DNA of 64,000 nt from a virus: the IMG/VR virus record IMGVR_UViG_3300028840_001747, positions 1 to 64,000 of that record; one strand, 5' to 3'. Shown piece by piece: positions 1 through 64,000 of this stretch. Both the position numbers and the translations under genes were made by a program. The notes under the pieces are model-generated. The model did not search any database and was not told the DNA's origin. It worked only from the letters and a program-made list of their open reading frames with translations. Positions within the stretch are counted from its first letter, which is position 1; each line of letters begins with the position of its first letter.

Positions 1-412
1 AAACCCAATTTATTGTGATCTTCCTCAATGATCCATATTCACCTTTACTGGCTACTGAAATCGATTCTATACCTGGCATCGGTCTATCTAACAACTCTCG
101 TCCTTTCGCCACTCGTTGATAAACGGGCTCAAAACCACCACGCGTGGCGCCTGACGGACGAAGTAAACCACCTACCATTATGTTGATGTCCTTTCGTATT
201 TCCTCAGGAAAATGACCTGTCTCGGTCACTCCACTGTTGCCAACTTTTCTCGTTTGGGATGTTACTCGTACAGCATTTGACACTGCTCGTACCCAAACGG
301 CACGCGGTTTGTTGTCCTCGCCGAATGTTTGGTTTTTTCGTCTCAATAACTCTTTCTTGATGTTTGGATGAAAATCACCTAATACCGGCCATGTCCTAAA
401 TTCATTCGCCAT
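1..412 (-). CDS. Baseplate or tail structural protein, N-terminal part (cut by window edge)
   Basis: The reading frame starts with ATG at 412 behind a GAGGT ribosome binding site and runs open through position 1, giving the first 137 residues. It begins MANEFRTWPVLGDF. Near the visible end it has RPMPGIESISV followed by GEYGSLRK. I associate PMPGIESxxV and GxYGSLR with a structural protein near the baseplate genes of marine T4-like phages, but I cannot name the exact T4 equivalent. It follows the LysM-type baseplate gene with a 3-base gap, so it is probably part of the same baseplate operon. The rest of the gene lies outside the window. Confidence 0.6.
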   Translation of the reverse strand, partial: MANEFRTWPVLGDFHPNIKKELLRRKNQTFGEDNKPRAVWVRAVSNAVRVTSQTRKVGNSGVTETGHFPEEIRKDINIMVGGLLRPSGATRGGFEPVYQRVAKGRELLDRPMPGIESISVASKGEYGSLRKITINWV

Positions 413-415
413 TTA

Positions 416-724
416 TTACCTCGTTTGATTTATTATTTCTAAATCAGAAAATATTTTTGATAGATTTTGTGGAATTCTAAGCTGTGTGCCAGGAATAACA
501 TTTAATGTTCCTTTTCCAACATGATTTGCTTGAGCAATAATCCACCATAAATTTACATCATTGTAATATCGGCTCGCCAGTAAATCGAGACGATCTCCAA
601 TGTTTGTAATAATATAAATATCACTATCATCAATTTCAATTTGTGGATATAACGTTGAATCAAATTTCCTAAAGTTTTTATCCTTGTCTCGTGTTACATT
701 TGTCGATTCATATCTATATGGCAT
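416..724 (-). CDS. LysM-like baseplate wedge protein (gp53-like)
   Basis: A 102-residue protein. The C-terminal half reads GDRLDLLASRYYNDVNLWW then IIAQANH and ends with a PGTQLRIP strand. This is the LysM-type fold seen in small baseplate proteins such as T4 gp53 and phage tail protein X, where the domain packs at the tube-baseplate junction. It starts at an ATG overlapping the TAA of the upstream gene by one base (TAATG), with AGGAG nine bases upstream inside the preceding gene, so the two are translationally coupled. T4 gp53 is about twice as long, so this may be a minimal version. The family call is from motif and context; equivalence to gp53 is inferred. Confidence 0.62.
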   Translation of the reverse strand: MPYRYESTNVTRDKDKNFRKFDSTLYPQIEIDDSDIYIITNIGDRLDLLASRYYNDVNLWWIIAQANHVGKGTLNVIPGTQLRIPQNLSKIFSDLEIINQTR

Positions 725-2955
725 TATAATGCTCCTGTATCATTTTGTGGATTTGAATTTGGATTTGTACCTTCCTCTTGCCATTTCTTCACTGCACTAT
801 AAAATGGTGAAGTTGAACTCAATGGTTTCTTTTCAAGTCCAAATGGTGTAAATCCATTTACACTAACTCGTATCAATCTTGGAAGTTTCGCCACTTGTAT
901 CTTGTCTATATCAGTTACTGCTTGTGGTTGTTCTTGTCTCAACTCCCAAGTCGCTTCGTCGTCAATCGTTACGGTCATACCGCCCATCATTATTCCAGGT
1001 ACATCAGTAAATAAATCACCGATTGTAAGTTTTATGAATGGTGCTTCCATATAATTACCTGATCGTCTTGATAAACCTCTATACTTTGGATAGTTCAATC
1101 CAATAAGATAATTCAATTTTTCATATAAAGGTTTCAACTCTTTTGGCGAAAATGGAACAATAGAGAAACTAAAATTAATTGACCTTTCAGCACCACTATA
1201 TGTATAAACATTATCAGCTCTACCAATATACTTTTTACCATTCCATGTAGGTGTAATGTTATCAGTTATCCCTGTTAAATTAGCACGAAATACTATCCAT
1301 TTTTGTTCATTTATATGAAAGAACTTGAAAGGTATCATATCACTAAATTCTCTCTCAATACCTTTATCATCTGTTTCAAGATTTTCGCCATATGGAAGTT
1401 GATTGACTAAATCACCCTTTCGATCCTCGGCTCTTGGGGCACCCGATCGAGCCATTCCATATCCCTTCGGACTGTGTATGATCCTCAATCCCTTTTGAAC
1501 GGGTTTATTCCTATCATCGTCGATGATCGATTGTACATACTTCGTGTAAGGTTTTCTATCATCTAATGACGGTGTAAGATTTTCGATGTCCGCCGTTCCC
1601 TCTTTGTCGCCAGTCCTCTTTTTCATTACATCGCCGTAGGCCTGCATGTACTGGTTCACTGTAGGTATATCATCTTGCGGATTGAATAATATACGTTGAT
1701 CGTCAAAACCATCTTGATAACCCGCAGCAGTTTCTAACTTGTCACGGGACGCAAATGTAAATCCCTTTGGTGGCGATTCCGTACCACTTCCTACCTTCGT
1801 TACTTTTTCTATCGCCTCAAGTACGGCATTTAGTGGAGATTCACTCAAATCTACAGCATATGTGTCAAGTAATTCTCCATCTTCATTCAATACTCGTATC
1901 TCATTTCCATTATACGCAGCATATGGAAATGTCGCATTATATTTATTGTATATTTTTATTTTTTCTGCTTTTGACAAAATACCATATCCAAATAATCTCA
2001 AAATCGTATTAGCATAAGGTATCTTCCTCAACAAATCTTGTAAAAAACTTGTACCACTATTATTTTGATTTATCGTTATTTGAGCATCTAATATAGGATT
2101 GAAACCGGACGCTTTTGTAAATCTAAATGCTTGAGCAGCAAGTCCTATATTCCTATACATTTCTTCGCCAGGTGTAAGACGATTACTCGTTGGCATTCCT
2201 GCTCCATCTGGCCCAATAGGATATAAATAACGATTTGGATTTATACTCTCCCACGTCGAAGCATTCATCATGTAATCACGACCACTAAACGCATAATTTA
2301 CACCAGGTAAATCATCGTTCGCTATCTTTGAAGAAGCAAGCGGTGATTGATTTACATTCCTACTTTTCATGTCGGTCGTCCAAATCGCTTCGGTGTAGTT
2401 AGCTGGAACTGAACCCATGATAAAGTTTGTTGGTAATCCAAATAAAGAATCAACATTCATGTGTCGTCGTTCATGATAATCGACAAGTGGAATAGTATTG
2501 CTGAACACAGACAATGGATTATATAACTTCGATTCTAATGTCGGATTTACTAACTGCATAGCTACTTGAGTCGCAGCAAAATTCATTCCCTTTGGAGAAA
2601 CTAAAAAATTCGCCGTGGCTTCTCGTCTCGTGTTCGTGTAATCCAATTTCGTAGAATACTGATCTCTTGATTCATTTGGTTTTATGAATACTAATGGTTC
2701 AGCATGTTGTCCAAGATAATTCGCTTTTAATAAAGGAGCATTCGTGTAATGTTCCTCAGCCATTTGACGAATAGTTGATTCAGGTAATGGATCAGATGAT
2801 ACCGGAGTCTTTGTAATTTGATTAAGTTTGAAATCCGTTTCCGATCCTGCAGTTTTATTCAATGTAAATCCTGTCGCATCCCTATTATCCATAAAGTCAA
2901 CGGTTTTTCCAACTCCACGAAATATACTTCTATTATATAAATCTATTAAACTCAC
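724..2955 (-). CDS. Baseplate tube-cap/initiator protein (gp48/gp54-like)
   Basis: A 743-residue protein starting with GTG behind GGAGAAATTAA. The last 250 residues carry the recognisable core: a beta-rich stretch with NVYTYSGAERSINFSFSIVP followed by LKPLYEKLNYLIGLNYPKY, then a strand pair around GDLFTDVPGIMMGGMTVTID. In T4-like phages such a core belongs to baseplate tube proteins that start tail tube polymerisation (gp48 and gp54, 364 and 320 residues). The long N-terminal two thirds has no motif I recognise. It lies directly after the tape measure gene, as expected for the tape-anchoring end of the tube. It could be a fusion of two baseplate functions. Baseplate role is likely; the exact T4 equivalent is uncertain. 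Confidence 0.6.
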   Translation of the reverse strand: MSLIDLYNRSIFRGVGKTVDFMDNRDATGFTLNKTAGSETDFKLNQITKTPVSSDPLPESTIRQMAEEHYTNAPLLKANYLGQHAEPLVFIKPNESRDQYSTKLDYTNTRREATANFLVSPKGMNFAATQVAMQLVNPTLESKLYNPLSVFSNTIPLVDYHERRHMNVDSLFGLPTNFIMGSVPANYTEAIWTTDMKSRNVNQSPLASSKIANDDLPGVNYAFSGRDYMMNASTWESINPNRYLYPIGPDGAGMPTSNRLTPGEEMYRNIGLAAQAFRFTKASGFNPILDAQITINQNNSGTSFLQDLLRKIPYANTILRLFGYGILSKAEKIKIYNKYNATFPYAAYNGNEIRVLNEDGELLDTYAVDLSESPLNAVLEAIEKVTKVGSGTESPPKGFTFASRDKLETAAGYQDGFDDQRILFNPQDDIPTVNQYMQAYGDVMKKRTGDKEGTADIENLTPSLDDRKPYTKYVQSIIDDDRNKPVQKGLRIIHSPKGYGMARSGAPRAEDRKGDLVNQLPYGENLETDDKGIEREFSDMIPFKFFHINEQKWIVFRANLTGITDNITPTWNGKKYIGRADNVYTYSGAERSINFSFSIVPFSPKELKPLYEKLNYLIGLNYPKYRGLSRRSGNYMEAPFIKLTIGDLFTDVPGIMMGGMTVTIDDEATWELRQEQPQAVTDIDKIQVAKLPRLIRVSVNGFTPFGLEKKPLSSTSPFYSAVKKWQEEGTNPNSNPQNDTGAL

Positions 2956-2969
2956 TTAATTTCTCCATT

Positions 2970-5162
2970 TTACGCTTTACGAGCTTCTTTGGATAACCAT
3001 TCACCTATTTTTGCACCATTAAGTTTCAAATCTATTCCATCTACAAATAATTCCTCTATATCATCAAGTTTCTTTACTACATCGTCTAATGAAACATTTA
3101 CTTGTGTTCCCTCTACATATGTTCCAAGTGCTCCTGCAGCTGCAGCAGCGAAAGGAATACCACCACCTACGGTCGCAACATTCAAGGCTTGTACCGCTTC
3201 AGCAGCATCACCGATTACTCCAAACTTCGTTGATAACTCAATAATTTGTCCTAATCCACTTGCAATAGATTCAAGTCCATTTCCTATACTATTTATTCCT
3301 TCGCCCAATACCCAAAAGGCTCCACCTAACGCGGTGATCACTCCAACCGCTACTCCCATAAGAATAAGTTGTGGACCTGTGAGTAATGACCCAAGAGCAA
3401 ACATGGCCGCGGTTAAACCAATAAGAGCTGTACCTGCAATCGCTAAATCTTCCCATGTCACGTCAGCAAATTGCTGTAACGCTTTTCCAAGTAAGAAAAT
3501 ACTACCTGCTAAAACGACCATCAATACTGCTCCCTTAGCTATAGCACTCCAAGATAAACCACCAAATACATTTCCCATAATTCCACCTTGACCAAACCCA
3601 GGAAGTTTTAACTTACCTAATCCACTCATAGCTGCTCGTAATCCCCAAATCGCTGCTGCAGCAAGTCCTGCGGTAGCAATAAATTTTACTAACGTCATTG
3701 TCCAATGTTCAGTTTGACCTGCAGCATCACCGGCTTGAGGCAACCAACCACCTAATACATCAAATATAGCATTCATTCCATCCGCTATACCACCTAATAC
3801 ATTTGCTAATACAGTAAATGTAGGAGCAAGGAATGTGGCTACAAAATTACCAAGTTTCACTAAAGCATTTGTTAATTGTGTTAATCCGGACATTACTTGT
3901 TTATTCGTTCCTAATACCTCTTGTAATGACATCCCTTTCGCCATTGCTTCGGCAGCGGTGATTTGTCCGTTCGTTAACTTCGTTAATAATTCTTGTCGAG
4001 AAATCATTTTACCTAACTCACCCGCACTCATTCCAAAGGCTTCTGCTAACGCTCGACGTTGAATGACGTTCATTTCTTCAAATTCTGCTTGTGATCCAAC
4101 TTGTTTCAAAATCTCTTGTTGCATTCCAGCTAAATCACCTTGAAGTGCTAACGCTCTAGCACGTTCAGTGTTGATTTGTCTACCGGTTAACAACATAGCA
4201 TTCATTTGATTTTCAATAGAACTTTCAAACTCAAGTAACTTGTCAGCAGCTCCTACTACCGTTCCTATACTTACACCTAATTGTCTCGCTTGTACAGCAG
4301 CAATAACAATGTTGTTACCACTATCTTTCATATAACCTGCTAATGCTTCTGCATTATCAGCTATATCCTTCATTACCATGTTTCTCGCCACTCCGGCACT
4401 CTCAGATAATGTGGATGTAAACTTTATCATATTTGTCGCCATTTCCTCAGATCCAGCAGTAATAGTCATTAATGACGACATAAGATTTGTCGCTTCGTCG
4501 GCAGAAATTCCCATCGTTACACTTAATATAGCCGTGTTCTTTACTAAATCCCTTGAAATAAACTCAATCGAACCAAACTCTTGTGTTAATGCTTGTGTGT
4601 ATTCTAATGTCTCTTGTTGACTTATTCCTAAATGACCCAACTCAGCAGCCACTCCCATAGCTTGATTATTTAATCTTTGAAACTGATCACCAACTATACC
4701 GGTCGTCTTACGAAATTCTTCCCCTCTCTTGTTCCAATCAACAAACATTTTCGCTATGAGCGCTACACCAGCAATCATCAATACCAATGGATTTGTCACA
4801 ATTCCCCACAAACGTCCGGCGAAAGCAGCAACACTCATTTGCATTTCCTGCCATCGATTAGCAGATTGTTCTGACGCATCGTTGAATGACTTTTGTAAAT
4901 CTAATCTATTTTCTGCGGTCTTTAAAATCTCTTTTTGTGTTTGTTGAAATTTCTTCGCTTCAGATACAGTAAGTTTCTTATCCCTACTTAATTGTGCTTC
5001 AATCAACCACATTTGTTTCGCCTTGGAAACGGTACTACCCAATATATCATTATTCTCTTTGGAAAGTTTCTTTATCTCAGAATAAATTTTACCGGTGTCG
5101 GACATCAACCCGCGTAATTCTTTCGCTGATTTTACTTGATCGTTTAAGCCTTCATTCGCCAT
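2970..5162 (-). CDS. 29: Tail tape measure protein (gp29-like)
   Basis: A 730-residue protein starting with ATG behind GGAG. The N-terminal 115 residues are a charged coiled coil, followed by a hydrophobic segment near residue 125 (VLMIAGVALIAKMFVDW), a long helical region, and a second hydrophobic, glycine/alanine-rich region at about residues 500-640 with several membrane-like segments. This is the usual tape measure plan: it sets tail length, fills the tube and is ejected ahead of DNA. T4 gp29 has 590 residues. It sits between the gp26-like assembly gene and the tube initiator, the usual place. The short C-terminal domain after residue 680 is polar and may dock on the baseplate hub. Confidence 0.85.
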   Translation of the reverse strand: MANEGLNDQVKSAKELRGLMSDTGKIYSEIKKLSKENNDILGSTVSKAKQMWLIEAQLSRDKKLTVSEAKKFQQTQKEILKTAENRLDLQKSFNDASEQSANRWQEMQMSVAAFAGRLWGIVTNPLVLMIAGVALIAKMFVDWNKRGEEFRKTTGIVGDQFQRLNNQAMGVAAELGHLGISQQETLEYTQALTQEFGSIEFISRDLVKNTAILSVTMGISADEATNLMSSLMTITAGSEEMATNMIKFTSTLSESAGVARNMVMKDIADNAEALAGYMKDSGNNIVIAAVQARQLGVSIGTVVGAADKLLEFESSIENQMNAMLLTGRQINTERARALALQGDLAGMQQEILKQVGSQAEFEEMNVIQRRALAEAFGMSAGELGKMISRQELLTKLTNGQITAAEAMAKGMSLQEVLGTNKQVMSGLTQLTNALVKLGNFVATFLAPTFTVLANVLGGIADGMNAIFDVLGGWLPQAGDAAGQTEHWTMTLVKFIATAGLAAAAIWGLRAAMSGLGKLKLPGFGQGGIMGNVFGGLSWSAIAKGAVLMVVLAGSIFLLGKALQQFADVTWEDLAIAGTALIGLTAAMFALGSLLTGPQLILMGVAVGVITALGGAFWVLGEGINSIGNGLESIASGLGQIIELSTKFGVIGDAAEAVQALNVATVGGGIPFAAAAAGALGTYVEGTQVNVSLDDVVKKLDDIEELFVDGIDLKLNGAKIGEWLSKEARKA

Positions 5163-5175
5163 CTATTATCTCCAA

Positions 5176-5433
5176 TTATACATTAAAACCTTGTTGTCTT
5201 AATGATTTGTCGGCTTTCTCTTTTGCAGCTCTAACCATTTCTTTACCATATTTCTTTTCTAAATACTTGATCATATTTTGATATGATTTGTCGGCGTCTT
5301 TTATCTTCTTAACTAATTCTTTGTCAGTAGATACCTTAGAAGTAACCTTTTCCGGTTTTCCACTAAATATAGCTCCAAGAATGAATGAAATTAACTTACT
5401 AATTTTTTCTTCCTTTATTACATCTTTCGCCAT
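5176..5433 (-). CDS. Small lysine-rich protein upstream of the tape measure
   Basis: An 85-residue, strongly basic protein that I do not recognise. One short hydrophobic stretch (LISFILGAIFSG, residues 14-25) is followed by a helical, lysine- and glutamate-rich C-terminus. It starts with ATG behind GGAG, 13 bases upstream of the tape measure gene, and a late-type promoter motif lies about 30 bases before its start. It therefore leads the tape measure/baseplate transcript. Position suggests a tail assembly helper, but nothing in the sequence proves this. I see no slippery frameshift site of the kind used by siphovirus tape measure chaperones. Confidence 0.6.
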   Translation of the reverse strand: MAKDVIKEEKISKLISFILGAIFSGKPEKVTSKVSTDKELVKKIKDADKSYQNMIKYLEKKYGKEMVRAAKEKADKSLRQQGFNV

Positions 5434-5462
5434 GAATGCTCTCCAAGTTGGTTTTATCTACC

Positions 5463-5472
5463 TATAAATATA
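5463..5472 (-). promoter_or_regulatory. Late-type promoter motif
   Basis: Reads TATATTTATA on the minus strand, about 30 bases upstream of the gene starting at 5433 and just downstream of a terminator. Same core as nine other unit starts in the window. Confidence 0.6.
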
Positions 5473-5494
5473 ATGAAACACTATTTTTACCTAA

Positions 5495-5530
5495 ATAAAA
5501 AATCCCCACAAAATTACTTTGTAGGGATTT
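5495..5530 (-). terminator. Rho-independent terminator
   Basis: On the minus strand an 11-bp stem (ATCCCTACAAA with TTTGTGGGGAT, one G-U pair) is followed by TTTTTTATTT. The TAA stop of the preceding gene lies inside the hairpin loop, so translation ends on the terminator itself. Confidence 0.8.
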
Positions 5531-5759
5531 TATCAAATCTTACACCATTATATCTCTTTGGAGTCGGAAATGGTGATTCTCCCTTAACCGTCCCCGGGTT
5601 TTGTTGTGCAGTTTCAGCAGCTTCCTTTTCATTCTGTTTTGCTGAGTCCAATAACCTCAAGAAATACTTACGCTTCTCGACCGGAAGATCATATACATCT
5701 TTGAAAGGAAATCCACCACTTGAGTAATAACACAAGTTGAAAATTTCCTCATGAAACAT
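5514..5759 (-). CDS. Small baseplate-assembly protein after the gp26-like gene
   Basis: An 81-residue protein beginning MFHEEIFNLCYYSSGGFPF, with DVYDLPVEKRKYFLRLL in the middle and a proline-rich, disordered C-terminus. Small proteins with an N-terminal Y-x-S/G-GGF and a V-Y-D-L/M-P motif sit beside gp26/gp51-type baseplate hub assembly genes in T4-like phages; I think this is one of them but cannot give a T4 number. It starts four bases after the stop of the gp26-like gene, with AAGG as a weak binding site. Its stop codon lies in the loop of a terminator, so it closes the gp19-gp26 unit. Confidence 0.5.
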   Translation of the reverse strand: MFHEEIFNLCYYSSGGFPFKDVYDLPVEKRKYFLRLLDSAKQNEKEAAETAQQNPGTVKGESPFPTPKRYNGVRFDKIPTK

Positions 5760-5763
5760 CGAT

Positions 5764-6579
5764 CTATAGCCTTCCGGATGGCCAAAAAAAGCTGATCCCT
5801 AAAGGAATGTCCATGTTATCACTAAACTCGCATCCAGCACACTCAAACTCAAAACTTGCGTCTACGTCTGGCGTACATCGGCTAATTTCCCTTCTTAGCG
5901 CGAGAGAATCCCGTGATAACATACCCTCAACAAATGATGTAACTAATGCTCTACTTGTTTCACCATCAACGGAAACAACAGCATATTTCAAACGAGTTGT
6001 AATCTCAGAATCTTCCTTTACAACTTGTTTCTTCTTTTTTACCTTTAATTCTTCCTCAATCTTCCTTTCATCGTCGTGTGTCAATAACTTGAATACAACT
6101 TTCTTTTTACTCGCAGGTAGATCAAATTCAAACTCTTGTTGACCCTCTACAAAAGCATCAAAATCAAAATCACGAGTTTGTACTTCGTTTAAATCAACTG
6201 TAATACTTTTATTTATTTCGCCACATTGTGGACAAGTCACTTGTACCTCGTAATCTGGCCCATACGCCAGGATACGGGACGCGTACATAATACCATTCTT
6301 GTCACCTAACAATAATGTCTTGTAATCAATGTCACTCAATATAATCGATTCCATGAAACGATCTAAGGCAAGTCCTTTTGATAAAAGGTTTTTTGATGTC
6401 AAAATATCTTCCTCTTTCGCCGTGGGATATTTTAATTCAATAACTCCACTTGATAAAGGATTTTCACTTGGATAAAAGAAACCTTTTGAAGGCAATGTGA
6501 TTTGTTCACTTGGAAAATCACCTTTCTTTTTCTCCATATGCTCACTTTTTAGCTTCTCAACTAATTGTTTTTCATCCAT
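5764..6579 (-). CDS. Baseplate hub assembly protein (gp26/gp51 family)
   Basis: A 271-residue protein. The N-terminal part has ITLPSKGFFYP and EEDILTSKNLLSKGLALDRF, both typical of the T4 gp26/gp51 baseplate hub assembly family, which acts catalytically in building the central hub. It also has TCPQCG near residue 115 and FECAGCEF near 250, two Cys pairs that could bind one zinc. It starts at ATG overlapping the previous TAA by one base, with GGAGTAAATA upstream. T4 gp26 and gp51 have 208 and 249 residues. Position between tail tube and tape measure fits. Family membership is fairly clear; the choice between gp26 and gp51 is not. Confidence 0.75.
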   Translation of the reverse strand: MDEKQLVEKLKSEHMEKKKGDFPSEQITLPSKGFFYPSENPLSSGVIELKYPTAKEEDILTSKNLLSKGLALDRFMESIILSDIDYKTLLLGDKNGIMYASRILAYGPDYEVQVTCPQCGEINKSITVDLNEVQTRDFDFDAFVEGQQEFEFDLPASKKKVVFKLLTHDDERKIEEELKVKKKKQVVKEDSEITTRLKYAVVSVDGETSRALVTSFVEGMLSRDSLALRREISRCTPDVDASFEFECAGCEFSDNMDIPLGISFFWPSGRL

Positions 6580-6761
6580 TATTTACTCCTATCTACTCTT
6601 TTACTATAATCTATTATTGTTATACCATTTAGTTCATCTGATAATGTATATCTAACAACTATTCCCGGTTGATCTTCAAACGCGGTACATTGTTGTGGTT
6701 CACCAAATGTAATATACATAACATCGGCATCTTCATCGTAATCAAAAGATGGTTCTTTCAT
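6579..6761 (-). CDS. DUF2283-type small protein
   Basis: A 60-residue protein with YDEDADVMYITFGEP near the start and GITIIDYSKRV at the end. This is the layout of DUF2283 proteins: YD...D..YI.F, an acidic middle, then a strand and a short D-xS-KR tail. The molecular function of the family is not known; in bacteria such genes often lie by small toxin-antitoxin-like genes. Here it is inside a tail operon, between tail tube and hub assembly genes, overlapping the latter by TAATG. The binding site is weak (AAGAAAG). It is the only gene in this unit with no obvious structural role. Confidence 0.65.
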   Translation of the reverse strand: MKEPSFDYDEDADVMYITFGEPQQCTAFEDQPGIVVRYTLSDELNGITIIDYSKRVDRSK

Positions 6762-6835
6762 ATTATACTTTCTTGAGATAAGTTAATAACTTTTTACTTA
6801 TATAAGATTAAACTAATGAAACACTTCTTTTGTTC

Positions 6836-6864
6836 CATAAAAATAGGCGGGAGAATCTCCCGCC
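6836..6864 (-). terminator. Rho-independent terminator after the tail tube gene
   Basis: GGCGGGAGATTCTCCCGCC is a near-perfect GC-rich hairpin, followed on the minus strand by TATTTTTA. It lies 23 bases after the gp19 stop. Confidence 0.85.
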
Positions 6865-6886
6865 CTTTCCCATTCCGAACACAAAA

Positions 6887-7381
6887 TTAAAATTCTAATA
6901 CAGCCCAATCATACGCTAATGTCAAACTAATTGAAAGAGGATCATCAGCAGCAAAATCGTAAGAATCGAAATTGGCACTGACGATTTGTGTGCCGTATAA
7001 TCTCCACTTTTCAACCAAGTCACCAACAGGACCAATACCATAAAGATCAATCTCTTTCTTGTAGAAATCTACATACCCATCACGACCAGTTAAACTTTCG
7101 TGATGAAGTCTTACCCATTCCATTACAGACTGAGCAGCGGAAGGTACAACAGGATCATACAAGGTAATTTCAATCTCTTGCCATTCAGATTTACCTGCGA
7201 CATATCGTTTGATATTCATGTAATCCAACGTTACTTTGTTGATTGTGATTGAAGGTTTTGCAGCAGTTTTGATCAACCATGCAGGAATACCATCAATATA
7301 CATGATAAAACGATTCTTTTGTTTTGGTTGAAATCGTTCGACCATTAACTCATTGGCTTCTAAAAGTCGTTCAGTTGCCAT
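6887..7381 (-). CDS. 19: Tail tube protein (gp19)
   Basis: A 164-residue protein, the same size as T4 gp19 (163). It has FQPKQKNRFIMYIDGIPAWL at residues 17-36, the ITINKVTLDYMNIKRYVAGK strand region, then WQEIEITLYDP, and ends ISLTLAYDWAVLEF. This is the standard plan of T4-like tail tube subunits, which stack as hexamers to form the inner tube. It begins with ATG behind TAGGAG and is followed by a strong terminator, so it can be expressed at high level as a short message from the promoter upstream of 7641. Confidence is high from size, motifs and context. Confidence 0.92.
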   Translation of the reverse strand: MATERLLEANELMVERFQPKQKNRFIMYIDGIPAWLIKTAAKPSITINKVTLDYMNIKRYVAGKSEWQEIEITLYDPVVPSAAQSVMEWVRLHHESLTGRDGYVDFYKKEIDLYGIGPVGDLVEKWRLYGTQIVSANFDSYDFAADDPLSISLTLAYDWAVLEF

Positions 7382-7407
7382 TTATTTTCTCCTAAAAATT
7401 ATGTTGT

Positions 7408-7641
7408 TTATTCTTTATCTTCTTTCTTTTCGTCCACTACTTCTACGTCAGTTACAGATCCACCCTCTACTACAGTTGGTTCAACTACTTTTTCTTCTTT
7501 TTTCGCCTTTTTGGTTTTCTTCTCTTTCTTTGGTTTTTCCTCTACCACTTCCTCAACTACTTCCACTTCAGGTTCTACAAATTTCGGATTACCATTTTTG
7601 ATTTGACGGGCGATCCAACGTTTCTTTACATGATTTGGCAT
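7408..7641 (-). CDS. Small charged low-complexity protein before the tail tube gene
   Basis: A 77-residue protein. The first 20 residues (MPNHVKKRWIARQIKNGNPK) are basic; the rest is a run of alternating valine/glutamate and lysine/glutamate blocks, so it is probably disordered. I do not recognise it. It starts behind TATGGAGAAAG, has a late-type promoter motif about 40 bases upstream, and is the first gene of the gp19 unit. Similar short acidic-basic proteins occur near structural genes in other T4-like phages, but no function can be read from this sequence. Confidence 0.6.
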   Translation of the reverse strand: MPNHVKKRWIARQIKNGNPKFVEPEVEVVEEVVEEKPKKEKKTKKAKKEEKVVEPTVVEGGSVTDVEVVDEKKEDKE

Positions 7642-7679
7642 TATCTTTCTCCATATAATTACATTACTTTTCTTCTATC

Positions 7680-7689
7680 TATAAATATA
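7680..7689 (-). promoter_or_regulatory. Late-type promoter motif for the gp19 unit
   Basis: Reads TATATTTATA on the minus strand, within TTCTATATATTTATAGATAG, about 40 bases upstream of the gene starting at 7641. Confidence 0.65.
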
Positions 7690-7703
7690 TAGAATCAAAA
7701 AAT

Positions 7704-8546
7704 TTACTCTAAAGTTTCGTATCCTGTCATTTTTTCTAACTTTTGACGAAAATATTTTAACTTAGCATCCCAGGATTTAGGATAATCATTTACACCATCG
7801 GTTTTCATATAGGGCGCATATCCTCTTGGCAATCCCTCTCTTTTACTTGTAACATTGTTGTTTGATTCTTTTATGATTGATTCCTTTAGTTTATTCTTTA
7901 GTTTAGACTTTATTTGACTGTATGTTTTGTCTGCTTTCATCGGGCCAGCGATCATAACTCCACGTCTACCCAATACCCTTATTATTCCATCGTCCTCTAA
8001 TAACTTCTTGAATTGTTCACTTGGGCTTCCATATTTACCCTTTTTATATGTTCCTATTATTTTATCGATAGCATCTATAACATTCTTGATTTTTACTGCA
8101 CTCGCTACATCAAATTTTAAATCTAAGGCATATGTTTTATCATTATATCTTTCAAACTTATATGTCCAATCAGGATCTTTTTCCTCTAATGTTTTTCCAC
8201 TCATTTCAGCAAAAGCAGTCTTTTGTATCTTATTTAATTTGTTTTCGCCACCAATGTCCTTGATGAATGACTTCACTTCGTCGGGTGAAGAATATTGACT
8301 TATACCTCGTGAATGAACGTGATCTTTTTCGTCCTTGTATAAAAATAATATTGGCGAAAAGGTTGACTTCTTTGGTTTATTCCATTTTTGTGTTTTAGGA
8401 TTTAATGTTTGACGCCATACCCGGTCGCCTTTCTTTGGAACACTCTCAACCCATACCCTCATTTGTGTCCTCAATCGACCATAAGGATAATCTTCTATTA
8501 CATACGCATTTTTCATGCTATCGTGTCCATGTAAATACTTTTTCAT
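7704..8546 (-). CDS. Unrecognised 280-residue protein in the small tagged-protein cluster
   Basis: A 280-residue, strongly basic protein that I do not recognise. The N-terminus (MKKYLHGHDSMKNAYVIEDY) is not like the tags of its upstream neighbours. The middle contains DWTYKFERYNDKTYALDLKF and a helical stretch to about residue 180. Near residue 220 it has NKLKESIIKESNN, an isoleucine-lysine-glutamate-serine site of the kind that could be cut by the prohead protease. The C-terminal 40 residues (GLPRGYAPYMKTDG onwards) are rich in Tyr and Lys. Start is ATG behind TTGGGTGAAATAAT, a leader nearly identical to the AAGGTGAAATAAT before the genes at 8819 and 54706. Confidence 0.6.
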   Translation of the reverse strand: MKKYLHGHDSMKNAYVIEDYPYGRLRTQMRVWVESVPKKGDRVWRQTLNPKTQKWNKPKKSTFSPILFLYKDEKDHVHSRGISQYSSPDEVKSFIKDIGGENKLNKIQKTAFAEMSGKTLEEKDPDWTYKFERYNDKTYALDLKFDVASAVKIKNVIDAIDKIIGTYKKGKYGSPSEQFKKLLEDDGIIRVLGRRGVMIAGPMKADKTYSQIKSKLKNKLKESIIKESNNNVTSKREGLPRGYAPYMKTDGVNDYPKSWDAKLKYFRQKLEKMTGYETLE

Positions 8547-8561
8547 ATTATTTCACCCAAA

Positions 8562-8819
8562 TTATTTTATTTTCTTTATGAATGTACTTATTGTTTTCTC
8601 TAATAAAGCGTTAAGTTCTTTTTCAAGTTGTTTGGTTTCTCTTTGTGTATATTGTTTTTTAACTTTAACTTCTATATCGCTACGTGTATGTGGCTTAATA
8701 GTTATTTTATCATTGCCCTCGTCAAAATCATCTTCATAAAATTCAATTTGAGATACAATATTCACGTTTTCATTAAGTTTATTTTCTCTTAACAATTTAT
8801 ACCACAATTCTTTTTTCAT
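8562..8819 (-). CDS. Small protein with type I N-terminal tag (putative internal head protein)
   Basis: An 85-residue protein starting MKKELWYKLLRENKLNENV. This matches the tag of proteins at 54404, 61494 and 61758 (MxKxxWNKILNENTL), including the Trp at position 6 and two short L-x-E/L-N-E sites. In T4, N-terminal helices ending in a gp21 cleavage site take proteins into the prohead core; I infer the same here. The remainder is acidic then basic and helical, with no known domain. It is separated from its upstream neighbour by one base and preceded by AAGGTGAAATAAT. Its position between sheath and tube genes, away from the head genes, is unusual. Confidence 0.6.
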   Translation of the reverse strand: MKKELWYKLLRENKLNENVNIVSQIEFYEDDFDEGNDKITIKPHTRSDIEVKVKKQYTQRETKQLEKELNALLEKTISTFIKKIK

Positions 8820-8820
8820 A

Positions 8821-9045
8821 TTATTTCACCTTGTTTTTCATTAAAAACTTGTGTAATTGTACTGCTTGGGTCGGATGTAAAAATATCATCTTCCCCTCTT
8901 TATCCTTTAATACCAAATATCCATCTTCATCAATATGAACTGTCACAGGAACACCCTCACCAAGTTCTTTAGGTTTTAATAATACTTTGTTTGTCGCCTC
9001 AGGTATCATGGCTTCTATTACTTCCTTTAATTCTTCTCTTTTCAT
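8821..9045 (-). CDS. Small protein with LKEVIEA/IPEA tag
   Basis: A 74-residue protein starting MKREELKEVIEAMIPEATNK. The helix contains V-I-E-A and I-P-E-A, both fitting the T4 gp21 pattern (L or I, any residue, Glu, then Ala or Gly). The rest has VTVHIDEDGYLVLKDKEGKM, a beta hairpin, and ends in LHPTQAVQLHKFLMKNKVK. I do not recognise a family. It overlaps the gene before it by ATGA, so translation is coupled. I infer a small protein taken into the head and processed, with moderate to low confidence. Confidence 0.55.
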   Translation of the reverse strand: MKREELKEVIEAMIPEATNKVLLKPKELGEGVPVTVHIDEDGYLVLKDKEGKMIFLHPTQAVQLHKFLMKNKVK

Positions 9046-9503
9046 GGTTTATATGTTCCTTTTTTAATTTGTTGGTTTACAAACTTCTCAATGTCTTTAG
9101 AATCGGCACCAGTTCTATGTGACGCAATCATCATTGTTCCTTTCGCCTTTTCAACGTTCCCCGGTTGATCCCAATCTACATCGCCAGAATATTCCAATGG
9201 AATATACTCAATAAGAACAGGATAAGAAGCATATGAATTACCACTGATCATATCAAATTTGGGTTTACCGGAAATCTTGAATTTTTTCATAAGAATACCA
9301 TAACCTTTTCCAGGATTGTTGATTCGTCTCCACCAACCATCTGTCTCCAAACGATACCAAGCGGTCATTCCATCTATCTTTCTATCTAATGTAAGTTGTA
9401 CTTTATTTTGATTCGGTGGATCACTCTCTTTATTAAGAAAATCAACTGCTTCAACTACTAAAGTTCCCTCAGTTAAAAATTTACGCCATTGTTTGTTGTC
9501 CAT
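9042..9503 (-). CDS. Small protein with type I tag ending in FLTE-G (putative internal head protein)
   Basis: I place the start at the ATG at 9503, giving 153 residues beginning MDNKQWRKFLTEGTLVVEA. An ATG further upstream at 9530 would put the first codons inside the promoter motif, whereas 9503 has GGGAGA at good spacing and makes the N-terminus match the tags MDKKTWNKILNENTL at 61494 and 61758. FLTE-G is close to the FLTE-A site where T4 gp21 cuts gp23. The body is beta-rich, with two Trp-rich segments (TAWYRL, GWWRRI) and DVDWDQPGNV; I do not recognise it. ATGA overlap with the next gene. Confidence 0.62.
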   Translation of the reverse strand: MDNKQWRKFLTEGTLVVEAVDFLNKESDPPNQNKVQLTLDRKIDGMTAWYRLETDGWWRRINNPGKGYGILMKKFKISGKPKFDMISGNSYASYPVLIEYIPLEYSGDVDWDQPGNVEKAKGTMMIASHRTGADSKDIEKFVNQQIKKGTYKP

Positions 9504-9531
9504 CATTCTCTCCCACAAATAGTTTTCCATA

Positions 9532-9541
9532 TATAAATATA
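9532..9541 (-). promoter_or_regulatory. Late-type promoter motif
   Basis: TATATTTATA on the minus strand, directly after a terminator and about 30 bases upstream of the start at 9503. Its place supports the internal start chosen for that gene. Confidence 0.65.
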
Positions 9542-9554
9542 AAGATTCCAGAAA

Positions 9555-9589
9555 ATAAAAAAACCCGACTCAAATTAATGAGTCGGGTT
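9555..9589 (-). terminator. Rho-independent terminator (copy of the one at 49506)
   Basis: On the minus strand AACCCGACTCA and TGAGTCGGGTT form an 11-bp stem with an ATTAATT-type loop, followed by TTTTTTTATTTT. About 30 bases are identical to the terminator at 49506-49540. Confidence 0.88.
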
Positions 9590-9590
9590 A

Positions 9591-9669
9591 AAACAATACT
9601 TTCACCTGCTCTTCAGTGAAGTCCTATTTAGGTGCCCCCTTACTAAGCCTCCAGCTACTATTCTCGTTT
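9591..9669 (-). other. Structured non-coding stretch before a terminator
   Basis: Seventy-nine bases between the stop of the gene at 9670 and the terminator at 9589 hold no reading frame. On the minus strand CACCT (9634-9630) can pair with AGGTG (9607-9603), enclosing a CTTC-ACT-GAAG hairpin. The stretch is also more GC-rich than its flanks, with GGGGGCACC. It could be a small RNA or a long 3' leader ending at the terminator. I tested it by eye as a tRNA and found no cloverleaf. Confidence 0.4.
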
Positions 9670-9885
9670 TTATACTAACATATATGATGTCGGGTTTTCA
9701 TCCACGTTACCGTGATCAGACACAAAGTATAACTCAGGATACCAATCGTTTGCTTCAGCCCAATCTCTCACAGCTACTAAAACATCGTCATATTCAACAA
9801 ATGTTCCTAAGTGACCATGATCTTCCGAACTTACATCGTAATGAAAACCATTCGACACGGCATAAAAATTATCAGGATTCAACAT
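9670..9885 (-). CDS. Small acidic protein, last gene of the 10600-9670 cassette
   Basis: A 71-residue acidic protein beginning MLNPDNFYAVSNGFHYDVSS, with two His-containing segments (EDHGHLGTF, SDHGNVDENP) and an AVRDWAEANDW helix. I do not recognise a family. Its ATG overlaps the TAA of the 27-codon gene before it, so translation is coupled. It belongs to a cassette of small, non-structural genes transcribed from the host-type promoter at 10638. Regulatory or host-interaction roles are typical for such cassettes, but nothing here proves one. Confidence 0.6.
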   Translation of the reverse strand: MLNPDNFYAVSNGFHYDVSSEDHGHLGTFVEYDDVLVAVRDWAEANDWYPELYFVSDHGNVDENPTSYMLV

Positions 9886-9968
9886 TACTTATTACCTTTC
9901 ATTTTTGCAAGCAACATTTCAAGTGTGTTGTCTTTTCTCAAAGTTGTTTCTTTTTTTGACTTACTCAT
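9885..9968 (-). CDS. 27-residue basic peptide gene
   Basis: A short frame starting with ATG at 9968 behind a strong AAAGGAGA site and ending with TAA that overlaps the ATG of the next gene. The product is lysine-rich: MSKSKKETTLRKD, then a short LEMLLAKMKG helix. The strong binding site, coupling and lack of any other frame in this gap argue that it is translated. Function unknown. It could act mainly as a leader that brings ribosomes to the gene at 9885. Confidence 0.6.
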   Translation of the reverse strand: MSKSKKETTLRKDNTLEMLLAKMKGNK

Positions 9969-9983
9969 TTTATTTCTCCTTTA

Positions 9984-10277
9984 TTAGTTAACTTCACTAA
10001 AACCAAAATTATCAATTTTAAAACGGCGACCATATAAACGAACTATGTCACCTACCATTAATGAACGTTGTCTTGTACTCGGTTGGAAATCGTTTTGACC
10101 ATAATGCCAGACCGAATTCAACATTATATACATCGTGTCGTCATTAAATCTTTGTTCAGGAACTACATCTTTGTCAGGAATGTCAACATAACGTAAACCC
10201 TCATTAACATAACCTAAACCCTTTTCATCGGCTCTCGGGTGATCATCCCATGCACGCATTTCAACTTCTACTAACAT
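9984..10277 (-). CDS. Unrecognised 97-residue acidic protein
   Basis: I choose the ATG at 10277 (MLVEVEMRAWDDHPRAD), which has GAGGAAATAAAA in front; an upstream start at 10316 would add a lysine-rich extension with no good site. The protein has VNEGLRYVDIPDKDVVPEQR in the middle and ends with MVGDIVRLYGRRFKIDNFGF, a strand-turn-strand that looks like a small barrel. No family recognised. It is the second gene of the cassette from the promoter at 10638. Confidence 0.6.
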   Translation of the reverse strand: MLVEVEMRAWDDHPRADEKGLGYVNEGLRYVDIPDKDVVPEQRFNDDTMYIMLNSVWHYGQNDFQPSTRQRSLMVGDIVRLYGRRFKIDNFGFSEVN

Positions 10278-10306
10278 TTTTATTTCCTCTTTTTTATAGT
10301 TTATTT

Positions 10307-10600
10307 TTATAACCAATCATATTTTTCAGCGAACAACTCTTTTGCAACTTCTTTACCTTTGTCGGTCAAGTAAGCAACGTTATCGTCAGGGTTTCCATTT
10401 CCCTCATTATCCATTACCACAACCAACTCTTTCTTTACCAAACTACCCAAAACACCTTTATATTCTTCCATTCCAAATTCATTACCGGTTTCCAATCCCT
10501 CTTGTAAAGCAAAAACCCACGGCACTGCATCCAAACCAGACTCATACTCGTTGTTTATTAAGTTTTCAATCATTTTCTTTTCGTTGTTGGTTAATGACAT
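10307..10600 (-). CDS. Small winged-helix-like protein
   Basis: With the ATG at 10600 (behind AAAGGAGAATAAA) the protein has 97 residues: MSLTNNEKKMIENLINNEYE, a helical middle, EEYKGVLGSLVKKELVVVMD, then VAYLTDKGKEVAKELF. The helix, the L-v-k-k-e-L strand and the final LTxxGKEVAxEL match the recognition-helix and wing end of MarR/PadR-like winged-helix proteins. I infer a small DNA-binding regulator, or a protein that uses that fold. It is the first gene after the host-type promoter at 10638, a fitting place for an early regulator. Confidence 0.5.
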   Translation of the reverse strand: MSLTNNEKKMIENLINNEYESGLDAVPWVFALQEGLETGNEFGMEEYKGVLGSLVKKELVVVMDNEGNGNPDDNVAYLTDKGKEVAKELFAEKYDWL

Positions 10601-10637
10601 TTTATTCTCCTTTGGTTTCTCTCTCAATTACAATACA

Positions 10638-10666
10638 AATATACAACATTTCAGAGTAAAAGTCAA
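10638..10666 (-). promoter_or_regulatory. Host-type promoter of the 10600-9670 cassette
   Basis: On the minus strand TTGACT (10666-10661), a 17-base spacer, then TATATT (10643-10638), continuing as TATATTTG. It fits sigma-70 (TTGACA-N17-TATAAT) and also the Bacteroidota form TTG-N20-TAnnTTTG. About 45 bases around it are nearly identical to the promoter at 50639. Confidence 0.7.
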
Positions 10667-10685
10667 CTGTTTTCTGGTTTTTTTT

Positions 10686-10720
10686 CAAAAAAAAACCCAC
10701 TCCAAAAAATGAAGTGGGTT
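10686..10720 (-). terminator. Rho-independent terminator after the sheath gene
   Basis: AACCCACT and AGTGGGTT pair around CC/GA and an A-rich loop, and on the minus strand the hairpin is followed by nine T. It lies 24 bases after the gp18 stop. Confidence 0.85.
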
Positions 10721-10743
10721 TTAGTAAAAATATCAACTAAATA

Positions 10744-13068
10744 TTATTCAGGAAAAGTCGCCCCTGTTGGAAGTACGTTAAAATCAAGAATGATAAATTC
10801 AGCAGTTTTAGCAGGTTGTAAATAAATTTGACCATAAAGTTGATTACGATCAATTACATCCGCAGTATTGTTTGTATCGTCCATCACAACTTTAAAAGCG
10901 TACAATCCAGCTCTATTTTGTACAGATTCCAAATATGGATTAGCAATATTTAAGAATCTATTTCGTGTCGCCGTGACGTTTTGTTCGAATACCAAATAAC
11001 GTGAAGAACTCGCAATAAATTTCTTCAACGCAATAAGTAATCTACGTACATTTACACGATCAAGAGCAGAAGCTTTCGCTTGTAATGTCTTTTGACCCCA
11101 CGCAACCACACCTTGTCCTGGGAATGTAGCAATAGGATTAACACGCGCGTTGTATAATGTGTCTCGTTCAGTATGTGTCAATCTTGTGTACGCTGCGGTA
11201 GCAGATGTTATTCCACCACGATTCAAACCAGCAGGAGCAAACCATTCTTCACTTATTTTGTCATTAAAAGCGTAAACACCAGTCATAACAACAGAAGGTG
11301 GCGCCCATTCAGGTTTGTTCGTATTTGGATCAACTATTTTGACCCACGGATAATAAGTAGCAGCATAGTTGGTATCAAGAGCGGTTACTTCACTAACTTG
11401 TTCAGAAATACCATCAGTTAAACCAACCGTATCCATAATATAGAAACAGTCTCCACGTTCTTCACAAGTATTGATTACATAGTTAGAAACATAAGAATGA
11501 TACTTTTTAAGAATACCAGGTACAACAATCATATTAATATCAACTTCATCAGGATTAGCTATAGCATCAATAGCTTTTTTGTAAGATAAACTACCCCCAG
11601 TACCACTATTAGTACAATCAAATCTTTGAGTGTTATCAGAAGTTATTGATTCACCTTTAGCTACAGCAATTCTTAAATCAAGACCATCACTACCACCTTG
11701 AAAACCAAGAGCAAATTTACGTGTAGCGGTATTTGAACTCCAAGTTGAACCGGTAGCACTATAAGTAATAACATCAGAATAATTACTAAGATTAAATCTT
11801 CCGTTACTACCAGTAGAAGTTGTATATCCCTGAGCAGCTCCTTGTTGACCACCAATTTCAGCATGATATGTAAGATTATCACCAACACTAAAATCAACAC
11901 CACGATATGCTCTTGTATTCGTTTCGCCATTAATTGTTTGTGTAGTAGCAAAACTCATTGATGGGAAATTAGTAGCACCAGCATTAATAGGTACTTTATA
12001 TCCTTGAAATCCCATTGGAACGACACCTTTTGGAAATGACGTTGTTGAAAGTTCAACACGAATATATGCAGATTTATTTGGCCAGTCACCTTCGTACACA
12101 AGTTTAGATTCCCCACCTATTGTACGATAATACGCTTTCGTATCACCGATCAATCTTGGAAGATAGTTTACACTATCAGGATCTAATGTAGCATTATTAA
12201 AGGTTTCTAATACTACTGGACGAGCATCAGTATCACCCCACTCACGTACAACTACACTAAATTGACCATAATCAGAATTAGCAACTTCATCTGCTGGTTT
12301 AACATCAAAAATACCAACCTTAATTTCTTTGTTAGATATAATACCATCACCCAATGTATGAAACTTAAACAATGAATAATATTGAGCATCGCTCGCTGTT
12401 GGATGTGTACCTACATTTTGGGATTCAATCCAAGGCGTAGATGCATTAACATATCCATCCGCGCTCATAGAAACCGCCCCATTAGCTGGCCAGCTTGTTC
12501 CTATAACTATTGACATTGTGTTGGTATTGGCAATACTCGCACTTTGAAATGTTGGAAAGTTATACACAACTTCAGCAGGAACGTCACCAGTTAAAACATT
12601 AGTAAGATACTTTTCTTTTCTTGAATCAAGTGATGCTGAGTATGTAACACTATTGAGATAAAGTGCAAAATCACCAATAGTTCCCGATACAGAAGCCGTT
12701 GATAACGCACTCTCGTCAGTACTACCGGATGCTCCAATAACAGCAATGATTTTATCACTATATATACCCGTTCCATCAATAGAAAGAGTAAAAAACCTTC
12801 TTGCATAACTTTGAGTACCAAGCACTCTAACAATCGTTACAATACCCGCACTCTTTAAATATTCTTGGACAGTATAAGGTGTATAATAAGTTCCACTTCC
12901 AAATTTAGTAGAAAACTCATTTTGGGATGTCACTTGAACAGGTATAAATGCTGGGCCTTTTTCAGTTGGCCCAATTACAGCCGCACCAATCGCGGAAACA
13001 CCTTCCGCAAGAAATGACAAATCCTTTTCTTGAGTAAATACACCAGGAGATACGATTTTTTCAGCCAT
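10744..13068 (-). CDS. 18: Contractile tail sheath protein (gp18)
   Basis: A 774-residue protein beginning MAEKIVSPGVFTQEKDLSFL, then IGAAVIGPTEKGPAFIPVQV and FSTKFGSGTYYTPYTVQEYL, the standard N-terminal opening of T4-like sheath proteins. The C-terminal core has RRLLIALKKFIASSSRYLVF and YAFKVVMDDTNNT near the end, which form the inner domain that contacts the tube and links neighbours. T4 gp18 has 659 residues; the extra length lies in the middle, a surface-exposed region (about residues 130-470). It starts behind AGGAGAAATTAA and has its own late-type promoter and terminator, giving a single-gene message suited to a very abundant protein. Confidence 0.95.
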   Translation of the reverse strand: MAEKIVSPGVFTQEKDLSFLAEGVSAIGAAVIGPTEKGPAFIPVQVTSQNEFSTKFGSGTYYTPYTVQEYLKSAGIVTIVRVLGTQSYARRFFTLSIDGTGIYSDKIIAVIGASGSTDESALSTASVSGTIGDFALYLNSVTYSASLDSRKEKYLTNVLTGDVPAEVVYNFPTFQSASIANTNTMSIVIGTSWPANGAVSMSADGYVNASTPWIESQNVGTHPTASDAQYYSLFKFHTLGDGIISNKEIKVGIFDVKPADEVANSDYGQFSVVVREWGDTDARPVVLETFNNATLDPDSVNYLPRLIGDTKAYYRTIGGESKLVYEGDWPNKSAYIRVELSTTSFPKGVVPMGFQGYKVPINAGATNFPSMSFATTQTINGETNTRAYRGVDFSVGDNLTYHAEIGGQQGAAQGYTTSTGSNGRFNLSNYSDVITYSATGSTWSSNTATRKFALGFQGGSDGLDLRIAVAKGESITSDNTQRFDCTNSGTGGSLSYKKAIDAIANPDEVDINMIVVPGILKKYHSYVSNYVINTCEERGDCFYIMDTVGLTDGISEQVSEVTALDTNYAATYYPWVKIVDPNTNKPEWAPPSVVMTGVYAFNDKISEEWFAPAGLNRGGITSATAAYTRLTHTERDTLYNARVNPIATFPGQGVVAWGQKTLQAKASALDRVNVRRLLIALKKFIASSSRYLVFEQNVTATRNRFLNIANPYLESVQNRAGLYAFKVVMDDTNNTADVIDRNQLYGQIYLQPAKTAEFIILDFNVLPTGATFPE

Positions 13069-13124
13069 TTAATTTCTCCTATTTGAATTAAAAATGTATT
13101 AGTTTCAGATTAAAATTTTACATA

Positions 13125-13152
13125 TATAAATATAATGAAATTTCCGAAACGT
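13125..13152 (-). promoter_or_regulatory. Late-type promoter with ACGTTTCG box, for gp18
   Basis: On the minus strand ACGTTTCG (13152-13145), ten bases, then TATATTTATA (13134-13125). The same arrangement and spacing occurs at 13512-13539 and 53712-53739. Confidence 0.75.
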
Positions 13153-13177
13153 TCAGGTCACCTTGTTTATTATAGGT

Positions 13178-13471
13178 TTAACCTTGATTTTGTTCAGAAG
13201 GAGTAAATAAACCTGTATCCACATTTAATGAACCTATACCATATTTTTTATTTAATTCGTCTAAATGTGTTCTTTCAGTTTGTTTGATCTCGTCATAACG
13301 TTCTAATAATTTGTCTTTCGCCTCAATTAAATTGTCAAGGGCGTCACGGACATCATTTATTTGAAGTTCAACTTGTCCTACCTGAACTACGATTTCTTGA
13401 TAATTGTTACGTAAATCTTTGACCTTTGTAACTTCCTCTTCTGAAACCTTGATAGCTTGTTTTTCTGCCAT
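13178..13471 (-). CDS. Small coiled-coil protein upstream of the sheath gene
   Basis: A 97-residue protein: residues 10-75 are a heptad-patterned helix (VTKVKDLRNNYQEIVVQVGQ and onward), followed by LNKKYGIGSLNVDTGLFTP. The long coiled coil plus a final KYGxGxxNxxTGxFTP tail is a pattern I know from small proteins of marine T4-like phages, without a known function; prefoldin-like folding helpers look similar. It sits alone between two late-type promoters, directly before gp18. I suggest a structural or assembly helper, with low certainty about role. Confidence 0.6.
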   Translation of the reverse strand: MAEKQAIKVSEEEVTKVKDLRNNYQEIVVQVGQVELQINDVRDALDNLIEAKDKLLERYDEIKQTERTHLDELNKKYGIGSLNVDTGLFTPSEQNQG

Positions 13472-13511
13472 TTTTCTTTCTCCTTGTTTTTGTTAAATGT
13501 TAAAATGTATA

Positions 13512-13539
13512 TATAAATATATAGAAATTTCCGAAACGT
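13512..13539 (-). promoter_or_regulatory. Late-type promoter with ACGTTTCG box
   Basis: On the minus strand ACGTTTCG (13539-13532), ten bases, then TATATTTATA (13521-13512), about 40 bases before the start at 13471. The ACGTTTCGGAAATTTC part is identical to the copy before gp18. Confidence 0.75.
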
Positions 13540-13544
13540 GCTAA

Positions 13545-15320
13545 TTAACCACCTATCATAGGCATTATTTTCGGCCCTACAAATTTCACACGATCATCTT
13601 TGTAATATAATGAATATGTACTAACTCCGTCATGTTCTAAATTAAAATTATGAAATTCACTTATAGATTCATCATTATTATTTGATACATAATTATGTGT
13701 TTGGTTAGAATTGTTACCACTTTCAGCATCAAGATAATCAGTATATGATGAAGAATGAAAAAAATGTCCAGCCGAATAATATGTTCCCTTTCCAGCAGCT
13801 GAAGCACCAGGAGTAACAAACTTGTGAAATGTACCATCACGGCTTGTTTGTATACTTCCATAAAGTTGACTTCCCGCACCATCACCAACCGTTATCAGGG
13901 ATGCTGTAGCAGTTGATAAAGCCGAACCACTTATCCACTTGTGTTCATATAATCTATATAATGAATCTGATGAATGTCTAACTCTGATGTGATATATAAC
14001 ATTCCCTCTATTATCACACGCTAATCCGCCCATAATCGCTCTATCATGTGATGGATAGTTAGTTGTCGGTGATGCTTGTTGTACAAAATCAAATGTACTA
14101 CTTGCTATATCCCATTGAGTAAACCATACAACCGTACCAGTTGCTTGATCACAACCATAATATAGTATTTTATTATCTTTTCTATTGAAACAAATAGCTC
14201 CATACCATTTACGAGTTTTATTCGTTGTACCAGATAAAAATGACCACGAATCACCGTTGTCTTGTGATCTCCAAAATCCTATTTCATATGTAGATGTTCC
14301 AGATTCTGCTTGTACAAACAATTCTCCATTATCTGCTTTGACTAAACCTACTCCATTTCCGCCCCATGTACCTATACCACTTGATAAGTTTATTTCAGCT
14401 CCCCACGTATAACCATGATCCGTAGATTTGTGACATATTATTTTATTACTAACATTTCTTGTTCTACTTACCATAACTAAATCACCATTGTCCGCAGTAA
14501 CTATATTTTGATAATCGAGATATGTTGTTCCGGTCACAATAGTTGCGAATGAAGATGTAGCAAAACTATCTCCTTGTCCTATTATTACTCTCAATCTCCA
14601 TGTAGTTCTTTCGCCATGGATGGCGACCAAATTACCATTCGCTGCTCTCGTTATCATTGGTTGAAGCGGATAATACATAGCCACAACATTTGTAGTCGTG
14701 TATAATAATATTGACGGGTCAATTACAACAGGATATACTGCATTATCTAACCAAGTCGGATCAACAGAATACCTGAATATGTCTTTATCTTTTCCTTGTA
14801 TCTTCTTTGTTGTTATTTCTAAATTAGCATCAGTTCTACTTCCACTAGCATCAACTAAAAACGGTACTTGGATTTTACAATATTCCTCTTGTATTATTCC
14901 ATTTTTATCATCGTCGCCCAAAACTATTATATCACCATTGCTTTGGGTGGCGAACGCTATACTGCCAGATACATCGTATGAAGATGATACAATGTAATCT
15001 ATCTCGTTCCACGGTGGGCGAAATGGTAAAATGTATGATTCTTTGAACTTACTTCCACTCGTTTCATATTCCAACGGCCCATAATTCAACCTATAATCAT
15101 CTAACTTATTGATTACATTATGTGGTAAATCAGGTAACAATGTAAGTGAACAACTATTTGGAAATTCAATCGTATGTTCAGGTGTCTCGTCTACTTTATC
15201 ATGTATCTTTATTTTCGCCCGACCATAGTTTATCTTGTGTTGATACTTACTTGTTACTTCATCGTCCTCAATCATGGATTGAAATGTATTTTCTGGTGTG
15301 TATATCCCTTTTCTACTCAT
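13545..15320 (-). CDS. Sialidase-like beta-propeller fibre protein
   Basis: A 591-residue protein. Residues 185-203 read VDPTWLDNAVYPVVIDPSI, a motif found at the end of surface-protein N-terminal domains, and are followed by a beta-propeller with two clear Asp boxes: STDHGYTW (299-306) and SQDNGDSW (352-359), plus weaker copies such as SRDGTF near 493. Asp boxes mark sialidase/BNR propellers. I do not see a confident arginine triad, so it may bind glycans without cutting them. It starts behind AGAGGTAGTAA and is the last gene of the fibre locus. Likely place is a tail fibre tip or side adhesin. It could also be an active glycosidase. Confidence 0.65.
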   Translation of the reverse strand: MSRKGIYTPENTFQSMIEDDEVTSKYQHKINYGRAKIKIHDKVDETPEHTIEFPNSCSLTLLPDLPHNVINKLDDYRLNYGPLEYETSGSKFKESYILPFRPPWNEIDYIVSSSYDVSGSIAFATQSNGDIIVLGDDDKNGIIQEEYCKIQVPFLVDASGSRTDANLEITTKKIQGKDKDIFRYSVDPTWLDNAVYPVVIDPSILLYTTTNVVAMYYPLQPMITRAANGNLVAIHGERTTWRLRVIIGQGDSFATSSFATIVTGTTYLDYQNIVTADNGDLVMVSRTRNVSNKIICHKSTDHGYTWGAEINLSSGIGTWGGNGVGLVKADNGELFVQAESGTSTYEIGFWRSQDNGDSWSFLSGTTNKTRKWYGAICFNRKDNKILYYGCDQATGTVVWFTQWDIASSTFDFVQQASPTTNYPSHDRAIMGGLACDNRGNVIYHIRVRHSSDSLYRLYEHKWISGSALSTATASLITVGDGAGSQLYGSIQTSRDGTFHKFVTPGASAAGKGTYYSAGHFFHSSSYTDYLDAESGNNSNQTHNYVSNNNDESISEFHNFNLEHDGVSTYSLYYKDDRVKFVGPKIMPMIGG

Positions 15321-15330
15321 TTACTACCTC

Positions 15331-16845
15331 TTAAAATGTCATTTTTAAATTAACTGATAATCCCATACATTGTTTCGATTCCGATATATGTACTCTAATA
15401 TAATCATCTTCAATAAAAGTTATCGTTCCACCCGGAGTACCTGTTGTCCATCCTGCATTACTAGCACTTATAATACTTTCATTAAGCTCTGTTGTATCAT
15501 TCTTTTCTGCTCGTATCATACAACTTCCGGATACAGTCGTAACTCTAATTTCATCAAATGTAAATCCATCAGGAACTACTATTGGTGGCGTAATACCATC
15601 GTAAGCACTTCCTTGATATACAACAGGAATATTTACTCGTCTACTATATGTTGACGCACTAAAAGCACCATGTACTCTCAATAAACTTCCACTACTATCA
15701 GTTAAATTCGGCCCCATGACTATTCCACCATCATGTTCTATCGTCATTCGTGTTTGTCGTGAATTGTCTTCAGTATAAAAAACCATAGCTTGTTCATTAG
15801 AACCAACTCGTTTTCCATAAATACCACAATTAGCAGAAGTGGAAATAAAATGTATTCCAGCAGAAGAACCTACAACTGAATTATTATTAATAACTCGTAT
15901 TCCATGTATATTTCCTACATCAGTATGATAACCAGGATTATTAAAAACAAGATCGAGCATAGATGAACCACTATTACGTATATACACAGCATTTGTAGTA
16001 ATCGCTGATCTAAACGCTGCTAAAATAGTGTTATCTGCGGAACCAGAATAAACATGAAGTGAATAAGTTGGATTTGTAATTCCTATTCCTACGTGTTGTT
16101 TTTTATTAATCGTCATAGCGTGTGATAAACTACCCGCATTGGCGGTAAAAAATTCTAATTTAGCATCACCATGAGCTTCTCCCAATGTTTTTGCGTTAAT
16201 TTTTGCGTAAACTCCTTGAGTAGCACCTTCATTATCAGCATTCCAAAATCGTATGTCACCATATACAGATTCTCCTGCTTGATTGTCTTGAGCTCCCATT
16301 AAAAATAGTGACGCGGATTCTCCAACAGTCGCACCAGTTTGAACTCTAATACCGGTATCAGTTATACCATTATATAGATGTAATTTATCTTTAGGGCTGG
16401 TTATTCCTATACCCACATTATAAGTAGTATCATCTAACCAAACCATTGATGATTCATCAGTTTTCCAAATAGATGCTGATGTTTGTAAATTACCGGTTAT
16501 ATTATCTCCATTTCCATAAAAATTAGAAGCAGATATATCTCCCCAAACATGAAAAAGTTTAGCCGGCTCAGTTGTTCCTATACCAACAAATCCGGTTGGT
16601 TCATCCCATGTTTGTAAAACACCATTATCAACCAATATATTTATTGTTCTATTAGTCAAATCCCACTTGATACCATCATTAAGACCGGTTTCGATAGTAT
16701 ATTCGCCTCCCGCTGCAGCATCATCTCCTATTTGAATACTTCCACTTATTGTTAATTCATCTGATGGATCTGTTGTTCCTATTCCTACTTTTCCAGGTAC
16801 TCTAAAATCTTGTTTTCTTAATGAGGCACTTCCACTTACTGCCAT
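15331..16845 (-). CDS. Tail fibre protein with VGIGTTxP shaft repeats
   Basis: A 504-residue protein. The N-terminal 400 residues contain repeated blocks of the form VGIGTTxPxxLHVW / SGSxxIG, for instance VGIGTTEPAKLFHVWGDISA, a trimeric fibre-shaft pattern shared with the proteins at 20601, 28218 and 37822. The C-terminal 100 residues (YQGSAYDGITPPIVVPDGFT to the end) form a different beta-rich head, probably the tip or trimerisation domain. Start is ATG behind GGAGTATAACA, two bases after the previous stop. Role: receptor binding or a fibre segment. Which part of the particle it is attached to cannot be told. Confidence 0.7.
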   Translation of the reverse strand: MAVSGSASLRKQDFRVPGKVGIGTTDPSDELTISGSIQIGDDAAAGGEYTIETGLNDGIKWDLTNRTINILVDNGVLQTWDEPTGFVGIGTTEPAKLFHVWGDISASNFYGNGDNITGNLQTSASIWKTDESSMVWLDDTTYNVGIGITSPKDKLHLYNGITDTGIRVQTGATVGESASLFLMGAQDNQAGESVYGDIRFWNADNEGATQGVYAKINAKTLGEAHGDAKLEFFTANAGSLSHAMTINKKQHVGIGITNPTYSLHVYSGSADNTILAAFRSAITTNAVYIRNSGSSMLDLVFNNPGYHTDVGNIHGIRVINNNSVVGSSAGIHFISTSANCGIYGKRVGSNEQAMVFYTEDNSRQTRMTIEHDGGIVMGPNLTDSSGSLLRVHGAFSASTYSRRVNIPVVYQGSAYDGITPPIVVPDGFTFDEIRVTTVSGSCMIRAEKNDTTELNESIISASNAGWTTGTPGGTITFIEDDYIRVHISESKQCMGLSVNLKMTF

Positions 16846-16847
16846 TG

Positions 16848-18602
16848 TTATACTCCTGTTATATTAAATCGTGAATATCCTACTATACTTTCTCTATTTG
16901 TTGTATCTTGTTCCATTAGTGATACATATAAATAACTTCCACCCGTATAATGAGCTGATTGACTTATTGATCCCGTAAACTCTAATTTTATTCTCGCCGT
17001 TGATCCTACACTTGAAAATGTGTGATCTACATCGGCTAAATAATCATAATTCTCATATGTAGTTCCACCATCATTACTTACTTTTATATATAAATCGGCT
17101 CCGGATGCAGTATATAAATCTGCCGTTGCATTCCCTACATAAATAGAGCCAATATTTACATTTTGTGGTAATGTGAAATCTCCAAATGTTATACTCCCTG
17201 TCTCACATAAACCCATTCCATCTGGCCATTTGTCTCTTGAATATGACCTAAAACCATCATCATTATATGTAGAAAACAACCAATATTCTTCTCCATCTTC
17301 ATCAGTAGTCAAAGTGAGATTCGCACCATATGAAGCAAAAAATTCATTGCCATCCGATTCATATGACACAACTTGACCACCACCACCAGTACGTATGTCG
17401 CCAGTTCCATACCCATTTGTATAATATATTGGATCACCAACCATTACCATATTTATTTGATCTATCCAACCCATGTACGCTAAATGATTTCTATCAGGCA
17501 TTACAAAAATGAATTTGTCTTTCAATGTTGGATGTTCTTGATAACTACCATAATATACTTCTTTTGCTTGTGGAACATATCTTACTTCGGCTTTATTTAA
17601 TGAATTAATATGTGATCGTATTACTTTACCCTCTTGACCCCAAACAAACGGCCCTCCAGGTACAGCTCCTGTCACAAAACTATTATCAACATATAAAAAT
17701 CTTCCTATAAACCCCGGACACAACATTTCAAATGAATTTCCGGTTCTACTATTATCACTTCCAGTTTTCATAAGAATTGTACCCATATTATAATGATCAT
17801 TTGATATTCCTAAATCCGTTGTCCTAAAACAAATCGTTTGAGCACCAACTACAGATGAAGATGGTTGTGAAGCACTTTGAACTAAAATTGTATCTCCATC
17901 ACGCAACCATGAACCTATTACCCAATCCTCTTTTGGATAATATCTCATATGACCATATCTCATGTCTGTTACTCTGTTTGTCGCCAATAAATCGTCGCTC
18001 GATGAATCTTGTGTGTTCCACTTCGTTGTATAATTATAATCACCTGTGTCATAATGACCCAAATACAACCAATCTCCGGCGACGGCGAGCCCGTTGTAAT
18101 ACGGGTAACCGGGTGAATCATGACTTATCCCATGTCCTGTTGTCGTTATCGTATCTACTTTCGTTATACTACTCGTATCACTAAAATCATATTTGGCTAT
18201 ACCTGCAGACCCATATCGTCCTACATACGCTTGATACCTCTCCCTATCAACCGCAATAGAGTTTTGTGTGTTAGCTCCTATTGGAACAGAATCCCAATAT
18301 AAAATACTCATACTTCCTGCAGTTTTCATTTTACGAACACAAAATCCATCGCCCCAACCCGCACTTACTACTAAATCGCCAGTCGAATTTGGAGTTGGAT
18401 CAGGAATAGTATGAACTAAATCAGGATTTATCGTTCTCGTACCTTTTAATGTAGACGCACCTTCATAAAAATCAAAATTATCAGTTCTAAAATTAAATCC
18501 AACTTGTATATGATTTCCACGATGAAAATTCCATATAGTATTTTCACCTGCTATTGCTTGTGCTTTCTCGTTTATATAATATGTCGTTGATTTTAATCCC
18601 AT
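16848..18602 (-). CDS. Beta-propeller adhesin, paralogue of the next upstream gene
   Basis: A 584-residue protein with repeated strands such as AKYDFSDTSSITKVDTI, YYNGLAVAGDWLYLGHYD and MRYGHMRYYPKEDWVIGSWL, a beta-propeller arrangement, then a C-terminal beta-sandwich from about residue 470 (GSITFGDFTLPQNVNIGSIY). Its counterpart at 18603 has RIDYSDTSSLSVEV, YHSGLEVVGDYLYICPDD and GNIVFGDFQLEDETNISSIQ in the same order, so the two are tandem paralogues. The ATG follows the previous stop without a gap. Probably a carbohydrate- or surface-binding head. No catalytic residues recognised. Confidence 0.65.
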   Translation of the reverse strand: MGLKSTTYYINEKAQAIAGENTIWNFHRGNHIQVGFNFRTDNFDFYEGASTLKGTRTINPDLVHTIPDPTPNSTGDLVVSAGWGDGFCVRKMKTAGSMSILYWDSVPIGANTQNSIAVDRERYQAYVGRYGSAGIAKYDFSDTSSITKVDTITTTGHGISHDSPGYPYYNGLAVAGDWLYLGHYDTGDYNYTTKWNTQDSSSDDLLATNRVTDMRYGHMRYYPKEDWVIGSWLRDGDTILVQSASQPSSSVVGAQTICFRTTDLGISNDHYNMGTILMKTGSDNSRTGNSFEMLCPGFIGRFLYVDNSFVTGAVPGGPFVWGQEGKVIRSHINSLNKAEVRYVPQAKEVYYGSYQEHPTLKDKFIFVMPDRNHLAYMGWIDQINMVMVGDPIYYTNGYGTGDIRTGGGGQVVSYESDGNEFFASYGANLTLTTDEDGEEYWLFSTYNDDGFRSYSRDKWPDGMGLCETGSITFGDFTLPQNVNIGSIYVGNATADLYTASGADLYIKVSNDGGTTYENYDYLADVDHTFSSVGSTARIKLEFTGSISQSAHYTGGSYLYVSLMEQDTTNRESIVGYSRFNITGV

Positions 18603-20294
18603 TTATACACCTACTATCTTTTTCACCACTACATTCTTTTGTGTTTCTTTTTCTTCCTTGTCAAATCCACGTATAACTACAACTATTCTCTTGAGTGATA
18701 ATAAATACGGCCCACGTTTGCCCGACCCTTGTAATACAAACTTTACACGAACCGTGTTTCCCCTCGTGTTGAATCTTCTTATTCCCTCTTTACGCCAATC
18801 ATATGCTTGATAATGATTTCCACCATCATTACTTACAAATACCTTGAAATATGTGTCGTCACCGGGTTCAAATACCATATTTGCTATTTTATTTATTTGT
18901 ATTGATGAAATATTCGTTTCATCTTCAAGTTGAAAATCACCAAAAACAATATTTCCTTGTGATACAAGTTCCAAAAAATTAGGAAAATTATTTATATCAT
19001 ACGATATAAACGCACTACCATCACCATCATAACCACCTAATACCCAATATTCAGTTCCCTCAGATGCTTGAACTTTATGATATGGATGTGGACACCAAGT
19101 ATATGTAAAATTAAGAGCATTTGGCCCCGTTGTCGGTTGTGTCGTCGTTGTTCCTTTTTTTCTATATCCATACGCATTTATAGGCCCAACTCCTACCCAA
19201 TTTTGATTCTCTACATCTATCCAACCAAAATTTCTACCTGTCCAAGTTGCGTAATTTCTAACTATAGGCATATCACTTCCATATACCGGATGTTTTTTAG
19301 CATGTATACCCTCAATAAACAATAATACTGTTCTCCATCTAGCATCAGTATTGTACCTTGTACCAGCTTCTAACAAAGTTGGAACATTCGTTGTTCCTTC
19401 AATACAAGCACTTATATCTACTTTACAAAATCTTCCATAATTGGTTGATATTATCATAATATTTGGATCGTCGTTATCAGGCACCCATAAATGTGTATAT
19501 GTATCATTTCCGCCCATTATACTATCAGTTCTTACTTGAAATGCGGACGCGGTTACTTCAGATGGATCGGCTTCCGCATAAGAAGCTGTAGCACTTGGAT
19601 TTACTACCACTCTCAACATAGCATCCGCCCTTGACACATAATAAAGTCGATCATGTTCTGCATCATACCAACAATGACCATATCTATGACTATTTATTTG
19701 ATTTTTTACCGTTAAATTTTCAGCAGTTTCACTTGGAATGTGCCAACGAAATACCGTTGTAGTTCCTTTATCATCAGGACATATATAAAGATAGTCGCCA
19801 ACTACCTCTAATCCACTATGATATGTATATCCAACTTCATCACTCGGCAAACCATTTCCTGCTTCCGTTAAAACCTCAACCGATAAACTCGATGTATCAC
19901 TATAATCTATTCGTCCTATATTATCATATACCCAATTTCCAAAATAAAAATGTTTCCTTACAGGATCTACAGCACAACTTGGATAATACGCATAACCGTT
20001 CATCGGTGTACTATTATTGTAAACAACAGTAAAAGTACCATCGTCATTCAATCGTCTTATCCCTACTCCATCAGAATATCCAGCACAAAATATAAGATTT
20101 CCATCAACTTTTACACTATCTTGTGACAATCCACGATCACCACTCCCTGCTCCACCGCGGCTTGTCCAATTATTATCCTTTATATTCCACTCTAAACCTA
20201 TATGTGTTCGCCAAACAAACTCAAAATATACATCTTGTTTACTTACAACTTGTTCATTTTGTCCTAACTCAAAACTTTTTATCTTTACTGCCAT
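18603..20294 (-). CDS. Beta-propeller adhesin, first of a tandem paralogous pair
   Basis: A 563-residue protein with the same layout as its downstream neighbour: short N-terminal domain with HIGLEWNIKDNNW, a propeller core with GYSDGVGIRRLNDDGTF and HRYGHCWYDAEHDRLYYVSR, then a beta-sandwich with FKVFVSNDGGNHYQAYDW near residue 490. The matching stretch in the paralogue is LYIKVSNDGGTTYENYDYL. The final 25 residues are strongly charged (FDKEEKETQKNVVVKKIVGV). Starts behind GGAGAGTAAGTT. Duplication followed by divergence is common in receptor-binding genes. Exact function unknown. Confidence 0.65.
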   Translation of the reverse strand: MAVKIKSFELGQNEQVVSKQDVYFEFVWRTHIGLEWNIKDNNWTSRGGAGSGDRGLSQDSVKVDGNLIFCAGYSDGVGIRRLNDDGTFTVVYNNSTPMNGYAYYPSCAVDPVRKHFYFGNWVYDNIGRIDYSDTSSLSVEVLTEAGNGLPSDEVGYTYHSGLEVVGDYLYICPDDKGTTTVFRWHIPSETAENLTVKNQINSHRYGHCWYDAEHDRLYYVSRADAMLRVVVNPSATASYAEADPSEVTASAFQVRTDSIMGGNDTYTHLWVPDNDDPNIMIISTNYGRFCKVDISACIEGTTNVPTLLEAGTRYNTDARWRTVLLFIEGIHAKKHPVYGSDMPIVRNYATWTGRNFGWIDVENQNWVGVGPINAYGYRKKGTTTTQPTTGPNALNFTYTWCPHPYHKVQASEGTEYWVLGGYDGDGSAFISYDINNFPNFLELVSQGNIVFGDFQLEDETNISSIQINKIANMVFEPGDDTYFKVFVSNDGGNHYQAYDWRKEGIRRFNTRGNTVRVKFVLQGSGKRGPYLLSLKRIVVVIRGFDKEEKETQKNVVVKKIVGV

Positions 20295-20297
20295 AAC

Positions 20298-20588
20298 TTA
20301 CTCTCCAAGAACCGGTCTACTTCCAGATATTCCTTCTATCGCATCTTCTAACGCATTTATTGTATTTTGATGTACAAATTCAAATTCATTGAAATTATTT
20401 TCAATCGCGTCAGCTATATCAATTTCATATCCCTTTCCATCCATCCAATCTTGTAAATTTTGAATCCTTACCTGAAGAGCAACATCAAGTCCTCTGTCGC
20501 CACGAAAACGTTCCCTCTCACTTCGTTGAATCTTCACTTCATCATTTATTCTATTCCATTCTTCCATAAGTAAATCTAAATCACTCAT
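20298..20588 (-). CDS. Small acidic helical protein inside the fibre locus
   Basis: A 96-residue protein, largely helical: MSDLDLLMEEWNRINDEVKI, RIQNLQDWMDGKGYEIDIAD, then HQNTINALEDAIEGISGSRP. It is the only small gene within the fibre locus and has AGGAGTTTTAT before its ATG, three bases upstream of the propeller gene pair. Its place between a fibre and two adhesins suggests an adaptor or fibre assembly helper. I do not recognise it and this is inference. Confidence 0.55.
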   Translation of the reverse strand: MSDLDLLMEEWNRINDEVKIQRSERERFRGDRGLDVALQVRIQNLQDWMDGKGYEIDIADAIENNFNEFEFVHQNTINALEDAIEGISGSRPVLGE

Positions 20589-20600
20589 ATAAAACTCCTA

Positions 20601-23465
20601 TTATGTATTTGTTACAACATATACCCAAAATTGATGATATTTCTCTAAATCGGCCTCCGGGATCGCATACATATATGAATTTGCACGACCACTATAAATT
20701 TCTGTAGCAGCAGCTTCATCTAAATCTCCCTCAACAAGTTCAGCATCTTTCTTTATCGTTACACTCGCAAATCGTCTATCATTTGGTACATCGTATTGTA
20801 TATAATAATGTTCAGTCATATTCACAACCTCAAGATTTGTTACATCGGCTACTTGACCGGATGAAGATGCTGCGGCAGTAGCAGCGGTTGATCTTTTACC
20901 TGCTTTCAACGCATATACTCTATAATCTAAACTTCCACTTATTGTAAATGAGTTGTCTATTATAGTCATTGGATCAGTTATACTATCTTCTTTTACTAAA
21001 CCAACTAAACTATACGCATTATGAGCTCCACCTTCCGCTCTCCAAACTTCGTATTCATTTATTCCAAGTGTCGCTGAAGCAGAAAAGGACACACTAAATG
21101 TATCAGTATTATCAGTTAATGTTACACTTGTTGGAGCATTTGGAACACTTTGAGATATGTCGCCATAAATAGCTGATCCAGAAAGAAATCCATTTGTGAT
21201 AAGATTACCTGTACTTGCATTCAATGACATACAAGGTACAGTACCATACGACCAAATAAAACCTCTATCAGTTCCACTGGACATTATATTAGCTATATAA
21301 TAACTTGATACTTCACCATGCATATATGTAGCACCAGTTTGCATATGAATTCCATATACGGTCGGTGGATTACTCCACAAACCTAAACCATATGTTGTAT
21401 TAGCACCAATTTGAATTATTCCGGCAACCGAAAGTGCACGATTAGGAACAGTATTTATACCTACATTTCCACCAAATGTCGCACCATTACTTGCTGAGAA
21501 AACGGACGCACTTACCATATTCCATACGTGTAATGAATGACTATTTGCTAATTGTAAGTTTGGATCACTCGTTCCTATTCCTACATAACTTCCGGTAACT
21601 CTAAGTGTGTAGTCGCCAAATGTTCCCATTGTTACGGTGTCCTCGGCTTCAACGGATAAAATAGGAATACCACTTATATCATTTACCTCAAATAATGTAC
21701 CAACAAATGAATCTCTTACTTGGAATAATGAACCTTGACTACCCTCTATATTCAATACGGTCGAACCACTTGAATAAACATGAAGTGGATATGAAGGCAC
21801 AGTTCCTATTCCAACTCCATAACTATGTGACGCATATAACATACTTGATGAAATAAATCCGGTTGCTCCATCAATACGTAATGTTTCGCCTTGTGTCGTA
21901 TATACTCTCGTGTCAACGTCACCACTCGTAGAATCACCAAGAATAACTGAGTCGCCATTGTTTATCTGCATTAGATTTGATCCTGCAGAATAAAAATGAT
22001 GTTGTGTAGATGTCATTCTATGATATGTGTTTGTCGGCCCATCCCAAGCACGAAGATATTCATTTACAAGTATGTCGCCATTTACACTTAAATGATATGT
22101 TCCTCGTGTAGTATTGATCCCAACTTTACCTTCAACCTCTAACGATGAAGCTGATACAACAGAACCAGACAACCATATTTGTGATTTTCTAAATCGAGCT
22201 ATTTCAGTATTATCGGAATAAATATTAACTTCATGACCATTTCCAGTATCACCGGCTCTTATTTGTAACTCACCATTTTGTGCTATTGATTGAATAGAAT
22301 GAAATACAGAATTATTTGATTCAAAATAAATAGCATTTGTATCGGTGGTATCTTGACTTTCTATTCTTAGTGCAGTTGAACCCGTCGAATACACATGAAG
22401 TTGTGAAACGGGCGTTGCTGTTCCTATTCCTAATCTTCCTGCTCTATCTAATATCATTCGATACGCAGCACCTGCAACGGCCCATGAAATTTTATTCCAT
22501 GTTCCACTACCCATTTGTAATTCATCTGTAGCAAGACCGGTCGCTACCCACAATGTTGTTCCACTTGCATTCCTTATCCTATATCCTTGTGTATTGTCAA
22601 CAACTATATATCCATCACGCACTTCTAATTTATCAATAGGATTGTCCGTTCCAATACCTACATTACCATTCGCATCTATTCTCATTCGTTCATTTGTATG
22701 TCCTGCAGTATAAAATCGTATCACTCCACTGGCATGGCGGGCTAATATAGATAATCCACCAGAAAGATTTTCCTCAGTCGCTAAAATTCCACCATCTTGT
22801 ACATACGCACCAGCCGTAGTATATCCAGTTCCAAGAGTTATTATTCTACATGATGAATCAATAGAACCAGCATTTGATGTAATAAGTTGTGAACTTACAG
22901 TTGTTCCAGCATTAGGATTGTTCACCATCAGTTGTGTATTACCATCTTGACTTTTTTCTACGTGAACAAACATAGACGGATTCGTTGTACCAATACCTAC
23001 ATTACCATTTCCACTAACAAACATATATTCGTCACCAATTTGTAATAAATCGTCAGCTCCACTTCCACTTATATTGAGTTTTACCGTTCCTGGCGAAGAA
23101 TTTCCTATTCCTACATAACTACCGGTTACAAATAATGTATATTTATTATATGTTCCTGCTATAACAGTGTCTGTGGCTTGAACTTCTAATATTGGAAGTC
23201 CAGATTGATCGTTGACCTCAAATAAAGTTCCTACAAATGAATCTTGTACAGAAAATAATGTTCCTTGACTTCCCTCTACATTGAATATAGTTGATCCGCT
23301 TGAATATATGTGTAAAGGATATGACGGATTTGTACCAATACCAACGTCACCACTTCCACTTATTATCAGGTCGCCACTACTCGCGGAAATGATTGAATCT
23401 ATTTCACCATCAGTCCTAAACCTTATCGATCCCGATCTCGGGACTATAAATACGTCTGTCGCCAC
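20601..23465 (-). CDS. Tail fibre protein with shaft repeats and C-terminal FN3-like domains
   Basis: A 954-residue protein starting with GTG behind GGAGAAATTAA. Two long segments are duplicates: NPSYPLHIYSSGSTIFNVEG ... SFVGTLFEVNDQSGLPILEV near residues 45-110, and PSYPLHVYSSGSTVLNIEGS ... SFVGTLFEVNDISGIPILSV near 560-620. VGIGT-type repeats fill the shaft. From about residue 770 the protein changes to an FN3-like fold (NAPTSVTLTDNTDTFSVSFS, INEYEVWRAEGG, SLDYRVYALKAGKRS) and ends in a second similar domain. FN3 domains on phage fibres are thought to give weak carbohydrate contacts. A likely side or long fibre. Confidence 0.7.
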   Translation of the reverse strand: MATDVFIVPRSGSIRFRTDGEIDSIISASSGDLIISGSGDVGIGTNPSYPLHIYSSGSTIFNVEGSQGTLFSVQDSFVGTLFEVNDQSGLPILEVQATDTVIAGTYNKYTLFVTGSYVGIGNSSPGTVKLNISGSGADDLLQIGDEYMFVSGNGNVGIGTTNPSMFVHVEKSQDGNTQLMVNNPNAGTTVSSQLITSNAGSIDSSCRIITLGTGYTTAGAYVQDGGILATEENLSGGLSILARHASGVIRFYTAGHTNERMRIDANGNVGIGTDNPIDKLEVRDGYIVVDNTQGYRIRNASGTTLWVATGLATDELQMGSGTWNKISWAVAGAAYRMILDRAGRLGIGTATPVSQLHVYSTGSTALRIESQDTTDTNAIYFESNNSVFHSIQSIAQNGELQIRAGDTGNGHEVNIYSDNTEIARFRKSQIWLSGSVVSASSLEVEGKVGINTTRGTYHLSVNGDILVNEYLRAWDGPTNTYHRMTSTQHHFYSAGSNLMQINNGDSVILGDSTSGDVDTRVYTTQGETLRIDGATGFISSSMLYASHSYGVGIGTVPSYPLHVYSSGSTVLNIEGSQGSLFQVRDSFVGTLFEVNDISGIPILSVEAEDTVTMGTFGDYTLRVTGSYVGIGTSDPNLQLANSHSLHVWNMVSASVFSASNGATFGGNVGINTVPNRALSVAGIIQIGANTTYGLGLWSNPPTVYGIHMQTGATYMHGEVSSYYIANIMSSGTDRGFIWSYGTVPCMSLNASTGNLITNGFLSGSAIYGDISQSVPNAPTSVTLTDNTDTFSVSFSASATLGINEYEVWRAEGGAHNAYSLVGLVKEDSITDPMTIIDNSFTISGSLDYRVYALKAGKRSTAATAAASSSGQVADVTNLEVVNMTEHYYIQYDVPNDRRFASVTIKKDAELVEGDLDEAAATEIYSGRANSYMYAIPEADLEKYHQFWVYVVTNT

Positions 23466-23492
23466 TTAATTTCTCCAATTATACCTTGTAAG

Positions 23493-23502
23493 TATAAATA
23501 TT
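23493..23502 (-). promoter_or_regulatory. Possible late-type promoter inside the fibre locus
   Basis: AATATTTATA on the minus strand, one mismatch to the late motif, about 30 bases before the GTG at 23465. It could give separate expression of the downstream half of the fibre locus. Confidence 0.4.
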
Positions 23503-23503
23503 A

Positions 23504-24235
23504 TTATTTACCAAATCTACCCCTTGTTGATAAATAATTCTCATATATTTCTTCATCACTCAATACTCTATCATAAAATAAAACTTGTCCAATAGCACCA
23601 TTTGGAACATATGCATTATCCCTACCAAAATATGTTACTCCAGAACCATTATCCACTTGTTTTACGTGCGCACAAGTGTCAGGATTTTCAACTCTTATAT
23701 TTCCATCTACATACATCTTTATACCTTCAGTAGATGAAAGTGTAATCGTATGATGTCTCCAAGTACCATTAGGATGTGATACCGGAAATGGATCAAGAGC
23801 TGTTGGATAATAACTTCCGGTTCCGGTTACATCCATACGCATCGTTATTCTATTTATTGAACCTCCACTATTTACAACACTAACCCAAAAAAGATTTCCA
23901 TTTACTCCAGTTATCATTTGATGATACGCATCAGTTGGAATTGTACCACCACCTGCCGACCCATCGCGGCGCCACCAATATTGTAAAGTAAAATCAGTTG
24001 TAGCTTGAGTAATAGGCCCATTAGTAGAATTTCTAATTTGAGTTGGATGTGTACCATCAAATATAATACGATCTTCCGTATCAAATTGACTATGACTTAC
24101 TTGTGCATCAAACTTAGCATTATTGACTTTATCATACCAATAATCACTTCCACTTACCCAACTTTGGCGATCTTCCCAATCCATACACCAAACTAAACCA
24201 CTTTGTATTATTCTTCCGCCACCAAATCCGCTCAT
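23504..24235 (-). CDS. Single LamG-type lectin-like protein
   Basis: A 243-residue protein made of one LamG/concanavalin-A-like sandwich. Typical pieces are GLVWCMDWEDRQSWVSGSD at the start, ATTDFTLQYWWRRDGS in the middle, WRHHTITLSSTEGIKMYVDG, and the closing GAIGQVLFYDRVLSDEEIYE. The last motif (L-x-x-E-I-x-x-N) is the usual end of Laminin_G_3 domains. It ends RGRFGK, as does the protein before it (RSRFGK). ATGA overlap with the preceding gene. Likely a glycan-binding fibre tip module encoded as a separate chain. Confidence 0.75.
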   Translation of the reverse strand: MSGFGGGRIIQSGLVWCMDWEDRQSWVSGSDYWYDKVNNAKFDAQVSHSQFDTEDRIIFDGTHPTQIRNSTNGPITQATTDFTLQYWWRRDGSAGGGTIPTDAYHQMITGVNGNLFWVSVVNSGGSINRITMRMDVTGTGSYYPTALDPFPVSHPNGTWRHHTITLSSTEGIKMYVDGNIRVENPDTCAHVKQVDNGSGVTYFGRDNAYVPNGAIGQVLFYDRVLSDEEIYENYLSTRGRFGK

Positions 24236-25722
24236 TTTCCAAACCTCGATCTTTCACTACTAAAATTATTCCTTATTTCATCAGAATTTAAAGCTCGTTG
24301 ATATATCCTTACTATAGCAATACTTCCGCTAAATACAGCCGCTGCTGCAGCATCAGGTACAGTAGCACTATATCTAAAAGCACCTATATACAATGGATTT
24401 GTTGTATCGGCACTTCCACTCAATGCTGGATCTGATATTTCCGGTCCAGCTTCTTGACCATCAACATAAAATGACATTGTTGTATCACTCCTAACACCAA
24501 CCGTATGATACCAAGTATCTAATGACGCGGACGCAATAGAATATACTTGTTGTGTCGTGTTTTCCGCATCAGCAATAGCGAATCGTAATGCTTCAGAACT
24601 ATGATGTCCTATAAACCATTCATTTGTTCCGGCTAACGCACCAGTATTCCACAAACCTAATATAACAAAATGATAGTTTGACAAATCTTTACCTATTGAC
24701 CATACTTCGGCAGTAAAATCCCCTTCATCAAAATGTAAATCAGGTATATCATCCCTCAAAACTACCGCATAACTATTAGCACCATCTATTTGAAACGCAT
24801 TGTTATTCCAAATCGCAGCTCCATCCCTAAATGATGCTGATATTGTTGTGTCTACTAAATTATATACATCATTACCACTTTCAGGATAACTTTCAGAATT
24901 AGCAGCATCAATATGGAATACTAAACTTTCTGTAACATAAACAACTTCACTCACATCATTTATACTCATATATCTTCCTTTTGTCGCCAGATAGTTTGTC
25001 GTCCTTTCTTCCTCACTCAAAATCCTATTGTATACCTTCAATCCACTCGTCTTTCCCTCAAACCATTTATTTGGGGCAGCAAGACCGGTATTCGTTCCTT
25101 TCTCCTTTCCAAGTTGTATATCATTTGTCGCCCGTCCTACGCCAGACCACGAGGCAAACGTGGCGACATCAAACGCTATTGTTCCTTGTAACTCATTGTC
25201 AATGTATAATGACATCGTTCCATTTACCATGTCACGAGATAATACGCCTTGATGCCATTCACCTTTAGAAACAATCGTCTCAATAGAACGATATGTCGCT
25301 CCATATAAACCACCTGCATCCTGAATTAATGACGCAACTACCCCCGCATTATCAGTTAAAGGAACTGGAAGCGTCCCAGTTACATAACATGCCCCAACCG
25401 TTGGACGTGACCACGTTCCTGCAGTTCCTAAATATCCAAACATACCTGCTGATTCAGATTGAAATGTGTCAATGTTGAACCAACACTCTATCGTCGAATC
25501 TGAGCGATGCCAGAGCGCGTTATCCCACTCTATTTTGTCGTCCACACCATCAAATTGAAAATAACTTCCGGTTAATTGTGGATTTCCACTTATATCACCA
25601 TTGTAATTTCCTGCTAAGTCAACCATCGTTGAACTACCACTTACATAACTCTTACGATTATAAGTGTCGGCATATAATACTAATCCATTTGTCACGGTTC
25701 TTGGATTATGATAAAAACTCAT
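24232..25722 (-). CDS. Two-domain LamG lectin-like protein
   Basis: A 496-residue protein with two LamG-type sandwiches. Domain one (residues 10-250) opens with NGLVLYADTYNRKSYVSG, has DSTIECWFNID and WHQGVLSRDMVNGTMSLYID, and closes with GLKVYNRILSEEERTTNY. Domain two (260-496) opens with SLVFHIDAANSESYPESG, has FTAEVWSIG and WYHTVGVRSDTTMSFYVDG, and closes with RIYQRALNSDEIRNNFSSER. Its start overlaps the previous stop by TAATG. The gene at 23504 looks like a third, separated copy of the same module. Likely glycan binding on a fibre. Confidence 0.78.
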   Translation of the reverse strand: MSFYHNPRTVTNGLVLYADTYNRKSYVSGSSTMVDLAGNYNGDISGNPQLTGSYFQFDGVDDKIEWDNALWHRSDSTIECWFNIDTFQSESAGMFGYLGTAGTWSRPTVGACYVTGTLPVPLTDNAGVVASLIQDAGGLYGATYRSIETIVSKGEWHQGVLSRDMVNGTMSLYIDNELQGTIAFDVATFASWSGVGRATNDIQLGKEKGTNTGLAAPNKWFEGKTSGLKVYNRILSEEERTTNYLATKGRYMSINDVSEVVYVTESLVFHIDAANSESYPESGNDVYNLVDTTISASFRDGAAIWNNNAFQIDGANSYAVVLRDDIPDLHFDEGDFTAEVWSIGKDLSNYHFVILGLWNTGALAGTNEWFIGHHSSEALRFAIADAENTTQQVYSIASASLDTWYHTVGVRSDTTMSFYVDGQEAGPEISDPALSGSADTTNPLYIGAFRYSATVPDAAAAAVFSGSIAIVRIYQRALNSDEIRNNFSSERSRFGK

Positions 25723-28217
25723 TAGTCAGTAAACTCCCATTTTAACGCATCGTAATTTTTTCTTATTTCGCCATCATCCAATGTCTTACCATATACTAAT
25801 ACGGCTCCAACTCTCGTTTTCACAAATTGTTCGGCATATGAATACCATTGCCATCTACCAAATCTCATTGGTTCAGTATTTTGTATGTCTGGCGATGGTA
25901 TTGTGTTCCAAGCAAAATTCACCGTACTTTGTGATGTTTGATACTCTCCATCTAAATATAATTTCATATCGTCACCATCCCATGTATATGTCATACTGTG
26001 CCAGGAACCTGTATCTATAGCTTTACTTCTCATTGTTATCTTGTATGCATCTATCTCGTTTTCCCAACACAATTCTTCTTTATCAAGTATAATAGCATTT
26101 TTCCACAAATCACAATTATAAATAAATTTATCATCTATATACACACCATAAGGAAAATTACTTATCATTTGTTTAGGCTCTTGACCAGCGGCATATGTAT
26201 AAGTAGCTAATTGATTCCATTCGTGATCAAATCGTCTTATGTGTCGCCCATCATCAAATATATAAAATGTATTTGTATCTTTATCAAACTTTATATGATA
26301 TGGATCATTGTTTGTCGTTTCATCCACATATTCTAAATCCTTTGTGAATCGTTGTATTCTATGTGTTGTGTAATCACACGTATAAACATAACTTTCGCTT
26401 ATAGCAACACCCGCAATATTCGTAAATTCATGTAATCCCGTTCCGGCAGCAGGCGCTTCAGATTGTGAAATACCTTTGTAAACACCAGATCCAGTTAATC
26501 CTAATGTAACCATACTATCTACGTGTACTTTTTTGATCCTATAATTGTTTTGATCGGCGACAAACGCCCATCGATTCTCCCAATCGATGTCGAAGTCCCG
26601 GGGATCGTGCCAACCATTCGTCGTTTTACTAGCAGCTCCATCCCAACTCTCAGTTACACCTACTGTTGCCCAACCATTCCAACGACCCTTCAAAAATCCA
26701 TCGCCATCTTTGTTACTCCACCAAATAAATCCAGTTGGTTCAGTCGCTCCCTCAGGCATAAAAAATCTCGGCTCTTGATAACATCCATTCCACGGATCAT
26801 CTAATGCTGGTGTACCAGTATGTGTTCCATTTCCAACCTCATGAAAATTACCATGTTCCGTTTGACGAAACACTCTCCATTGATCACTACGATTGCTTAT
26901 CATAACATGACTTCCACTCGCATAAATAGATTTCGGAGCATACGAATACCAACCATTACCCTTTGTAGGCATTAATTGTATCGTCCCAGATATTTGTAAT
27001 GTCGTTTTATCAAGTTTTACTACTTTATATACACCATCGGCCGTTGTATAAAAAATATGTTTATCAGTTACAGATATACCTATCGGCCTACTTGATACTG
27101 CTGTTGCATTTAATGATTGTGTATGATTTACATATCTTAGTTGTTTATCATATATTGAAATCCTCTCATTATTATAATCAGCTACATAAATATATTCTTG
27201 ATCACAAGCTATTCCCCACGGGTCACTAAATTGATGTTGTCCACTTCCAAGAGAACCCGTTGACATAAGTAAAGAACAAGAATCTTGTGATAACTTGTGA
27301 ATAGAATCCCATCCTGCACTTGTAGCATAAACAAATGATCCAGTCGATAAAGGTAATTTATCTATACAAACACCAGTTGTCGTGTTGATATGAGAAGCTG
27401 ATACTCCAGCTGCTCCATAATTTCCGCCCCATTTTCTGTCTTGACATATCCAACCAGTCAATCCATTATACGCATTTGATCTATTTGCACGATATACAAA
27501 TTCATCGTTAAAATCAACATCATATCCATACACATTATTCGCCAATGGATCGCCACTTGGATAGTTCCACCGATACATTCTTGATCCAACACTTGATTTA
27601 TATTGATCAGCATCATACCAACCCATCCAAGCATCATATAATCCAATAACAAGAAATGAAGCACTATCCATCGCCATTCCACGTGCATAAGTACATGGAT
27701 CAGTATGTTGAATTGAATATGACCATTTTGTATATGTTGGTTGCATTGTGTCAGCATCAAAAAATATAATCCCATTGTGATTATTACTTACATTACAATG
27801 AGCTATTCCATAACTTCCAGATACGGCTATACCGTATGGAGCATGGATTGCTTGCGGCATTACATACAATACTAAATGATTTGTACCCGTTAAAAAAAGA
27901 TTGAATTGATTTCCTTTTTCAAATATATATCCATCATTACTATCGGCTTTAAACCATACCGTCATTGAATATGAACCAGTTCTTGGATTTAAGGCATATG
28001 AATCTATTGATCCTATTTCAGCAGTTCCTAATGTATCAAATGTTCGTCGGCGACCCTTTACCTCAACTTGTGAACTACTTACTACATATGTTATTTGTCC
28101 ACTTCCAAGAGAATCTTCCCATGTGTCGCCACCATTATACCCTTGTATGTTAAACCCATGTACAAAATATTTTAATTGATCGCCAACTATTGGCTTTAAT
28201 CCATAATATGTACTCAT
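25722..28217 (-). CDS. NHL-like beta-propeller apparently inserted in a LamG domain
   Basis: An 831-residue protein. NHL-type repeats fill about residues 120-730, for example FSDPWGIACDQEYIYVADYN, RWAFVADQNNYRIKKVHVD and GVAISESYVYTCDYTTHRIQ. LamG pieces lie on both sides: GSYSMTVWFKADSNDGYIFE near residue 85, and GSWHSMTYTWDGDDMKLYLD to VGAVLVYGKTLDDGEIRKNY in the last 90 residues. Neither piece is a whole LamG domain, so the propeller seems to sit in a loop of one sandwich. Start is directly after the 3172-residue fibre gene with AAGAGA before it. Likely adhesin; ligand unknown. Confidence 0.68.
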   Translation of the reverse strand: MSTYYGLKPIVGDQLKYFVHGFNIQGYNGGDTWEDSLGSGQITYVVSSSQVEVKGRRRTFDTLGTAEIGSIDSYALNPRTGSYSMTVWFKADSNDGYIFEKGNQFNLFLTGTNHLVLYVMPQAIHAPYGIAVSGSYGIAHCNVSNNHNGIIFFDADTMQPTYTKWSYSIQHTDPCTYARGMAMDSASFLVIGLYDAWMGWYDADQYKSSVGSRMYRWNYPSGDPLANNVYGYDVDFNDEFVYRANRSNAYNGLTGWICQDRKWGGNYGAAGVSASHINTTTGVCIDKLPLSTGSFVYATSAGWDSIHKLSQDSCSLLMSTGSLGSGQHQFSDPWGIACDQEYIYVADYNNERISIYDKQLRYVNHTQSLNATAVSSRPIGISVTDKHIFYTTADGVYKVVKLDKTTLQISGTIQLMPTKGNGWYSYAPKSIYASGSHVMISNRSDQWRVFRQTEHGNFHEVGNGTHTGTPALDDPWNGCYQEPRFFMPEGATEPTGFIWWSNKDGDGFLKGRWNGWATVGVTESWDGAASKTTNGWHDPRDFDIDWENRWAFVADQNNYRIKKVHVDSMVTLGLTGSGVYKGISQSEAPAAGTGLHEFTNIAGVAISESYVYTCDYTTHRIQRFTKDLEYVDETTNNDPYHIKFDKDTNTFYIFDDGRHIRRFDHEWNQLATYTYAAGQEPKQMISNFPYGVYIDDKFIYNCDLWKNAIILDKEELCWENEIDAYKITMRSKAIDTGSWHSMTYTWDGDDMKLYLDGEYQTSQSTVNFAWNTIPSPDIQNTEPMRFGRWQWYSYAEQFVKTRVGAVLVYGKTLDDGEIRKNYDALKWEFTD

Positions 28218-31200
28218 TTATCTCTTGTACTCCACATTTAATTTCTTTATATCCTTTCTTTCGCCATATACTACATAATAATACTCTGGCTTTCTCCTAT
28301 CAAACCAACTCTTGTTCTTTATCTCTATTCTCCTACTTGTCGCCGAAACTACATAAAGATTTTGTGGACGACCAATCGGTGTTAGAGTCACTGTTATAGA
28401 ATCTTCGTCAACTAAGTTATACCAATAGTTAGGTAACTCAATAATGTTCCCTCTCGTCTTGCCTCGATAATATATACCATACTCAGGACCTTCAAGTGAT
28501 CCATAACGTAATCTATGTCCAGGTTTTGTTGGATGTCCAATGTCAAATGATTTAGCTTCAGCAAAAAATGTTCCACTAACATGAACATCACCGAATCGAG
28601 AAATATATCCATCACTGGCAGTCCAATACGCATTATCAGCCGTTACATTTGTAAGATTTGAACCATTACCATAATACGTTGAGGCAGAAACATCACCGGT
28701 GACGTTCAAACTTCCACTTATATTTACACTCGATGTAAATTGAGAACTCAAACCGGCATTCTCAATAAATAAACCATGTCTATCAGCTTGAGCGTCTTGA
28801 AATCCTAACCATATACTATTATCATTGTTATTAGTTAGTCTGTTTGCCGTTGAAGTTCCAGCACCAATTACAAATGTGTTTTCACTTGAACCTATTTCAA
28901 TAAATTTACCAGCAATCAAAAATGTATCAGGATAAGCATTAGTTACAAGATTATCTTGTCCACCAAGAACAACACCATCAATACCACCTTGTATTGTATT
29001 ACGTATACCACCAATTATCGTGACGGCATACGGATCGCCTATCATATTAGCACCATACGCACCAAGAACAGCACAATTAAATGCTCCATCACCAAATCTA
29101 TTTTGTTCTCCACCAAGAATGATAGAATAGTCAGATGAACCAGATAATTCTTGTGCGTCTCCACCAATAATCACAGAATAATTAGAATCATTTAAAATAC
29201 CACTTTCAACACCTAACATTACAGCAAGATAAGAACCAGAAATTGTAGCACCAAGTGCGTTAGCAAAAGTATAAGCTGAATTATTTATAAGTAACGTATC
29301 ACCAAATGCGAATACTTCAGAATTATTACTCGTTATATTATTATCAAATCCTGCAATCAAACCATTCGAAAAATCACTAACATAATGATTTGAACCAACA
29401 ATCAAACTTCCAAAAACATCGTCCACTATTCCGGTTGTATTGTCAGCAAAATCACATACAATAGAGCCCCATATCCTACTTGCTGTTTTAGCAGCTGTAA
29501 ATGGATTTAATACCACAATAGAACCGGTAATGTCTTGAACAGTTAATGGAATGTCAGTTGATGGATTGCGTCTTCCAATAATAACAAGAGATTCTTCAAG
29601 TCCGGTTACATTACTTTGATATTTACCGGCGATAAGTACAGAATTATTAACATCGAGACTTCCTGTTATTGTAACATCACTCACACGTTCAATGTGACCA
29701 TCAGCAAATGAACCGGTCCACAATCCACCTTCACCCGGTGATATGTTTGTAAGTCCAGATCCATCACCAATAAAAGATGAAGCACTAACTTGTCCAGTAA
29801 ACCAAGAATTATCATAACTTATTAACGCAGCAACTACATCATTTTCAGCAAATCTATGTTCACCACCATTAGGCACATTATACCAAAAATCATTTGTTGT
29901 AAATCCATTTCCAATGTATCTTAGTGACGCACCCGGTGATCCAGCAGCAACATTCGTCATAATAAATCGTGATGCTCTAACACTTCCACTAACCTCTAAC
30001 TTTTGTGTTGGATTAGTCATTCCAATACCAACGTTACCGGTTAAACCAGATCCCCAGCGACCAGGTTGTAAGATTAGATCAGCACTTTGAGTTGCTTCCA
30101 TATAACCATATGTACCATTGTAACCAATAGCCATAAATTCAGTATCAGTTGGATCACCTATTCTAAAATACGCATCAGATGTAACACCATATGAACGAAG
30201 TTTCATATATTGTGTTCCAGCTTTTGTCGCATCAAAAATAAATCCACGAGTAGTTGTGTCGCCAGAACCACTAAACATCCAATAATCATCGTCAGCATTT
30301 TCAACGAATTTTATAGTCATTTGTTGTGGCGATGCATTAAGAGTCAAATCACCACTACTATTTAATAATAATCTCGCCGTTCCAGATCCAGCTCCAGTTG
30401 TCGCACCACTCCTAATACCAAATATACCATTATCATTCATTATGTTATATGTATGAACACTCGATTCTAAGAAAAATCGAGCACTATCAGTATTATCATT
30501 TGTGTCGGGACTAAGAACTAATCCGTTTGCTCCGGCAGCAGTTATATCTAATGTAGTTGATGGAGTAGCTGTATTTATTCCTACATTACTAAATCTATGT
30601 ATGTCGCCACCCGAAGCAGTCCAATATCCTTGTGATAAACCACTAAGTTGTGAACCATCACCATAAAAACGGGACGCAGATACGTCACTCCAAACATGAA
30701 GTGAAGCGGTTCCGACAGCAGGTTGAGCCGTTCCTATTCCAACATTACTACCGGTAACCACAAGAGCATTAGTGTTGAATTTTCCGGCGACAACTCGATC
30801 ATCGTCAAATACCTCTAATATAGGTAATCCACTTATATCACTTACAGCAAATAAACTTCCACTCAATTCATCTAATACTTGGAATAGAGCACCATTTTGA
30901 CCCTCAACTAAAAAGGCTCTACTTCCGGTATCTTGTGAATAAACATGAAGTTTAGCATCAACACTACTTCCACTTACACCAATACCAACAGAATTTGATC
31001 CACTATTCAACCATACTACTGACGCACTCTCTTGCCAGATTGACGCAGATAAGGCGACATTTGGATCGGTTGAAGTTCCTGCATTCTCAGCATATGACGC
31101 TGTTACAGCAAATAAAGATGTGCTCGATGAAATAGCAACACTCGCACTATCAGCGTTATCCGCATAAAGAGCATGACTTGATGAAACAACACCAGTCACA

Positions 31201-34200
31201 TTAGCTCCATCGCCATAGAAAGCTGATGCTGAAACATTTTCCCAAACGTGTAGTGATTCTTGTGGCGAAGTTGTATTTATACCAACACTTCCGGAAAATG
31301 TCGAAATACCACTTTCTTGTACACGAAATCTATCAATTAAATCACTATCCTCAACAACCAATAAGGCTGCGGTAGTAGCACCAGCTCTAATCAAAACCGC
31401 CGTTGTTTCAGACGTATTTTGAGTGAAATATGCTCCATACGAATCTTGACCACCAAAATAACTTTGATCAGCAAATATAGTTTGTGTCGCACGAATATCA
31501 CCGGTTACGTCTAATTCATACGAAGGTGTAGTATCTCCTATACCAACTTTATTTTTGAAATAATTTACTGTTTCACCAAATTCAACCCAACGATTAGCAG
31601 CAGTTGAAAATGGAAATAAACCAAGTTGAATTGAATATGAAGCGTTGGCAGCCCAGTGTTCTGCGTCTCGACCTTCCCAACGAATTACTCCGGTTTCACC
31701 CTCAGAAGCAGAAAATTCGAAATCAACTAAATTCAAATCAGGATTTTCAATCATCATTCCAGTAATACCGGTTCTACTTTGTAATCTTATTCGTGTCGTA
31801 CCAAGTGTGTCGCCAGTTTGTTCAATCACAAATTCATTATCAGCAGTTGTAAGATGGGTAGAATCTTGTATCTTCAATGTTCCAGAAATATGGACATCAC
31901 TGACTCGTTTGATGTATCCGTCAGAACCAGTCCAATATGAACCACTACCAATAGGTGTATCTATTCCAGTAAGATTACTTCCATCACCAAAATAAGTTGA
32001 AGCAGAAACAATAGATGCGGAAACCGGACCATCAACAATAAGACTTCCACTTATATTTACACTCGATGTAAATTGAGAAATTAATCCGGCACTCTCAATG
32101 AATAGTCCATGTCTATCAGCTTGAGCGTCTTGAAATCCTAACCATATACTATTATTGTTATTATTTGTTAATCTGTTGCTCGTTGATGTACCGGAACCTA
32201 TTACAAATGTATTTCCACCTGATCCAATTTCAACAAACTTACCTGCAATCAAAAATGTATCAGGATACGCATCAGTTACAAAGTTGTCTTGACCACCAAG
32301 TATAACCCCATCTATACCACCTGCCATAGCATTACGTATACCACCAATTATTACATTACTATACGCACCACCATCCATTTGTCCTGCATATGCACCAATT
32401 ATGGCATTATTTTGAGTACCGTCGCCAATTTGATTTTGTTCTCCACCAAGAATAACAGAATAATCAGACGAACCACTTATTGTATTCGCATCCCCAGCAT
32501 AAATACCAGCATAATTTGTATCATTTATTGTATGATTTATTCCTATCGCTACAGAATCCGCCGATCCAGACATAATAATTGTATCACCAAGTGCGAAAAC
32601 AACATCCGATTGATAAATTTCATTATATTGTCCAGCAACAAATAATCCACCATTATCACTTGCGGGACTTACGGCTTTATTATATAATCCAACAATAAAA
32701 CTATCAGTAGTGCTATCTATTGTATGAGCTAAACCTGCAATAAACGAGTTTCCAATATTTTTGACTTCGGACGCACCATATAATTGAATAATACTTGAAT
32801 TAATATTACTTGCTGATATATCACCAGCTGCAGGAGCGGAATTTTTATAATCTCCACCCGCATCAAACATTACTAAACTTGATGTTATTTGTGTCGCGTA
32901 AAATGGACTGAATTGTGGAATATAATTTCTATCTCGGCCAAACAATAACATATTTTTGTTTAAGTTAGAATCTATTGAACCTGTTATTCCATTATTCCCA
33001 AGAATAAAATTAGTTTGAGTGTAGGAATTGTTACTCGCATCAAAACTACCAGTTACTTGTACTCTACTACTTCTTTCAATATATCCGGCTTGACTTCCCG
33101 TCCAATATGAACCACTACCAACAGGAATAGGTAAGTTTGTAAGATTCGCACCATCACCATAAAATGCTGAAGCCGTTACATTACCCCAAACATGAAGTTT
33201 ATCAACAGGAGCTGTTGTTCCAATTCCTATATTATGTGAATTATTTATATATAAATCTTCACCATCATTTGCTCCCAAAACAAGTGGATTATTTGTTCGG
33301 CCATACAATTTAATTGCTCTATTTCCTAACCCATCATCTAGCGCTACTATTTGTGATATTGTTCCGGTATTATCTCCTAAACTTACTAAAACGATTCCAC
33401 CACCGGCATTTCTTTTTACAATAAGTGGAAGGCCAGTATCAGATATTGAAAGAGAACCTGTTATTTCATGAGTATTAGCTACCGCATTTCCAAGTTTTGT
33501 TGAACCGGCTACATCAAGTATTGCTTGTGGATCGGTAGTTCCTATACCTACATTTCCACCACGTTTGAACGCTACACGACCGGTCGTTCCATCATGAAAT
33601 AATAGTTGTGTTCCATCACTCGTTTCTGCTGGATTTAATATAGCCCATGTCAATGAACCAGTTCTATAAAAACGTAGTTGATCTTGTCCACCTGCATCAC
33701 AATCTACTCCAATCATTGCACTCGTATTTATATTCGCATGAACATATAAATCGTTTTGTGGATTTGTCGTTCCTATACCCACATAACCCAATCTATGTAT
33801 TTCATTCGCAGCACTCATTGTCCAATAAGCATTCTCAGCCCATGAAGCTGATGTAGCAAATGAAGCATAACTTGATGAAATTACTCCAGTTACATTTGCT
33901 CCATCACCGTAAAAGCGGGACGCTGATACATCACTCCAAACGTGTAATGATGAAGTTCCTACCGCATGACTATCCGTTCCAATACCTACATTTGAAGTTG
34001 AACTTGAAACACTAAGTATAGCGTCACCAACCTTCAACAATGAATCAAACGGAGCAATACCTTGAATCTCAAGTTGTGATTTTGGAACAGTCGTACCAAT
34101 ACCAACATATCTACTAAAAGGTATTCTCATTACTTCAGTACCAGATACAGTAAATGAAAAATATGATCCACCACCACCAGAACTCAACGCCATATAATCA

Positions 34201-37200
34201 TTTGATTGTATGTTAGCACCATTTCCACCGTCGCCAAGATCGGCAAATGTAAGTGTTGGTGTAGCAGACGCATCAAGTTTTATGAATCCATTTCCACTAT
34301 TATCTTTAGCAATAATTGTTCCACTCACGTGAGCATTTCCAAGAACATGAAGTGCTTCAGTTGGATTTTGAACTCCTATTCCAACAAGATCAGATGTATC
34401 ATTCAAAAATACATCATTTCCATTCTTTTGCCAGATTGAAGCTGATGTAGCAAGATTACCAGTTATGTTATCTCCATTTCCATAAAAAGCAGAAGCAGTT
34501 ACATCGTTCCAAACATGAAGTCCACCCGCACCACCGACAGGTGATGTCGTTCCAATACCTACTTCATTCAAGAAATATGAACGGCTACCACTTTGTTGTA
34601 TTGATCCAGTAAATGAATGTATATCACTTGCATCGTCGCCAAACTTAGTCGATCCACTTGAATATAAAATCGACGATGAAAAATATGTCGTTTGTATCTC
34701 GTTGGCGAAAAGAACGCCGTATATAGTTGCGTCACCGTTTACCACAAGTCCACCATCTATCGACATCGACTGATCAACCTGTATGTTGGACGCTGTTATT
34801 CTTGGAGTTATTATGTTGGACGCTGTTATGAATCCCTTTACCGTAATAGCATCCTCAAATTGAGCATCACTCGATGAAATACTTGTCCACACATGAAACT
34901 TAGCTACAGGTTCTGCAGTTCCTATACCTATATTGCTTCCGGTCGTGAATACAAGAAACGGTTGATTGTCGTCCAGGGACGCTTCACCTACTTGTTCCAT
35001 ATCTCCACCAGTTAAAAAGGCGAACTTGAACTTTCCACCATCCGAATCATCTACTCCATGCGCCCAAGATATGTCATTGTTGTTGTAATAACTTATCAAC
35101 ATATTTCCACGAGAATCACCGGATTCAAAATATGAGTTGTGAATCGATAATCTTGTGTCACCTGCAGAAGCACTATCTATTATCATGTGAGCGTTTCCAC
35201 CGGAAATATGAAGTCTCGCTTTTGGTGAAGTATTTCCAACTCCAACATAACGAGCAGTATCTACAAGAAATACCGTATTTAATCCATCACTACCTGTCCA
35301 AGTGTTTGAAGCACCATCAATACCACTCGTTCCGGAAGTTCCTGCGGAACCAGTAGGCCCAGCAGAACCAGTAGGCCCAGTAATTCCACTTGTACCTGAA
35401 GTTCCATTTATACCTGAAGTTCCACTTGTACCTGACGCACCACTCGTTCTACGTTTAAATTGACCACTACCACTATCCCAAACTACAAAGTCGCCAAGAC
35501 CTTCATTCGATTGTATATTCCTCAAACCTAATGAACCACTAACATCTACGCTCGACGTTATAACCATATCTTGACCACTATTATTCAAAAAGAGTCCATA
35601 TACATTAGCAGCAGATGTTGGACGAAAAGCTAACCAAATACTATTATTATTATCATTTACTAATCTATTTGCTGCTGAATTTCCGGATCCAATTACAAAT
35701 GTATTTCCACCTGATCCAATTTCAACAAACTTACCTGCAATCAAAAATGTATCAGGATAATCGTCAGTTACAAGATTGTCTTGACCACCAAGTATAACTC
35801 CATCTATACCACCAGCTATAACATTACGTATACCACCAATAATAACTGATCCATATGCGCCACCATCAATTTGACCTTGAAATGCAGAAATAATAGAATT
35901 ATTTCCCGATCCACCACCAATTTGACCTTGTTCACCACCGATAATTGTTGAATAATCACAACCACCACTTATTTGACTTGAATCTCCAACAAAAAGACCT
36001 GATCCCCACTCACTGTCCATAAAATGATTATATCCACCAATAATAGCTGCATCACCAGATCCAGAAGATATGGATGAATCAGATAACATAAATACTGCAT
36101 ATGCTCCATGAAGTTTATTTCCGTATCCCCCAACCCAAACAGTTTGATTATAATTGCTAGATAAACTATAAAGTTCATTTGATTGACCAAAAATAAAACT
36201 ACCATCACCTAAACGATATACATTATTTGTATCTCCACCTACAAATGAAGCTCCAATAGAATCAATACTTCCTCTACCGTATTGTTGAACAATACTGGCA
36301 ACAATATTACTTGCTGAAAGAGCTCCTGCAGCTGGAGCTGAACCTTTATAATCTCCACCAGCATCAAACATTATTAAACTTGATGTATTTTTTGTAGAAT
36401 AAAATGGACTGTATTGTGGAACATAATTTACATCTCGACCAAACAATAAAATATTTTTTCCAAGATATGTACTTATTGATTCATTTAATAAAGCAGCATT
36501 CCCAAGAATAAAATTATTTTGAGCATAAGAATTATCACTTACATCAAAACTACCGGTAACTTTTACATTACCTACTCTTTCAATATAACCAGTAAATGAA
36601 CCCGTCCACAACGAACCACTACCAACAGGAATAGAAAGATTTGTAAGTCCAGATCCATCACCAGTGAAAGATGAAGCTGATACATCACCGTCAACATTCA
36701 AACTTCCACTAATATTTACACTTGATGTAAATTGAGAACTCAAACCTGCATTTTCAATAAACAATCCATGTCTATCAATCGCAGTTGATCGGCGAAAACC
36801 TAACCATATACTATCAGTATGAGTGTTTATTAATTTATTTGACGAGTTAAAACCGCGACCTAATACAATAGCATTATTAACACCATCTATTGTAATATAT
36901 CTACCCATAATCATACTGGAATTTGCTCCACCGATTATCCTATTGTAATCTCCACCAATAATTACATTATACGCTCCAGCATCCAAATGATTATCAAATC
37001 CAGCTATTATAGCATTTCCATAAGTACCATTATTTATTGATGAAAAATTAGAAGAATATATACCACTACTATATGCGTTGTCGCCAATCGTACTTGAATC
37101 ACTACCAACAACTGCTACTAAATTTGAACCTGAAATACTAACATTTTCTCCACCAACAATAGCAGAACTATCTACACTATCTATTATTGAATGTGCTCTA

Positions 37201-37736
37201 CCAGTAACAATATTAAAGTCAGCATCATTTCTTAAAAGATGATCATCCCCTACTACTACATTATAATCAGAACTACTAATAGTTGAATTATATGTCATTA
37301 ATAAAAGATTAGATATATTATTAATTTTATTTGCGTCGCCACCAACAATACTAAAACTCAAATATCCTGTTACCGTATTATCAACACCTACTACAATAGA
37401 ACCTTGTTTAACTCCATTTACATTGTGATCTTGACCAATTATTGCAGCATTTTGAATACCATCTCCGGTTATAGTATGACCTGTACCTACTATTAACTCT
37501 TTTGATACATCAAAACTTCCGGTAATTGATAAACTTCCGGATATGTTCACTGATCCACTTGTAAGTGAATTTGTTGTAAGTACCGTAACAATTTCATCCA
37601 CACTACCACTTTTATGTATGTATACCTTTCCATCATACGTATTTATGGCTAATTCACCTAACTCTAATGATGAAGTTGTTGGAAGTTTGCCAGGAATGGC
37701 GCTGCGGATGTGCCTGATAAGATGTTGTCTTGGCAT
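28218..37736 (-). CDS. Giant tail fibre protein, 3172 residues
   Basis: The largest gene in the window. It starts behind GGAGAAAGGCAG with a late-type promoter about 60 bases upstream. Four long blocks (near residues 60-335, 480-725, 1600-1900 and 2680-3010) are built from 14-16-residue repeats such as NVIIGGIRNVIAGG and GVILGGQDNLVTD, like the YadA-head beta-roll. Shaft repeats (VGIGTTxPxxxLHVW, SASxFYGDGANLTG) join them, and a collagen-like GTSGTSG/GPTGSAG stretch lies near 752-802. The last 110 residues have SFDIGHPTKPGHRLRYGSLE and GIYYRG, a C-terminal domain type common on marine phage fibres. Probably the main long fibre, trimeric. An alternative is a whisker or collar fibre. Confidence 0.82.
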   Translation of the reverse strand: MPRQHLIRHIRSAIPGKLPTTSSLELGELAINTYDGKVYIHKSGSVDEIVTVLTTNSLTSGSVNISGSLSITGSFDVSKELIVGTGHTITGDGIQNAAIIGQDHNVNGVKQGSIVVGVDNTVTGYLSFSIVGGDANKINNISNLLLMTYNSTISSSDYNVVVGDDHLLRNDADFNIVTGRAHSIIDSVDSSAIVGGENVSISGSNLVAVVGSDSSTIGDNAYSSGIYSSNFSSINNGTYGNAIIAGFDNHLDAGAYNVIIGGDYNRIIGGANSSMIMGRYITIDGVNNAIVLGRGFNSSNKLINTHTDSIWLGFRRSTAIDRHGLFIENAGLSSQFTSSVNISGSLNVDGDVSASSFTGDGSGLTNLSIPVGSGSLWTGSFTGYIERVGNVKVTGSFDVSDNSYAQNNFILGNAALLNESISTYLGKNILLFGRDVNYVPQYSPFYSTKNTSSLIMFDAGGDYKGSAPAAGALSASNIVASIVQQYGRGSIDSIGASFVGGDTNNVYRLGDGSFIFGQSNELYSLSSNYNQTVWVGGYGNKLHGAYAVFMLSDSSISSGSGDAAIIGGYNHFMDSEWGSGLFVGDSSQISGGCDYSTIIGGEQGQIGGGSGNNSIISAFQGQIDGGAYGSVIIGGIRNVIAGGIDGVILGGQDNLVTDDYPDTFLIAGKFVEIGSGGNTFVIGSGNSAANRLVNDNNNSIWLAFRPTSAANVYGLFLNNSGQDMVITSSVDVSGSLGLRNIQSNEGLGDFVVWDSGSGQFKRRTSGASGTSGTSGINGTSGTSGITGPTGSAGPTGSAGTSGTSGIDGASNTWTGSDGLNTVFLVDTARYVGVGNTSPKARLHISGGNAHMIIDSASAGDTRLSIHNSYFESGDSRGNMLISYYNNNDISWAHGVDDSDGGKFKFAFLTGGDMEQVGEASLDDNQPFLVFTTGSNIGIGTAEPVAKFHVWTSISSSDAQFEDAITVKGFITASNIITPRITASNIQVDQSMSIDGGLVVNGDATIYGVLFANEIQTTYFSSSILYSSGSTKFGDDASDIHSFTGSIQQSGSRSYFLNEVGIGTTSPVGGAGGLHVWNDVTASAFYGNGDNITGNLATSASIWQKNGNDVFLNDTSDLVGIGVQNPTEALHVLGNAHVSGTIIAKDNSGNGFIKLDASATPTLTFADLGDGGNGANIQSNDYMALSSGGGGSYFSFTVSGTEVMRIPFSRYVGIGTTVPKSQLEIQGIAPFDSLLKVGDAILSVSSSTSNVGIGTDSHAVGTSSLHVWSDVSASRFYGDGANVTGVISSSYASFATSASWAENAYWTMSAANEIHRLGYVGIGTTNPQNDLYVHANINTSAMIGVDCDAGGQDQLRFYRTGSLTWAILNPAETSDGTQLLFHDGTTGRVAFKRGGNVGIGTTDPQAILDVAGSTKLGNAVANTHEITGSLSISDTGLPLIVKRNAGGGIVLVSLGDNTGTISQIVALDDGLGNRAIKLYGRTNNPLVLGANDGEDLYINNSHNIGIGTTAPVDKLHVWGNVTASAFYGDGANLTNLPIPVGSGSYWTGSQAGYIERSSRVQVTGSFDASNNSYTQTNFILGNNGITGSIDSNLNKNMLLFGRDRNYIPQFSPFYATQITSSLVMFDAGGDYKNSAPAAGDISASNINSSIIQLYGASEVKNIGNSFIAGLAHTIDSTTDSFIVGLYNKAVSPASDNGGLFVAGQYNEIYQSDVVFALGDTIIMSGSADSVAIGINHTINDTNYAGIYAGDANTISGSSDYSVILGGEQNQIGDGTQNNAIIGAYAGQMDGGAYSNVIIGGIRNAMAGGIDGVILGGQDNFVTDAYPDTFLIAGKFVEIGSGGNTFVIGSGTSTSNRLTNNNNNSIWLGFQDAQADRHGLFIESAGLISQFTSSVNISGSLIVDGPVSASIVSASTYFGDGSNLTGIDTPIGSGSYWTGSDGYIKRVSDVHISGTLKIQDSTHLTTADNEFVIEQTGDTLGTTRIRLQSRTGITGMMIENPDLNLVDFEFSASEGETGVIRWEGRDAEHWAANASYSIQLGLFPFSTAANRWVEFGETVNYFKNKVGIGDTTPSYELDVTGDIRATQTIFADQSYFGGQDSYGAYFTQNTSETTAVLIRAGATTAALLVVEDSDLIDRFRVQESGISTFSGSVGINTTSPQESLHVWENVSASAFYGDGANVTGVVSSSHALYADNADSASVAISSSTSLFAVTASYAENAGTSTDPNVALSASIWQESASVVWLNSGSNSVGIGVSGSSVDAKLHVYSQDTGSRAFLVEGQNGALFQVLDELSGSLFAVSDISGLPILEVFDDDRVVAGKFNTNALVVTGSNVGIGTAQPAVGTASLHVWSDVSASRFYGDGSQLSGLSQGYWTASGGDIHRFSNVGINTATPSTTLDITAAGANGLVLSPDTNDNTDSARFFLESSVHTYNIMNDNGIFGIRSGATTGAGSGTARLLLNSSGDLTLNASPQQMTIKFVENADDDYWMFSGSGDTTTRGFIFDATKAGTQYMKLRSYGVTSDAYFRIGDPTDTEFMAIGYNGTYGYMEATQSADLILQPGRWGSGLTGNVGIGMTNPTQKLEVSGSVRASRFIMTNVAAGSPGASLRYIGNGFTTNDFWYNVPNGGEHRFAENDVVAALISYDNSWFTGQVSASSFIGDGSGLTNISPGEGGLWTGSFADGHIERVSDVTITGSLDVNNSVLIAGKYQSNVTGLEESLVIIGRRNPSTDIPLTVQDITGSIVVLNPFTAAKTASRIWGSIVCDFADNTTGIVDDVFGSLIVGSNHYVSDFSNGLIAGFDNNITSNNSEVFAFGDTLLINNSAYTFANALGATISGSYLAVMLGVESGILNDSNYSVIIGGDAQELSGSSDYSIILGGEQNRFGDGAFNCAVLGAYGANMIGDPYAVTIIGGIRNTIQGGIDGVVLGGQDNLVTNAYPDTFLIAGKFIEIGSSENTFVIGAGTSTANRLTNNNDNSIWLGFQDAQADRHGLFIENAGLSSQFTSSVNISGSLNVTGDVSASTYYGNGSNLTNVTADNAYWTASDGYISRFGDVHVSGTFFAEAKSFDIGHPTKPGHRLRYGSLEGPEYGIYYRGKTRGNIIELPNYWYNLVDEDSITVTLTPIGRPQNLYVVSATSRRIEIKNKSWFDRRKPEYYYVVYGERKDIKKLNVEYKR
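28700..29700 (-). repeat. Intragenic repeat block, copy C (giant fibre)
   Basis: Encodes a YadA-head-like block followed by an IAGKFIEIGSSENTF / SIWLGFQDAQADRHGLFI end. Long stretches of DNA are nearly identical to copy B at 32040-33060, especially the last 250 bases. Confidence 0.75.
32040..33060 (-). repeat. Intragenic repeat block, copy B (giant fibre)
   Basis: Second block of the same plan, with GGEQNQIGDG, GGIDGVILGGQDNFVTDAYP and IAGKFVEIGSGGNTF. Close at the DNA level to copies A and C, so these arose by duplication inside the gene. Confidence 0.75.
35560..36560 (-). repeat. Intragenic repeat block, copy A (giant fibre)
   Basis: Third block, beginning NNFILGNAALLNESI with LLFGRDVNYVPQYSPFYSTK (copy B has LLFGRDRNYIPQFSPFYATQ) and ending in the same IAGKFVEIGSGGNTF segment. 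A fourth, more diverged block lies at about 36740-37560. Confidence 0.75.
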
Positions 37737-37776
37737 CTGCCTTTCTCCTAAATGCTATATAGCTGTTTTCGTTGTT

Positions 37777-37790
37777 GTGGTATATACCAC
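37777..37790. promoter_or_regulatory. 14-base perfect palindrome in the leader of the giant fibre gene
   Basis: GTGGTATATACCAC lies between the late-type promoter (37797) and the start at 37736. It could be a protein-binding site or a short hairpin in the leader RNA. Confidence 0.4.
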
Positions 37791-37796
37791 GTCGAA

Positions 37797-37806
37797 TATA
37801 AATATA
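37797..37806 (-). promoter_or_regulatory. Late-type promoter of the giant fibre gene
   Basis: TATATTTATA on the minus strand, about 60 bases upstream of the ATG at 37736, in the 85-base gap after the preceding fibre gene. Confidence 0.65.
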
Positions 37807-37821
37807 TAAGAAATGAAAAAG

Positions 37822-40800
37822 TTAGAACGTTCCACCATCTACGGAGAGATACCCAAATGAACCCGTTACAGTAACATCGAAACTACCGGTCACCTTTACA
37901 TTACTATTACGAGAAATACTTCCATCACCTTCAATAGTCCAAACAGCAGAACCAGTCTCAATGTTTGTAAGTTTTTGAGCAACAGAAGCACTAAAATCAC
38001 TAACATCTATATTTTCAACTAAACCTTCATAATTACTTGCGGATATTTCATTCCAAACGTGTAAGTCGGCTCCAGGTGTAGTTGTACCAATACCTACTCG
38101 ATCATAATTTATTGTAGTAAAAGTTTTTTGAGAACTAAATGCGGCATATTCAAAATCATTACCATCGTTACCATATGTAAAAAGAAATCCACTACCAGAA
38201 TTAAATTCCTCAACTAAAACTTGACCAATGTTATCGCCACTATCTATGGCTCTAAAATATGATTCACTTGTTACAACATTGAGATTAGTATCAACTATGT
38301 TGTATGCTACATCAGTTACTCCAGTCCCATCATTCCAATAACTAAAACCGGTAAGGATGTCGCCATTTTCTAATTGTACTACGTCACCATAATCCCAATA
38401 CCATTCATCATCATCCGTTACTTTTCCAGTTCTTTTTTGAATTAATATACTTCCAGTTGGATCAATGATAGCGGCGTACCATTCGTCCCGTGTATCATAT
38501 TCTAATGCGTATGATAATACTACATTTCCATTTGTTAAGCTTGTCGCCGTTAAGTTGTATAAATACCAACCCTCAGGATCCACACGAGAATCAACGGCTG
38601 TTCTTTCTTTTACTACACTTCCTGTTGGATCAATTATTTTATAATAATACTCAGGACTATTGTAATAAATAAGTATAACATTACCATTATTAAATGTAAC
38701 AGGATAATGTTTAGTGGTTGAATTATATGTATCTATTATGGATTTTGTTACATAGCATTCACTTGGAGTTGAACCACTTGTATTGATAATAGCATACTCA
38801 GTTCGGGCACCCAATCCACCTTCAGTGTTTTGATATAAAAGTAAAATATTACCATCATTTAATAATGTGCTTCCGAGCGCGTTTGAACGGGAAGGCGACC
38901 ATTGAACTGTCTTTAAAATCGTTCCATTTGAATCTATTTGTACATATTTTGAATCTCGTAATGCTCCACCACCAGAATATTGATTCCAATAAAATATATG
39001 CGCTTTACTTCCGGATACAATTATATCTTGATAATCTGCTTGAGCACTTGCAGTAAAAGTTAATATCGAAGATGATAAACTTCCAGTAGCATCAAATATA
39101 CAATATTGTCCACTCGCATTATTATGTTCCCATGAATGTATTATTTTCCCATCAGAAAATTTTCCAATAGCATGATGTGAATAAAATGTCGATGTTTGTA
39201 CAAGTGATTGTGTCGTTATATTATTAACATAACTCGTATCAAATGGAGTGAATAACATTCTATCAGTATCACCGTAAAACTCACTTACATCTACTCCATC
39301 TACGGTGTCACCGTCTCTAAACTTGAGATTACCACTTATTTGTACTTCACTATAACGAGAAATGGACATACTGTCATATGAACCAGTCCAAAATGAATCT
39401 CCAAGACTTGCACTTGCACTCGTTCCACTTGTACCACTCGTACCATCATTTCCAGGTAATCCATCCGTACCACTCGTACCAGATGTTCCATCAGACCCAC
39501 CACTTCTACGTTTGAACTCACCACTACCAGAATCCCAAACTAAGAAATCACTTAATCCTTGATCTATACTCGCAGAAGCAAAAAACGCGGACGCTGTTAC
39601 GTCTCCAACCGCATGAATTCCAAAACTCGCTGAAATTGAACCAGTTATATTTAATCCATAAAGTTGACCAATTCCATCTGAATTATTTATCCACCATTTT
39701 TTACCAGTTCCTAAATTTCTACCACCAATTTGACGACCTGTTAAATATGTTGCTTCAGTTTCGCTTGTAAGAATATCTAAATAAGTTATCGCGATTCCAC
39801 TTGCAGATTTTAAATGAGTACCTGCAACCGCTTGATTAAAATTAATAATTATATCTTCTCTTTGTGTCGGAATGGTAAATCCCAATGGATCAGATTGAGA
39901 TATTGCAAGTATATCAATTAAAGCTCCACTCACAATTAAACTTCCTGATATATTTACTTGACCAAAACGTTCAATATGACCATCACCAAATGAACCAGTC
40001 CAAAGTCCACCAATACCTGGCGCAACAGTTTGAGCAAATGATGCTGTTATAGAAGTCAATGCATGACTTGATGTAATAGATGTGTCCGCAAACGATGAAC
40101 TTATTGTCCATTCAGCAAATGAAGATGATAATGTATTGTCAGCAAATGATGAACTTATTGACCACTCAGCATGTGATGCTGTCGGTGTACTTTCCGCAAA
40201 CGATGAACTAATTGACCAATTAGCATGTGATGCGGTTGGTGTACTTTCGGCGAACGATGAACTTATTGACCATAATGTTGAACTCGCAGATACAGCTTGA
40301 CTTGAACTTTCAACCCAACTTGCAGTTCCATATAATCTATTATCAGATCCACTGAGATATAAACTACCACTTATCTTTACATTACTATCTCTACTTATCG
40401 TTCCATCGTCATTGAGTGTCCATAATGTAGATCCTGTTTGTAAATTATTTATTTGTGTCGCCACACTTGACGAAAATTCAGAAATATCCACTCCATCAAC
40501 TGTATCTAAATCTCGTAAAACAATATTTCCCGATACAATTAATCCTTGAAATGTACCTATTCCTGTATAATTAGAAATATTAAATTTTGTTGTTGTTACT
40601 GACAAACCATAATCATAAAGTGTTCCAACAATACCTGAATCATCTATCACAATTTGATATTCGGTATCAATAAATTCATCTCTGTAATCTTTATAAATTG
40701 TTCCACGCGGATAAATCGTAGTTGAATATGTGTTAACTCCACTTGATGATTGAGCCAAAATATAATCGTTAAATATTATTGGAACATTTATCTGCGAGAA

Positions 40801-41985
40801 TCCATTACCTTCAGCAACATAAAATGATCCAGAAACAATTACATCACCTACTCTTTCAATATGACCATCAGCAAATGAACCAGTCCACAATCCACCTTCA
40901 CCGGCATTTAAAGCATAAGATGCTGTTATGGCCGTTGACGCTTGACTTGATGATATAGCGGTATCAGCAAATGATGAACTAATTGACCAATCACTATATG
41001 AAGATGATAAAGAATTTTCAGCAAATGAAGCACTTATAGAACGATCACTATATGATGAACTTTCAGCCCAACTTGCAGTTCCATACATCCTATTATCAGA
41101 TCCACTTATATAAAAACTACCACTAACTTTTACGTCACCAAATCTCTCAATATGACCGTCAATACTTGATGTCCAATATGTATTAAGAGCATAAGATGCG
41201 GTAGTAGCATATGATGAACTTATAGCCCAATCAGCATGACTTGCAGAACTTATCGTTCCAAGAACAACACTTGCTGTTTGAGAATAACTTGAACTTTCAG
41301 CCCAACTCGCAGTACCATATACTCTATTATCCGATCCACTAATATATAAACTTCCACTAATTTTTACGTCACCATAATGAGATATTGAACCATCCGCACT
41401 CGATGTCCATTGTGAAATTGTTCCACTAATAGAACTACTTGGAATGGCTCCAGGATCAGCAAGAGTTAATCCCGTATATTTATATACCGTTACACTATAT
41501 GGAGTTGGATAAGAACCACTCGCAGCATCAGCAACGTGAAGAACACCCGTCTTGTAATCAAATATCCAACTTATCGCATCAGTTTTGAAAATTTGACTTC
41601 CTGAAGCATCATAAAGTTTTACTTCATACGATGAACCATATTTATCACTTATAAAGTCGCCAATGAAATAACTCTGGGATGCTTCGTTGACCAACCAACC
41701 ACTATTTATTGAGTCAGTTCCTGGTGTAAATCCACTACCAGAAATAAAATAAAAGGCTTGATCGTTGAATGTTGGATCGGCAGTTAACGTGAATTGTTCG
41801 TAATATTCAGCATATCCGGATGTGATAGCAGACGCGGAATCCGTAGGAATAGTATTCATCCACACTTCGCGCATATGTGTGTTGATCGTATCTTTCCCTA
41901 TCTCTTGAAAGAAATTCCTGTCAGGAGTCGTAAATCTTTTATTAATTAAAGTCTTAAATGACTTGTCAGTTTTATTTAAAGCCAC
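37822..41985 (-). CDS. Large tail fibre protein with 18-residue repeats, collagen-like linker and propeller
   Basis: A 1387-residue protein starting with GTG behind GGAGATAAGTAA. The first 200 residues form an N-terminal attachment domain (DRNFFQEIGKDTINTHMREV). Residues 190-650 carry shaft repeats of the SSSYATTASYA / SISSSFAESTPTASHA type. A collagen-like stretch (SDGTSGTSGTDGLPGNDGTS) lies near 825-862. Residues 905-1290 look like a beta-propeller, with GNVVLSYALEYD, AAIIDPTGSILIQ and ENGDILTGFSYW at regular spacing. VGIGTTTPGADLHVW and a short shaft close the protein. Likely a long fibre segment joined to the giant fibre encoded next. Confidence 0.75.
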   Translation of the reverse strand: MALNKTDKSFKTLINKRFTTPDRNFFQEIGKDTINTHMREVWMNTIPTDSASAITSGYAEYYEQFTLTADPTFNDQAFYFISGSGFTPGTDSINSGWLVNEASQSYFIGDFISDKYGSSYEVKLYDASGSQIFKTDAISWIFDYKTGVLHVADAASGSYPTPYSVTVYKYTGLTLADPGAIPSSSISGTISQWTSSADGSISHYGDVKISGSLYISGSDNRVYGTASWAESSSYSQTASVVLGTISSASHADWAISSSYATTASYALNTYWTSSIDGHIERFGDVKVSGSFYISGSDNRMYGTASWAESSSYSDRSISASFAENSLSSSYSDWSISSSFADTAISSSQASTAITASYALNAGEGGLWTGSFADGHIERVGDVIVSGSFYVAEGNGFSQINVPIIFNDYILAQSSSGVNTYSTTIYPRGTIYKDYRDEFIDTEYQIVIDDSGIVGTLYDYGLSVTTTKFNISNYTGIGTFQGLIVSGNIVLRDLDTVDGVDISEFSSSVATQINNLQTGSTLWTLNDDGTISRDSNVKISGSLYLSGSDNRLYGTASWVESSSQAVSASSTLWSISSSFAESTPTASHANWSISSSFAESTPTASHAEWSISSSFADNTLSSSFAEWTISSSFADTSITSSHALTSITASFAQTVAPGIGGLWTGSFGDGHIERFGQVNISGSLIVSGALIDILAISQSDPLGFTIPTQREDIIINFNQAVAGTHLKSASGIAITYLDILTSETEATYLTGRQIGGRNLGTGKKWWINNSDGIGQLYGLNITGSISASFGIHAVGDVTASAFFASASIDQGLSDFLVWDSGSGEFKRRSGGSDGTSGTSGTDGLPGNDGTSGTSGTSASASLGDSFWTGSYDSMSISRYSEVQISGNLKFRDGDTVDGVDVSEFYGDTDRMLFTPFDTSYVNNITTQSLVQTSTFYSHHAIGKFSDGKIIHSWEHNNASGQYCIFDATGSLSSSILTFTASAQADYQDIIVSGSKAHIFYWNQYSGGGALRDSKYVQIDSNGTILKTVQWSPSRSNALGSTLLNDGNILLLYQNTEGGLGARTEYAIINTSGSTPSECYVTKSIIDTYNSTTKHYPVTFNNGNVILIYYNSPEYYYKIIDPTGSVVKERTAVDSRVDPEGWYLYNLTATSLTNGNVVLSYALEYDTRDEWYAAIIDPTGSILIQKRTGKVTDDDEWYWDYGDVVQLENGDILTGFSYWNDGTGVTDVAYNIVDTNLNVVTSESYFRAIDSGDNIGQVLVEEFNSGSGFLFTYGNDGNDFEYAAFSSQKTFTTINYDRVGIGTTTPGADLHVWNEISASNYEGLVENIDVSDFSASVAQKLTNIETGSAVWTIEGDGSISRNSNVKVTGSFDVTVTGSFGYLSVDGGTF

Positions 41986-41998
41986 TTACTTATCTCCA

Positions 41999-43708
41999 TT
42001 ATCCATTATCAAATGTCACGGTTAATTGTGTCAAATAATCCGTATTCGATGTATCATTAAATCTTACCATTAAAACTAATGGATTACTATTCGTTGTTTG
42101 TTTACCACTTGGCAATCCCCACGTTATAGTATCTCCACTTACCGCACCATTCCTTATTCCATATATACTACCACTGTCGTCGCCAACCTCGCGTCCTAAA
42201 TCATAAATACTCGACCCACTTTCGTTGGCGAGAACGAAAGCCATTTGTAAATCATCACTGCCAGACCAAACACCTACTATGTCACTCAATCCACTAAAAC
42301 CATTCCTCGCAATTACTATCGTTCCATTCTCGTTAGCATTTGTCGGTGTAAATGGACGATAATAAAACTGCTCCCCATCAGTAAATAAAACTCCACCATA
42401 ACTACCCCACTTACCACTTATCAAACGACCATTATTTACTTCCAAACGACCATCTATAAGCGTTTGTTGATTGTTCCATGAACCGGAATCAATAGCAAAC
42501 CAACGTTTATCTTCATCGTCAAAATATTCCAGTAACACAGTACTTCTCGTCAAATATGTATTTATTGGACGATAACCAATATTTACATTAGCACTCGTTA
42601 CATCACTTTTACCATCTTTTCTCAATCTCACATTAAATGTTCCTAAATCATTATATGAAGTCTTTACATCATTACTCAATGTTATTGATTGTGTTACCGT
42701 CAAATCCCATGAATGTGTAGGAACAGTCAATGATGAAGTTGACACCGTCGTATTTGAGAAATACGAACTTTGTATTCTCGATTCATCACCATTACTATAA
42801 ATAGGATTGTACAAATCTTGACCTACATAATTTACATCAAATTGTGTTGTCCTACCATAATAATGCATTCCACTCATATATTTCCACGCAGGAGTCAACG
42901 AAGATGTATATGGATTTGTGGCAAATGACTGATTTGGAAAATGATCAGCATTCGTTCCTACAAAATACATCGTTGTTACATCACTCTCTCCTGCACTATT
43001 GTCCGCTAACATCTTATATCTATATGATCCCGTACTAACAAATGTTCCTGTTATCTCAGCATTTACTTTCAACCAAATGTTACTATATGTCGATATATCT
43101 GTTATATTTATTCCACCTGTCGCCCCAACTCCACTCGATAAGGCTCTCTCACCAAATGAAATGAAGTTTTGTTGACTTCCACTTGATACTGAAGCAGACA
43201 CTCCACCAACTATACTGGCGAAACTGGCAGAAGTTCCACCAGTAAATGTATCACTTTGATCAGGTGATACTAATACAATAGCATTAGCAGAATCATCGTT
43301 TGATAATGTTGTTAAATTATCACCTGGTGACGCAAATGAATACCACGATCCACTTGTTAACCCAGCAGAAAGATAACCACTAAATAAACTTGGCGAACTT
43401 AAAGTTAAATCTTGTCCCGTTAACGCTTCGGGACTACTTGGAGCTATTTGTAATAATAATTCATTTACATCGTCAAACGCATTTGGTATTCTCGTATCAG
43501 GTGTCCAATAACTAAAATATCCATCCGTATAAGTTCCGTCATCTGGATTTCCTATTGTACCACTACCTTGTATCGCAACCACATTCAACGCATCGGCTAT
43601 CGACATCGAAGGATTTAGGGCGCCAATGTTATACCCGCCTGCGGTCGGTATACCTGCTTGTAAATCACTTCCACTTACTCTTAATTGTTTTGGATATATT
43701 AGTGCCAT
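41999..43708 (-). CDS. Fibre-locus structural protein, first of the locus
   Basis: A 569-residue, Ser/Thr/Gly-rich, beta-structured protein beginning MALIYPKQLRVSGSDLQAGI, with few lysines. Segments such as LLEYFDDEDKRWFAIDSGSW, GGVLFTDGEQFYYRPFTPT and TWGLPSGKQTTNSNPLVLMV look like successive beta-sandwich domains. I cannot name a family. As the first gene of the fibre locus, directly downstream of the neck/terminator genes and overlapping the gene before it by TAATG, it may be the proximal fibre part or the collar attachment protein. That is inference from position. Confidence 0.6.
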   Translation of the reverse strand: MALIYPKQLRVSGSDLQAGIPTAGGYNIGALNPSMSIADALNVVAIQGSGTIGNPDDGTYTDGYFSYWTPDTRIPNAFDDVNELLLQIAPSSPEALTGQDLTLSSPSLFSGYLSAGLTSGSWYSFASPGDNLTTLSNDDSANAIVLVSPDQSDTFTGGTSASFASIVGGVSASVSSGSQQNFISFGERALSSGVGATGGINITDISTYSNIWLKVNAEITGTFVSTGSYRYKMLADNSAGESDVTTMYFVGTNADHFPNQSFATNPYTSSLTPAWKYMSGMHYYGRTTQFDVNYVGQDLYNPIYSNGDESRIQSSYFSNTTVSTSSLTVPTHSWDLTVTQSITLSNDVKTSYNDLGTFNVRLRKDGKSDVTSANVNIGYRPINTYLTRSTVLLEYFDDEDKRWFAIDSGSWNNQQTLIDGRLEVNNGRLISGKWGSYGGVLFTDGEQFYYRPFTPTNANENGTIVIARNGFSGLSDIVGVWSGSDDLQMAFVLANESGSSIYDLGREVGDDSGSIYGIRNGAVSGDTITWGLPSGKQTTNSNPLVLMVRFNDTSNTDYLTQLTVTFDNG

Positions 43709-44055
43709 TATTTCTCAAATACCCTTTTCTTGTTGTGTACCCATTTATCCATTTGATAAATAAATCCACCATTTTCTTTTTCAATTATTTCTAATCCATA
43801 AATAGGCTCTTTTCCTGGCGTCCCAGCAAAAAATAGTCCATTATTATCTCTATCTAAATCACTTTCACCAGGTTTTAACAAGTCTGATAGCTTAGTCCAA
43901 CCAATGAGATTTATTTTATTCATTGATTCAAGTCGCCATTGTTCCCACTTTTTATCAATAATATTATTCGGGGCATGCGACCACGCTAATTCGCCCATCG
44001 CCATGTCGGTTTCCGCATTGGATACTTCCTTTAATAATTTCTTTAAACTAATCAT
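43708..44055 (-). CDS. Small protein with LKKLLKE tag
   Basis: A 115-residue protein starting MISLKKLLKEVSNAETDMAM. The next upstream gene product begins MIKLKKLIKEDLIGQ, so the pair share an N-terminal helix ending in L/I-K-E, similar in plan to the head-core tags at 53780 and 59876. The rest is mixed, with INLIGWTKLSDLL and KEPIYGLEIIEKENGGFIYQ. No family recognised. Overlaps both neighbours by TAATG; weak binding site, so expression probably depends on coupling. It may be a packaged protein encoded away from the head genes. Confidence 0.5.
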   Translation of the reverse strand: MISLKKLLKEVSNAETDMAMGELAWSHAPNNIIDKKWEQWRLESMNKINLIGWTKLSDLLKPGESDLDRDNNGLFFAGTPGKEPIYGLEIIEKENGGFIYQMDKWVHNKKRVFEK

Positions 44056-44414
44056 TAATATTCTATCTTTTTCATTACAAATTTATATTTTGGATTTTTT
44101 CTTTCTACTTTCTTTACATATTTCTCAGGTACATCAACATTAGATAACCCTAACATAAATGTATCTGTATCTTGATACCGTTCCCAAGCAATATATCCCT
44201 TTCTACTATCTAATGGAATATCTAACCATTGAGATAAATGTAAATGTAATGTTTTCCACGCATCGTCAACAACATATAAATCTCCGTTAGGCATACTCAT
44301 TCCTCTCAACCCAGGTTCCATTCTTCTAATAGATTTAGGGTTTTTATATACGTCAAATTCATCGAAAATTTGACCAATTAAATCTTCTTTTATTAATTTT
44401 TTTAACTTAATCAT
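44055..44414 (-). CDS. Small protein with LKKLIKE tag
   Basis: A 119-residue protein starting MIKLKKLIKEDLIGQIFDEF, sister in its first ten residues to the next gene product. The centre has MSMPNGDLYVVDDAWKTLHL and a Trp/Tyr-rich stretch (KGYIAWERYQDTDTFML), and the C-terminus is basic. No family recognised. It overlaps the gp15-like gene by ATGA, with GGGGTAA as binding site. Shared tag but unrelated bodies suggests a common address signal. Confidence 0.5.
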   Translation of the reverse strand: MIKLKKLIKEDLIGQIFDEFDVYKNPKSIRRMEPGLRGMSMPNGDLYVVDDAWKTLHLHLSQWLDIPLDSRKGYIAWERYQDTDTFMLGLSNVDVPEKYVKKVERKNPKYKFVMKKIEY

Positions 44415-45691
44415 TCAAATTTACCCCACGTTACTATTTCATCGTCACTCGTTAGCGCGTATCCTAAACTACCGGTGTCGGCGATAACTACAAACGCACT
44501 TCCACTTTGTTTTATTGTAAAAGCATCATGTTCCATATATTGACCATTTATAAATACCAAAAAATCATCTTCGTCAGTTGGAGTCATTGTAGATGTACTC
44601 GGTAAATCAGATGGAATTGACGCTGTGTATACATTTGGATAAGTTACTATTGATTCTCCTACACTTGAACTCACCACCGTTGATCCCACCGTTGTAAATG
44701 ATGAATATACTGCTAATTTATTTTGGTAATTCACTTGATGTTGTAATTTCAATATTTTAGCATCAACCATATCCGATATTGTTTGATTACCACTTACTGC
44801 TGGTTGTTTTCTTGACGAAACAATAATCTTTTCACAAAATGGATCAGGTTGTGTTACACTCAATACGTCTACTTCCGTTTCCGTATCTAAAATTATTTGT
44901 TGTGTTGTATACGTCTTTTGAGTTGTTATTAAGTCATTCGCCTCTTCCGGAATCAAAAATCCTTGTATATCTAAAGTAAAATTAGACCTAACCATTCTAC
45001 CCTTTTCCGTACTCAACTCCGTATTCATGTCAAAATTGTCGATCTTAGCTTTAAACTTAAACTTTTCATCGTCGCCCCAATAATCGCCCTCGGCGAACTG
45101 CATTTGCTCAACAATCTTGTTCATTTGGGTTACAAACGATGTCCATATAATACACTCATACGTTATAATAACATAGTCCGGTACAACAATGTTATACATT
45201 TCATATGTTGGTTTTATATTATTTTTTAACGAAAATCTATCATACTTGTTATGTTCGTTTGACCACTTTTTAGGAAAATAATGAACTAAATTCCGGTCAA
45301 CCTTGTCAATAGGTATATTATCATCACGACCTACATTTGTACGACGGTACATTACAATAGGTGCTATGATCTTCCCTTTACGATCACGTAAATAACCATC
45401 CTTTTGAGATGAAACCCACATCTCAGGATCGCCATATTTGATCGGAACATCTATCAATATTCCATTCTCTAATACTCTCGGTTTTATTATATTTTTAAAG
45501 TAAAAAATTATCGCTTCATCAATGTCTTGTAAACCAATGGAAATATCTTTAAATGTATCATCACTTCGTTTTATTTGTTCTTCGCGTTTTTCACGAGCGG
45601 GTTTACCAGAATACCTGAGTGTTCCGTCAAAATTTTCCCTTCTTGTTCTTGGCAAAGGTTTTTGTCTTTTAGGTGTGTTACTAATAGCCAT
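44411..45691 (-). CDS. Tail completion/sheath terminator protein, gp15-like, copy 2 with extra domain
   Basis: A 426-residue protein. Residues 1-280 match the upstream gene nearly end to end: DVPIKYGDPEMWVSSQKDGY, RRTNVGRDDNIPIDKVDRNL, VHYFPKKWS, IWTSFVTQMNKIVEQMQFAE. VPxxYGDPxxW plus the WTSFVTQMNxIVEQ helix is the pattern of T4 gp15-type terminators, which cap tail and sheath and join them to the head. T4 gp15 has 272 residues. The extra 146 residues (from about 281) are beta-rich and end DDFLVFINGQYMEHDAFTI, like a fibre-type domain. TAATG overlap with copy 1. Confidence 0.68.
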   Translation of the reverse strand: MAISNTPKRQKPLPRTRRENFDGTLRYSGKPAREKREEQIKRSDDTFKDISIGLQDIDEAIIFYFKNIIKPRVLENGILIDVPIKYGDPEMWVSSQKDGYLRDRKGKIIAPIVMYRRTNVGRDDNIPIDKVDRNLVHYFPKKWSNEHNKYDRFSLKNNIKPTYEMYNIVVPDYVIITYECIIWTSFVTQMNKIVEQMQFAEGDYWGDDEKFKFKAKIDNFDMNTELSTEKGRMVRSNFTLDIQGFLIPEEANDLITTQKTYTTQQIILDTETEVDVLSVTQPDPFCEKIIVSSRKQPAVSGNQTISDMVDAKILKLQHQVNYQNKLAVYSSFTTVGSTVVSSSVGESIVTYPNVYTASIPSDLPSTSTMTPTDEDDFLVFINGQYMEHDAFTIKQSGSAFVVIADTGSLGYALTSDDEIVTWGKFE

Positions 45692-46536
45692 TATTTCATA
45701 TCCTCAGCACTTACAACAGTTTCTACTCCAAGAACTACTTGTTGTTTTGTTCGTGTCTTTTGTGTCGTTACTAAATCGTCATATGTTTCCGGTATCAAGA
45801 ATCCATTTATCAATAATGTAAAGTTTGACCTTACTAATCGACCTTTCTCCGTATTCACATCTACATTTTGATCAAATGAATCTATCTTTGACCTAAATTT
45901 ATATTTGTTTTTGTCGCCCCAATAGGCGCCTTCACTGTATACAAGCTGTTCCACTATCGAATTCATTTGGGTTACAAATGATGTCCAAATTATACTCTCA
46001 TATGTCACAGTTATATAGTCAGGTTGGATCACGGTGAAAACCTCATATTCCTTTTTCCTGTCTATACCGGTCAATAACGAAAATCGATCATATGAATTTT
46101 TCTTAGACCACTTTTTAGGAAATTGGTGTACTATATTCCTATCCGTTTTGTCCACGGGCATCCCGTCGTCACGAGCAATGTTCGTCCTACGTACCATTAT
46201 GATTGGCGAAATCATTTTACCCTTCTTGTCTCGTACATACCCATCCTTTTGTGTCGCTCGCCATAACTCCGGATCGCCGTACTTCACCGGTACGTCAATG
46301 ATTTCTTCATTCTCAATGACAGTTGGTTTTATGACATTCTTGAAATAAAATAGGATCGCCTCGTCAATGTCTTGAAGTTTTATGGATACATTTTTGAATG
46401 TATCATCACTTCTCTTGACTTGTTCTTCTCTTCGGTGGGGCACAGGTGGATTGTCTATGTCTTTGTGATATTCGTGCTCGCCCAAACGAGTCTTGACTAA
46501 AGGATTTTGTCTTTTTGGAGTTTTATCAATCGCCAT
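45691..46536 (-). CDS. 15: Tail completion/sheath terminator protein, gp15-like, copy 1
   Basis: A 281-residue protein, near the size of T4 gp15 (272). It has DVPVKYGDPELWRATQKDGY, RRTNIARDDGMPVDKTDRNI, VHQFPKKWSKKN and IWTSFVTQMNSIVEQLVYSE, the terminator pattern shared with the downstream paralogue. In T4, gp15 forms a hexameric ring at the top of the tail tube and sheath. The gene lies after the gp14-like gene with GGAGAGACAAC before its ATG, as in the T4 order 13-14-15. This copy lacks the C-terminal extension of its neighbour. Confidence 0.72.
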   Translation of the reverse strand: MAIDKTPKRQNPLVKTRLGEHEYHKDIDNPPVPHRREEQVKRSDDTFKNVSIKLQDIDEAILFYFKNVIKPTVIENEEIIDVPVKYGDPELWRATQKDGYVRDKKGKMISPIIMVRRTNIARDDGMPVDKTDRNIVHQFPKKWSKKNSYDRFSLLTGIDRKKEYEVFTVIQPDYITVTYESIIWTSFVTQMNSIVEQLVYSEGAYWGDKNKYKFRSKIDSFDQNVDVNTEKGRLVRSNFTLLINGFLIPETYDDLVTTQKTRTKQQVVLGVETVVSAEDMK

Positions 46537-46548
46537 GTTGTCTCTCCA

Positions 46549-47031
46549 TTATATTCTTTCATTCCTGTCACCTACCCTTACATTCTCAATTTGTAATTTG
46601 TCTCGTTGAGTCATTGCAGCGGTAGCAACGATGGAAAAGTTTTTATATACTTGTCCACCAATGAGTTGATTTTCTACTACGGTGTTAATCTCAAAATACG
46701 CTTCATTAAACTCAACAATGTCGCCGGTTTCAGGATAAAATCCCCTATCAGCTATCATTTCACGATGAAATGCTAATGTTATTGATTGATCGACAACAGG
46801 ACCAAATCCTTCAGTTGAATCAGTTGTTTGATCTTCACGGGAAATTAAACAGCCAATTTGAATACCTTTCGTGTATGTCTTTGTGACTGATTCACCGTAT
46901 ATATTATCTTCACTTTCTGTACTAATCTTATATACTATAACGGGAGTTTGGATAATCCTATTCAATAGTTCATTACTATAAGAATTAAATAATTTTATAT
47001 CCCGCCTACGATTGAATAATGGTTTTACCAT
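46549..47031 (-). CDS. 14: Neck protein, gp14-like
   Basis: A 160-residue protein: LLNRIIQTPVIVYKISTES, then DNIYGESVTKTY, a central strand region, and GFYPETGDIVEFNEAYFEIN, followed by YKNFSIVATAAMTQRDKLQ. The NIYGE motif followed by F-Y-P-E-x-G-D-I-V-E-F and Y-F-E-I is the core of T4 gp14-like neck proteins, which form the ring between portal and tail. T4 gp14 is 256 residues, so this is a short version lacking much of the insert. AAAGGGAG lies in front of its ATG; it follows the gp13-like gene. Confidence 0.68.
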   Translation of the reverse strand: MVKPLFNRRRDIKLFNSYSNELLNRIIQTPVIVYKISTESEDNIYGESVTKTYTKGIQIGCLISREDQTTDSTEGFGPVVDQSITLAFHREMIADRGFYPETGDIVEFNEAYFEINTVVENQLIGGQVYKNFSIVATAAMTQRDKLQIENVRVGDRNERI

Positions 47032-47050
47032 TCTAATCTCCCTTTAAAAA

Positions 47051-48253
47051 TTAAGCAACATATATACCATGTTCAAACGGAACATTCTTTAAACTACTTA
47101 TCATGGCTTCCTCTTGAGCCGTCTTTTTCTCCCACTGGCTTTGCATACTTGCATCTTCTAATGTCTCGCGAAGTTGTGTAATTAAAGCTTCTTTTTCAGT
47201 TTGTGCTTCACTTCTCATTGTTTCACCATCAAGTGTTACCTCAGCATTTGGAATAGGAATTTGTTGATACTTTGACCTAATCATACCTAATGTCTCTTTA
47301 GCACAAGCAAGTGCGTATGTCCTAATCCATTGTAAACCAGGTTGATTCAAACTACTATAAGGCATATCTTGATAACCAATATTTGAAAAGTCGCCTTGTG
47401 TTTGTGATCCGGTTGATTGTGAATATTCTTCCTCACTTGATCCACTTGGCGTTTGAATAACGTTATTATCTCTATCCTCAACAAAAATATATTCAAACCA
47501 TAAATTGAATGTAGATGTCGGTCTTGGAAATAATCTTAGTTGATTGTTGACTATCTCAAATGAATACGCTGAACGTCTTATTTGATCATTTAATTCAACA
47601 CTTTGTACCCTCAATAAATCTTCATAAATAGGAAATAAAACATATTCAATAGCTGGTTGCCATCCGCCCCAACCGAATTCATCCATCAAATTGTTTCTCG
47701 CCAGTCCGGTCTCTACAAATGGATCATAATAACGAGATACCGCTGGGCGACCTTCATGAAATACCCTCTTGATTTCTATCGCTTTTCCATCAACATTGTC
47801 AGCAGCCCATTGATTCAAATCGTAATTTTGACCTTGTGCTTGCGATACTTCAACAGATCCTTTTCGCCAGGTTATGTTTCCACCCGCTCCAGCTTCAGCA
47901 CCATACTCGTGTGCTAATCTGATGATTTGATTTAATCCGGTAGATGTTATATTCTTTTGAGTTAGATTTACGTTTTTATCCAACCCTTGAGCAGCTAACC
48001 TGTTTTCTCGTATGTTGAATTGATTGACCTGGTTCGCGAAGTCACTTACCGCTTGTTCGTATGCTGCATAAAAATTGTAGTCCGTCATTTCGATTTCTAC
48101 AACAGGAAATCCTAATCTACGAGCCGACCACTTGGCGAAATTTGGCGCGTCCTCTTGAAACTTTGGATCATTGTCATACAATCCAAAAGGTGTACTACCT
48201 GATACCGCTCCGGGAGTATCTTCCCATACTGGAGCTTCTTCAAATACTGCCAT
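47051..48253 (-). CDS. 13: Neck/head completion protein, gp13-like
   Basis: A 400-residue protein. It has PFGLYDNDPKFQEDAPNFAK near residue 22, WSARRLGFPVVEIEMTDYNF, a helical stretch with YEQAVSDFANQVNQFNIREN, then VLFPIYEDLLRVQSVELNDQ and IVNNQLRLFPRPTSTFNLWF. The order helical bundle, beta part and C-terminal helix with AYALACAKETLGMIRSKY fits head-tail connector proteins next to the portal. T4 gp13 has 309 residues. The assignment rests on the gene order 23-(cassette)-13-14-15 and the general fold pattern. It leads the neck transcript from a late-type promoter at 48288. Confidence 0.6.
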   Translation of the reverse strand: MAVFEEAPVWEDTPGAVSGSTPFGLYDNDPKFQEDAPNFAKWSARRLGFPVVEIEMTDYNFYAAYEQAVSDFANQVNQFNIRENRLAAQGLDKNVNLTQKNITSTGLNQIIRLAHEYGAEAGAGGNITWRKGSVEVSQAQGQNYDLNQWAADNVDGKAIEIKRVFHEGRPAVSRYYDPFVETGLARNNLMDEFGWGGWQPAIEYVLFPIYEDLLRVQSVELNDQIRRSAYSFEIVNNQLRLFPRPTSTFNLWFEYIFVEDRDNNVIQTPSGSSEEEYSQSTGSQTQGDFSNIGYQDMPYSSLNQPGLQWIRTYALACAKETLGMIRSKYQQIPIPNAEVTLDGETMRSEAQTEKEALITQLRETLEDASMQSQWEKKTAQEEAMISSLKNVPFEHGIYVA

Positions 48254-48287
48254 TTATCCTCTCCTATAATGAATGTTTCTTTACACA

Positions 48288-48297
48288 TATAAATATA
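48288..48297 (-). promoter_or_regulatory. Late-type promoter of the neck unit
   Basis: TATATTTATA on the minus strand, about 40 bases upstream of the start at 48253. It is back to back with the plus-strand promoter at 48404. Confidence 0.65.
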
Positions 48298-48356
48298 AAA
48301 GATTAGGAAAATTAGGTAAGTTGTAAGGTGTGTATTTTTTAAGCTGTTCCCTGACC

Positions 48357-48424
48357 CCGTTAGTAGTTTTACTATCTTCGGACAATAAAGTTCCCAACTT
48401 TTTTATATTTATATATACTAACGG
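48357..48424 (+). promoter_or_regulatory. Inverted repeat that can mask a ribosome binding site, with a promoter motif inside
   Basis: CCGTTAGTA (48357-48365) pairs perfectly with TACTAACGG (48416-48424). The final GG belongs to the GGAG binding site of the gene at 48434. The late-type promoter core lies between the arms, so a transcript started there would lack the left arm and keep the binding site open, while a read-through transcript would be masked. Confidence 0.6.
48404..48413 (+). promoter_or_regulatory. Late-type promoter motif, plus strand
   Basis: TATATTTATA on the plus strand, 20 bases before the ATG at 48434. This is the only plus-strand gene and the motif is in its orientation, which supports reading the motif as a directional promoter. 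Confidence 0.7.
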
Positions 48425-48433
48425 AGAAATAAT

Positions 48434-48748
48434 ATGAGTTATATTTATCTAATAAAATGTGAAGTAGATGAAACTATATTGTATAAAATAGGATATTCTA
48501 AAGATGTGAAAAGACGATTGAAAGAGTTAAAAACAAGTAATCCTAACCCTCTTGAGATTGTCGCCACTTTCGAAACTAAACATAATCGAAAACTTGAAAC
48601 ATCATTCCATAACTATTATAAACATAAAAATGTCAATGGTGAATGGTTTTCACTATCATCAAATGAAGTCGAAAGATTTTTGGAAAATTGTCGCCAAATG
48701 GAAAGAAATTTTGATATAATGGTGAAAATGGGAAATCCTTTTGTGTAA
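48434..48748 (+). CDS. T5orf172/MUG113-type GIY-YIG-like nuclease domain protein
   Basis: A 104-residue protein on the opposite strand to all other genes. It has YIYLIKC (3-9), YKIGYSKDVKRRLKELKTSN (17-36), an IVATFET strand, LETSFHNYYKHKNVNGEWFS (54-73). This is the pattern of T5orf172/MUG113 proteins, a GIY-YIG-superfamily branch in which the second motif reads KIGYS/T, an Arg lies in the helix and a Glu before an F/LH motif is the likely metal ligand. It could be a free-standing homing-type nuclease or a defence/counter-defence enzyme. GGAG binding site seven bases before ATG; preceded by an inverted repeat and promoter and followed by a two-way terminator. Confidence 0.78.
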   Translation: MSYIYLIKCEVDETILYKIGYSKDVKRRLKELKTSNPNPLEIVATFETKHNRKLETSFHNYYKHKNVNGEWFSLSSNEVERFLENCRQMERNFDIMVKMGNPFV

Positions 48749-48749
48749 A

Positions 48750-48782
48750 ATAAAAAACCCGACCGAAGTCGGGTTCTTTAAA
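48750..48782. terminator. Two-way terminator between convergent genes
   Basis: AACCCGAC-CGAA-GTCGGGTT has a very stable tetraloop, with T-rich flank TTCTTT on the plus strand and TTTTTTATTTT on the minus strand. It can end both the plus gene at 48748 and the minus gene at 48792. Confidence 0.85.
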
Positions 48783-48791
48783 AATTAAATA

Positions 48792-49400
48792 TTAACCTGC
48801 ATCATCGAAAAATTCAAATGATATTGATGTGGTTAAATAACTAAATGCTCTATCTTGACTTCTATCTCCACTAAAAGTATTATATACTATACATTTATAT
48901 GTATAGAAATTCATACTTTGTAATCCCCAACTTGAAGATACCGTTAATATCGGATTATCCGAATACACAGAATGAATCACCGTTGAACCATTTTTAATTT
49001 CATGTTTATATTTAACGGCTTCATTTTTCCAAGAAGATGAAATTGCATTAACACTTAAAGTTTGACCAATTTGACGCATAATACCATTAGATTGTTGTAT
49101 AGAAGATTGATACGTTGCTTTCCCAACCTCAATAGCAAATTCATTTAAAATCGTTGTACCTGCACTATCAGTTACTCTACAAAAATTTAAACCACCTTGA
49201 AAACAATAATCTTTTAATTCGTCCGGTACATTAAGATTTGTTGAACTTATTTCACCAATTTGTAAAGAAAATCCAGGATCCCTAAAAATTTTTAGTTTAA
49301 TACTTCCAAATATTAAATTCCAAATCTCAGGAATATCAGTATCATTTAAAACTTTATCATGTACTTGAGTAAATGTGTTGGCCCCAGAAAATATTTTCAT
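48792..49400 (-). CDS. Unrecognised 202-residue protein, possibly Ig-like
   Basis: I use the ATG at 49400 (MKIFSGANTFTQVHDKVLND) with AGGAGAAATTTA before it, in place of an upstream start at 49454 that has no binding site. Residues 1-110 are mixed; from about 120 the chain is beta-rich, with NEAVKYKHEIKNGSTVIHSV and YTYKCIVYNTFSGDRSQDR, which resembles the end of an Ig/PKD-like sandwich. It could be a head decoration protein like T4 Hoc or another surface protein. It is last in the accessory cassette; a terminator isolates it from the genes before. Confidence 0.5.
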   Translation of the reverse strand: MKIFSGANTFTQVHDKVLNDTDIPEIWNLIFGSIKLKIFRDPGFSLQIGEISSTNLNVPDELKDYCFQGGLNFCRVTDSAGTTILNEFAIEVGKATYQSSIQQSNGIMRQIGQTLSVNAISSSWKNEAVKYKHEIKNGSTVIHSVYSDNPILTVSSSWGLQSMNFYTYKCIVYNTFSGDRSQDRAFSYLTTSISFEFFDDAG

Positions 49401-49505
49401 TAAATTTCTCCTAATTAAAATTATATTATAATAAAATATAAGAACCTTTTCCACCTATAAGTATTGATATATATGTAAATAAAACAACAATATATACATA
49501 TAAGC

Positions 49506-49540
49506 CAAAAAACCCGACTCAAATTAATGAGTCGGGCTTA
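49506..49540 (-). terminator. Rho-independent terminator (copy of the one at 9555)
   Basis: CCCGACTCA and TGAGTCGGG stem on the minus strand followed by TTTTTT. Identical over about 30 bases to the terminator at 9555-9589. Confidence 0.88.
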
Positions 49541-49559
49541 GTTTTAAATTCTCCTTGTT

Positions 49560-49892
49560 TTATAAAGATTCTCCATTAAAAGTAATACCAAAATTCAAAT
49601 CATCACTATGACTTAATTCTTCGGGCATTTCCAATCCATCATCCTTGACAGATTTTTCGAATAAAAACCATTCGTGATATAAACCACTACCATAAAGTAT
49701 TCTACTTACATTGTGTGACCCAAATATGTTCGGTCTATCAACCATGTATCGTATGACCGCATATTTCTTCGCACTCAGTATACCCTTTTCACCGGATTCA
49801 AAATTCGCTATTGATGCGTAATCTTTAACTAAAACAGTTCCGTCACCATTTCCGGTATCTACAAGTTCAAAATCTAAAAATTTAATTCTCAT
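49560..49892 (-). CDS. Unrecognised 110-residue protein of the accessory cassette
   Basis: I place the start at the ATG at 49892 (MRIKFLDFELVDTGNGDGTV), which has AAAGGAAAAAG in front; the longer frame from 49922 overlaps the previous gene. The sequence has two strands, then FESGEKGILSAKKYAVIRYM and GSGLYHEWFLFEKSV, and an acidic C-terminus. No family recognised. It ends in front of a terminator, so with the gene at 49909 it forms a two-gene unit from the host-type promoter at 50639. Confidence 0.55.
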   Translation of the reverse strand: MRIKFLDFELVDTGNGDGTVLVKDYASIANFESGEKGILSAKKYAVIRYMVDRPNIFGSHNVSRILYGSGLYHEWFLFEKSVKDDGLEMPEELSHSDDLNFGITFNGESL

Positions 49893-49908
49893 AACTTTTT
49901 CCTTTATT

Positions 49909-50592
49909 TTAAGAAAGTTCACTTTTTACATAATTCTCAAACCATTTTTCCCATTCTTCATTTACTTCATAATAACGAGTATCAAGTGAATCCCATTCAG
50001 AAGTATTATAAGGATGTCCATAATTTTCATTATAATTTTCTTCAGTACCAGATCCATCACAATTTGAACAAGTTACATATTCATCATTTTCAGGATCATC
50101 ATAATCAGCCATTTCACCAGATCCACCACACTCATAACAATAATCTTCAGTATATTCTTCGTCGTCTATTTCAACTTTAAAATCTTTCACAACATTATAA
50201 ACTTTTTCAGTCAGATCATTGACACCTGGCAAAGCAAATTCATTCATTAATTCAGCTATTTCTTCGTGAAGAGCAATTTGTTCACCATGACTATGACCAA
50301 AACCACCTCTATAACTTCCATCGTCGTCGCGAGAAGCATAACCATTATCGTAATACTGCATATGTCCACCATTACAAACTTGTTGGTTGAACTTTCCAAG
50401 TAAAATGACCATAACGGCGAAGTCACCATACTTTTCTCTTGTCCATTCAATCATCGAAGTATAAGAATTTACTTCTTTATTTTTATCATCTTGCCATTCG
50501 TTATAGGCTAAATCAAGTATCGTTTGCCAGTAACCATCTTCTTTATTAAAGTTTTCTTTTACGTCTTTTGAAAGTTTTTCTAACTTAGTCAT
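49909..50592 (-). CDS. DUF4375-like protein with DnaJ-type zinc finger insert
   Basis: The start is the ATG at 50592 (MTKLEKLSKDVKENF) behind AAAGGAG; an upstream frame from 50667 crosses the promoter. The protein has 227 residues. GKFNQQVCNGGHMQYYDNGY near 66-85 is the hallmark of DUF4375/DMP19 proteins (NQQVxNGGFxQYxxN). A cysteine-rich insert follows at about 145-175: YCYECGGSGE, then VTCSNCDGSG, a single DnaJ-like CxxCxGxG pair that should bind one zinc. The C-terminus is Trp/Tyr-rich. Function of the family is poorly known. First gene after the host-type promoter, so likely early. Confidence 0.7.
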   Translation of the reverse strand: MTKLEKLSKDVKENFNKEDGYWQTILDLAYNEWQDDKNKEVNSYTSMIEWTREKYGDFAVMVILLGKFNQQVCNGGHMQYYDNGYASRDDDGSYRGGFGHSHGEQIALHEEIAELMNEFALPGVNDLTEKVYNVVKDFKVEIDDEEYTEDYCYECGGSGEMADYDDPENDEYVTCSNCDGSGTEENYNENYGHPYNTSEWDSLDTRYYEVNEEWEKWFENYVKSELS

Positions 50593-50634
50593 AACTTTAC
50601 TCCTTTTAAGGTTTTTTCTTTTCTCAATCAACAT

Positions 50635-50667
50635 TATAAATATACGAAATTTCAGAGTAAATGTCAA
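50635..50667 (-). promoter_or_regulatory. Host-type promoter of the 50592 cassette
   Basis: On the minus strand TTGACA (50667-50662), 17 bases, TATATT (50644-50639), continuing TATAAT. Nearly identical over about 45 bases to the promoter at 10638. The downstream part also contains the late-type core TATATTTATA (50644-50635), so both kinds of polymerase may use it. Confidence 0.75.
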
Positions 50668-50697
50668 CTGTTTTCTGTTTTTTTTTCACTTTTTTTC

Positions 50698-50730
50698 AAA
50701 AAAAAAACCCGACTACCGAAGTAGTCGGGC
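50698..50730 (-). terminator. Rho-independent terminator after the capsid gene
   Basis: CCCGACTAC-TTCG-GTAGTCGGG on the minus strand (9-bp stem, TTCG tetraloop) followed by a T run. It lies about 65 bases after the gp23 stop. Confidence 0.9.
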
Positions 50731-50794
50731 TTTCATCAGCGTTTAAATTAAGAATTTAACAGCTTATTGTTAATCTTTATTCTAAGAATTCAGA

Positions 50795-52432
50795 TTAAAC
50801 TTGATCAATATGACCCACATATATCTTCCCGTAAAATTCTGGCCTTACGATTTTCTTCGCGTAACGAGTCATAACGCCTCTGCGAGGAGTAAAATTATCA
50901 GGATCATAAATCAATGGAGTCATAATAAGTGGAATGTAAGGTGAATACACAGCACCAGTTTCCAAGAAATTACTTCCTCTAAATCCGACCAAAGCGATAT
51001 TTTCAGTAAGGTAAGGATTTTTGTAAACGGTGAAACGTGAATTCAACATACCAACTTTTTGTACACCCATTGCGAATGATTGTTGGTTTCCATCAGTATC
51101 AGCAGCATATCCAGGAATAGATTCAATAACGGTAGCAACGTCAGGACTAACAACGATGAAGTTAGCTCCACCGCGAAGTGTTAATTGATGAATTTTGTTA
51201 CTTACTTTTTGAATCTTATTTCCAAGAGTTTGATACCATTCATTCTTTGTACCAGTATGAGAACCAGCATCATAGAAATTGGTTTTACCATTGTTAATTT
51301 CATATCCAGGAAGAGCTGACCAGTAATCAGTAGTAATAGCGTTAGAAATAAGCATGTCAAGGATTTCTAAGTCAATTTCCATTCCAATATATTCACTCAA
51401 GAGAGCAGTTAACTCAGCTTCAGCGTCAATAGAGTGATATGCGTTCAAGTCTTGAGCCAATTCAGGAGTCCAAATAGCTTTCAACTTACGAGTTTTGGCG
51501 ACGATAGGTTCTTGAGCAACCGACAAGTCGATTTCAGGAATATCAAGTTTAACAAGACTTCCAGACTCAGAAGTATCTTCGAAGTCACCACGAGTATCAG
51601 CAGTAGGTTGTTTGTGATAACGAATATCATATTCACTTGCTGAGAAGTTAGCGAATGCAGCAGCACTACCAGAAACGATCCATCTTACTGTAGCACCAAC
51701 TTGAGTTGTGTAAGCAGACAAATAAGATTGAATACCACTACCACTAACAGAAAAAGCACGAACACCTTCGACATCAAGGTCAGATAAGTTACCAGTGTTA
51801 TATGAAAGAGCGAAAAGTGTACCGGCAGCCATAGAAGCACTAATATGACCATCGTCAAAACCAACATCAGCCCATGTGACAGAAGCAGTAGCGAAAGCGT
51901 CACCACTTGGAGTAGTATCAAGATCAGCAGTTCCGCCATATCCATAATCATTAATTGAGTATCCGAAACGTCCACCACCGTAAAGACCACCAGTAGCTTC
52001 ATCAGTCGTTCCAGGAGTTTTACCACCACCAGTTCCACCAAAAACAGATTGATTTTGGGTAAAACCAGGTTGTGTACCACTACCATACTTAAAGTCAATG
52101 TAAAATACAAGACCGGATGGTAAGTTCATAGGTTGAATCGATACGAATTCTTTAGCGGCAACTTCACCGAAAATTCTACGTACCAAAGGAAGAGCGACAC
52201 CAGACCATTGTTCAGCACCACTACCACCAGTTTGAGAAACTTCGTCCAATAATTGGCGAGCTTGATTCTCTAATAGAATAGCCATTCCATAAATTTCATG
52301 TTCTTCGTTCATACCATCAAGAAGACCTGTTGGCTCCCATTTTTTCACGAGTCCACGAGTTTGCTCTAAAAGAGCATCATATGGATTTTGACCTTCCATT
52401 AATTTGTTTAAATTAAATAAGGTTTTACTCAT
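50795..52432 (-). CDS. 23: Major capsid protein (gp23)
   Basis: A 545-residue protein. The N-terminal 64 residues form a charged helix ending QARQLLDE, followed by VSQTGGSGAEQWSGVALPLV, RRIFGEVAAKEFVSIQPMNL and GLVFYIDFKYG, the usual opening of mature T4-like capsid proteins. LLDE-V at 61-65 is an expected gp21 cut site; T4 gp23 is cut after residue 65. The HK97-like core continues to FYGKIYVGHIDQV at the end, with YSPYIPLIMTPLIYDPDNFT and RRGVMTRYAKKIVRPE before it. T4 gp23 has 521 residues. Preceded by TTATGGAGAAATAAA, and directly downstream of gp22. Confidence 0.95.
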   Translation of the reverse strand: MSKTLFNLNKLMEGQNPYDALLEQTRGLVKKWEPTGLLDGMNEEHEIYGMAILLENQARQLLDEVSQTGGSGAEQWSGVALPLVRRIFGEVAAKEFVSIQPMNLPSGLVFYIDFKYGSGTQPGFTQNQSVFGGTGGGKTPGTTDEATGGLYGGGRFGYSINDYGYGGTADLDTTPSGDAFATASVTWADVGFDDGHISASMAAGTLFALSYNTGNLSDLDVEGVRAFSVSGSGIQSYLSAYTTQVGATVRWIVSGSAAAFANFSASEYDIRYHKQPTADTRGDFEDTSESGSLVKLDIPEIDLSVAQEPIVAKTRKLKAIWTPELAQDLNAYHSIDAEAELTALLSEYIGMEIDLEILDMLISNAITTDYWSALPGYEINNGKTNFYDAGSHTGTKNEWYQTLGNKIQKVSNKIHQLTLRGGANFIVVSPDVATVIESIPGYAADTDGNQQSFAMGVQKVGMLNSRFTVYKNPYLTENIALVGFRGSNFLETGAVYSPYIPLIMTPLIYDPDNFTPRRGVMTRYAKKIVRPEFYGKIYVGHIDQV

Positions 52433-52462
52433 TTTATTTCTCCATAATCATTTTAATTATCA

Positions 52463-53584
52463 TTACTTTTTGTTGTGATTAATAAGTTTGTGAATGCGGC
52501 TTTTCACTTCATTATCTTCATTGACGATTTGTTCTTTATCAACTTTCTTTTCAGAATCAGTTGATTGAACAACAGAAGAAGCACCTTCAACTAAACGTTG
52601 TGTTCTTTTGTTTTCTTTCTTTTCGCCAACCGCAAGGTTTTCCATAAGTGTAGCAAAAATAAGTTTTACTTCACGTACATTCTTAGCACGATCAAAATTC
52701 TCAATGACTTTAACCTTGGCTTTGTTGTCAAGATTATAACCACGAAATACTTTATTCGTGAAAAGAAGTTTTGCATTCAAAATGTTCGTTTCGTTAATGA
52801 CTTTACGTTGTTTTTTGATTGCAGATACAGCTTCACCAAGTTGAGCTTTAAGTTCAGCTATTTGATTTTCAAGAGCAGCAATTTGTCCAGGATAATCGAT
52901 TTCATCAGCTTCATCAACAAGACCTTCTAAGTCTAATTCTTCATCGTCCTCAACTTCATCTTCAACTTCAGGTTCTACTTCAACTTCAGGTTCTACATCA
53001 ACTTCAGGTTCCGCTTCAACTTCGGCTTCAGGTTCAACTTCAATGTCAAGTTCTTCATCTTCGTCGTCGTCTTCTGTTACTTCCATTTCCATTTCATCTT
53101 CCGGTTCCATTTCCATTTCTACCTCGTCGTCAACTTCAACTTCATCGTCGGCTTCTTCTTCTAATTCACTAATAACGGAATCAAGATCAAAATCCTCGTC
53201 CAACTCAACATCTTCAGTCAATCCAGAATCTTCTTGAGCTTTTTCACCAGCTTTAACTTCAGTTTCACCACCAGGATCTTCAGTAGTTTCTTCAGAAGAG
53301 GCTTTTGAAGGCTCTTTGTTATCACCTTGTCCAATATCAGACGAATCTGCAACTTCCTCTAAAGATTCATCTTCAGTGAGACCGGAATCTTCTTGAGCCA
53401 TTTCAAATTCTTCCTCTAATTCGACATCTTCCTCAACTTCATCCATCTCGGATTGAATTTTTTTGGTGATGACAGAATGAATTTGCGGTTCAAACGCTTC
53501 TTCAAGAGCAGCTTTAGCTTGTGCTACAGCCATTTCTCTCATAGCTTTTGCGTCTGCAATCGCTTCTTTAATTAAATTACTCAT
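52463..53584 (-). CDS. 22: Prohead scaffold protein (gp22)
   Basis: The ATG at 53584 (MSNLIKEAIADAKAMREMAV) has TTGGAGAAACGTA before it; a longer frame from 53620 lacks a site. The 373-residue product has a helical N-terminus, a very acidic centre (residues 45-235, mostly Glu, Asp and Val), two copies of AQEDSGLTEDESLEEV-like sequence, then a coiled coil (YPGQIAALENQIAELKAQLG) and a basic C-terminus with RLVEGASSVVQSTDS. This is the plan of T4-like core scaffold proteins, which shape the prohead and are cut up by gp21. Sites such as LIKE-A, LEE-A and LVE-G fit. Directly upstream of gp23. Confidence 0.9.
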   Translation of the reverse strand: MSNLIKEAIADAKAMREMAVAQAKAALEEAFEPQIHSVITKKIQSEMDEVEEDVELEEEFEMAQEDSGLTEDESLEEVADSSDIGQGDNKEPSKASSEETTEDPGGETEVKAGEKAQEDSGLTEDVELDEDFDLDSVISELEEEADDEVEVDDEVEMEMEPEDEMEMEVTEDDDEDEELDIEVEPEAEVEAEPEVDVEPEVEVEPEVEDEVEDDEELDLEGLVDEADEIDYPGQIAALENQIAELKAQLGEAVSAIKKQRKVINETNILNAKLLFTNKVFRGYNLDNKAKVKVIENFDRAKNVREVKLIFATLMENLAVGEKKENKRTQRLVEGASSVVQSTDSEKKVDKEQIVNEDNEVKSRIHKLINHNKK

Positions 53585-53711
53585 TACGTTTCTCCAATAT
53601 TTTAATATGGAATTTAACACTATTCGGTGAGTGTCAATGACATTATAATAGTTACTACGTGACGTTATATAAGATAACGTATTTAGGTAGGTCTGATTTT
53701 TTCAAATCATA

Positions 53712-53739
53712 TATAAATATATAGAAAAAAGCGAAACGT
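53712..53739 (-). promoter_or_regulatory. Late-type promoter with ACGTTTCG box, for gp22-gp23
   Basis: On the minus strand ACGTTTCG (53739-53732), ten bases, TATATTTATA (53721-53712). The box is also the 3' arm of the terminator just before it. About 130 bases of leader separate it from the start at 53584; I see no frame in this leader. Confidence 0.75.
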
Positions 53740-53758
53740 GCCATTTTTCACGTTCCGC
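53725..53758 (-). terminator. Rho-independent terminator fused to the gp22 promoter
   Basis: GCGGAACGTG and CACGTTTCGC pair with one mismatch around a short A-rich loop, followed by TTTTTTC on the minus strand. Ends the head-core unit 22 bases after its last gene. Confidence 0.8.
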
Positions 53759-53779
53759 TAAAGAAAATAAAGAAACTTT

Positions 53780-54103
53780 TTATTTTAAAGAGTCCGTTTT
53801 AGAAATATTACCTTTACCAATAGTACCTTTTACTACTACAGCGTTTCCTTTAGGAGTTATTTCTAAACCCTTTGGTTTTACGTGATGAATAACTATATCA
53901 CTTTTCTTTTTCGCCAATCCTTTTTTCATGGCGGCCATGATCGCGTCCTCTTTTGATTTCGCTAACCAAATGTTCTTGTCCTTCGTCTTTGAAGAATCTA
54001 ATGGAAGTTTTACATCACTTGTAGTTCCATGATACAGCGTCGCTTCGTTTAAAAATTTATTAACTTCCTCTTTAATGATTTCTTTGAGTCTTTCCATTTT
54101 CAC
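53780..54103 (-). CDS. Minimal ADP-ribosyltransferase-like protein with type II N-terminal tag
   Basis: A 107-residue protein starting with GTG behind GGAGAAATAAA. Residues 1-21 read MKMERLKEIIKEEVNKFLNE-A, a tag shared with the protein at 59876 (RLNEIIKEEVQNFLLNE-N) and ending in a gp21-type L-N-E-A site. Directly after it comes TLYHGTTSDV, then NIWLAKSKEDAIMAAMKK, a DIVIHHV strand and AVVVKGTIGKGNIS. LYHGT followed by a strand with A..A helix and a closing V-V-K-G-x-I strand is the layout of ADP-ribosyltransferase folds. The usual catalytic Glu before the last strand is not visible (Asn or Ala there), so activity is uncertain. T4 Alt is a packaged ADP-ribosyltransferase, a suggestive parallel. 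Confidence 0.5.
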   Translation of the reverse strand: MKMERLKEIIKEEVNKFLNEATLYHGTTSDVKLPLDSSKTKDKNIWLAKSKEDAIMAAMKKGLAKKKSDIVIHHVKPKGLEITPKGNAVVVKGTIGKGNISKTDSLK

Positions 54104-54116
54104 TTTATTTCTCCAA

Positions 54117-54359
54117 TTATAATGATTGTCGCCGTGTCTCGTGTCTCTGACGAGCCTTAGCTTTAGAAAGTTTGTCTCGTTTGATTGCAGATGGTTTTGT
54201 GTATTGTTGTGTCTTTTGTATGTCCAACATTAACTCACTATCTTTTATTATTCTCTTTAATTTCTTTAACGCATACTCTAAGGCTCGATCCTTATCAATC
54301 TTTTTATTTAATTCAACATAATAACCTCTTAACCGTATGTTATCTACATTCTCTGGCAT
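54117..54359 (-). CDS. rpsU: Phage ribosomal protein bS21
   Basis: I choose the ATG at 54359, which has a perfect AGGAGGT site (the strongest in the window); a start at 54392 would add 11 residues with a weaker site. The 80-residue product has VELNKKIDKDRALEYALKKL (15-34), LDIQKTQQYTKPSAIKRDKL (45-64) and a basic tail KAKARQRHETRRQSL. The order short strand, helix of about 20 residues, Y-x-K-P-S and a basic tail is that of bS21, which sits by the anti-Shine-Dalgarno end of 16S rRNA. Phages are known to carry bS21. It could replace the host protein and favour phage messages. Placed among head-core genes. Confidence 0.85.
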   Translation of the reverse strand: MPENVDNIRLRGYYVELNKKIDKDRALEYALKKLKRIIKDSELMLDIQKTQQYTKPSAIKRDKLSKAKARQRHETRRQSL

Positions 54360-54361
54360 AA

Positions 54362-54370
54362 TACCTCCTG
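54362..54370 (-). promoter_or_regulatory. Perfect Shine-Dalgarno site of the bS21 gene
   Basis: AGGAGGT on the minus strand, five to six bases before the ATG at 54359. Most other genes have only GGAG. It decides the start of this gene. Confidence 0.7.
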
Positions 54371-54403
54371 TTGTTTTGCTTCTTTGTGACATTTATATTA
54401 CCT

Positions 54404-54706
54404 TTATTTTTTTAATCCTCGTGCTAATTCACGATAAAATTTTGCTATTTTTTGAGCAGCCATAATGTCAAGAGACGCAAAAGCATCATGATAATCACTA
54501 CTTTTAGGCTCCCTACTCGGCAACGCAGCAATTAATTTTTCTTTCATTTCATCAGTATCATTTTGATCTAATAAATCAGTTACTGATACTATATCGTCAG
54601 CTATTCTTAATAAATAACTACTCACCACTCCAGCTACTCTATCAACTTTATCTTCCGTTATTAGAGTATTCTCATTTAAAATCTTGTTCCATTGTTCTTT
54701 TTTCAT
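54404..54706 (-). CDS. Small protein with type I tag (putative internal head protein)
   Basis: A 100-residue protein starting MKKEQWNKILNENTLITEDK, the same tag as at 61494 and 61758, with two possible gp21-type sites (I-L-N-E and L-I-T-E). The body is helical: VSSYLLRIADDIVSVTDLLD, SLDIMAAQKIAKFYRELARG. I recognise no family. Leader AAGGTGAAATAAT is nearly identical to that of the tagged gene at 8819. A shared tag on unrelated bodies suggests an address signal; capsid packaging is inferred from T4 precedent and from its place among head genes. Confidence 0.62.
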   Translation of the reverse strand: MKKEQWNKILNENTLITEDKVDRVAGVVSSYLLRIADDIVSVTDLLDQNDTDEMKEKLIAALPSREPKSSDYHDAFASLDIMAAQKIAKFYRELARGLKK

Positions 54707-54707
54707 A

Positions 54708-55577
54708 TTATTTCACCTTGTTATATTCTCTCTCTTGAACAGAATCACCTAATACATAAGTGTTAAACAATACTTCTAATCCCGTTCCAGTTTTAAACTG
54801 AGCATTTAAGAACTTGTCTTTTTTGACAAACTTTTCCATTTTTTTCTTATCAAATTTAGCAGCTTCACTCAATCGACCAATGACTTTTGTCAAAGAGTTT
54901 GTTGGTACTTCCACTTCAAACAAACCAACATCCCCACCACCAACAGTCGCCATATTATCATTGATTTCATAAATCTTTACACTACCATTTCCTCTTGTTA
55001 TTTCAGTATTAACTTTCTTAACATATCTTGGAGTTGGATTGTGTTTTCTAATGACATTCATATTGACTTTCGCCCGATCACCTTGATATAAAGTTGTGTC
55101 GGCGTTTGCGGTAACAGGTGGAGCTTCTTCAGCAATCGAAGCAATCTCAAAATACCTGTTGAGAATATGACCCATATCTTCATATAAGGACGCCATACGA
55201 TCTTGATGTTCTTGGACGGCAGACGCTACCTTACCAAATTCACCGGAAAAGGTTTTCAATTCTTTCATATTTCGTTGAATAGTTACACCGTCAAACCAAT
55301 CGTTAGCACCTTCGATTGTGTATTGTTCGGCGAACGTAGCTATTTCACTTAACGATTTCGCTAAATCGACAAGATTTCCTTCACGATAAATCATTTTACC
55401 AAGTTTATTATATTCCTTAATAGAATTCATTATACGTTCTTTTACATCAGCAGGAATTTCTTGTTTTTGTTCGAAATAGTTTTCCTCAATTAATTCTTTT
55501 CTCATTTCTTCTCTTGCTTCAAAATCTTTTTGTTCTTCTTTAGAAAAGAAATGATCTACTAATTTCTTTTTCGCCAT
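54708..55577 (-). CDS. Unrecognised 289-residue protein of the head-core cluster
   Basis: A 289-residue protein with no tag: MAKKKLVDHFFSKEEQKDFE opens a charged helical N-terminus up to about residue 150 (with NSIKEYNKLGKMIYREGNLV and QEHQDRMASLYEDMGHILNR), followed by a beta-rich domain (NTEITRGNGSVKIYEINDNM, GDVGLFEVEVPTNSLTKV) and a C-terminal part with GTGLEVLFNTYVLG. I do not recognise it. GGGAGTAATAAA precedes its ATG. It may be a core or head assembly protein by context only. Confidence 0.6.
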   Translation of the reverse strand: MAKKKLVDHFFSKEEQKDFEAREEMRKELIEENYFEQKQEIPADVKERIMNSIKEYNKLGKMIYREGNLVDLAKSLSEIATFAEQYTIEGANDWFDGVTIQRNMKELKTFSGEFGKVASAVQEHQDRMASLYEDMGHILNRYFEIASIAEEAPPVTANADTTLYQGDRAKVNMNVIRKHNPTPRYVKKVNTEITRGNGSVKIYEINDNMATVGGGDVGLFEVEVPTNSLTKVIGRLSEAAKFDKKKMEKFVKKDKFLNAQFKTGTGLEVLFNTYVLGDSVQEREYNKVK

Positions 55578-55620
55578 TTTATTACTCCCTTTATTTATTT
55601 ACATTTTTTTCTTGACTTTT

Positions 55621-57432
55621 TCACTTTTTTTTCGTAAATTTCTTGATTTTCCCTTTTAAAATATTAACTAATTTATCTATATCTTCCTCAGTTTTTATCT
55701 TTTTCTTTGTTCCATATAATAACTCGGCATCAGATCGTCCTCTCTTATCAGTACCAACAACCGCTATTTCTACCTCAACAATATTACCATATATTGATAC
55801 ATCCAACACAGTTTTCCAATCATCCGATTGTATAGATGTCCCTTTACCAGGAACTAAAGTTAAATTCCAACCTCTTTTTCCATAACGTCTAATTTTATTG
55901 TCTAATGTCTTTAGTTTTTTATCTAAAAGAGTACCTATTCTTCTTTCACTTAATTCATTTTCTTCTGTTACTAATGTATTCTCTTTTAACTTATTTGGTT
56001 TAAACTGTATTCGTTGTCTCATTTTTCCTGGATATGGTTCTAATTCAAGTGTATAACTACCATCATTGTTTTTATGTAACCACACACCATCATGTCCAGT
56101 CCCCAAACCAAAACCAGCTTTATTTAATTTAGCAACCAACTTACCAGCATTCTTTAATGTCAATTCACCTTTAGATACCACTACTTCACCATCACCATTA
56201 TCAGCAACATATTTAGACGCTTCATTCATCATTATTTCTTTCACTACACTACGAATAACTTCTTTTATTTCGCCCATCATCATTTCATCATGGCGAAAAT
56301 CTATGTACGCTTCCATACTTGGTTGATCATCAATTTCACCGGATTGAATGTACATCAATGTATCTTTAGCTAATTCCTTCATTTCCTTAGCGTTATATTT
56401 ATACTTTTTCTTAGCATACTTGAGTCCATCTTTTACCATATCCTTGTCAGATTTGATTTCATTCACTCCCTCTCTGCGGGCTTTCTCTCCAGCAGATGCT
56501 TGAGCAAAATGTTTGTATTGTTTTTTAGTCATTCCACCTTTTTTACCACCTTTTTCTCCAGCACTGGCTTTAGCAAAATGTTTGTATTGTTTTGGAGTCA
56601 TTTTTTCGTCAAGTATGTCGCCTTCTTTTAACTCGGATAAATCGGGCGCGTATATCATTTGAAACTTTGATCCAGGATTTTTTATCCGGTCTGCTTTCAT
56701 CCTCGTCAAACAAGTATTCTTGGACGCAATACATTGTACCACTCCATCACGAGTATATCCGTATTCAGCGTCAGTTGGTAAATCAGTTACAGTATTTTCC
56801 TCAACACTCTCTTTTATAGTTTTCAACATATCAACAGGAATTACCATTTCACTACCCTTCATATGTCCAGTCAATATTTCAACATCGGCTAATTTGTCAG
56901 TCGAATAATTCATAATTCTTCCAGTGTCGCCTTTCAAACTTGTAAAGTTCTTAAAAAATTGTTTTGGAATATATTTCGATGTTACTTTATATATTTTTAC
57001 TTTATCTCCGATACCTTCATTCATTGTACTCTCCTTTACAAGTAAATCTGCATTGTTGATATATCCTTTTTCTTTTCCAACTTTTACTATAGCGTACCCG
57101 CTCGCTGGAGCTTCGTCACTTACTTTACCCATTTTACCTTTATGTTTTCCATACATTACTTTAACTTTCGATCCAACAGGTATTTCACTATCAGGATATT
57201 CCTTAGAATAGTTTATCCAACCTTCATTTACACTCTCAGGAACTTCCTCAGGTAATCCCTTATGTTTTGTCTTAGCAAACTTTTCAGTATCCTTGTCTTT
57301 CATTGTTTTAGCAATACCTTTGATTTTATCCTGCAACGCCTTAGGAAGTTTACCCATTTCTAACTCACCCTTTTCATAGGCATGTACCATACCCATTAAT
57401 CGTTGCTGCGATTTACTCACTGCTGGACACAT
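55621..57432 (-). CDS. Modular head-core protein, possible polyprotein cut by the prohead protease
   Basis: A 603-residue mosaic. Residues 1-50 (AVSKSQQRLMGMVHAYEKGE) resemble small DUF3008-like proteins; 86-133 look like a KOW barrel (VGSKVKVMYGKHKGKMGKVS); 140-210 match the N-terminal module of the gene at 57446. Residues 278-322 are two tandem copies of MTxKQYKHFAxASAGEK; 386-405 resemble the type II tag (IKEVIRSVVKEIMMNEA); 406-480 and 495-603 are two further unknown domains, with a type I-like LKENTLVTEEN between. Gp21-type sites lie at the borders: VNE-G (68-71), MNE-G (137-140), MNE-A (402-405). I infer a polyprotein; function of the parts is unknown. Confidence 0.6.
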   Translation of the reverse strand: MCPAVSKSQQRLMGMVHAYEKGELEMGKLPKALQDKIKGIAKTMKDKDTEKFAKTKHKGLPEEVPESVNEGWINYSKEYPDSEIPVGSKVKVMYGKHKGKMGKVSDEAPASGYAIVKVGKEKGYINNADLLVKESTMNEGIGDKVKIYKVTSKYIPKQFFKNFTSLKGDTGRIMNYSTDKLADVEILTGHMKGSEMVIPVDMLKTIKESVEENTVTDLPTDAEYGYTRDGVVQCIASKNTCLTRMKADRIKNPGSKFQMIYAPDLSELKEGDILDEKMTPKQYKHFAKASAGEKGGKKGGMTKKQYKHFAQASAGEKARREGVNEIKSDKDMVKDGLKYAKKKYKYNAKEMKELAKDTLMYIQSGEIDDQPSMEAYIDFRHDEMMMGEIKEVIRSVVKEIMMNEASKYVADNGDGEVVVSKGELTLKNAGKLVAKLNKAGFGLGTGHDGVWLHKNNDGSYTLELEPYPGKMRQRIQFKPNKLKENTLVTEENELSERRIGTLLDKKLKTLDNKIRRYGKRGWNLTLVPGKGTSIQSDDWKTVLDVSIYGNIVEVEIAVVGTDKRGRSDAELLYGTKKKIKTEEDIDKLVNILKGKIKKFTKKK

Positions 57433-57445
57433 ATTTTATCTCCTA

Positions 57446-58006
57446 TTATCTTACACTATTTACAAGTTTATACGCTTGTTTCAACGCTTTAGCTGCGTGT
57501 TTAGCACTTTGAAATACTTCGTAATCTTCACCAATGTTTACCAACTCATTCAATCCATCTTCAACATCGGCTAATAGATTTTTGTAGTATTTGTAATCAG
57601 GTTTTTCTTTCTCTTGTAATGGCTGTCCTTGTTCATCAAGAAATTTTTCGCCTTTTTCATTAAATTGTCCAGGAAGTCCTTTAAACTCAAAATTATCTTC
57701 CCTTTTTGGCGACAATCCTACAACTTGACCCACTGGTAATAAACTTGAAATCATTACCATTCCTTCATCTAACTTTTCTTTTTTAGATGTTTTGTTTTCA
57801 CCTACATTTTCTTTTAAAGGTTGTATTACATCAATAGGTACAACAATCGTAGCACCTTTCCATTCACCATCTAACATTTTAATGGTTACAGAATCTTCAG
57901 GTTGAACTACTCCAGAATCACCTACAAATTTTTTAAAAGTGCTTCCCGAAATCTTCCCTTTGGCGCGATGAATTTTTACTTTATCACCGGGTTTAAATTT
58001 AGCCAT
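57446..58006 (-). CDS. Modular head-core protein sharing modules with both neighbours
   Basis: A 186-residue protein. Residues 1-66 (FKPGDKVKIHRAKGKISG to PIDVIQPLKENV) match residues 140-210 of the protein encoded at 55621. Then KKEKLDEGMVMISSLLPVGQ begins a 50-residue module (residues 78-127, with NFEFKGLPGQFNEKG) nearly identical to residues 91-140 of the protein at 58020. LDE-G at 79-82 marks the border and fits gp21 cleavage. The C-terminal 60 residues are helical. GGAGAAATTAA before ATG. Function unknown; prohead core is inferred. Confidence 0.6.
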   Translation of the reverse strand: MAKFKPGDKVKIHRAKGKISGSTFKKFVGDSGVVQPEDSVTIKMLDGEWKGATIVVPIDVIQPLKENVGENKTSKKEKLDEGMVMISSLLPVGQVVGLSPKREDNFEFKGLPGQFNEKGEKFLDEQGQPLQEKEKPDYKYYKNLLADVEDGLNELVNIGEDYEVFQSAKHAAKALKQAYKLVNSVR

Positions 58007-58019
58007 TTAATTTCTCCAT

Positions 58020-58709
58020 TTATTTAAAAGGTTGTATCTTTCCTAATTTTGACATTTCTTTTTCAAATGCTTTAAAAGCATCTTCAACTGTTTTTTCAAT
58101 TTTCTTCGGATCGGCTTCTTTCATTTTGATAGTCCACGTATGATCATTACCAAAACCAAAACTAACTTGATAATAATCCCAAAGTTTTGTTATTCGAACA
58201 GGAAAATATGTATTTATTATATTTTTTGGACGAGGGCTTAAATATTCAGTATCCCTTTTTTCGTTTATAGTTTCTTCCTCAATCTTATTACCCATTTCAT
58301 CTAATACCTTTACGCCTTCTTCGTTGAATTGACCAGGTAATCCCTTAAACTCAAAATTGTCTTTTCGTTCTGGCATTAAACCAATGACACCACCAACAGG
58401 TAAAAGGCTCGACATCATTACCATACCTTCATCAAGTTTTTGCTTACTTTCACTTACAACTTTTTTCGCAGCAGCAAGCACATCTTTTTGATTTGTTTCA
58501 ATCTCCTTTACAGCAGCTACAAAGAATTTTTGAGCGACACCCTTTTCACTCTTAGCTTTTTTCTTCGCTTCCTCATACATATCAAGAAACATCTGTGACG
58601 CTTCTTTTTTGTCTTTAGCTTTCTCAATACTCTTTGCACGAATTGTCCAATCTTTAGTCAATTTTGCTACAGTAGCAATATCTTTAAAGAATCCTTCATC
58701 TAATTTCAT
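58020..58709 (-). CDS. Modular head-core protein with two LDE-G sites
   Basis: A 229-residue protein opening MKLDEGFFKDIATVAKLTKD, then an alanine/lysine-rich helix with SEKGVAQKFFVAAVKEIETN, then KLDEGMVMMSSLLPVGGVIG and NFEFKGLPGQFNEEGVKVLD, the module shared with the gene at 57446, and a C-terminal domain with PVRITKLWDYYQVSFGFGND. LDE-G at residues 3-6 and 92-95, plus INE-K near 148, could be processed by gp21. The highly basic-acidic helices resemble T4 core proteins such as gp67/gp68 in composition only. GGAGATATAAA before ATG. Confidence 0.6.
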   Translation of the reverse strand: MKLDEGFFKDIATVAKLTKDWTIRAKSIEKAKDKKEASQMFLDMYEEAKKKAKSEKGVAQKFFVAAVKEIETNQKDVLAAAKKVVSESKQKLDEGMVMMSSLLPVGGVIGLMPERKDNFEFKGLPGQFNEEGVKVLDEMGNKIEEETINEKRDTEYLSPRPKNIINTYFPVRITKLWDYYQVSFGFGNDHTWTIKMKEADPKKIEKTVEDAFKAFEKEMSKLGKIQPFK

Positions 58710-58722
58710 TTTATATCTCCTA

Positions 58723-59028
58723 TTATAAATTTTCTATTTTTAACGCGGCTTTCCGTAGCGCCATTGTGATTTCTTCTAATAATATTTTATGAGCTTCATC
58801 AAAATTCTCTGGGCTAACATATTTACGAATATGATCTTGACCCTTTGTAATACCACTTAAACCAGCTTTATGATTACCTATAAGAGCAACAACAATCGCG
58901 TCAGCCAACCAAGCAAGTGCTCGTTTGTCTATTACTTCATTTACTTCATCTTTCATTTCTTGAAGGCGATAATCTCTCCATTTGAAACTCATATCGGTAT
59001 ATGTTTTTGCTTTCTTTTTATCTCTCAT
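58723..59028 (-). CDS. Unrecognised 101-residue protein of the head-core cluster
   Basis: A 101-residue protein: basic start (MRDKKKAKTYTDMSFKWRDY), then LQEMKDEVNEVIDKRALAWL, a moderately hydrophobic helix (ADAIVVALIGNHKAGLSG) and a final amphipathic helix with LLEEITMALRKAALKIENL. I do not recognise it. Binding site GGGGTAA. It lies between a small membrane protein gene and the modular proteins. No function can be inferred beyond its place among head genes. Confidence 0.55.
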   Translation of the reverse strand: MRDKKKAKTYTDMSFKWRDYRLQEMKDEVNEVIDKRALAWLADAIVVALIGNHKAGLSGITKGQDHIRKYVSPENFDEAHKILLEEITMALRKAALKIENL

Positions 59029-59032
59029 TGAA

Positions 59033-59248
59033 TTACCCCTTATATTTTTTCTTCAATACATAAGCAACAAAAATTAACCATAACGGAACGATCAACGCGA
59101 ACGGCCATCCAAATACGGCAGCAAGAAGTCCGCCACCCGCAATCAATCCACACAACATTACAATCGTTTTCCAATGTTTGAATGAATATTCTTGAGCATC
59201 CTTGATCCACTCATTCCACTTTACCAAAAATTTTTCCCAAAAATTCAT
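59033..59248 (-). CDS. Small membrane protein
   Basis: A 71-residue protein with two adjoining transmembrane helices: TIVMLCGLIAGGGLLAAVF (29-47) and WPFALIVPLWLIFVAYVL (48-65), flanked by a Trp/Lys-rich start (MNFWEKFLVKWNEWIKDAQE) and KKKYKG at the end. T4 starts prohead assembly on the inner membrane with help of the host and gp40; a small membrane protein next to gp21 might have a similar role, but this is speculative. GGGAGAATAAAA before its ATG; two bases downstream of gp21. Confidence 0.62.
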   Translation of the reverse strand: MNFWEKFLVKWNEWIKDAQEYSFKHWKTIVMLCGLIAGGGLLAAVFGWPFALIVPLWLIFVAYVLKKKYKG

Positions 59249-59250
59249 TT

Positions 59251-59859
59251 TTATTCTCCCATATCTATAAGAATATCAGTTACGATTTCTTGTACTTTAC
59301 AATATTTGTTTACACATACTTGACCATACTTATCAACACTTTCTTGAATAGGTTTCATAAACGCACCGTGTGTCGATGGATTACTTACCATATCAAAAGC
59401 AATCAACTCAAAATCGTCTTGGACGACCGCACCATGTTCAGCAGATTCTTGAACCGATCCCAACCCACGAGAAGAAATACCTACAAGAATACCACCTTTC
59501 AATAATTCTTGAAGAATTTTTCCTGCAGGAGTATTCAACACTTCTATTGTACCGATTAAGTCTTTACCTTCCCAATGCATTTCAACTATATTATGACTTA
59601 CATTAGCTAAGTTTACGACAGAAGAATCGGGATGATCTAACTCACCCAATGCTCGTTTTTCGCCAATCAACTGTTCATATTTTTTCGCTTCCCTGGCGAG
59701 AATAGGTTGTGGATATACACGACCATTTTGATTTTGTGCTTCTGCTCGTTGTAATATACCCTTGATCAAAATCTTACCATTGTGTACTTTCATTGATTCT
59801 CGTATTACACCACCCGCTATTTCTAAAGGCATATACTCCGCTAATATCTGCTTATTCAT
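59251..59859 (-). CDS. 21: Prohead core protease (gp21)
   Basis: A 202-residue protein, close to T4 gp21 (212). It has KGILQRAEAQNQNGRVYPQP (33-52), LGELDHPDSSVVNLANVSHN (71-90) with the likely catalytic His76, GGILVGISSRGLGSV (122-136) with Ser129 or Ser130, and LIAFDMVSNPS (152-162). This is the full motif set of T4-type prohead proteases, which cut scaffold, capsid and internal proteins after [L/I]-x-Glu. GGAGAATAAAG before its ATG. Its own substrates are probably gp22, gp23 and the many tagged proteins of this cluster. Confidence 0.93.
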   Translation of the reverse strand: MNKQILAEYMPLEIAGGVIRESMKVHNGKILIKGILQRAEAQNQNGRVYPQPILAREAKKYEQLIGEKRALGELDHPDSSVVNLANVSHNIVEMHWEGKDLIGTIEVLNTPAGKILQELLKGGILVGISSRGLGSVQESAEHGAVVQDDFELIAFDMVSNPSTHGAFMKPIQESVDKYGQVCVNKYCKVQEIVTDILIDMGE

Positions 59860-59875
59860 TCTTTATTCTCCACTA

Positions 59876-60532
59876 TTATTTTATAGGTTTTTTCAAATTT
59901 TTCAAGGCTTCTTGTTTCGCTTTAATATCGTTTTCTAAATCTTTTATTGTAGAATTTAAATCACTTTTATTTGATTCAAGAGCAGTATACCAACTACCTT
60001 TTTTACCAATTTTTTCAAGAGATTCATTCCGTGTACGAGCATATACAGCAAACAAAGGAGTTCCCATACTATTGCCTTCCATATCACTTTGATATATCAA
60101 AAATAATTTTTCAGGAACTACTTTTGGATCAATCTCAACTAATTCATCATCAGAAAAACTATATCTATAAACATTTCCTTTCTTTCCATTAAATAAATAT
60201 ACATCTCCGTAATCTTTATTCCTTTTCGCTTGAGAAAATAAAGATTTGATTTTATTTCCCGCAAATTCTACATACCAATCGGCTAATACACCAACTTCTT
60301 TCGGCTTTCTTGTTCTTGGATTACCATAATTTTTCCAATTATCCATAGTCCAATCTGATACATCCAAGTTAGGAGTATTCTTTAGAGCATCCAAAAATTT
60401 ATCTCTATTTTTCAAAGTAAGTTTGACGGCTTTCTTACCATATTTCTTAAAAAACGCACCACCAACATTTTCATTCAATAAAAAATTTTGAACTTCCTCT
60501 TTAATTATTTCATTCAATCTTGAACGTTTCAT
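59876..60532 (-). CDS. Protein with type II N-terminal tag (putative internal head protein)
   Basis: A 218-residue protein opening MKRSRLNEIIKEEVQNFLLN-EN. The tag is nearly the same as that of the ADP-ribosyltransferase-like protein at 53780. The body has FFKKYGKKAVKLTLKNRDKF, VLADWYVEFAGNKIKSLFSQ, DVYLFNGKKGNVYRYSF and a C-terminal coiled coil (SNKSDLNSTIKDLENDIKAK). No family recognised, though the LYLFxG and later FLIYQSD strands suggest a compact enzyme-like fold. Directly upstream of gp21. I infer packaging into the head, as for T4 internal proteins. Confidence 0.58.
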   Translation of the reverse strand: MKRSRLNEIIKEEVQNFLLNENVGGAFFKKYGKKAVKLTLKNRDKFLDALKNTPNLDVSDWTMDNWKNYGNPRTRKPKEVGVLADWYVEFAGNKIKSLFSQAKRNKDYGDVYLFNGKKGNVYRYSFSDDELVEIDPKVVPEKLFLIYQSDMEGNSMGTPLFAVYARTRNESLEKIGKKGSWYTALESNKSDLNSTIKDLENDIKAKQEALKNLKKPIK

Positions 60533-60541
60533 TTTTTCTCC

Positions 60542-60919
60542 TTATACCCACATTTGACGTTTCTTAAATAAATCAAAAAAGACGGCAGCAATCTCGGCTC
60601 GTATTATATCTTTAATCTCTGCAAAATCTTTTCTACTCAATGCTTCATCTAATCTTTGTTGTTGTAATTGTCTTTCCTCATAAAGAATAAGTAAATTGTT
60701 GTCTAACTCCGCTACCGTCTTATTTTTATCATACCATGTAAAACCATGCACCTCTTTTTCTTCGTCAGTATATTTTACTTTCATTCTTTTAAGTTGTTTA
60801 AGAGCTTCTGCTTTGTCTTTTACTCTAATAAATACTTTACCTTGAGAAGGCAATCCCTTAAACTCTTTTATCATTTCTTCACGAATAATTTCTTTTATTC
60901 TATCTTTTGAAATTTTCAT
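60542..60919 (-). CDS. Tagged protein with conserved VFFDLFKKR C-terminus
   Basis: A 125-residue protein opening MKISKDRIKEIIREEMIKEF (type II tag) and closing DFAEIKDIIRAEIAAVFFDL then FKKRQMWV. I associate the closing VFFDLxxKR motif with small proteins near portal and protease genes of marine T4-like phages, possibly prohead core proteins, but I cannot name a T4 gene. The middle has KVFIRVKDKAEALKQLKRMK, a ferredoxin-like strand-helix, and a coiled coil. Weak site GGTAAAGAT. Note that both ends are similar helices (IKEIIREE and IKDIIRAE). Confidence 0.58.
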   Translation of the reverse strand: MKISKDRIKEIIREEMIKEFKGLPSQGKVFIRVKDKAEALKQLKRMKVKYTDEEKEVHGFTWYDKNKTVAELDNNLLILYEERQLQQQRLDEALSRKDFAEIKDIIRAEIAAVFFDLFKKRQMWV

Positions 60920-60923
60920 ATCT

Positions 60924-61487
60924 TTACCTTATCTTTTTGGCGGCCGCATTCATTTTACCTGAATCCAACACTTGTTGTATCAAATGATATGTATCTAATG
61001 GATTAGCATATCCAAGTTTTTTATGTTCCGTACTTAAAAAATCTAATATGTCTTTCCTTACTTGATTTAGTGTTTCGCCAGTGAAATGTAATTCATTGAC
61101 CCTCTCACCACCTAAATTATCCTCACCAGGTTCCTCAGTCAAATCTATTAAATCCCACGACATAGGCCAGTTGTATTTTATGTTCTTTATCTTTTCACCA
61201 CTTAATCGGGCTGCTTCATCTCGTTTCATTGTCGTTGTCGGTGTGTGAATGTTTCCACCTTTGTAATACTCGCCCGTTGTCTTTCGTTGTAATAAATAAT
61301 ATTTATTCTTATCAACATCAATACTATTTGGAGTCATTTGTTGCCCAACTGGCTTTATCGCTTCTTGTCTAATTTTAGGATTAAGAAGTTCTTTCATTTT
61401 TATAGGATTTTCATTCAATCTATAATATGTTGAACGATCATACGCATCCTCTTTTCCTAACATTTTATACCAAAGTTTTTTATCCAT
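60924..61487 (-). CDS. Protein with diverged type I tag
   Basis: A 187-residue protein starting MDKKLWYKMLGKEDAYDRST, then YYRLNENPIKMKELL. The first nine residues follow the type I tag (M-D-K-K-x-W-x-K-x-L); L-N-E-N follows about 15 residues later than in the other members, as if a short stretch were inserted. The body has KNKYYLLQRKTTGEYYKGGN and NYWPM-like KYNWPMSWDLIDLTE, and helices at the end. No family recognised. AAAAGGGATAAAACG before the ATG. Putative internal head protein by tag. Confidence 0.55.
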   Translation of the reverse strand: MDKKLWYKMLGKEDAYDRSTYYRLNENPIKMKELLNPKIRQEAIKPVGQQMTPNSIDVDKNKYYLLQRKTTGEYYKGGNIHTPTTTMKRDEAARLSGEKIKNIKYNWPMSWDLIDLTEEPGEDNLGGERVNELHFTGETLNQVRKDILDFLSTEHKKLGYANPLDTYHLIQQVLDSGKMNAAAKKIR

Positions 61488-61493
61488 TTCGTT

Positions 61494-61748
61494 TTATCCC
61501 TTTTGAGCATCCATTATACGAGCCCTTACCCATTCTTGTAATTCTCTAAGCATTAACAACTTGATCATTTTATGATCATATGGTACATTCACTCTTTTTT
61601 TGATAAAATCCATTTGTTTCATTTCAGCTTTAACCGCAGCATTTATCACTTTATTTAGAACTTCTTTAGCAGCTTTCGCATCATGATTTTTATCTTCACT
61701 AACTAAAGTGTTTTCATTTAATATTTTGTTCCAAGTTTTTTTATCCAT
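61494..61748 (-). CDS. Small protein with type I tag
   Basis: An 84-residue protein opening MDKKTWNKILNENTLVSEDK. The first 15 residues are identical to those of the next upstream gene product. The rest is helical: AKAAKEVLNKVINAAVKAEM, KMIKLLMLRELQEWVRARIM. No family recognised. AAGGAAGAATC before ATG. With the gene at 61758 it makes a tandem pair with the same tag and unlike bodies, the best evidence in the window that the tag is an exchangeable signal. Confidence 0.62.
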   Translation of the reverse strand: MDKKTWNKILNENTLVSEDKNHDAKAAKEVLNKVINAAVKAEMKQMDFIKKRVNVPYDHKMIKLLMLRELQEWVRARIMDAQKG

Positions 61749-61757
61749 GATTCTTCC

Positions 61758-61967
61758 TTAAAAAGTAATTTCAATTTTCTTAGGCTTATTTTTCATTTTT
61801 TTTATTAACGCAACTAACTTATCATATAATTTTTGATCGTGATCGTGTTTTTTATCAGATGTATTATTAAAAATAATAACTGTACCTTGATAAGACGCAA
61901 CAAAATCATTCCCACCTTCATTTAAAGTATTTTCATTTAAAATTTTATTCCAAGTTTTCTTATCCAT
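61758..61967 (-). CDS. Small protein with type I tag
   Basis: A 69-residue protein opening MDKKTWNKILNENTLNEGGN, which holds L-N-E-N and L-N-E-G; the second fits the gp21 rule well. The remaining 50 residues have two strands (FVASYQGTVIIFNNT, KPKKIEITF) flanking a helix with HDHDQKLYDKLVALIKKMKN. No family recognised. Starts by TAATG overlap with the preceding gene, with GGAG nine bases upstream. Putative internal head protein. Confidence 0.62.
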   Translation of the reverse strand: MDKKTWNKILNENTLNEGGNDFVASYQGTVIIFNNTSDKKHDHDQKLYDKLVALIKKMKNKPKKIEITF

Positions 61968-63091
61968 TAGAATCTCCGTATCTTATTAATGATCCTTGTC
62001 ATTTTTTCATTTATCTTGTTCAAGGCTCTATGAGTATTTTTCCAATATTTTTGTGAATCAATTCCGGTCTCTTGTTTCAAACGAAGATTCAAGTCAATCG
62101 TTTTTTCTATCGATTCAAGTTGATTTCTTACGTCTCTAATGGCGACACCGATTTTTTGTTTGTTGTTCATTGTATCATCGTCACGATAATTTTGATAAGC
62201 TCCACGGCGACCCTCTTTGACCACTTTTATTACTTGACCAGAAGAATCTTCTACAGATATTTTAGCCCCTTTGTTATCCTTTTTCATCACACTAATAACA
62301 TCGTCTATCTCTTTGTGATCAGTTGTATGAAATTGATCCACTACCTTATTATTCTTTATAGCAACTATTGAATAACTTTTTCTCGCTTCATTTACACTTT
62401 CATTCGTTGATCCCATATATGATTTTATTTCATTTAAAAAATAAGTTAAATCGGACAACTCAGCTAATCCCCAACTCTCATTTCGCCGTCTCGCTAAATT
62501 TAACTTTTTAATATAAGAATCTAACTTTTTCATCATTCCTTTTTTGTCGGCTTTCGCTTCATTTATAATACCTTCCTCTAACTTGTCGCCACCACCGGTA
62601 AATGGACGCTTACCACCAAAATTACCAAAATCTTGTTTATCAGATTGAGTTACTTCTTGATATAATTCAATCGTTATTTCTTCATTCAATCCACTTCTTA
62701 CTTTCATTTCAGCAAACTTCTTACGATATACTAATGATTCTTTACGAGCATTTGCTAAATCTTCCCAATCCCGATCCTCAGGATCATTTACAAGTTTATA
62801 TCCAAGTTGTTGTGAAATTTCCCTTGTCCTATCCTTCAAACTCTTGGCGAAAGCATATGGAGTTTGGTATCCATCTTGACCGCCCATGGCAGTTACTGAA
62901 CTCACTTCGTCAAGTTCTTCATCTTTTCGTTTATCACACGTTTCATTCTTTTCACATTTCTCACACGGCGTTCCACATTCGCCAATATCACATTTATCTT
63001 TTTCCTCGTCCTCAATGTCAAATTGATCCATTTCTTGTTCAATCATTGTTCGTATCAATTCACGAATATCACTTTCATTTAAATTAGCCAT
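61967..63091 (-). CDS. Modular head-core protein with cysteine cluster
   Basis: I use the ATG at 63091 (MANLNESDIRELIRTMIEQE), behind AAGGAGAAAGTC; it overlaps the previous gene by eight bases. The 374-residue protein has a type II-like tag, then five Cys at 34-52 (CDIGECGTPCEKCEKNETC) that may bind zinc or an iron-sulphur cluster. Likely gp21-type sites are LDE-V (60-63), LEE-G (171-174), INE-A (176-179) and VNE-A (233-236). The pieces between are a helical module (180-230) and a small alpha/beta module (237-295, SYSIVAIKNNKVVDQF). The C-terminus is a long helix. Probably a core protein; not recognised. Confidence 0.6.
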   Translation of the reverse strand: MANLNESDIRELIRTMIEQEMDQFDIEDEEKDKCDIGECGTPCEKCEKNETCDKRKDEELDEVSSVTAMGGQDGYQTPYAFAKSLKDRTREISQQLGYKLVNDPEDRDWEDLANARKESLVYRKKFAEMKVRSGLNEEITIELYQEVTQSDKQDFGNFGGKRPFTGGGDKLEEGIINEAKADKKGMMKKLDSYIKKLNLARRRNESWGLAELSDLTYFLNEIKSYMGSTNESVNEARKSYSIVAIKNNKVVDQFHTTDHKEIDDVISVMKKDNKGAKISVEDSSGQVIKVVKEGRRGAYQNYRDDDTMNNKQKIGVAIRDVRNQLESIEKTIDLNLRLKQETGIDSQKYWKNTHRALNKINEKMTRIINKIRRF

Positions 63092-64000
63092 TGACTTTCT
63101 CCTTGTTAGGACAATCAACAACTTTTTTGACTTCTTTCAATAACTCAAAATATCTCATAAGTTGAACAAGTTGTTCTTCACTTACTACTTTACCACGTTT
63201 TAGTTTTTCAATGTTTGGTATAACACCTTCAACTTTTATTTGAGTCGCCTTATCTTCTATTTTAGGAATAAGTTGTGTTACTTCATCATTCACTCTATCA
63301 ACTTCAGCATCAACGTATTCACGGAATTGATTTGTGTTTGACACATTATAGATATATTCACGAAGTAAGTTCTTTTGAGCAGAATCTAAACCATCGTATT
63401 TCTCATTGAATTTTTCAGTCATAGTTTTATATGTGATCAATCTCAAATCTTCAGTCATCTTCTTATATTCTTCGATAGCTTTATCATTTTCACTAACTTC
63501 AGGTTTAGTAGGTTGAGTTTGTGTTCCAATGATATGTTCTATAAGAGTTGATTGACATTGAACTTTTTCGGCAGGTGGCAACTCACCATCTTCAGATGTA
63601 GCTGCTTCGAAAAGCTGATATATGGATGCTAAATTTTTGTAATTAGGTAATTTACTCCTAAAAAATTCATCCACATTATAATTTTCTTTAATCTCTTTAA
63701 TAAGATTATATTTTTCTTTACGTAAAGATGTATTGTTGATCTTCTTACGAGAATCAATAGATTCACTAATTAAATCTTTTGCTCGATTTTCAGATTGAAA
63801 TTTGGTTTCCATTAATCCTTTGTATAAAGACAACTCTTTAGATAATGGTTTTCCATTTCCATAATATCTTTTAATCAACTTTATCGCAAACGATTCATCG
63901 TTATCTTTACTTTCGTTTAACGCATCCGCAGTAGTTTGTCTTACTAAAAGCTCAAATAATAGTCCCGTGTTTTTGAACTTAGAATGTTTGATTCTTTTCA
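63084..64000 (-). CDS. Head-cluster protein, N-terminal ATG cut by the window edge
   Basis: The frame is open to position 64000, where it reads TG AAA AGA ATC; an A at 64001 would complete an ATG, giving MKRIKHSKFKNTGLLFELLV as the start and about 306 residues. KHSKxKNTGLLFELLxRQ is a distinctive opening I associate with a structural or assembly protein next to the portal gene in marine T4-like phages; its function is not known to me. The remainder is helical and charged, with IKEIKENYNVDEFFRSKLPN and a coiled coil at the end. It lies where gp20 (portal) should be just upstream. Confidence 0.65.
   Translation of the reverse strand, partial: KRIKHSKFKNTGLLFELLVRQTTADALNESKDNDESFAIKLIKRYYGNGKPLSKELSLYKGLMETKFQSENRAKDLISESIDSRKKINNTSLRKEKYNLIKEIKENYNVDEFFRSKLPNYKNLASIYQLFEAATSEDGELPPAEKVQCQSTLIEHIIGTQTQPTKPEVSENDKAIEEYKKMTEDLRLITYKTMTEKFNEKYDGLDSAQKNLLREYIYNVSNTNQFREYVDAEVDRVNDEVTQLIPKIEDKATQIKVEGVIPNIEKLKRGKVVSEEQLVQLMRYFELLKEVKKVVDCPNKEKVNG

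Follow-up and report, generated by a model that had tools for sequence, protein, structure and literature searches.

Putative cleavable head-packaging tags on unrelated proteins of an uncultivated T4-type phage

Introduction

Why should several small phage proteins with dissimilar bodies open with closely similar N-terminal helices, and why should many of their genes lie beside a prohead protease gene? In T4, according to PMC9026906, the protease gp21 cuts after L/I-X-E, incorporation of the internal protein IPIII needs its first 10 residues, and such a tag is sufficient to carry a foreign protein into the head. The T4 internal proteins are described as a diverse set with only the tag in common (PMC3012670), and they can inhibit host restriction systems (PMC12373910). 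We examined this question in the window (the whole 64,000-nt stretch analysed), which is part of an uncultivated T4-type phage encoding a gp21 prohead protease; a 168-kb contig, G001, is the same phage.

Tagged genes and the head module

The head module contains the following genes:

59251..59859 (-): gp21-type prohead protease, 202 aa (PHROG 207, E 3.3e-55), presumed to be the tag-removing enzyme
52463..53581 (-): acidic scaffold-like protein at the gp22 position, assigned only by position and composition, with no PHROG match
50795..52432 (-): gp23-type major capsid protein (PHROG 138, E 2.8e-70)
60542..60919 (-): conserved protein near gp21, probably no tag carrier (matched over its full length in L005/L006, 74%)
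61967..63088 (-): conserved protein of the head cluster that includes the stretch GYQTPYAF, probably no tag carrier (N-terminus alignment in L006)

All ORFs named in the first-pass annotation were found where it had placed them, on the minus strand. Its tryptophan-containing start, here the A-tag, is indeed present on five products and one diverged copy:

61758..61967 (-): A-tagged, 69 aa; tag MDKKTWNKILNENTLNE, residues 1-17 (nt 61917-61967); body unrelated to the others
61494..61748 (-): A-tagged, 84 aa; tag MDKKTWNKILNENTLVSE (nt 61695-61748)
60924..61487 (-): A-tagged, 187 aa; long tag ending LNE26 (nt 61410-61487)
54404..54706 (-): A-tagged, 100 aa; tag MKKEQWNKILNENTLITE (nt 54653-54706)
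8562..8819 (-): A-tagged, 85 aa, outside the head cluster; tag MKKELWYKLLRENKLNE (nt 8769-8819)
9042..9530 (-): diverged A-tagged, 162 aa; tag end LVVE27 placed by eye (nt 9450-9530), the tag being preceded by the additional residues MENYLWERM

A second helix, the B-tag, opens two further products, as had been proposed, with the general form M-K-K-S-E-L-x-x-I-I-x-E-E-I-x-K-x-L-N-E:

59876..60532 (-): B-tagged, 218 aa, immediately upstream of gp21; tag MKRSRLNEIIKEEVQNFLLNE (nt 60470-60532)
53780..54103 (-): B-tagged, 107 aa, body starting TLYHGT; tag MKMERLKEIIKEEVNKFLNE (nt 54044-54103), read from a GTG start; read from the next ATG it is MERLKEIIKEEVNKFLNE

Where the first-pass annotation had recognised two kinds of tag, we found a third, the C-tag (MIKLKxLLxE), which has T4's length of 10 residues and occurs on two genes of the window and on more genes outside it:

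44055..44414 (-): C-tagged, 119 aa, one of three YKNPKS-type paralogues; tag MIKLKKLIKE (nt 44385-44414)
43708..44055 (-): C-tagged, 115 aa; tag MISLKKLLKE (nt 44026-44055)

The genes at 60542 and 61967 had also been related to the B helix, yet the resemblance is loose. Alignments show that 60542 has a similar N-terminus in L005/L006 and no [LI]xE immediately behind the helix, and that the start of 61967 aligns internally, at residues 131-268 of a longer L006 protein; both are probably better read as conserved head-cluster genes than as tag carriers. No isolated-phage match was returned by megablast of window positions 52000-62000 or by tblastn of one B-tag and three genes drawn from the tagged set or the head cluster.

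Comparison with chance

The tag search across the rest of the genome that had been suggested as a check was run; the repeats exceed chance. Among N-terminal 20-residue windows of G001, 11 ORF pairs scored at least 45; residues 32-51 gave 3 such pairs and shuffled N-termini none. Fixed patterns for A, B and C matched 5, 49 and 60 N-termini among 2,300 dereplicated ORFs of this phage and its relatives, the B count including some terminase starts (e.g., MSxSLKEIIxEEYKKC) that fit the pattern by coincidence; the same patterns matched at 0, 12 and 3 of 9,654 internal methionine positions. When scanned at the DNA level, the B-tag core occurred in at least 120 viral stretches, a scrambled pattern of its residues in none, and the core was found 3 times in genome_contigs, among 84,980 prokaryote genomes. 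Tag regions gave matches to PHROG 25024 (E 0.0014) and PHROG 34438 (E 0.005), and Pfam yielded nothing usable on the scanned tagged bodies of the window, a set without 8562, 44055 and 43708; sub-threshold matches, Bacteriocin_IIi on 59876 among them, were dismissed as chance.

Predicted cleavage sites

Judged from the sequences, A-, B- and C-tags all end in [LI]xE, the T4 gp21 cut motif. For the A-tag, the first-pass annotation had placed the cut behind residue 12. A loose pattern listed 37 viral starts, of which 17 are short-form tags and the rest long forms or chance matches; E12 is present in 11 of the 17 short forms and is thus not conserved, but all 17 share a second site, L-x(1-2)-E (the selection pattern specified its L and left E free). 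We therefore rejected a cut behind residue 12; the probable site in the A-tag is residue 17/18, or 26 in 60924 and 27 in 9042, the latter two placed by eye. The B-tag search pattern spanned residues 1-13 only; residues 14-20, outside it, read I-x-K-V-L-N-E, with E20 in 51 of 98 B-tagged ORFs and no [LIVMF]xE within residues 15-30 in 11 of the 98, among the matches listed. For the C-tag, a pattern with a fixed E was replaced by one with residue 10 free so that this residue could be tested; of 53 tags in total, 45 have gene-start evidence, and 42 of these have E there.

The window's major capsid protein has its own LLDE cut-type site ahead of VSQTG, and an [LIV]xE site is found in 20 distinct major capsid proteins, the search having demanded the E; the presence of the same type of site in capsid proteins and tags was counted in favour of cleavable tags.

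Bodies and tag exchange

That the tagged bodies share nothing visible held well beyond the window: among the matches listed, 98 distinct B-tagged proteins included 93 long enough to compare, and these fell into 87 body families. Relatives of the 53780 and 59876 bodies in viral_contigs came from the same phage only. Enzyme bodies found under tags include a zeta-type kinase, an NT5C nucleotidase and a CCA/poly(A)-type nucleotidyltransferase, and an HD hydrolase has a B-like start as judged by eye.

Tags and bodies also combine differently among relatives. For 61758, the tag alone (residues 1-17, 59%, E 1e-3) has a counterpart in L006, on a different body. In 60924, residues 1-26 correspond to the tag on an L006 gene (85%) and residues 28-187 to the adjoining L006 gene (58%), which is without that tag, and the joint falls exactly behind LNE26, the predicted cut. 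In FAM30, the gene after gp21, one conserved body is preceded in three cases by a short C-like start and in three by a B-type start, as judged by eye; a zeta-type kinase is C-tagged in G004, and in G001 and L035 such kinases open with B-type starts; HAD bodies occur both tagged and untagged. In L005, whose gp21 is 89% identical, one of the six tagged head-cluster bodies of the window (60924) is matched. The best reading is that small tagged accessory bodies come and go between close relatives as rapidly exchanged virion cargo.

Position relative to gp21

With terminases dropped from these and the LxE counts by a sequence filter (at least one, L017:2690, remained), A- and B-tagged genes lie within 10 kb of gp21 in 5 of 7 cases in G001 (p = 0.001), 7 of 7 in G002 (p = 4e-9) and 10 of 10 in G014 (p = 0.015). 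Clustering was not significant in G004, G005, G006 and G010, which have 1, 1, 1 and 2 tags. C-tagged genes are mostly without enrichment near gp21: in G001 none of the 7 lies there, and across the five other genomes with C-tags p ranges from 0.019 to 0.58.

Among the matches listed, gp21 was present in 14 of 37 B-tag contigs of at least 20 kb (G002 left out). The other 23 gave no PHROG-138 capsid gene, in a search that had no positive control, and 6 of them carry a tail sheath like that of the window phage; L188 and L232, each at least 100 kb, gave no gp21, PHROG-138 capsid or tail sheath marker. Many of these gp21-less contigs may be fragments without the head module.

T4-type tags on cyanophage virion proteins

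Searches found no virion data on this phage or on any A- or B-tagged phage. An isolate, Flavobacterium phage immuto, has B-tags, C-tags and A-like tags. Published cyanophage virion proteomes were examined. First regular expressions matched one S-CREM2 tag only. A motif was then derived from T4 tags (IPII/III, Alt and gp24); it was written with the S-CREM2 starts already known, and is not blind there; for S-SCSM1 and S-SZBM1 it had been fixed in advance. It fits C-tags and cyanophage tags, A-tags and most B-tags miss it, and 53780 fits when read from the ATG.

T4-type tagged proteins are associated with the virion in one related isolate, S-CREM2, where, among the virion proteins, 5 of the 28 classed as non-structural or unknown carry the motif and none of the 24 structural ones does, tail parts being among these; the 173 ORFs that went undetected likewise gave none (p = 4e-5). 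ORF12 (LRFASFMAE within the first 25 residues) and ORF15 (MNFSEFNES) were judged tagged by eye and left uncounted. For S-SCSM1 the figures were 1 of 20 unknown or non-structural virion proteins versus 3 of 241 others (p = 0.27), and the two pooled gave 6 of 48 versus 3 of 414 (p = 6e-5), the S-CREM2 part not being blind. The tagged genes 191 and 192 of S-SZBM1 are absent from its mass spectrometry list, with two genome stretches covered, and a 9-residue form of the tag on its virion cytidylyltransferase escaped the strict motif.

The starts MKDFDSFLEE, MKRFDAFLTE, MKNFSSFLTE and MKSFLQFLKE are found on the S-CREM2 SAM hydrolase, kinase and cytidylyltransferase and the S-SCSM1 NMNAT. Like some of the cargo proposed here, these are enzymes; they are found in purified virions and their sequences open with T4-type tags, although the phenylalanine-rich cyanophage tag is unlike the A- and B-tags of the window. 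The published passages that describe them make no reference to any tag; our comparison suggests that some of these virion enzymes are packaged by way of one.

Proposed packaging and alternative explanations

We put the probability at roughly 80% that these N-termini are cleavable head-packaging tags acting like T4 capsid targeting sequences. The course that we infer for this phage, from scaffold docking and cutting to packaging and injection, is as follows: a short amphipathic helix would dock the new protein onto the scaffold core while the prohead is still growing; once the prohead has closed, the gp21-type protease would cut behind the terminal [LI]xE, at about residue 17/18 in A (26/27 in long forms), about 20 in B and 10 in C, as in T4; and the body, freed inside the head, would probably exit with the DNA at infection.

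It seems improbable that the tags are instead docking helices for some other assembly (tail, baseplate or a host target) with an incidental [LI]xE end. Such a role would fit the C-tagged genes and the two A-tagged genes that lie away from gp21, and chance occurrences of LxE are fairly frequent in glutamate-rich helices (774 of 2,485 control 15-mers); against it, a fixed-position E ends the tag although the pattern left that residue free, A and B cluster in the head module of three genomes, the exchange joint in 60924 coincides with the predicted cut, and the structural virion proteins of S-CREM2, tail parts among them, are free of the motif. We regard as about equally doubtful the proposal that the tagged proteins are parts of the scaffold core (like T4 gp67/gp68) which are cut and mostly lost, and so are no cargo: their small size and location in the head cluster would suit it, and the conserved neighbour 60542 may be of a core type, but close relative L005 keeps so few of the tagged bodies, several tagged bodies elsewhere are enzymes, and the tagged S-CREM2 enzymes were detected in finished virions. 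That the shared starts are by-products of duplication or recombination at a DNA-level element (a late promoter, ribosome site or recombination target) with no protein function was rejected as very improbable, since ten G014 tags use four codons for Leu6 and three for Arg7, synonymous variation beneath conserved residues, and also given the spread of the tag over the many body families and many contigs among the matches listed and the end of homology at the cut motif in the cases examined, even though neighbours 61758 and 61494 are identical over their first 15 residues and tag arrays lie side by side.

The T4-type interpretation in the first-pass annotation is supported in part: it stands for modular tags, their gp21-motif end, the gp21 gene and the unrelated bodies; it needed revision in the number of tags, the A-tag cut and the membership of 60542 and 61967.

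Relation to known systems

Cleavable head-packaging tags of this kind would resemble the T4 capsid targeting sequences (IPI, IPII, IPIII and Alt) and the gp24 propeptide in being short and N-terminal on unrelated bodies, with an L/I-x-E-type end and a gp21-type protease, and C-tags share their 10-residue length. In contrast, A- and B-tags differ from them in length and sequence, the T4 ip and alt genes lie elsewhere whereas tagged genes here are numerous and arrayed near gp21 in several genomes, and the cargo here includes kinase, nucleotidase and nucleotidyltransferase bodies. In the ejection proteins of the giant phages SPN3US and phiKZ, a gp21 relative removes propeptides, as predicted for the tags here, and a targeting role has been proposed for them, but according to PMC5694885 several of these exceed 100 residues and are cut after A-X-E or S/A/G/T-X-E, unlike the 10-27 residues with [LI]xE here.

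We lean slightly towards a wider view, in which a general, portable cargo-label system is common to T4-type phages far outside the T-even group: unrelated helix tags with one grammar (amphipathic helix, [LI]xE, cut), freely swapped, would have built a very large and unrecognised set of injected effectors. Injected phage proteins are usually known through proteomics and genetics alone; if the grammar holds, candidates could be listed from sequence for many uncultivated T4-type phages, including small proteins without detectable relatives. The effectors would then comprise anti-defence proteins along with enzymes that target nucleotides, tRNA ends, ADP-ribose and (p)ppGpp-type signals. The 53780 body is weakly ADP-ribosyltransferase-like, a motif impression; its single-sequence AlphaFold2 model (pLDDT 66, pTM 0.43) has a helix at residues 2-17 followed by strands.

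Tagged proteins in the window and their anatomy

The window corresponds to bases 1–64,000 of a 104,925-bp uncultivated virus record, and a 168,383-bp contig (G001) was found to be from the same phage, with a 100% identical gp21 prohead protease and the tagged genes of the window at a constant offset. Two genes of the T4-type head module anchor the region:

50795–52432, minus strand, major capsid protein (PHROG 138)
59251–59859, minus strand, gp21-type protease (PHROG 207)

The portal and terminase positions of the module are occupied, as judged by position only, by genes beyond the window. Among isolates, Microcystis phage Mel-JY01 had the nearest gp21 (49.5%), followed by the Flavobacterium phages immuto with 47%.

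The tryptophan-containing A-tag opens five products (starts 61758, 61494, 60924, 54404 and 8562) and, in diverged form, a sixth (9042), just as the first-pass annotation described. Its second tag, the IIKEE helix (B-tag), was confirmed at 59876 and 53780; we left its other two carriers out of the tag set because 60542 keeps its full length and a similar N-terminus in the related contigs L005 and L006, without a cut motif directly behind the helix, and the start of 61967 is an internal stretch of a longer L006 protein. Both proposed kinds are present, and there is also a third, the 10-residue C-tag MIKLKxLLxE, on 44055, 43708 and, beyond the window, genes at 147–152 kb of G001. The cut had been placed after A-tag residue 12, six residues after the tryptophan, where Glu occurs in 11 of 17 short-form A-tags (window phage and others), versus L-x(1-2)-E a few residues further on in all 17; of this later site, the selection had demanded the N-x-L part and left E free. 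The BLAST alignment of 61758 with an L006 gene stops at residue 17, the position of this later site.

Several neighbouring head-cluster genes have features of their own. The products of 57446–58006 and 58020–58709 share the segment KLDEGMVM.SSLLPVG...FEFKGLPGQF with internal LDE-type sites, a pattern that would fit core proteins processed at several positions. The 603-residue product of 55621–57432 has a DUF3008 match, a KOW match below threshold and an internal LKENTLVTE stretch similar to the end of the A-tag, and 54117–54392 weakly matches ribosomal protein S21 (E 0.0085), an RpsU/S21 gene being annotated in the corresponding cluster of Mel-JY01. On contigs L161, L206, L194, L189 and L197, PHROG-207 protease matches lie within 504–670-residue open frames, which may reflect gp21 fusions in some T4-type phages, the aligned span crossing stops in 3 of the 5.

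Shared N-termini on unrelated bodies

Comparing 20-residue windows at the N-termini in an unbiased way (pairs above score 45), with residues 32–51 and shuffled ends as controls, we obtained 11 pairs versus 3 and 0 in G001, 25 versus 4 and 0 in the compared genome G002, and 55 versus 0 and 0 in G014; the signal was weak in G004 and G005 (one pair each versus none in both controls). The fixed A, B and C patterns matched 5, 49 and 60 N-termini of 2,300 dereplicated ORFs, versus 0, 12 and 3 of 9,654 internal methionines. Without dereplication, the bodies of 154 pattern-tagged ORFs were spread over 57 of 1,107 body families, a count that includes one large chained family and seven terminase and three capsid starts matching by coincidence.

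A DNA pattern for residues 1–13 of the commonest B-tag form matched at least 120 stretches in viral_contigs, where a scrambled version with the same residues matched none; an unrelated 10-residue pattern gave no matches, and 84,980 prokaryote genomes yielded three stretches, on three contigs shorter than 8 kb. Among the matches listed (80 loci), 98 distinct ORFs were B-tagged, 90 of them preceded by an in-frame stop at most 20 codons away, and the 93 bodies of comparable length fell into 87 families (E <= 1e-3), bearing out the view that the tag is shared by otherwise unrelated proteins. In these listed ORFs, residues 14–20, unconstrained by the pattern, read I-x-K-V-L-N-E, with E20 in 51 of 98, followed mostly by A, N, S, K or G; further on, no residue was common to more than about a fifth. 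With residue 10 left free, the C pattern gave 53 ORFs among the matches listed (80 loci), whose 49 comparable bodies formed 30 families; residue 10 was Glu in 42 of the 45 listed ORFs with gene-start evidence.

Exchange of tags between bodies

L006, whose gp21 is 89% identical to that of the window phage, captures one exchange: residues 1–26 of 60924 resemble the start of one L006 gene (85%), and residues 28–187 resemble the gene after it (58%), where that tag is missing, placing the joint directly behind LNE26. Of the window's six tagged head-cluster bodies, that of 60924 alone had a match in L005. Behind gp21 in six other contigs, one conserved body (xEPSEQ...; 52–64% identity to the first one) carries C-like starts in three cases and B-type starts in three, judged by eye. 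Zeta-toxin-type Pfam kinases have a B-type start in G001 and, by eye, in L035, and a C-tag in G004; HAD/NT5C-type bodies are C-tagged in G001, L035 and G004 and untagged in G005 and G006, where the proteins begin near the body start. Conserved tag residues show synonymous codon variation, and selection therefore acts on the protein.

Comparison with T4 and position relative to gp21

Passages of a review (PMC9026906) give T4 gp21 cleavage as after the Glu of L/I-X-E, the capsid targeting sequence (CTS) as 10–19 residues long and the first 10 residues of IPIII as the part needed for head entry, and already propose the CTS as a means for T4-like phages to package various proteins. In the T4 record, IPII and IPIII start MKTYQEFIAE, Alt MELITELFDE and gp24 MAKINELLRE. 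The capsid proteins of the window phage and relatives have this type of site too, with [LIV]xE before A, V, T or N in 20 distinct major capsid sequences (the search required E). Also in T4 (AF158101, 18966–19130), the 54-residue gp61.1 starts MKTFKEFIKED, close to the IPII/IPIII tag, and is possibly a further internal protein.

The distance to gp21 was at most 10 kb for 5 of 7 A- and B-tagged genes in G001 (p = 0.001), 7 of 7 in G002 (p = 4e-9) and 10 of 10 in G014 (p = 0.015), without significant clustering in G004 (0/1), G005 (1/1), G006 (0/1) and G010 (0/2); G003 had no A- or B-tags. C-tagged genes were dispersed (0 of 7 within 10 kb in G001; p = 0.019, in G005, to 0.58 across five other C-bearing genomes), much as the ip and alt genes of T4 are distant from gp21.

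From their modularity, cut motif and accompanying protease, the tags appear to form a system that works like the T4 CTS, and packaging of the tagged proteins, removal of their tags and injection of the bodies are predicted.

Tags on published cyanophage virion proteins

The cyanophage tests concern T4/C-type tags, to which we connect A and B because of tag exchange, common ending and location. Among the virion proteins detected by mass spectrometry in Table 3 for the T4-type cyanophage S-CREM2 (PMC10665884), the pattern MxxPxxPPxE, in which P is any hydrophobic residue, matched 5 of 28 non-structural or unknown proteins, 0 of 24 structural proteins and 0 of 173 other ORFs (Fisher p = 3.8e-5). 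This pattern derives from T4 tags, but the S-CREM2 starts were already known when it was drawn up. The five matches were a SAM hydrolase, an APH/ChoK-like kinase, a cytidylyltransferase, ORF13 and ORF136. For S-SCSM1, using the frozen pattern, 48 virion labels from the record (its paper gives 45) and classes assigned here, matches were 1 of 20, 0 of 28 and 3 of 241, respectively (p = 0.27), the single virion match being NMNAT (MKSFLQFLKE); pooled, the two phages gave 6 of 48 versus 3 of 414 (p = 6e-5). In two stretches of S-SZBM1, the virion cytidylyltransferase starts with MRFRQFIIE, a form of nine residues, and the mass spectrometry list given in PMC9146016 does not include two tagged genes.

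Candidate cargo

Among the window's own tagged bodies, those scanned against Pfam gave no family above threshold; the body of 53780 looks ART-like by eye only, with a structure prediction too weak to decide. Further tagged bodies of the same phage gave clearer matches.

Pfam matches of tagged bodies beyond the window
Zeta-toxin kinase, E 1.6e-6
Poly(A) polymerase head, RNA-binding and HD domains, 1.3e-19
NT5C, 1.9e-5
HD_4 (B-like start judged by eye), 3.9e-7

For T-even phages, PMC12373910 describes the identification of ip genes by means of this signal. Among the papers listed for the open-access PMC literature, we found none on such tags in cyanophages or uncultivated T4-type phages. Compared with the established T4 device, the forms described here are divergent, multiple and highly mobile, and their candidate cargo is far wider. 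In the cultured flavophage immuto, the neighbours KNV73_gp076 and gp077 (L085/L495) start MENFDLKKFLVENKLTTNSKILKE and MADNFNLRSFLTENKLTKNAQLLKE, an A-like tag variant.
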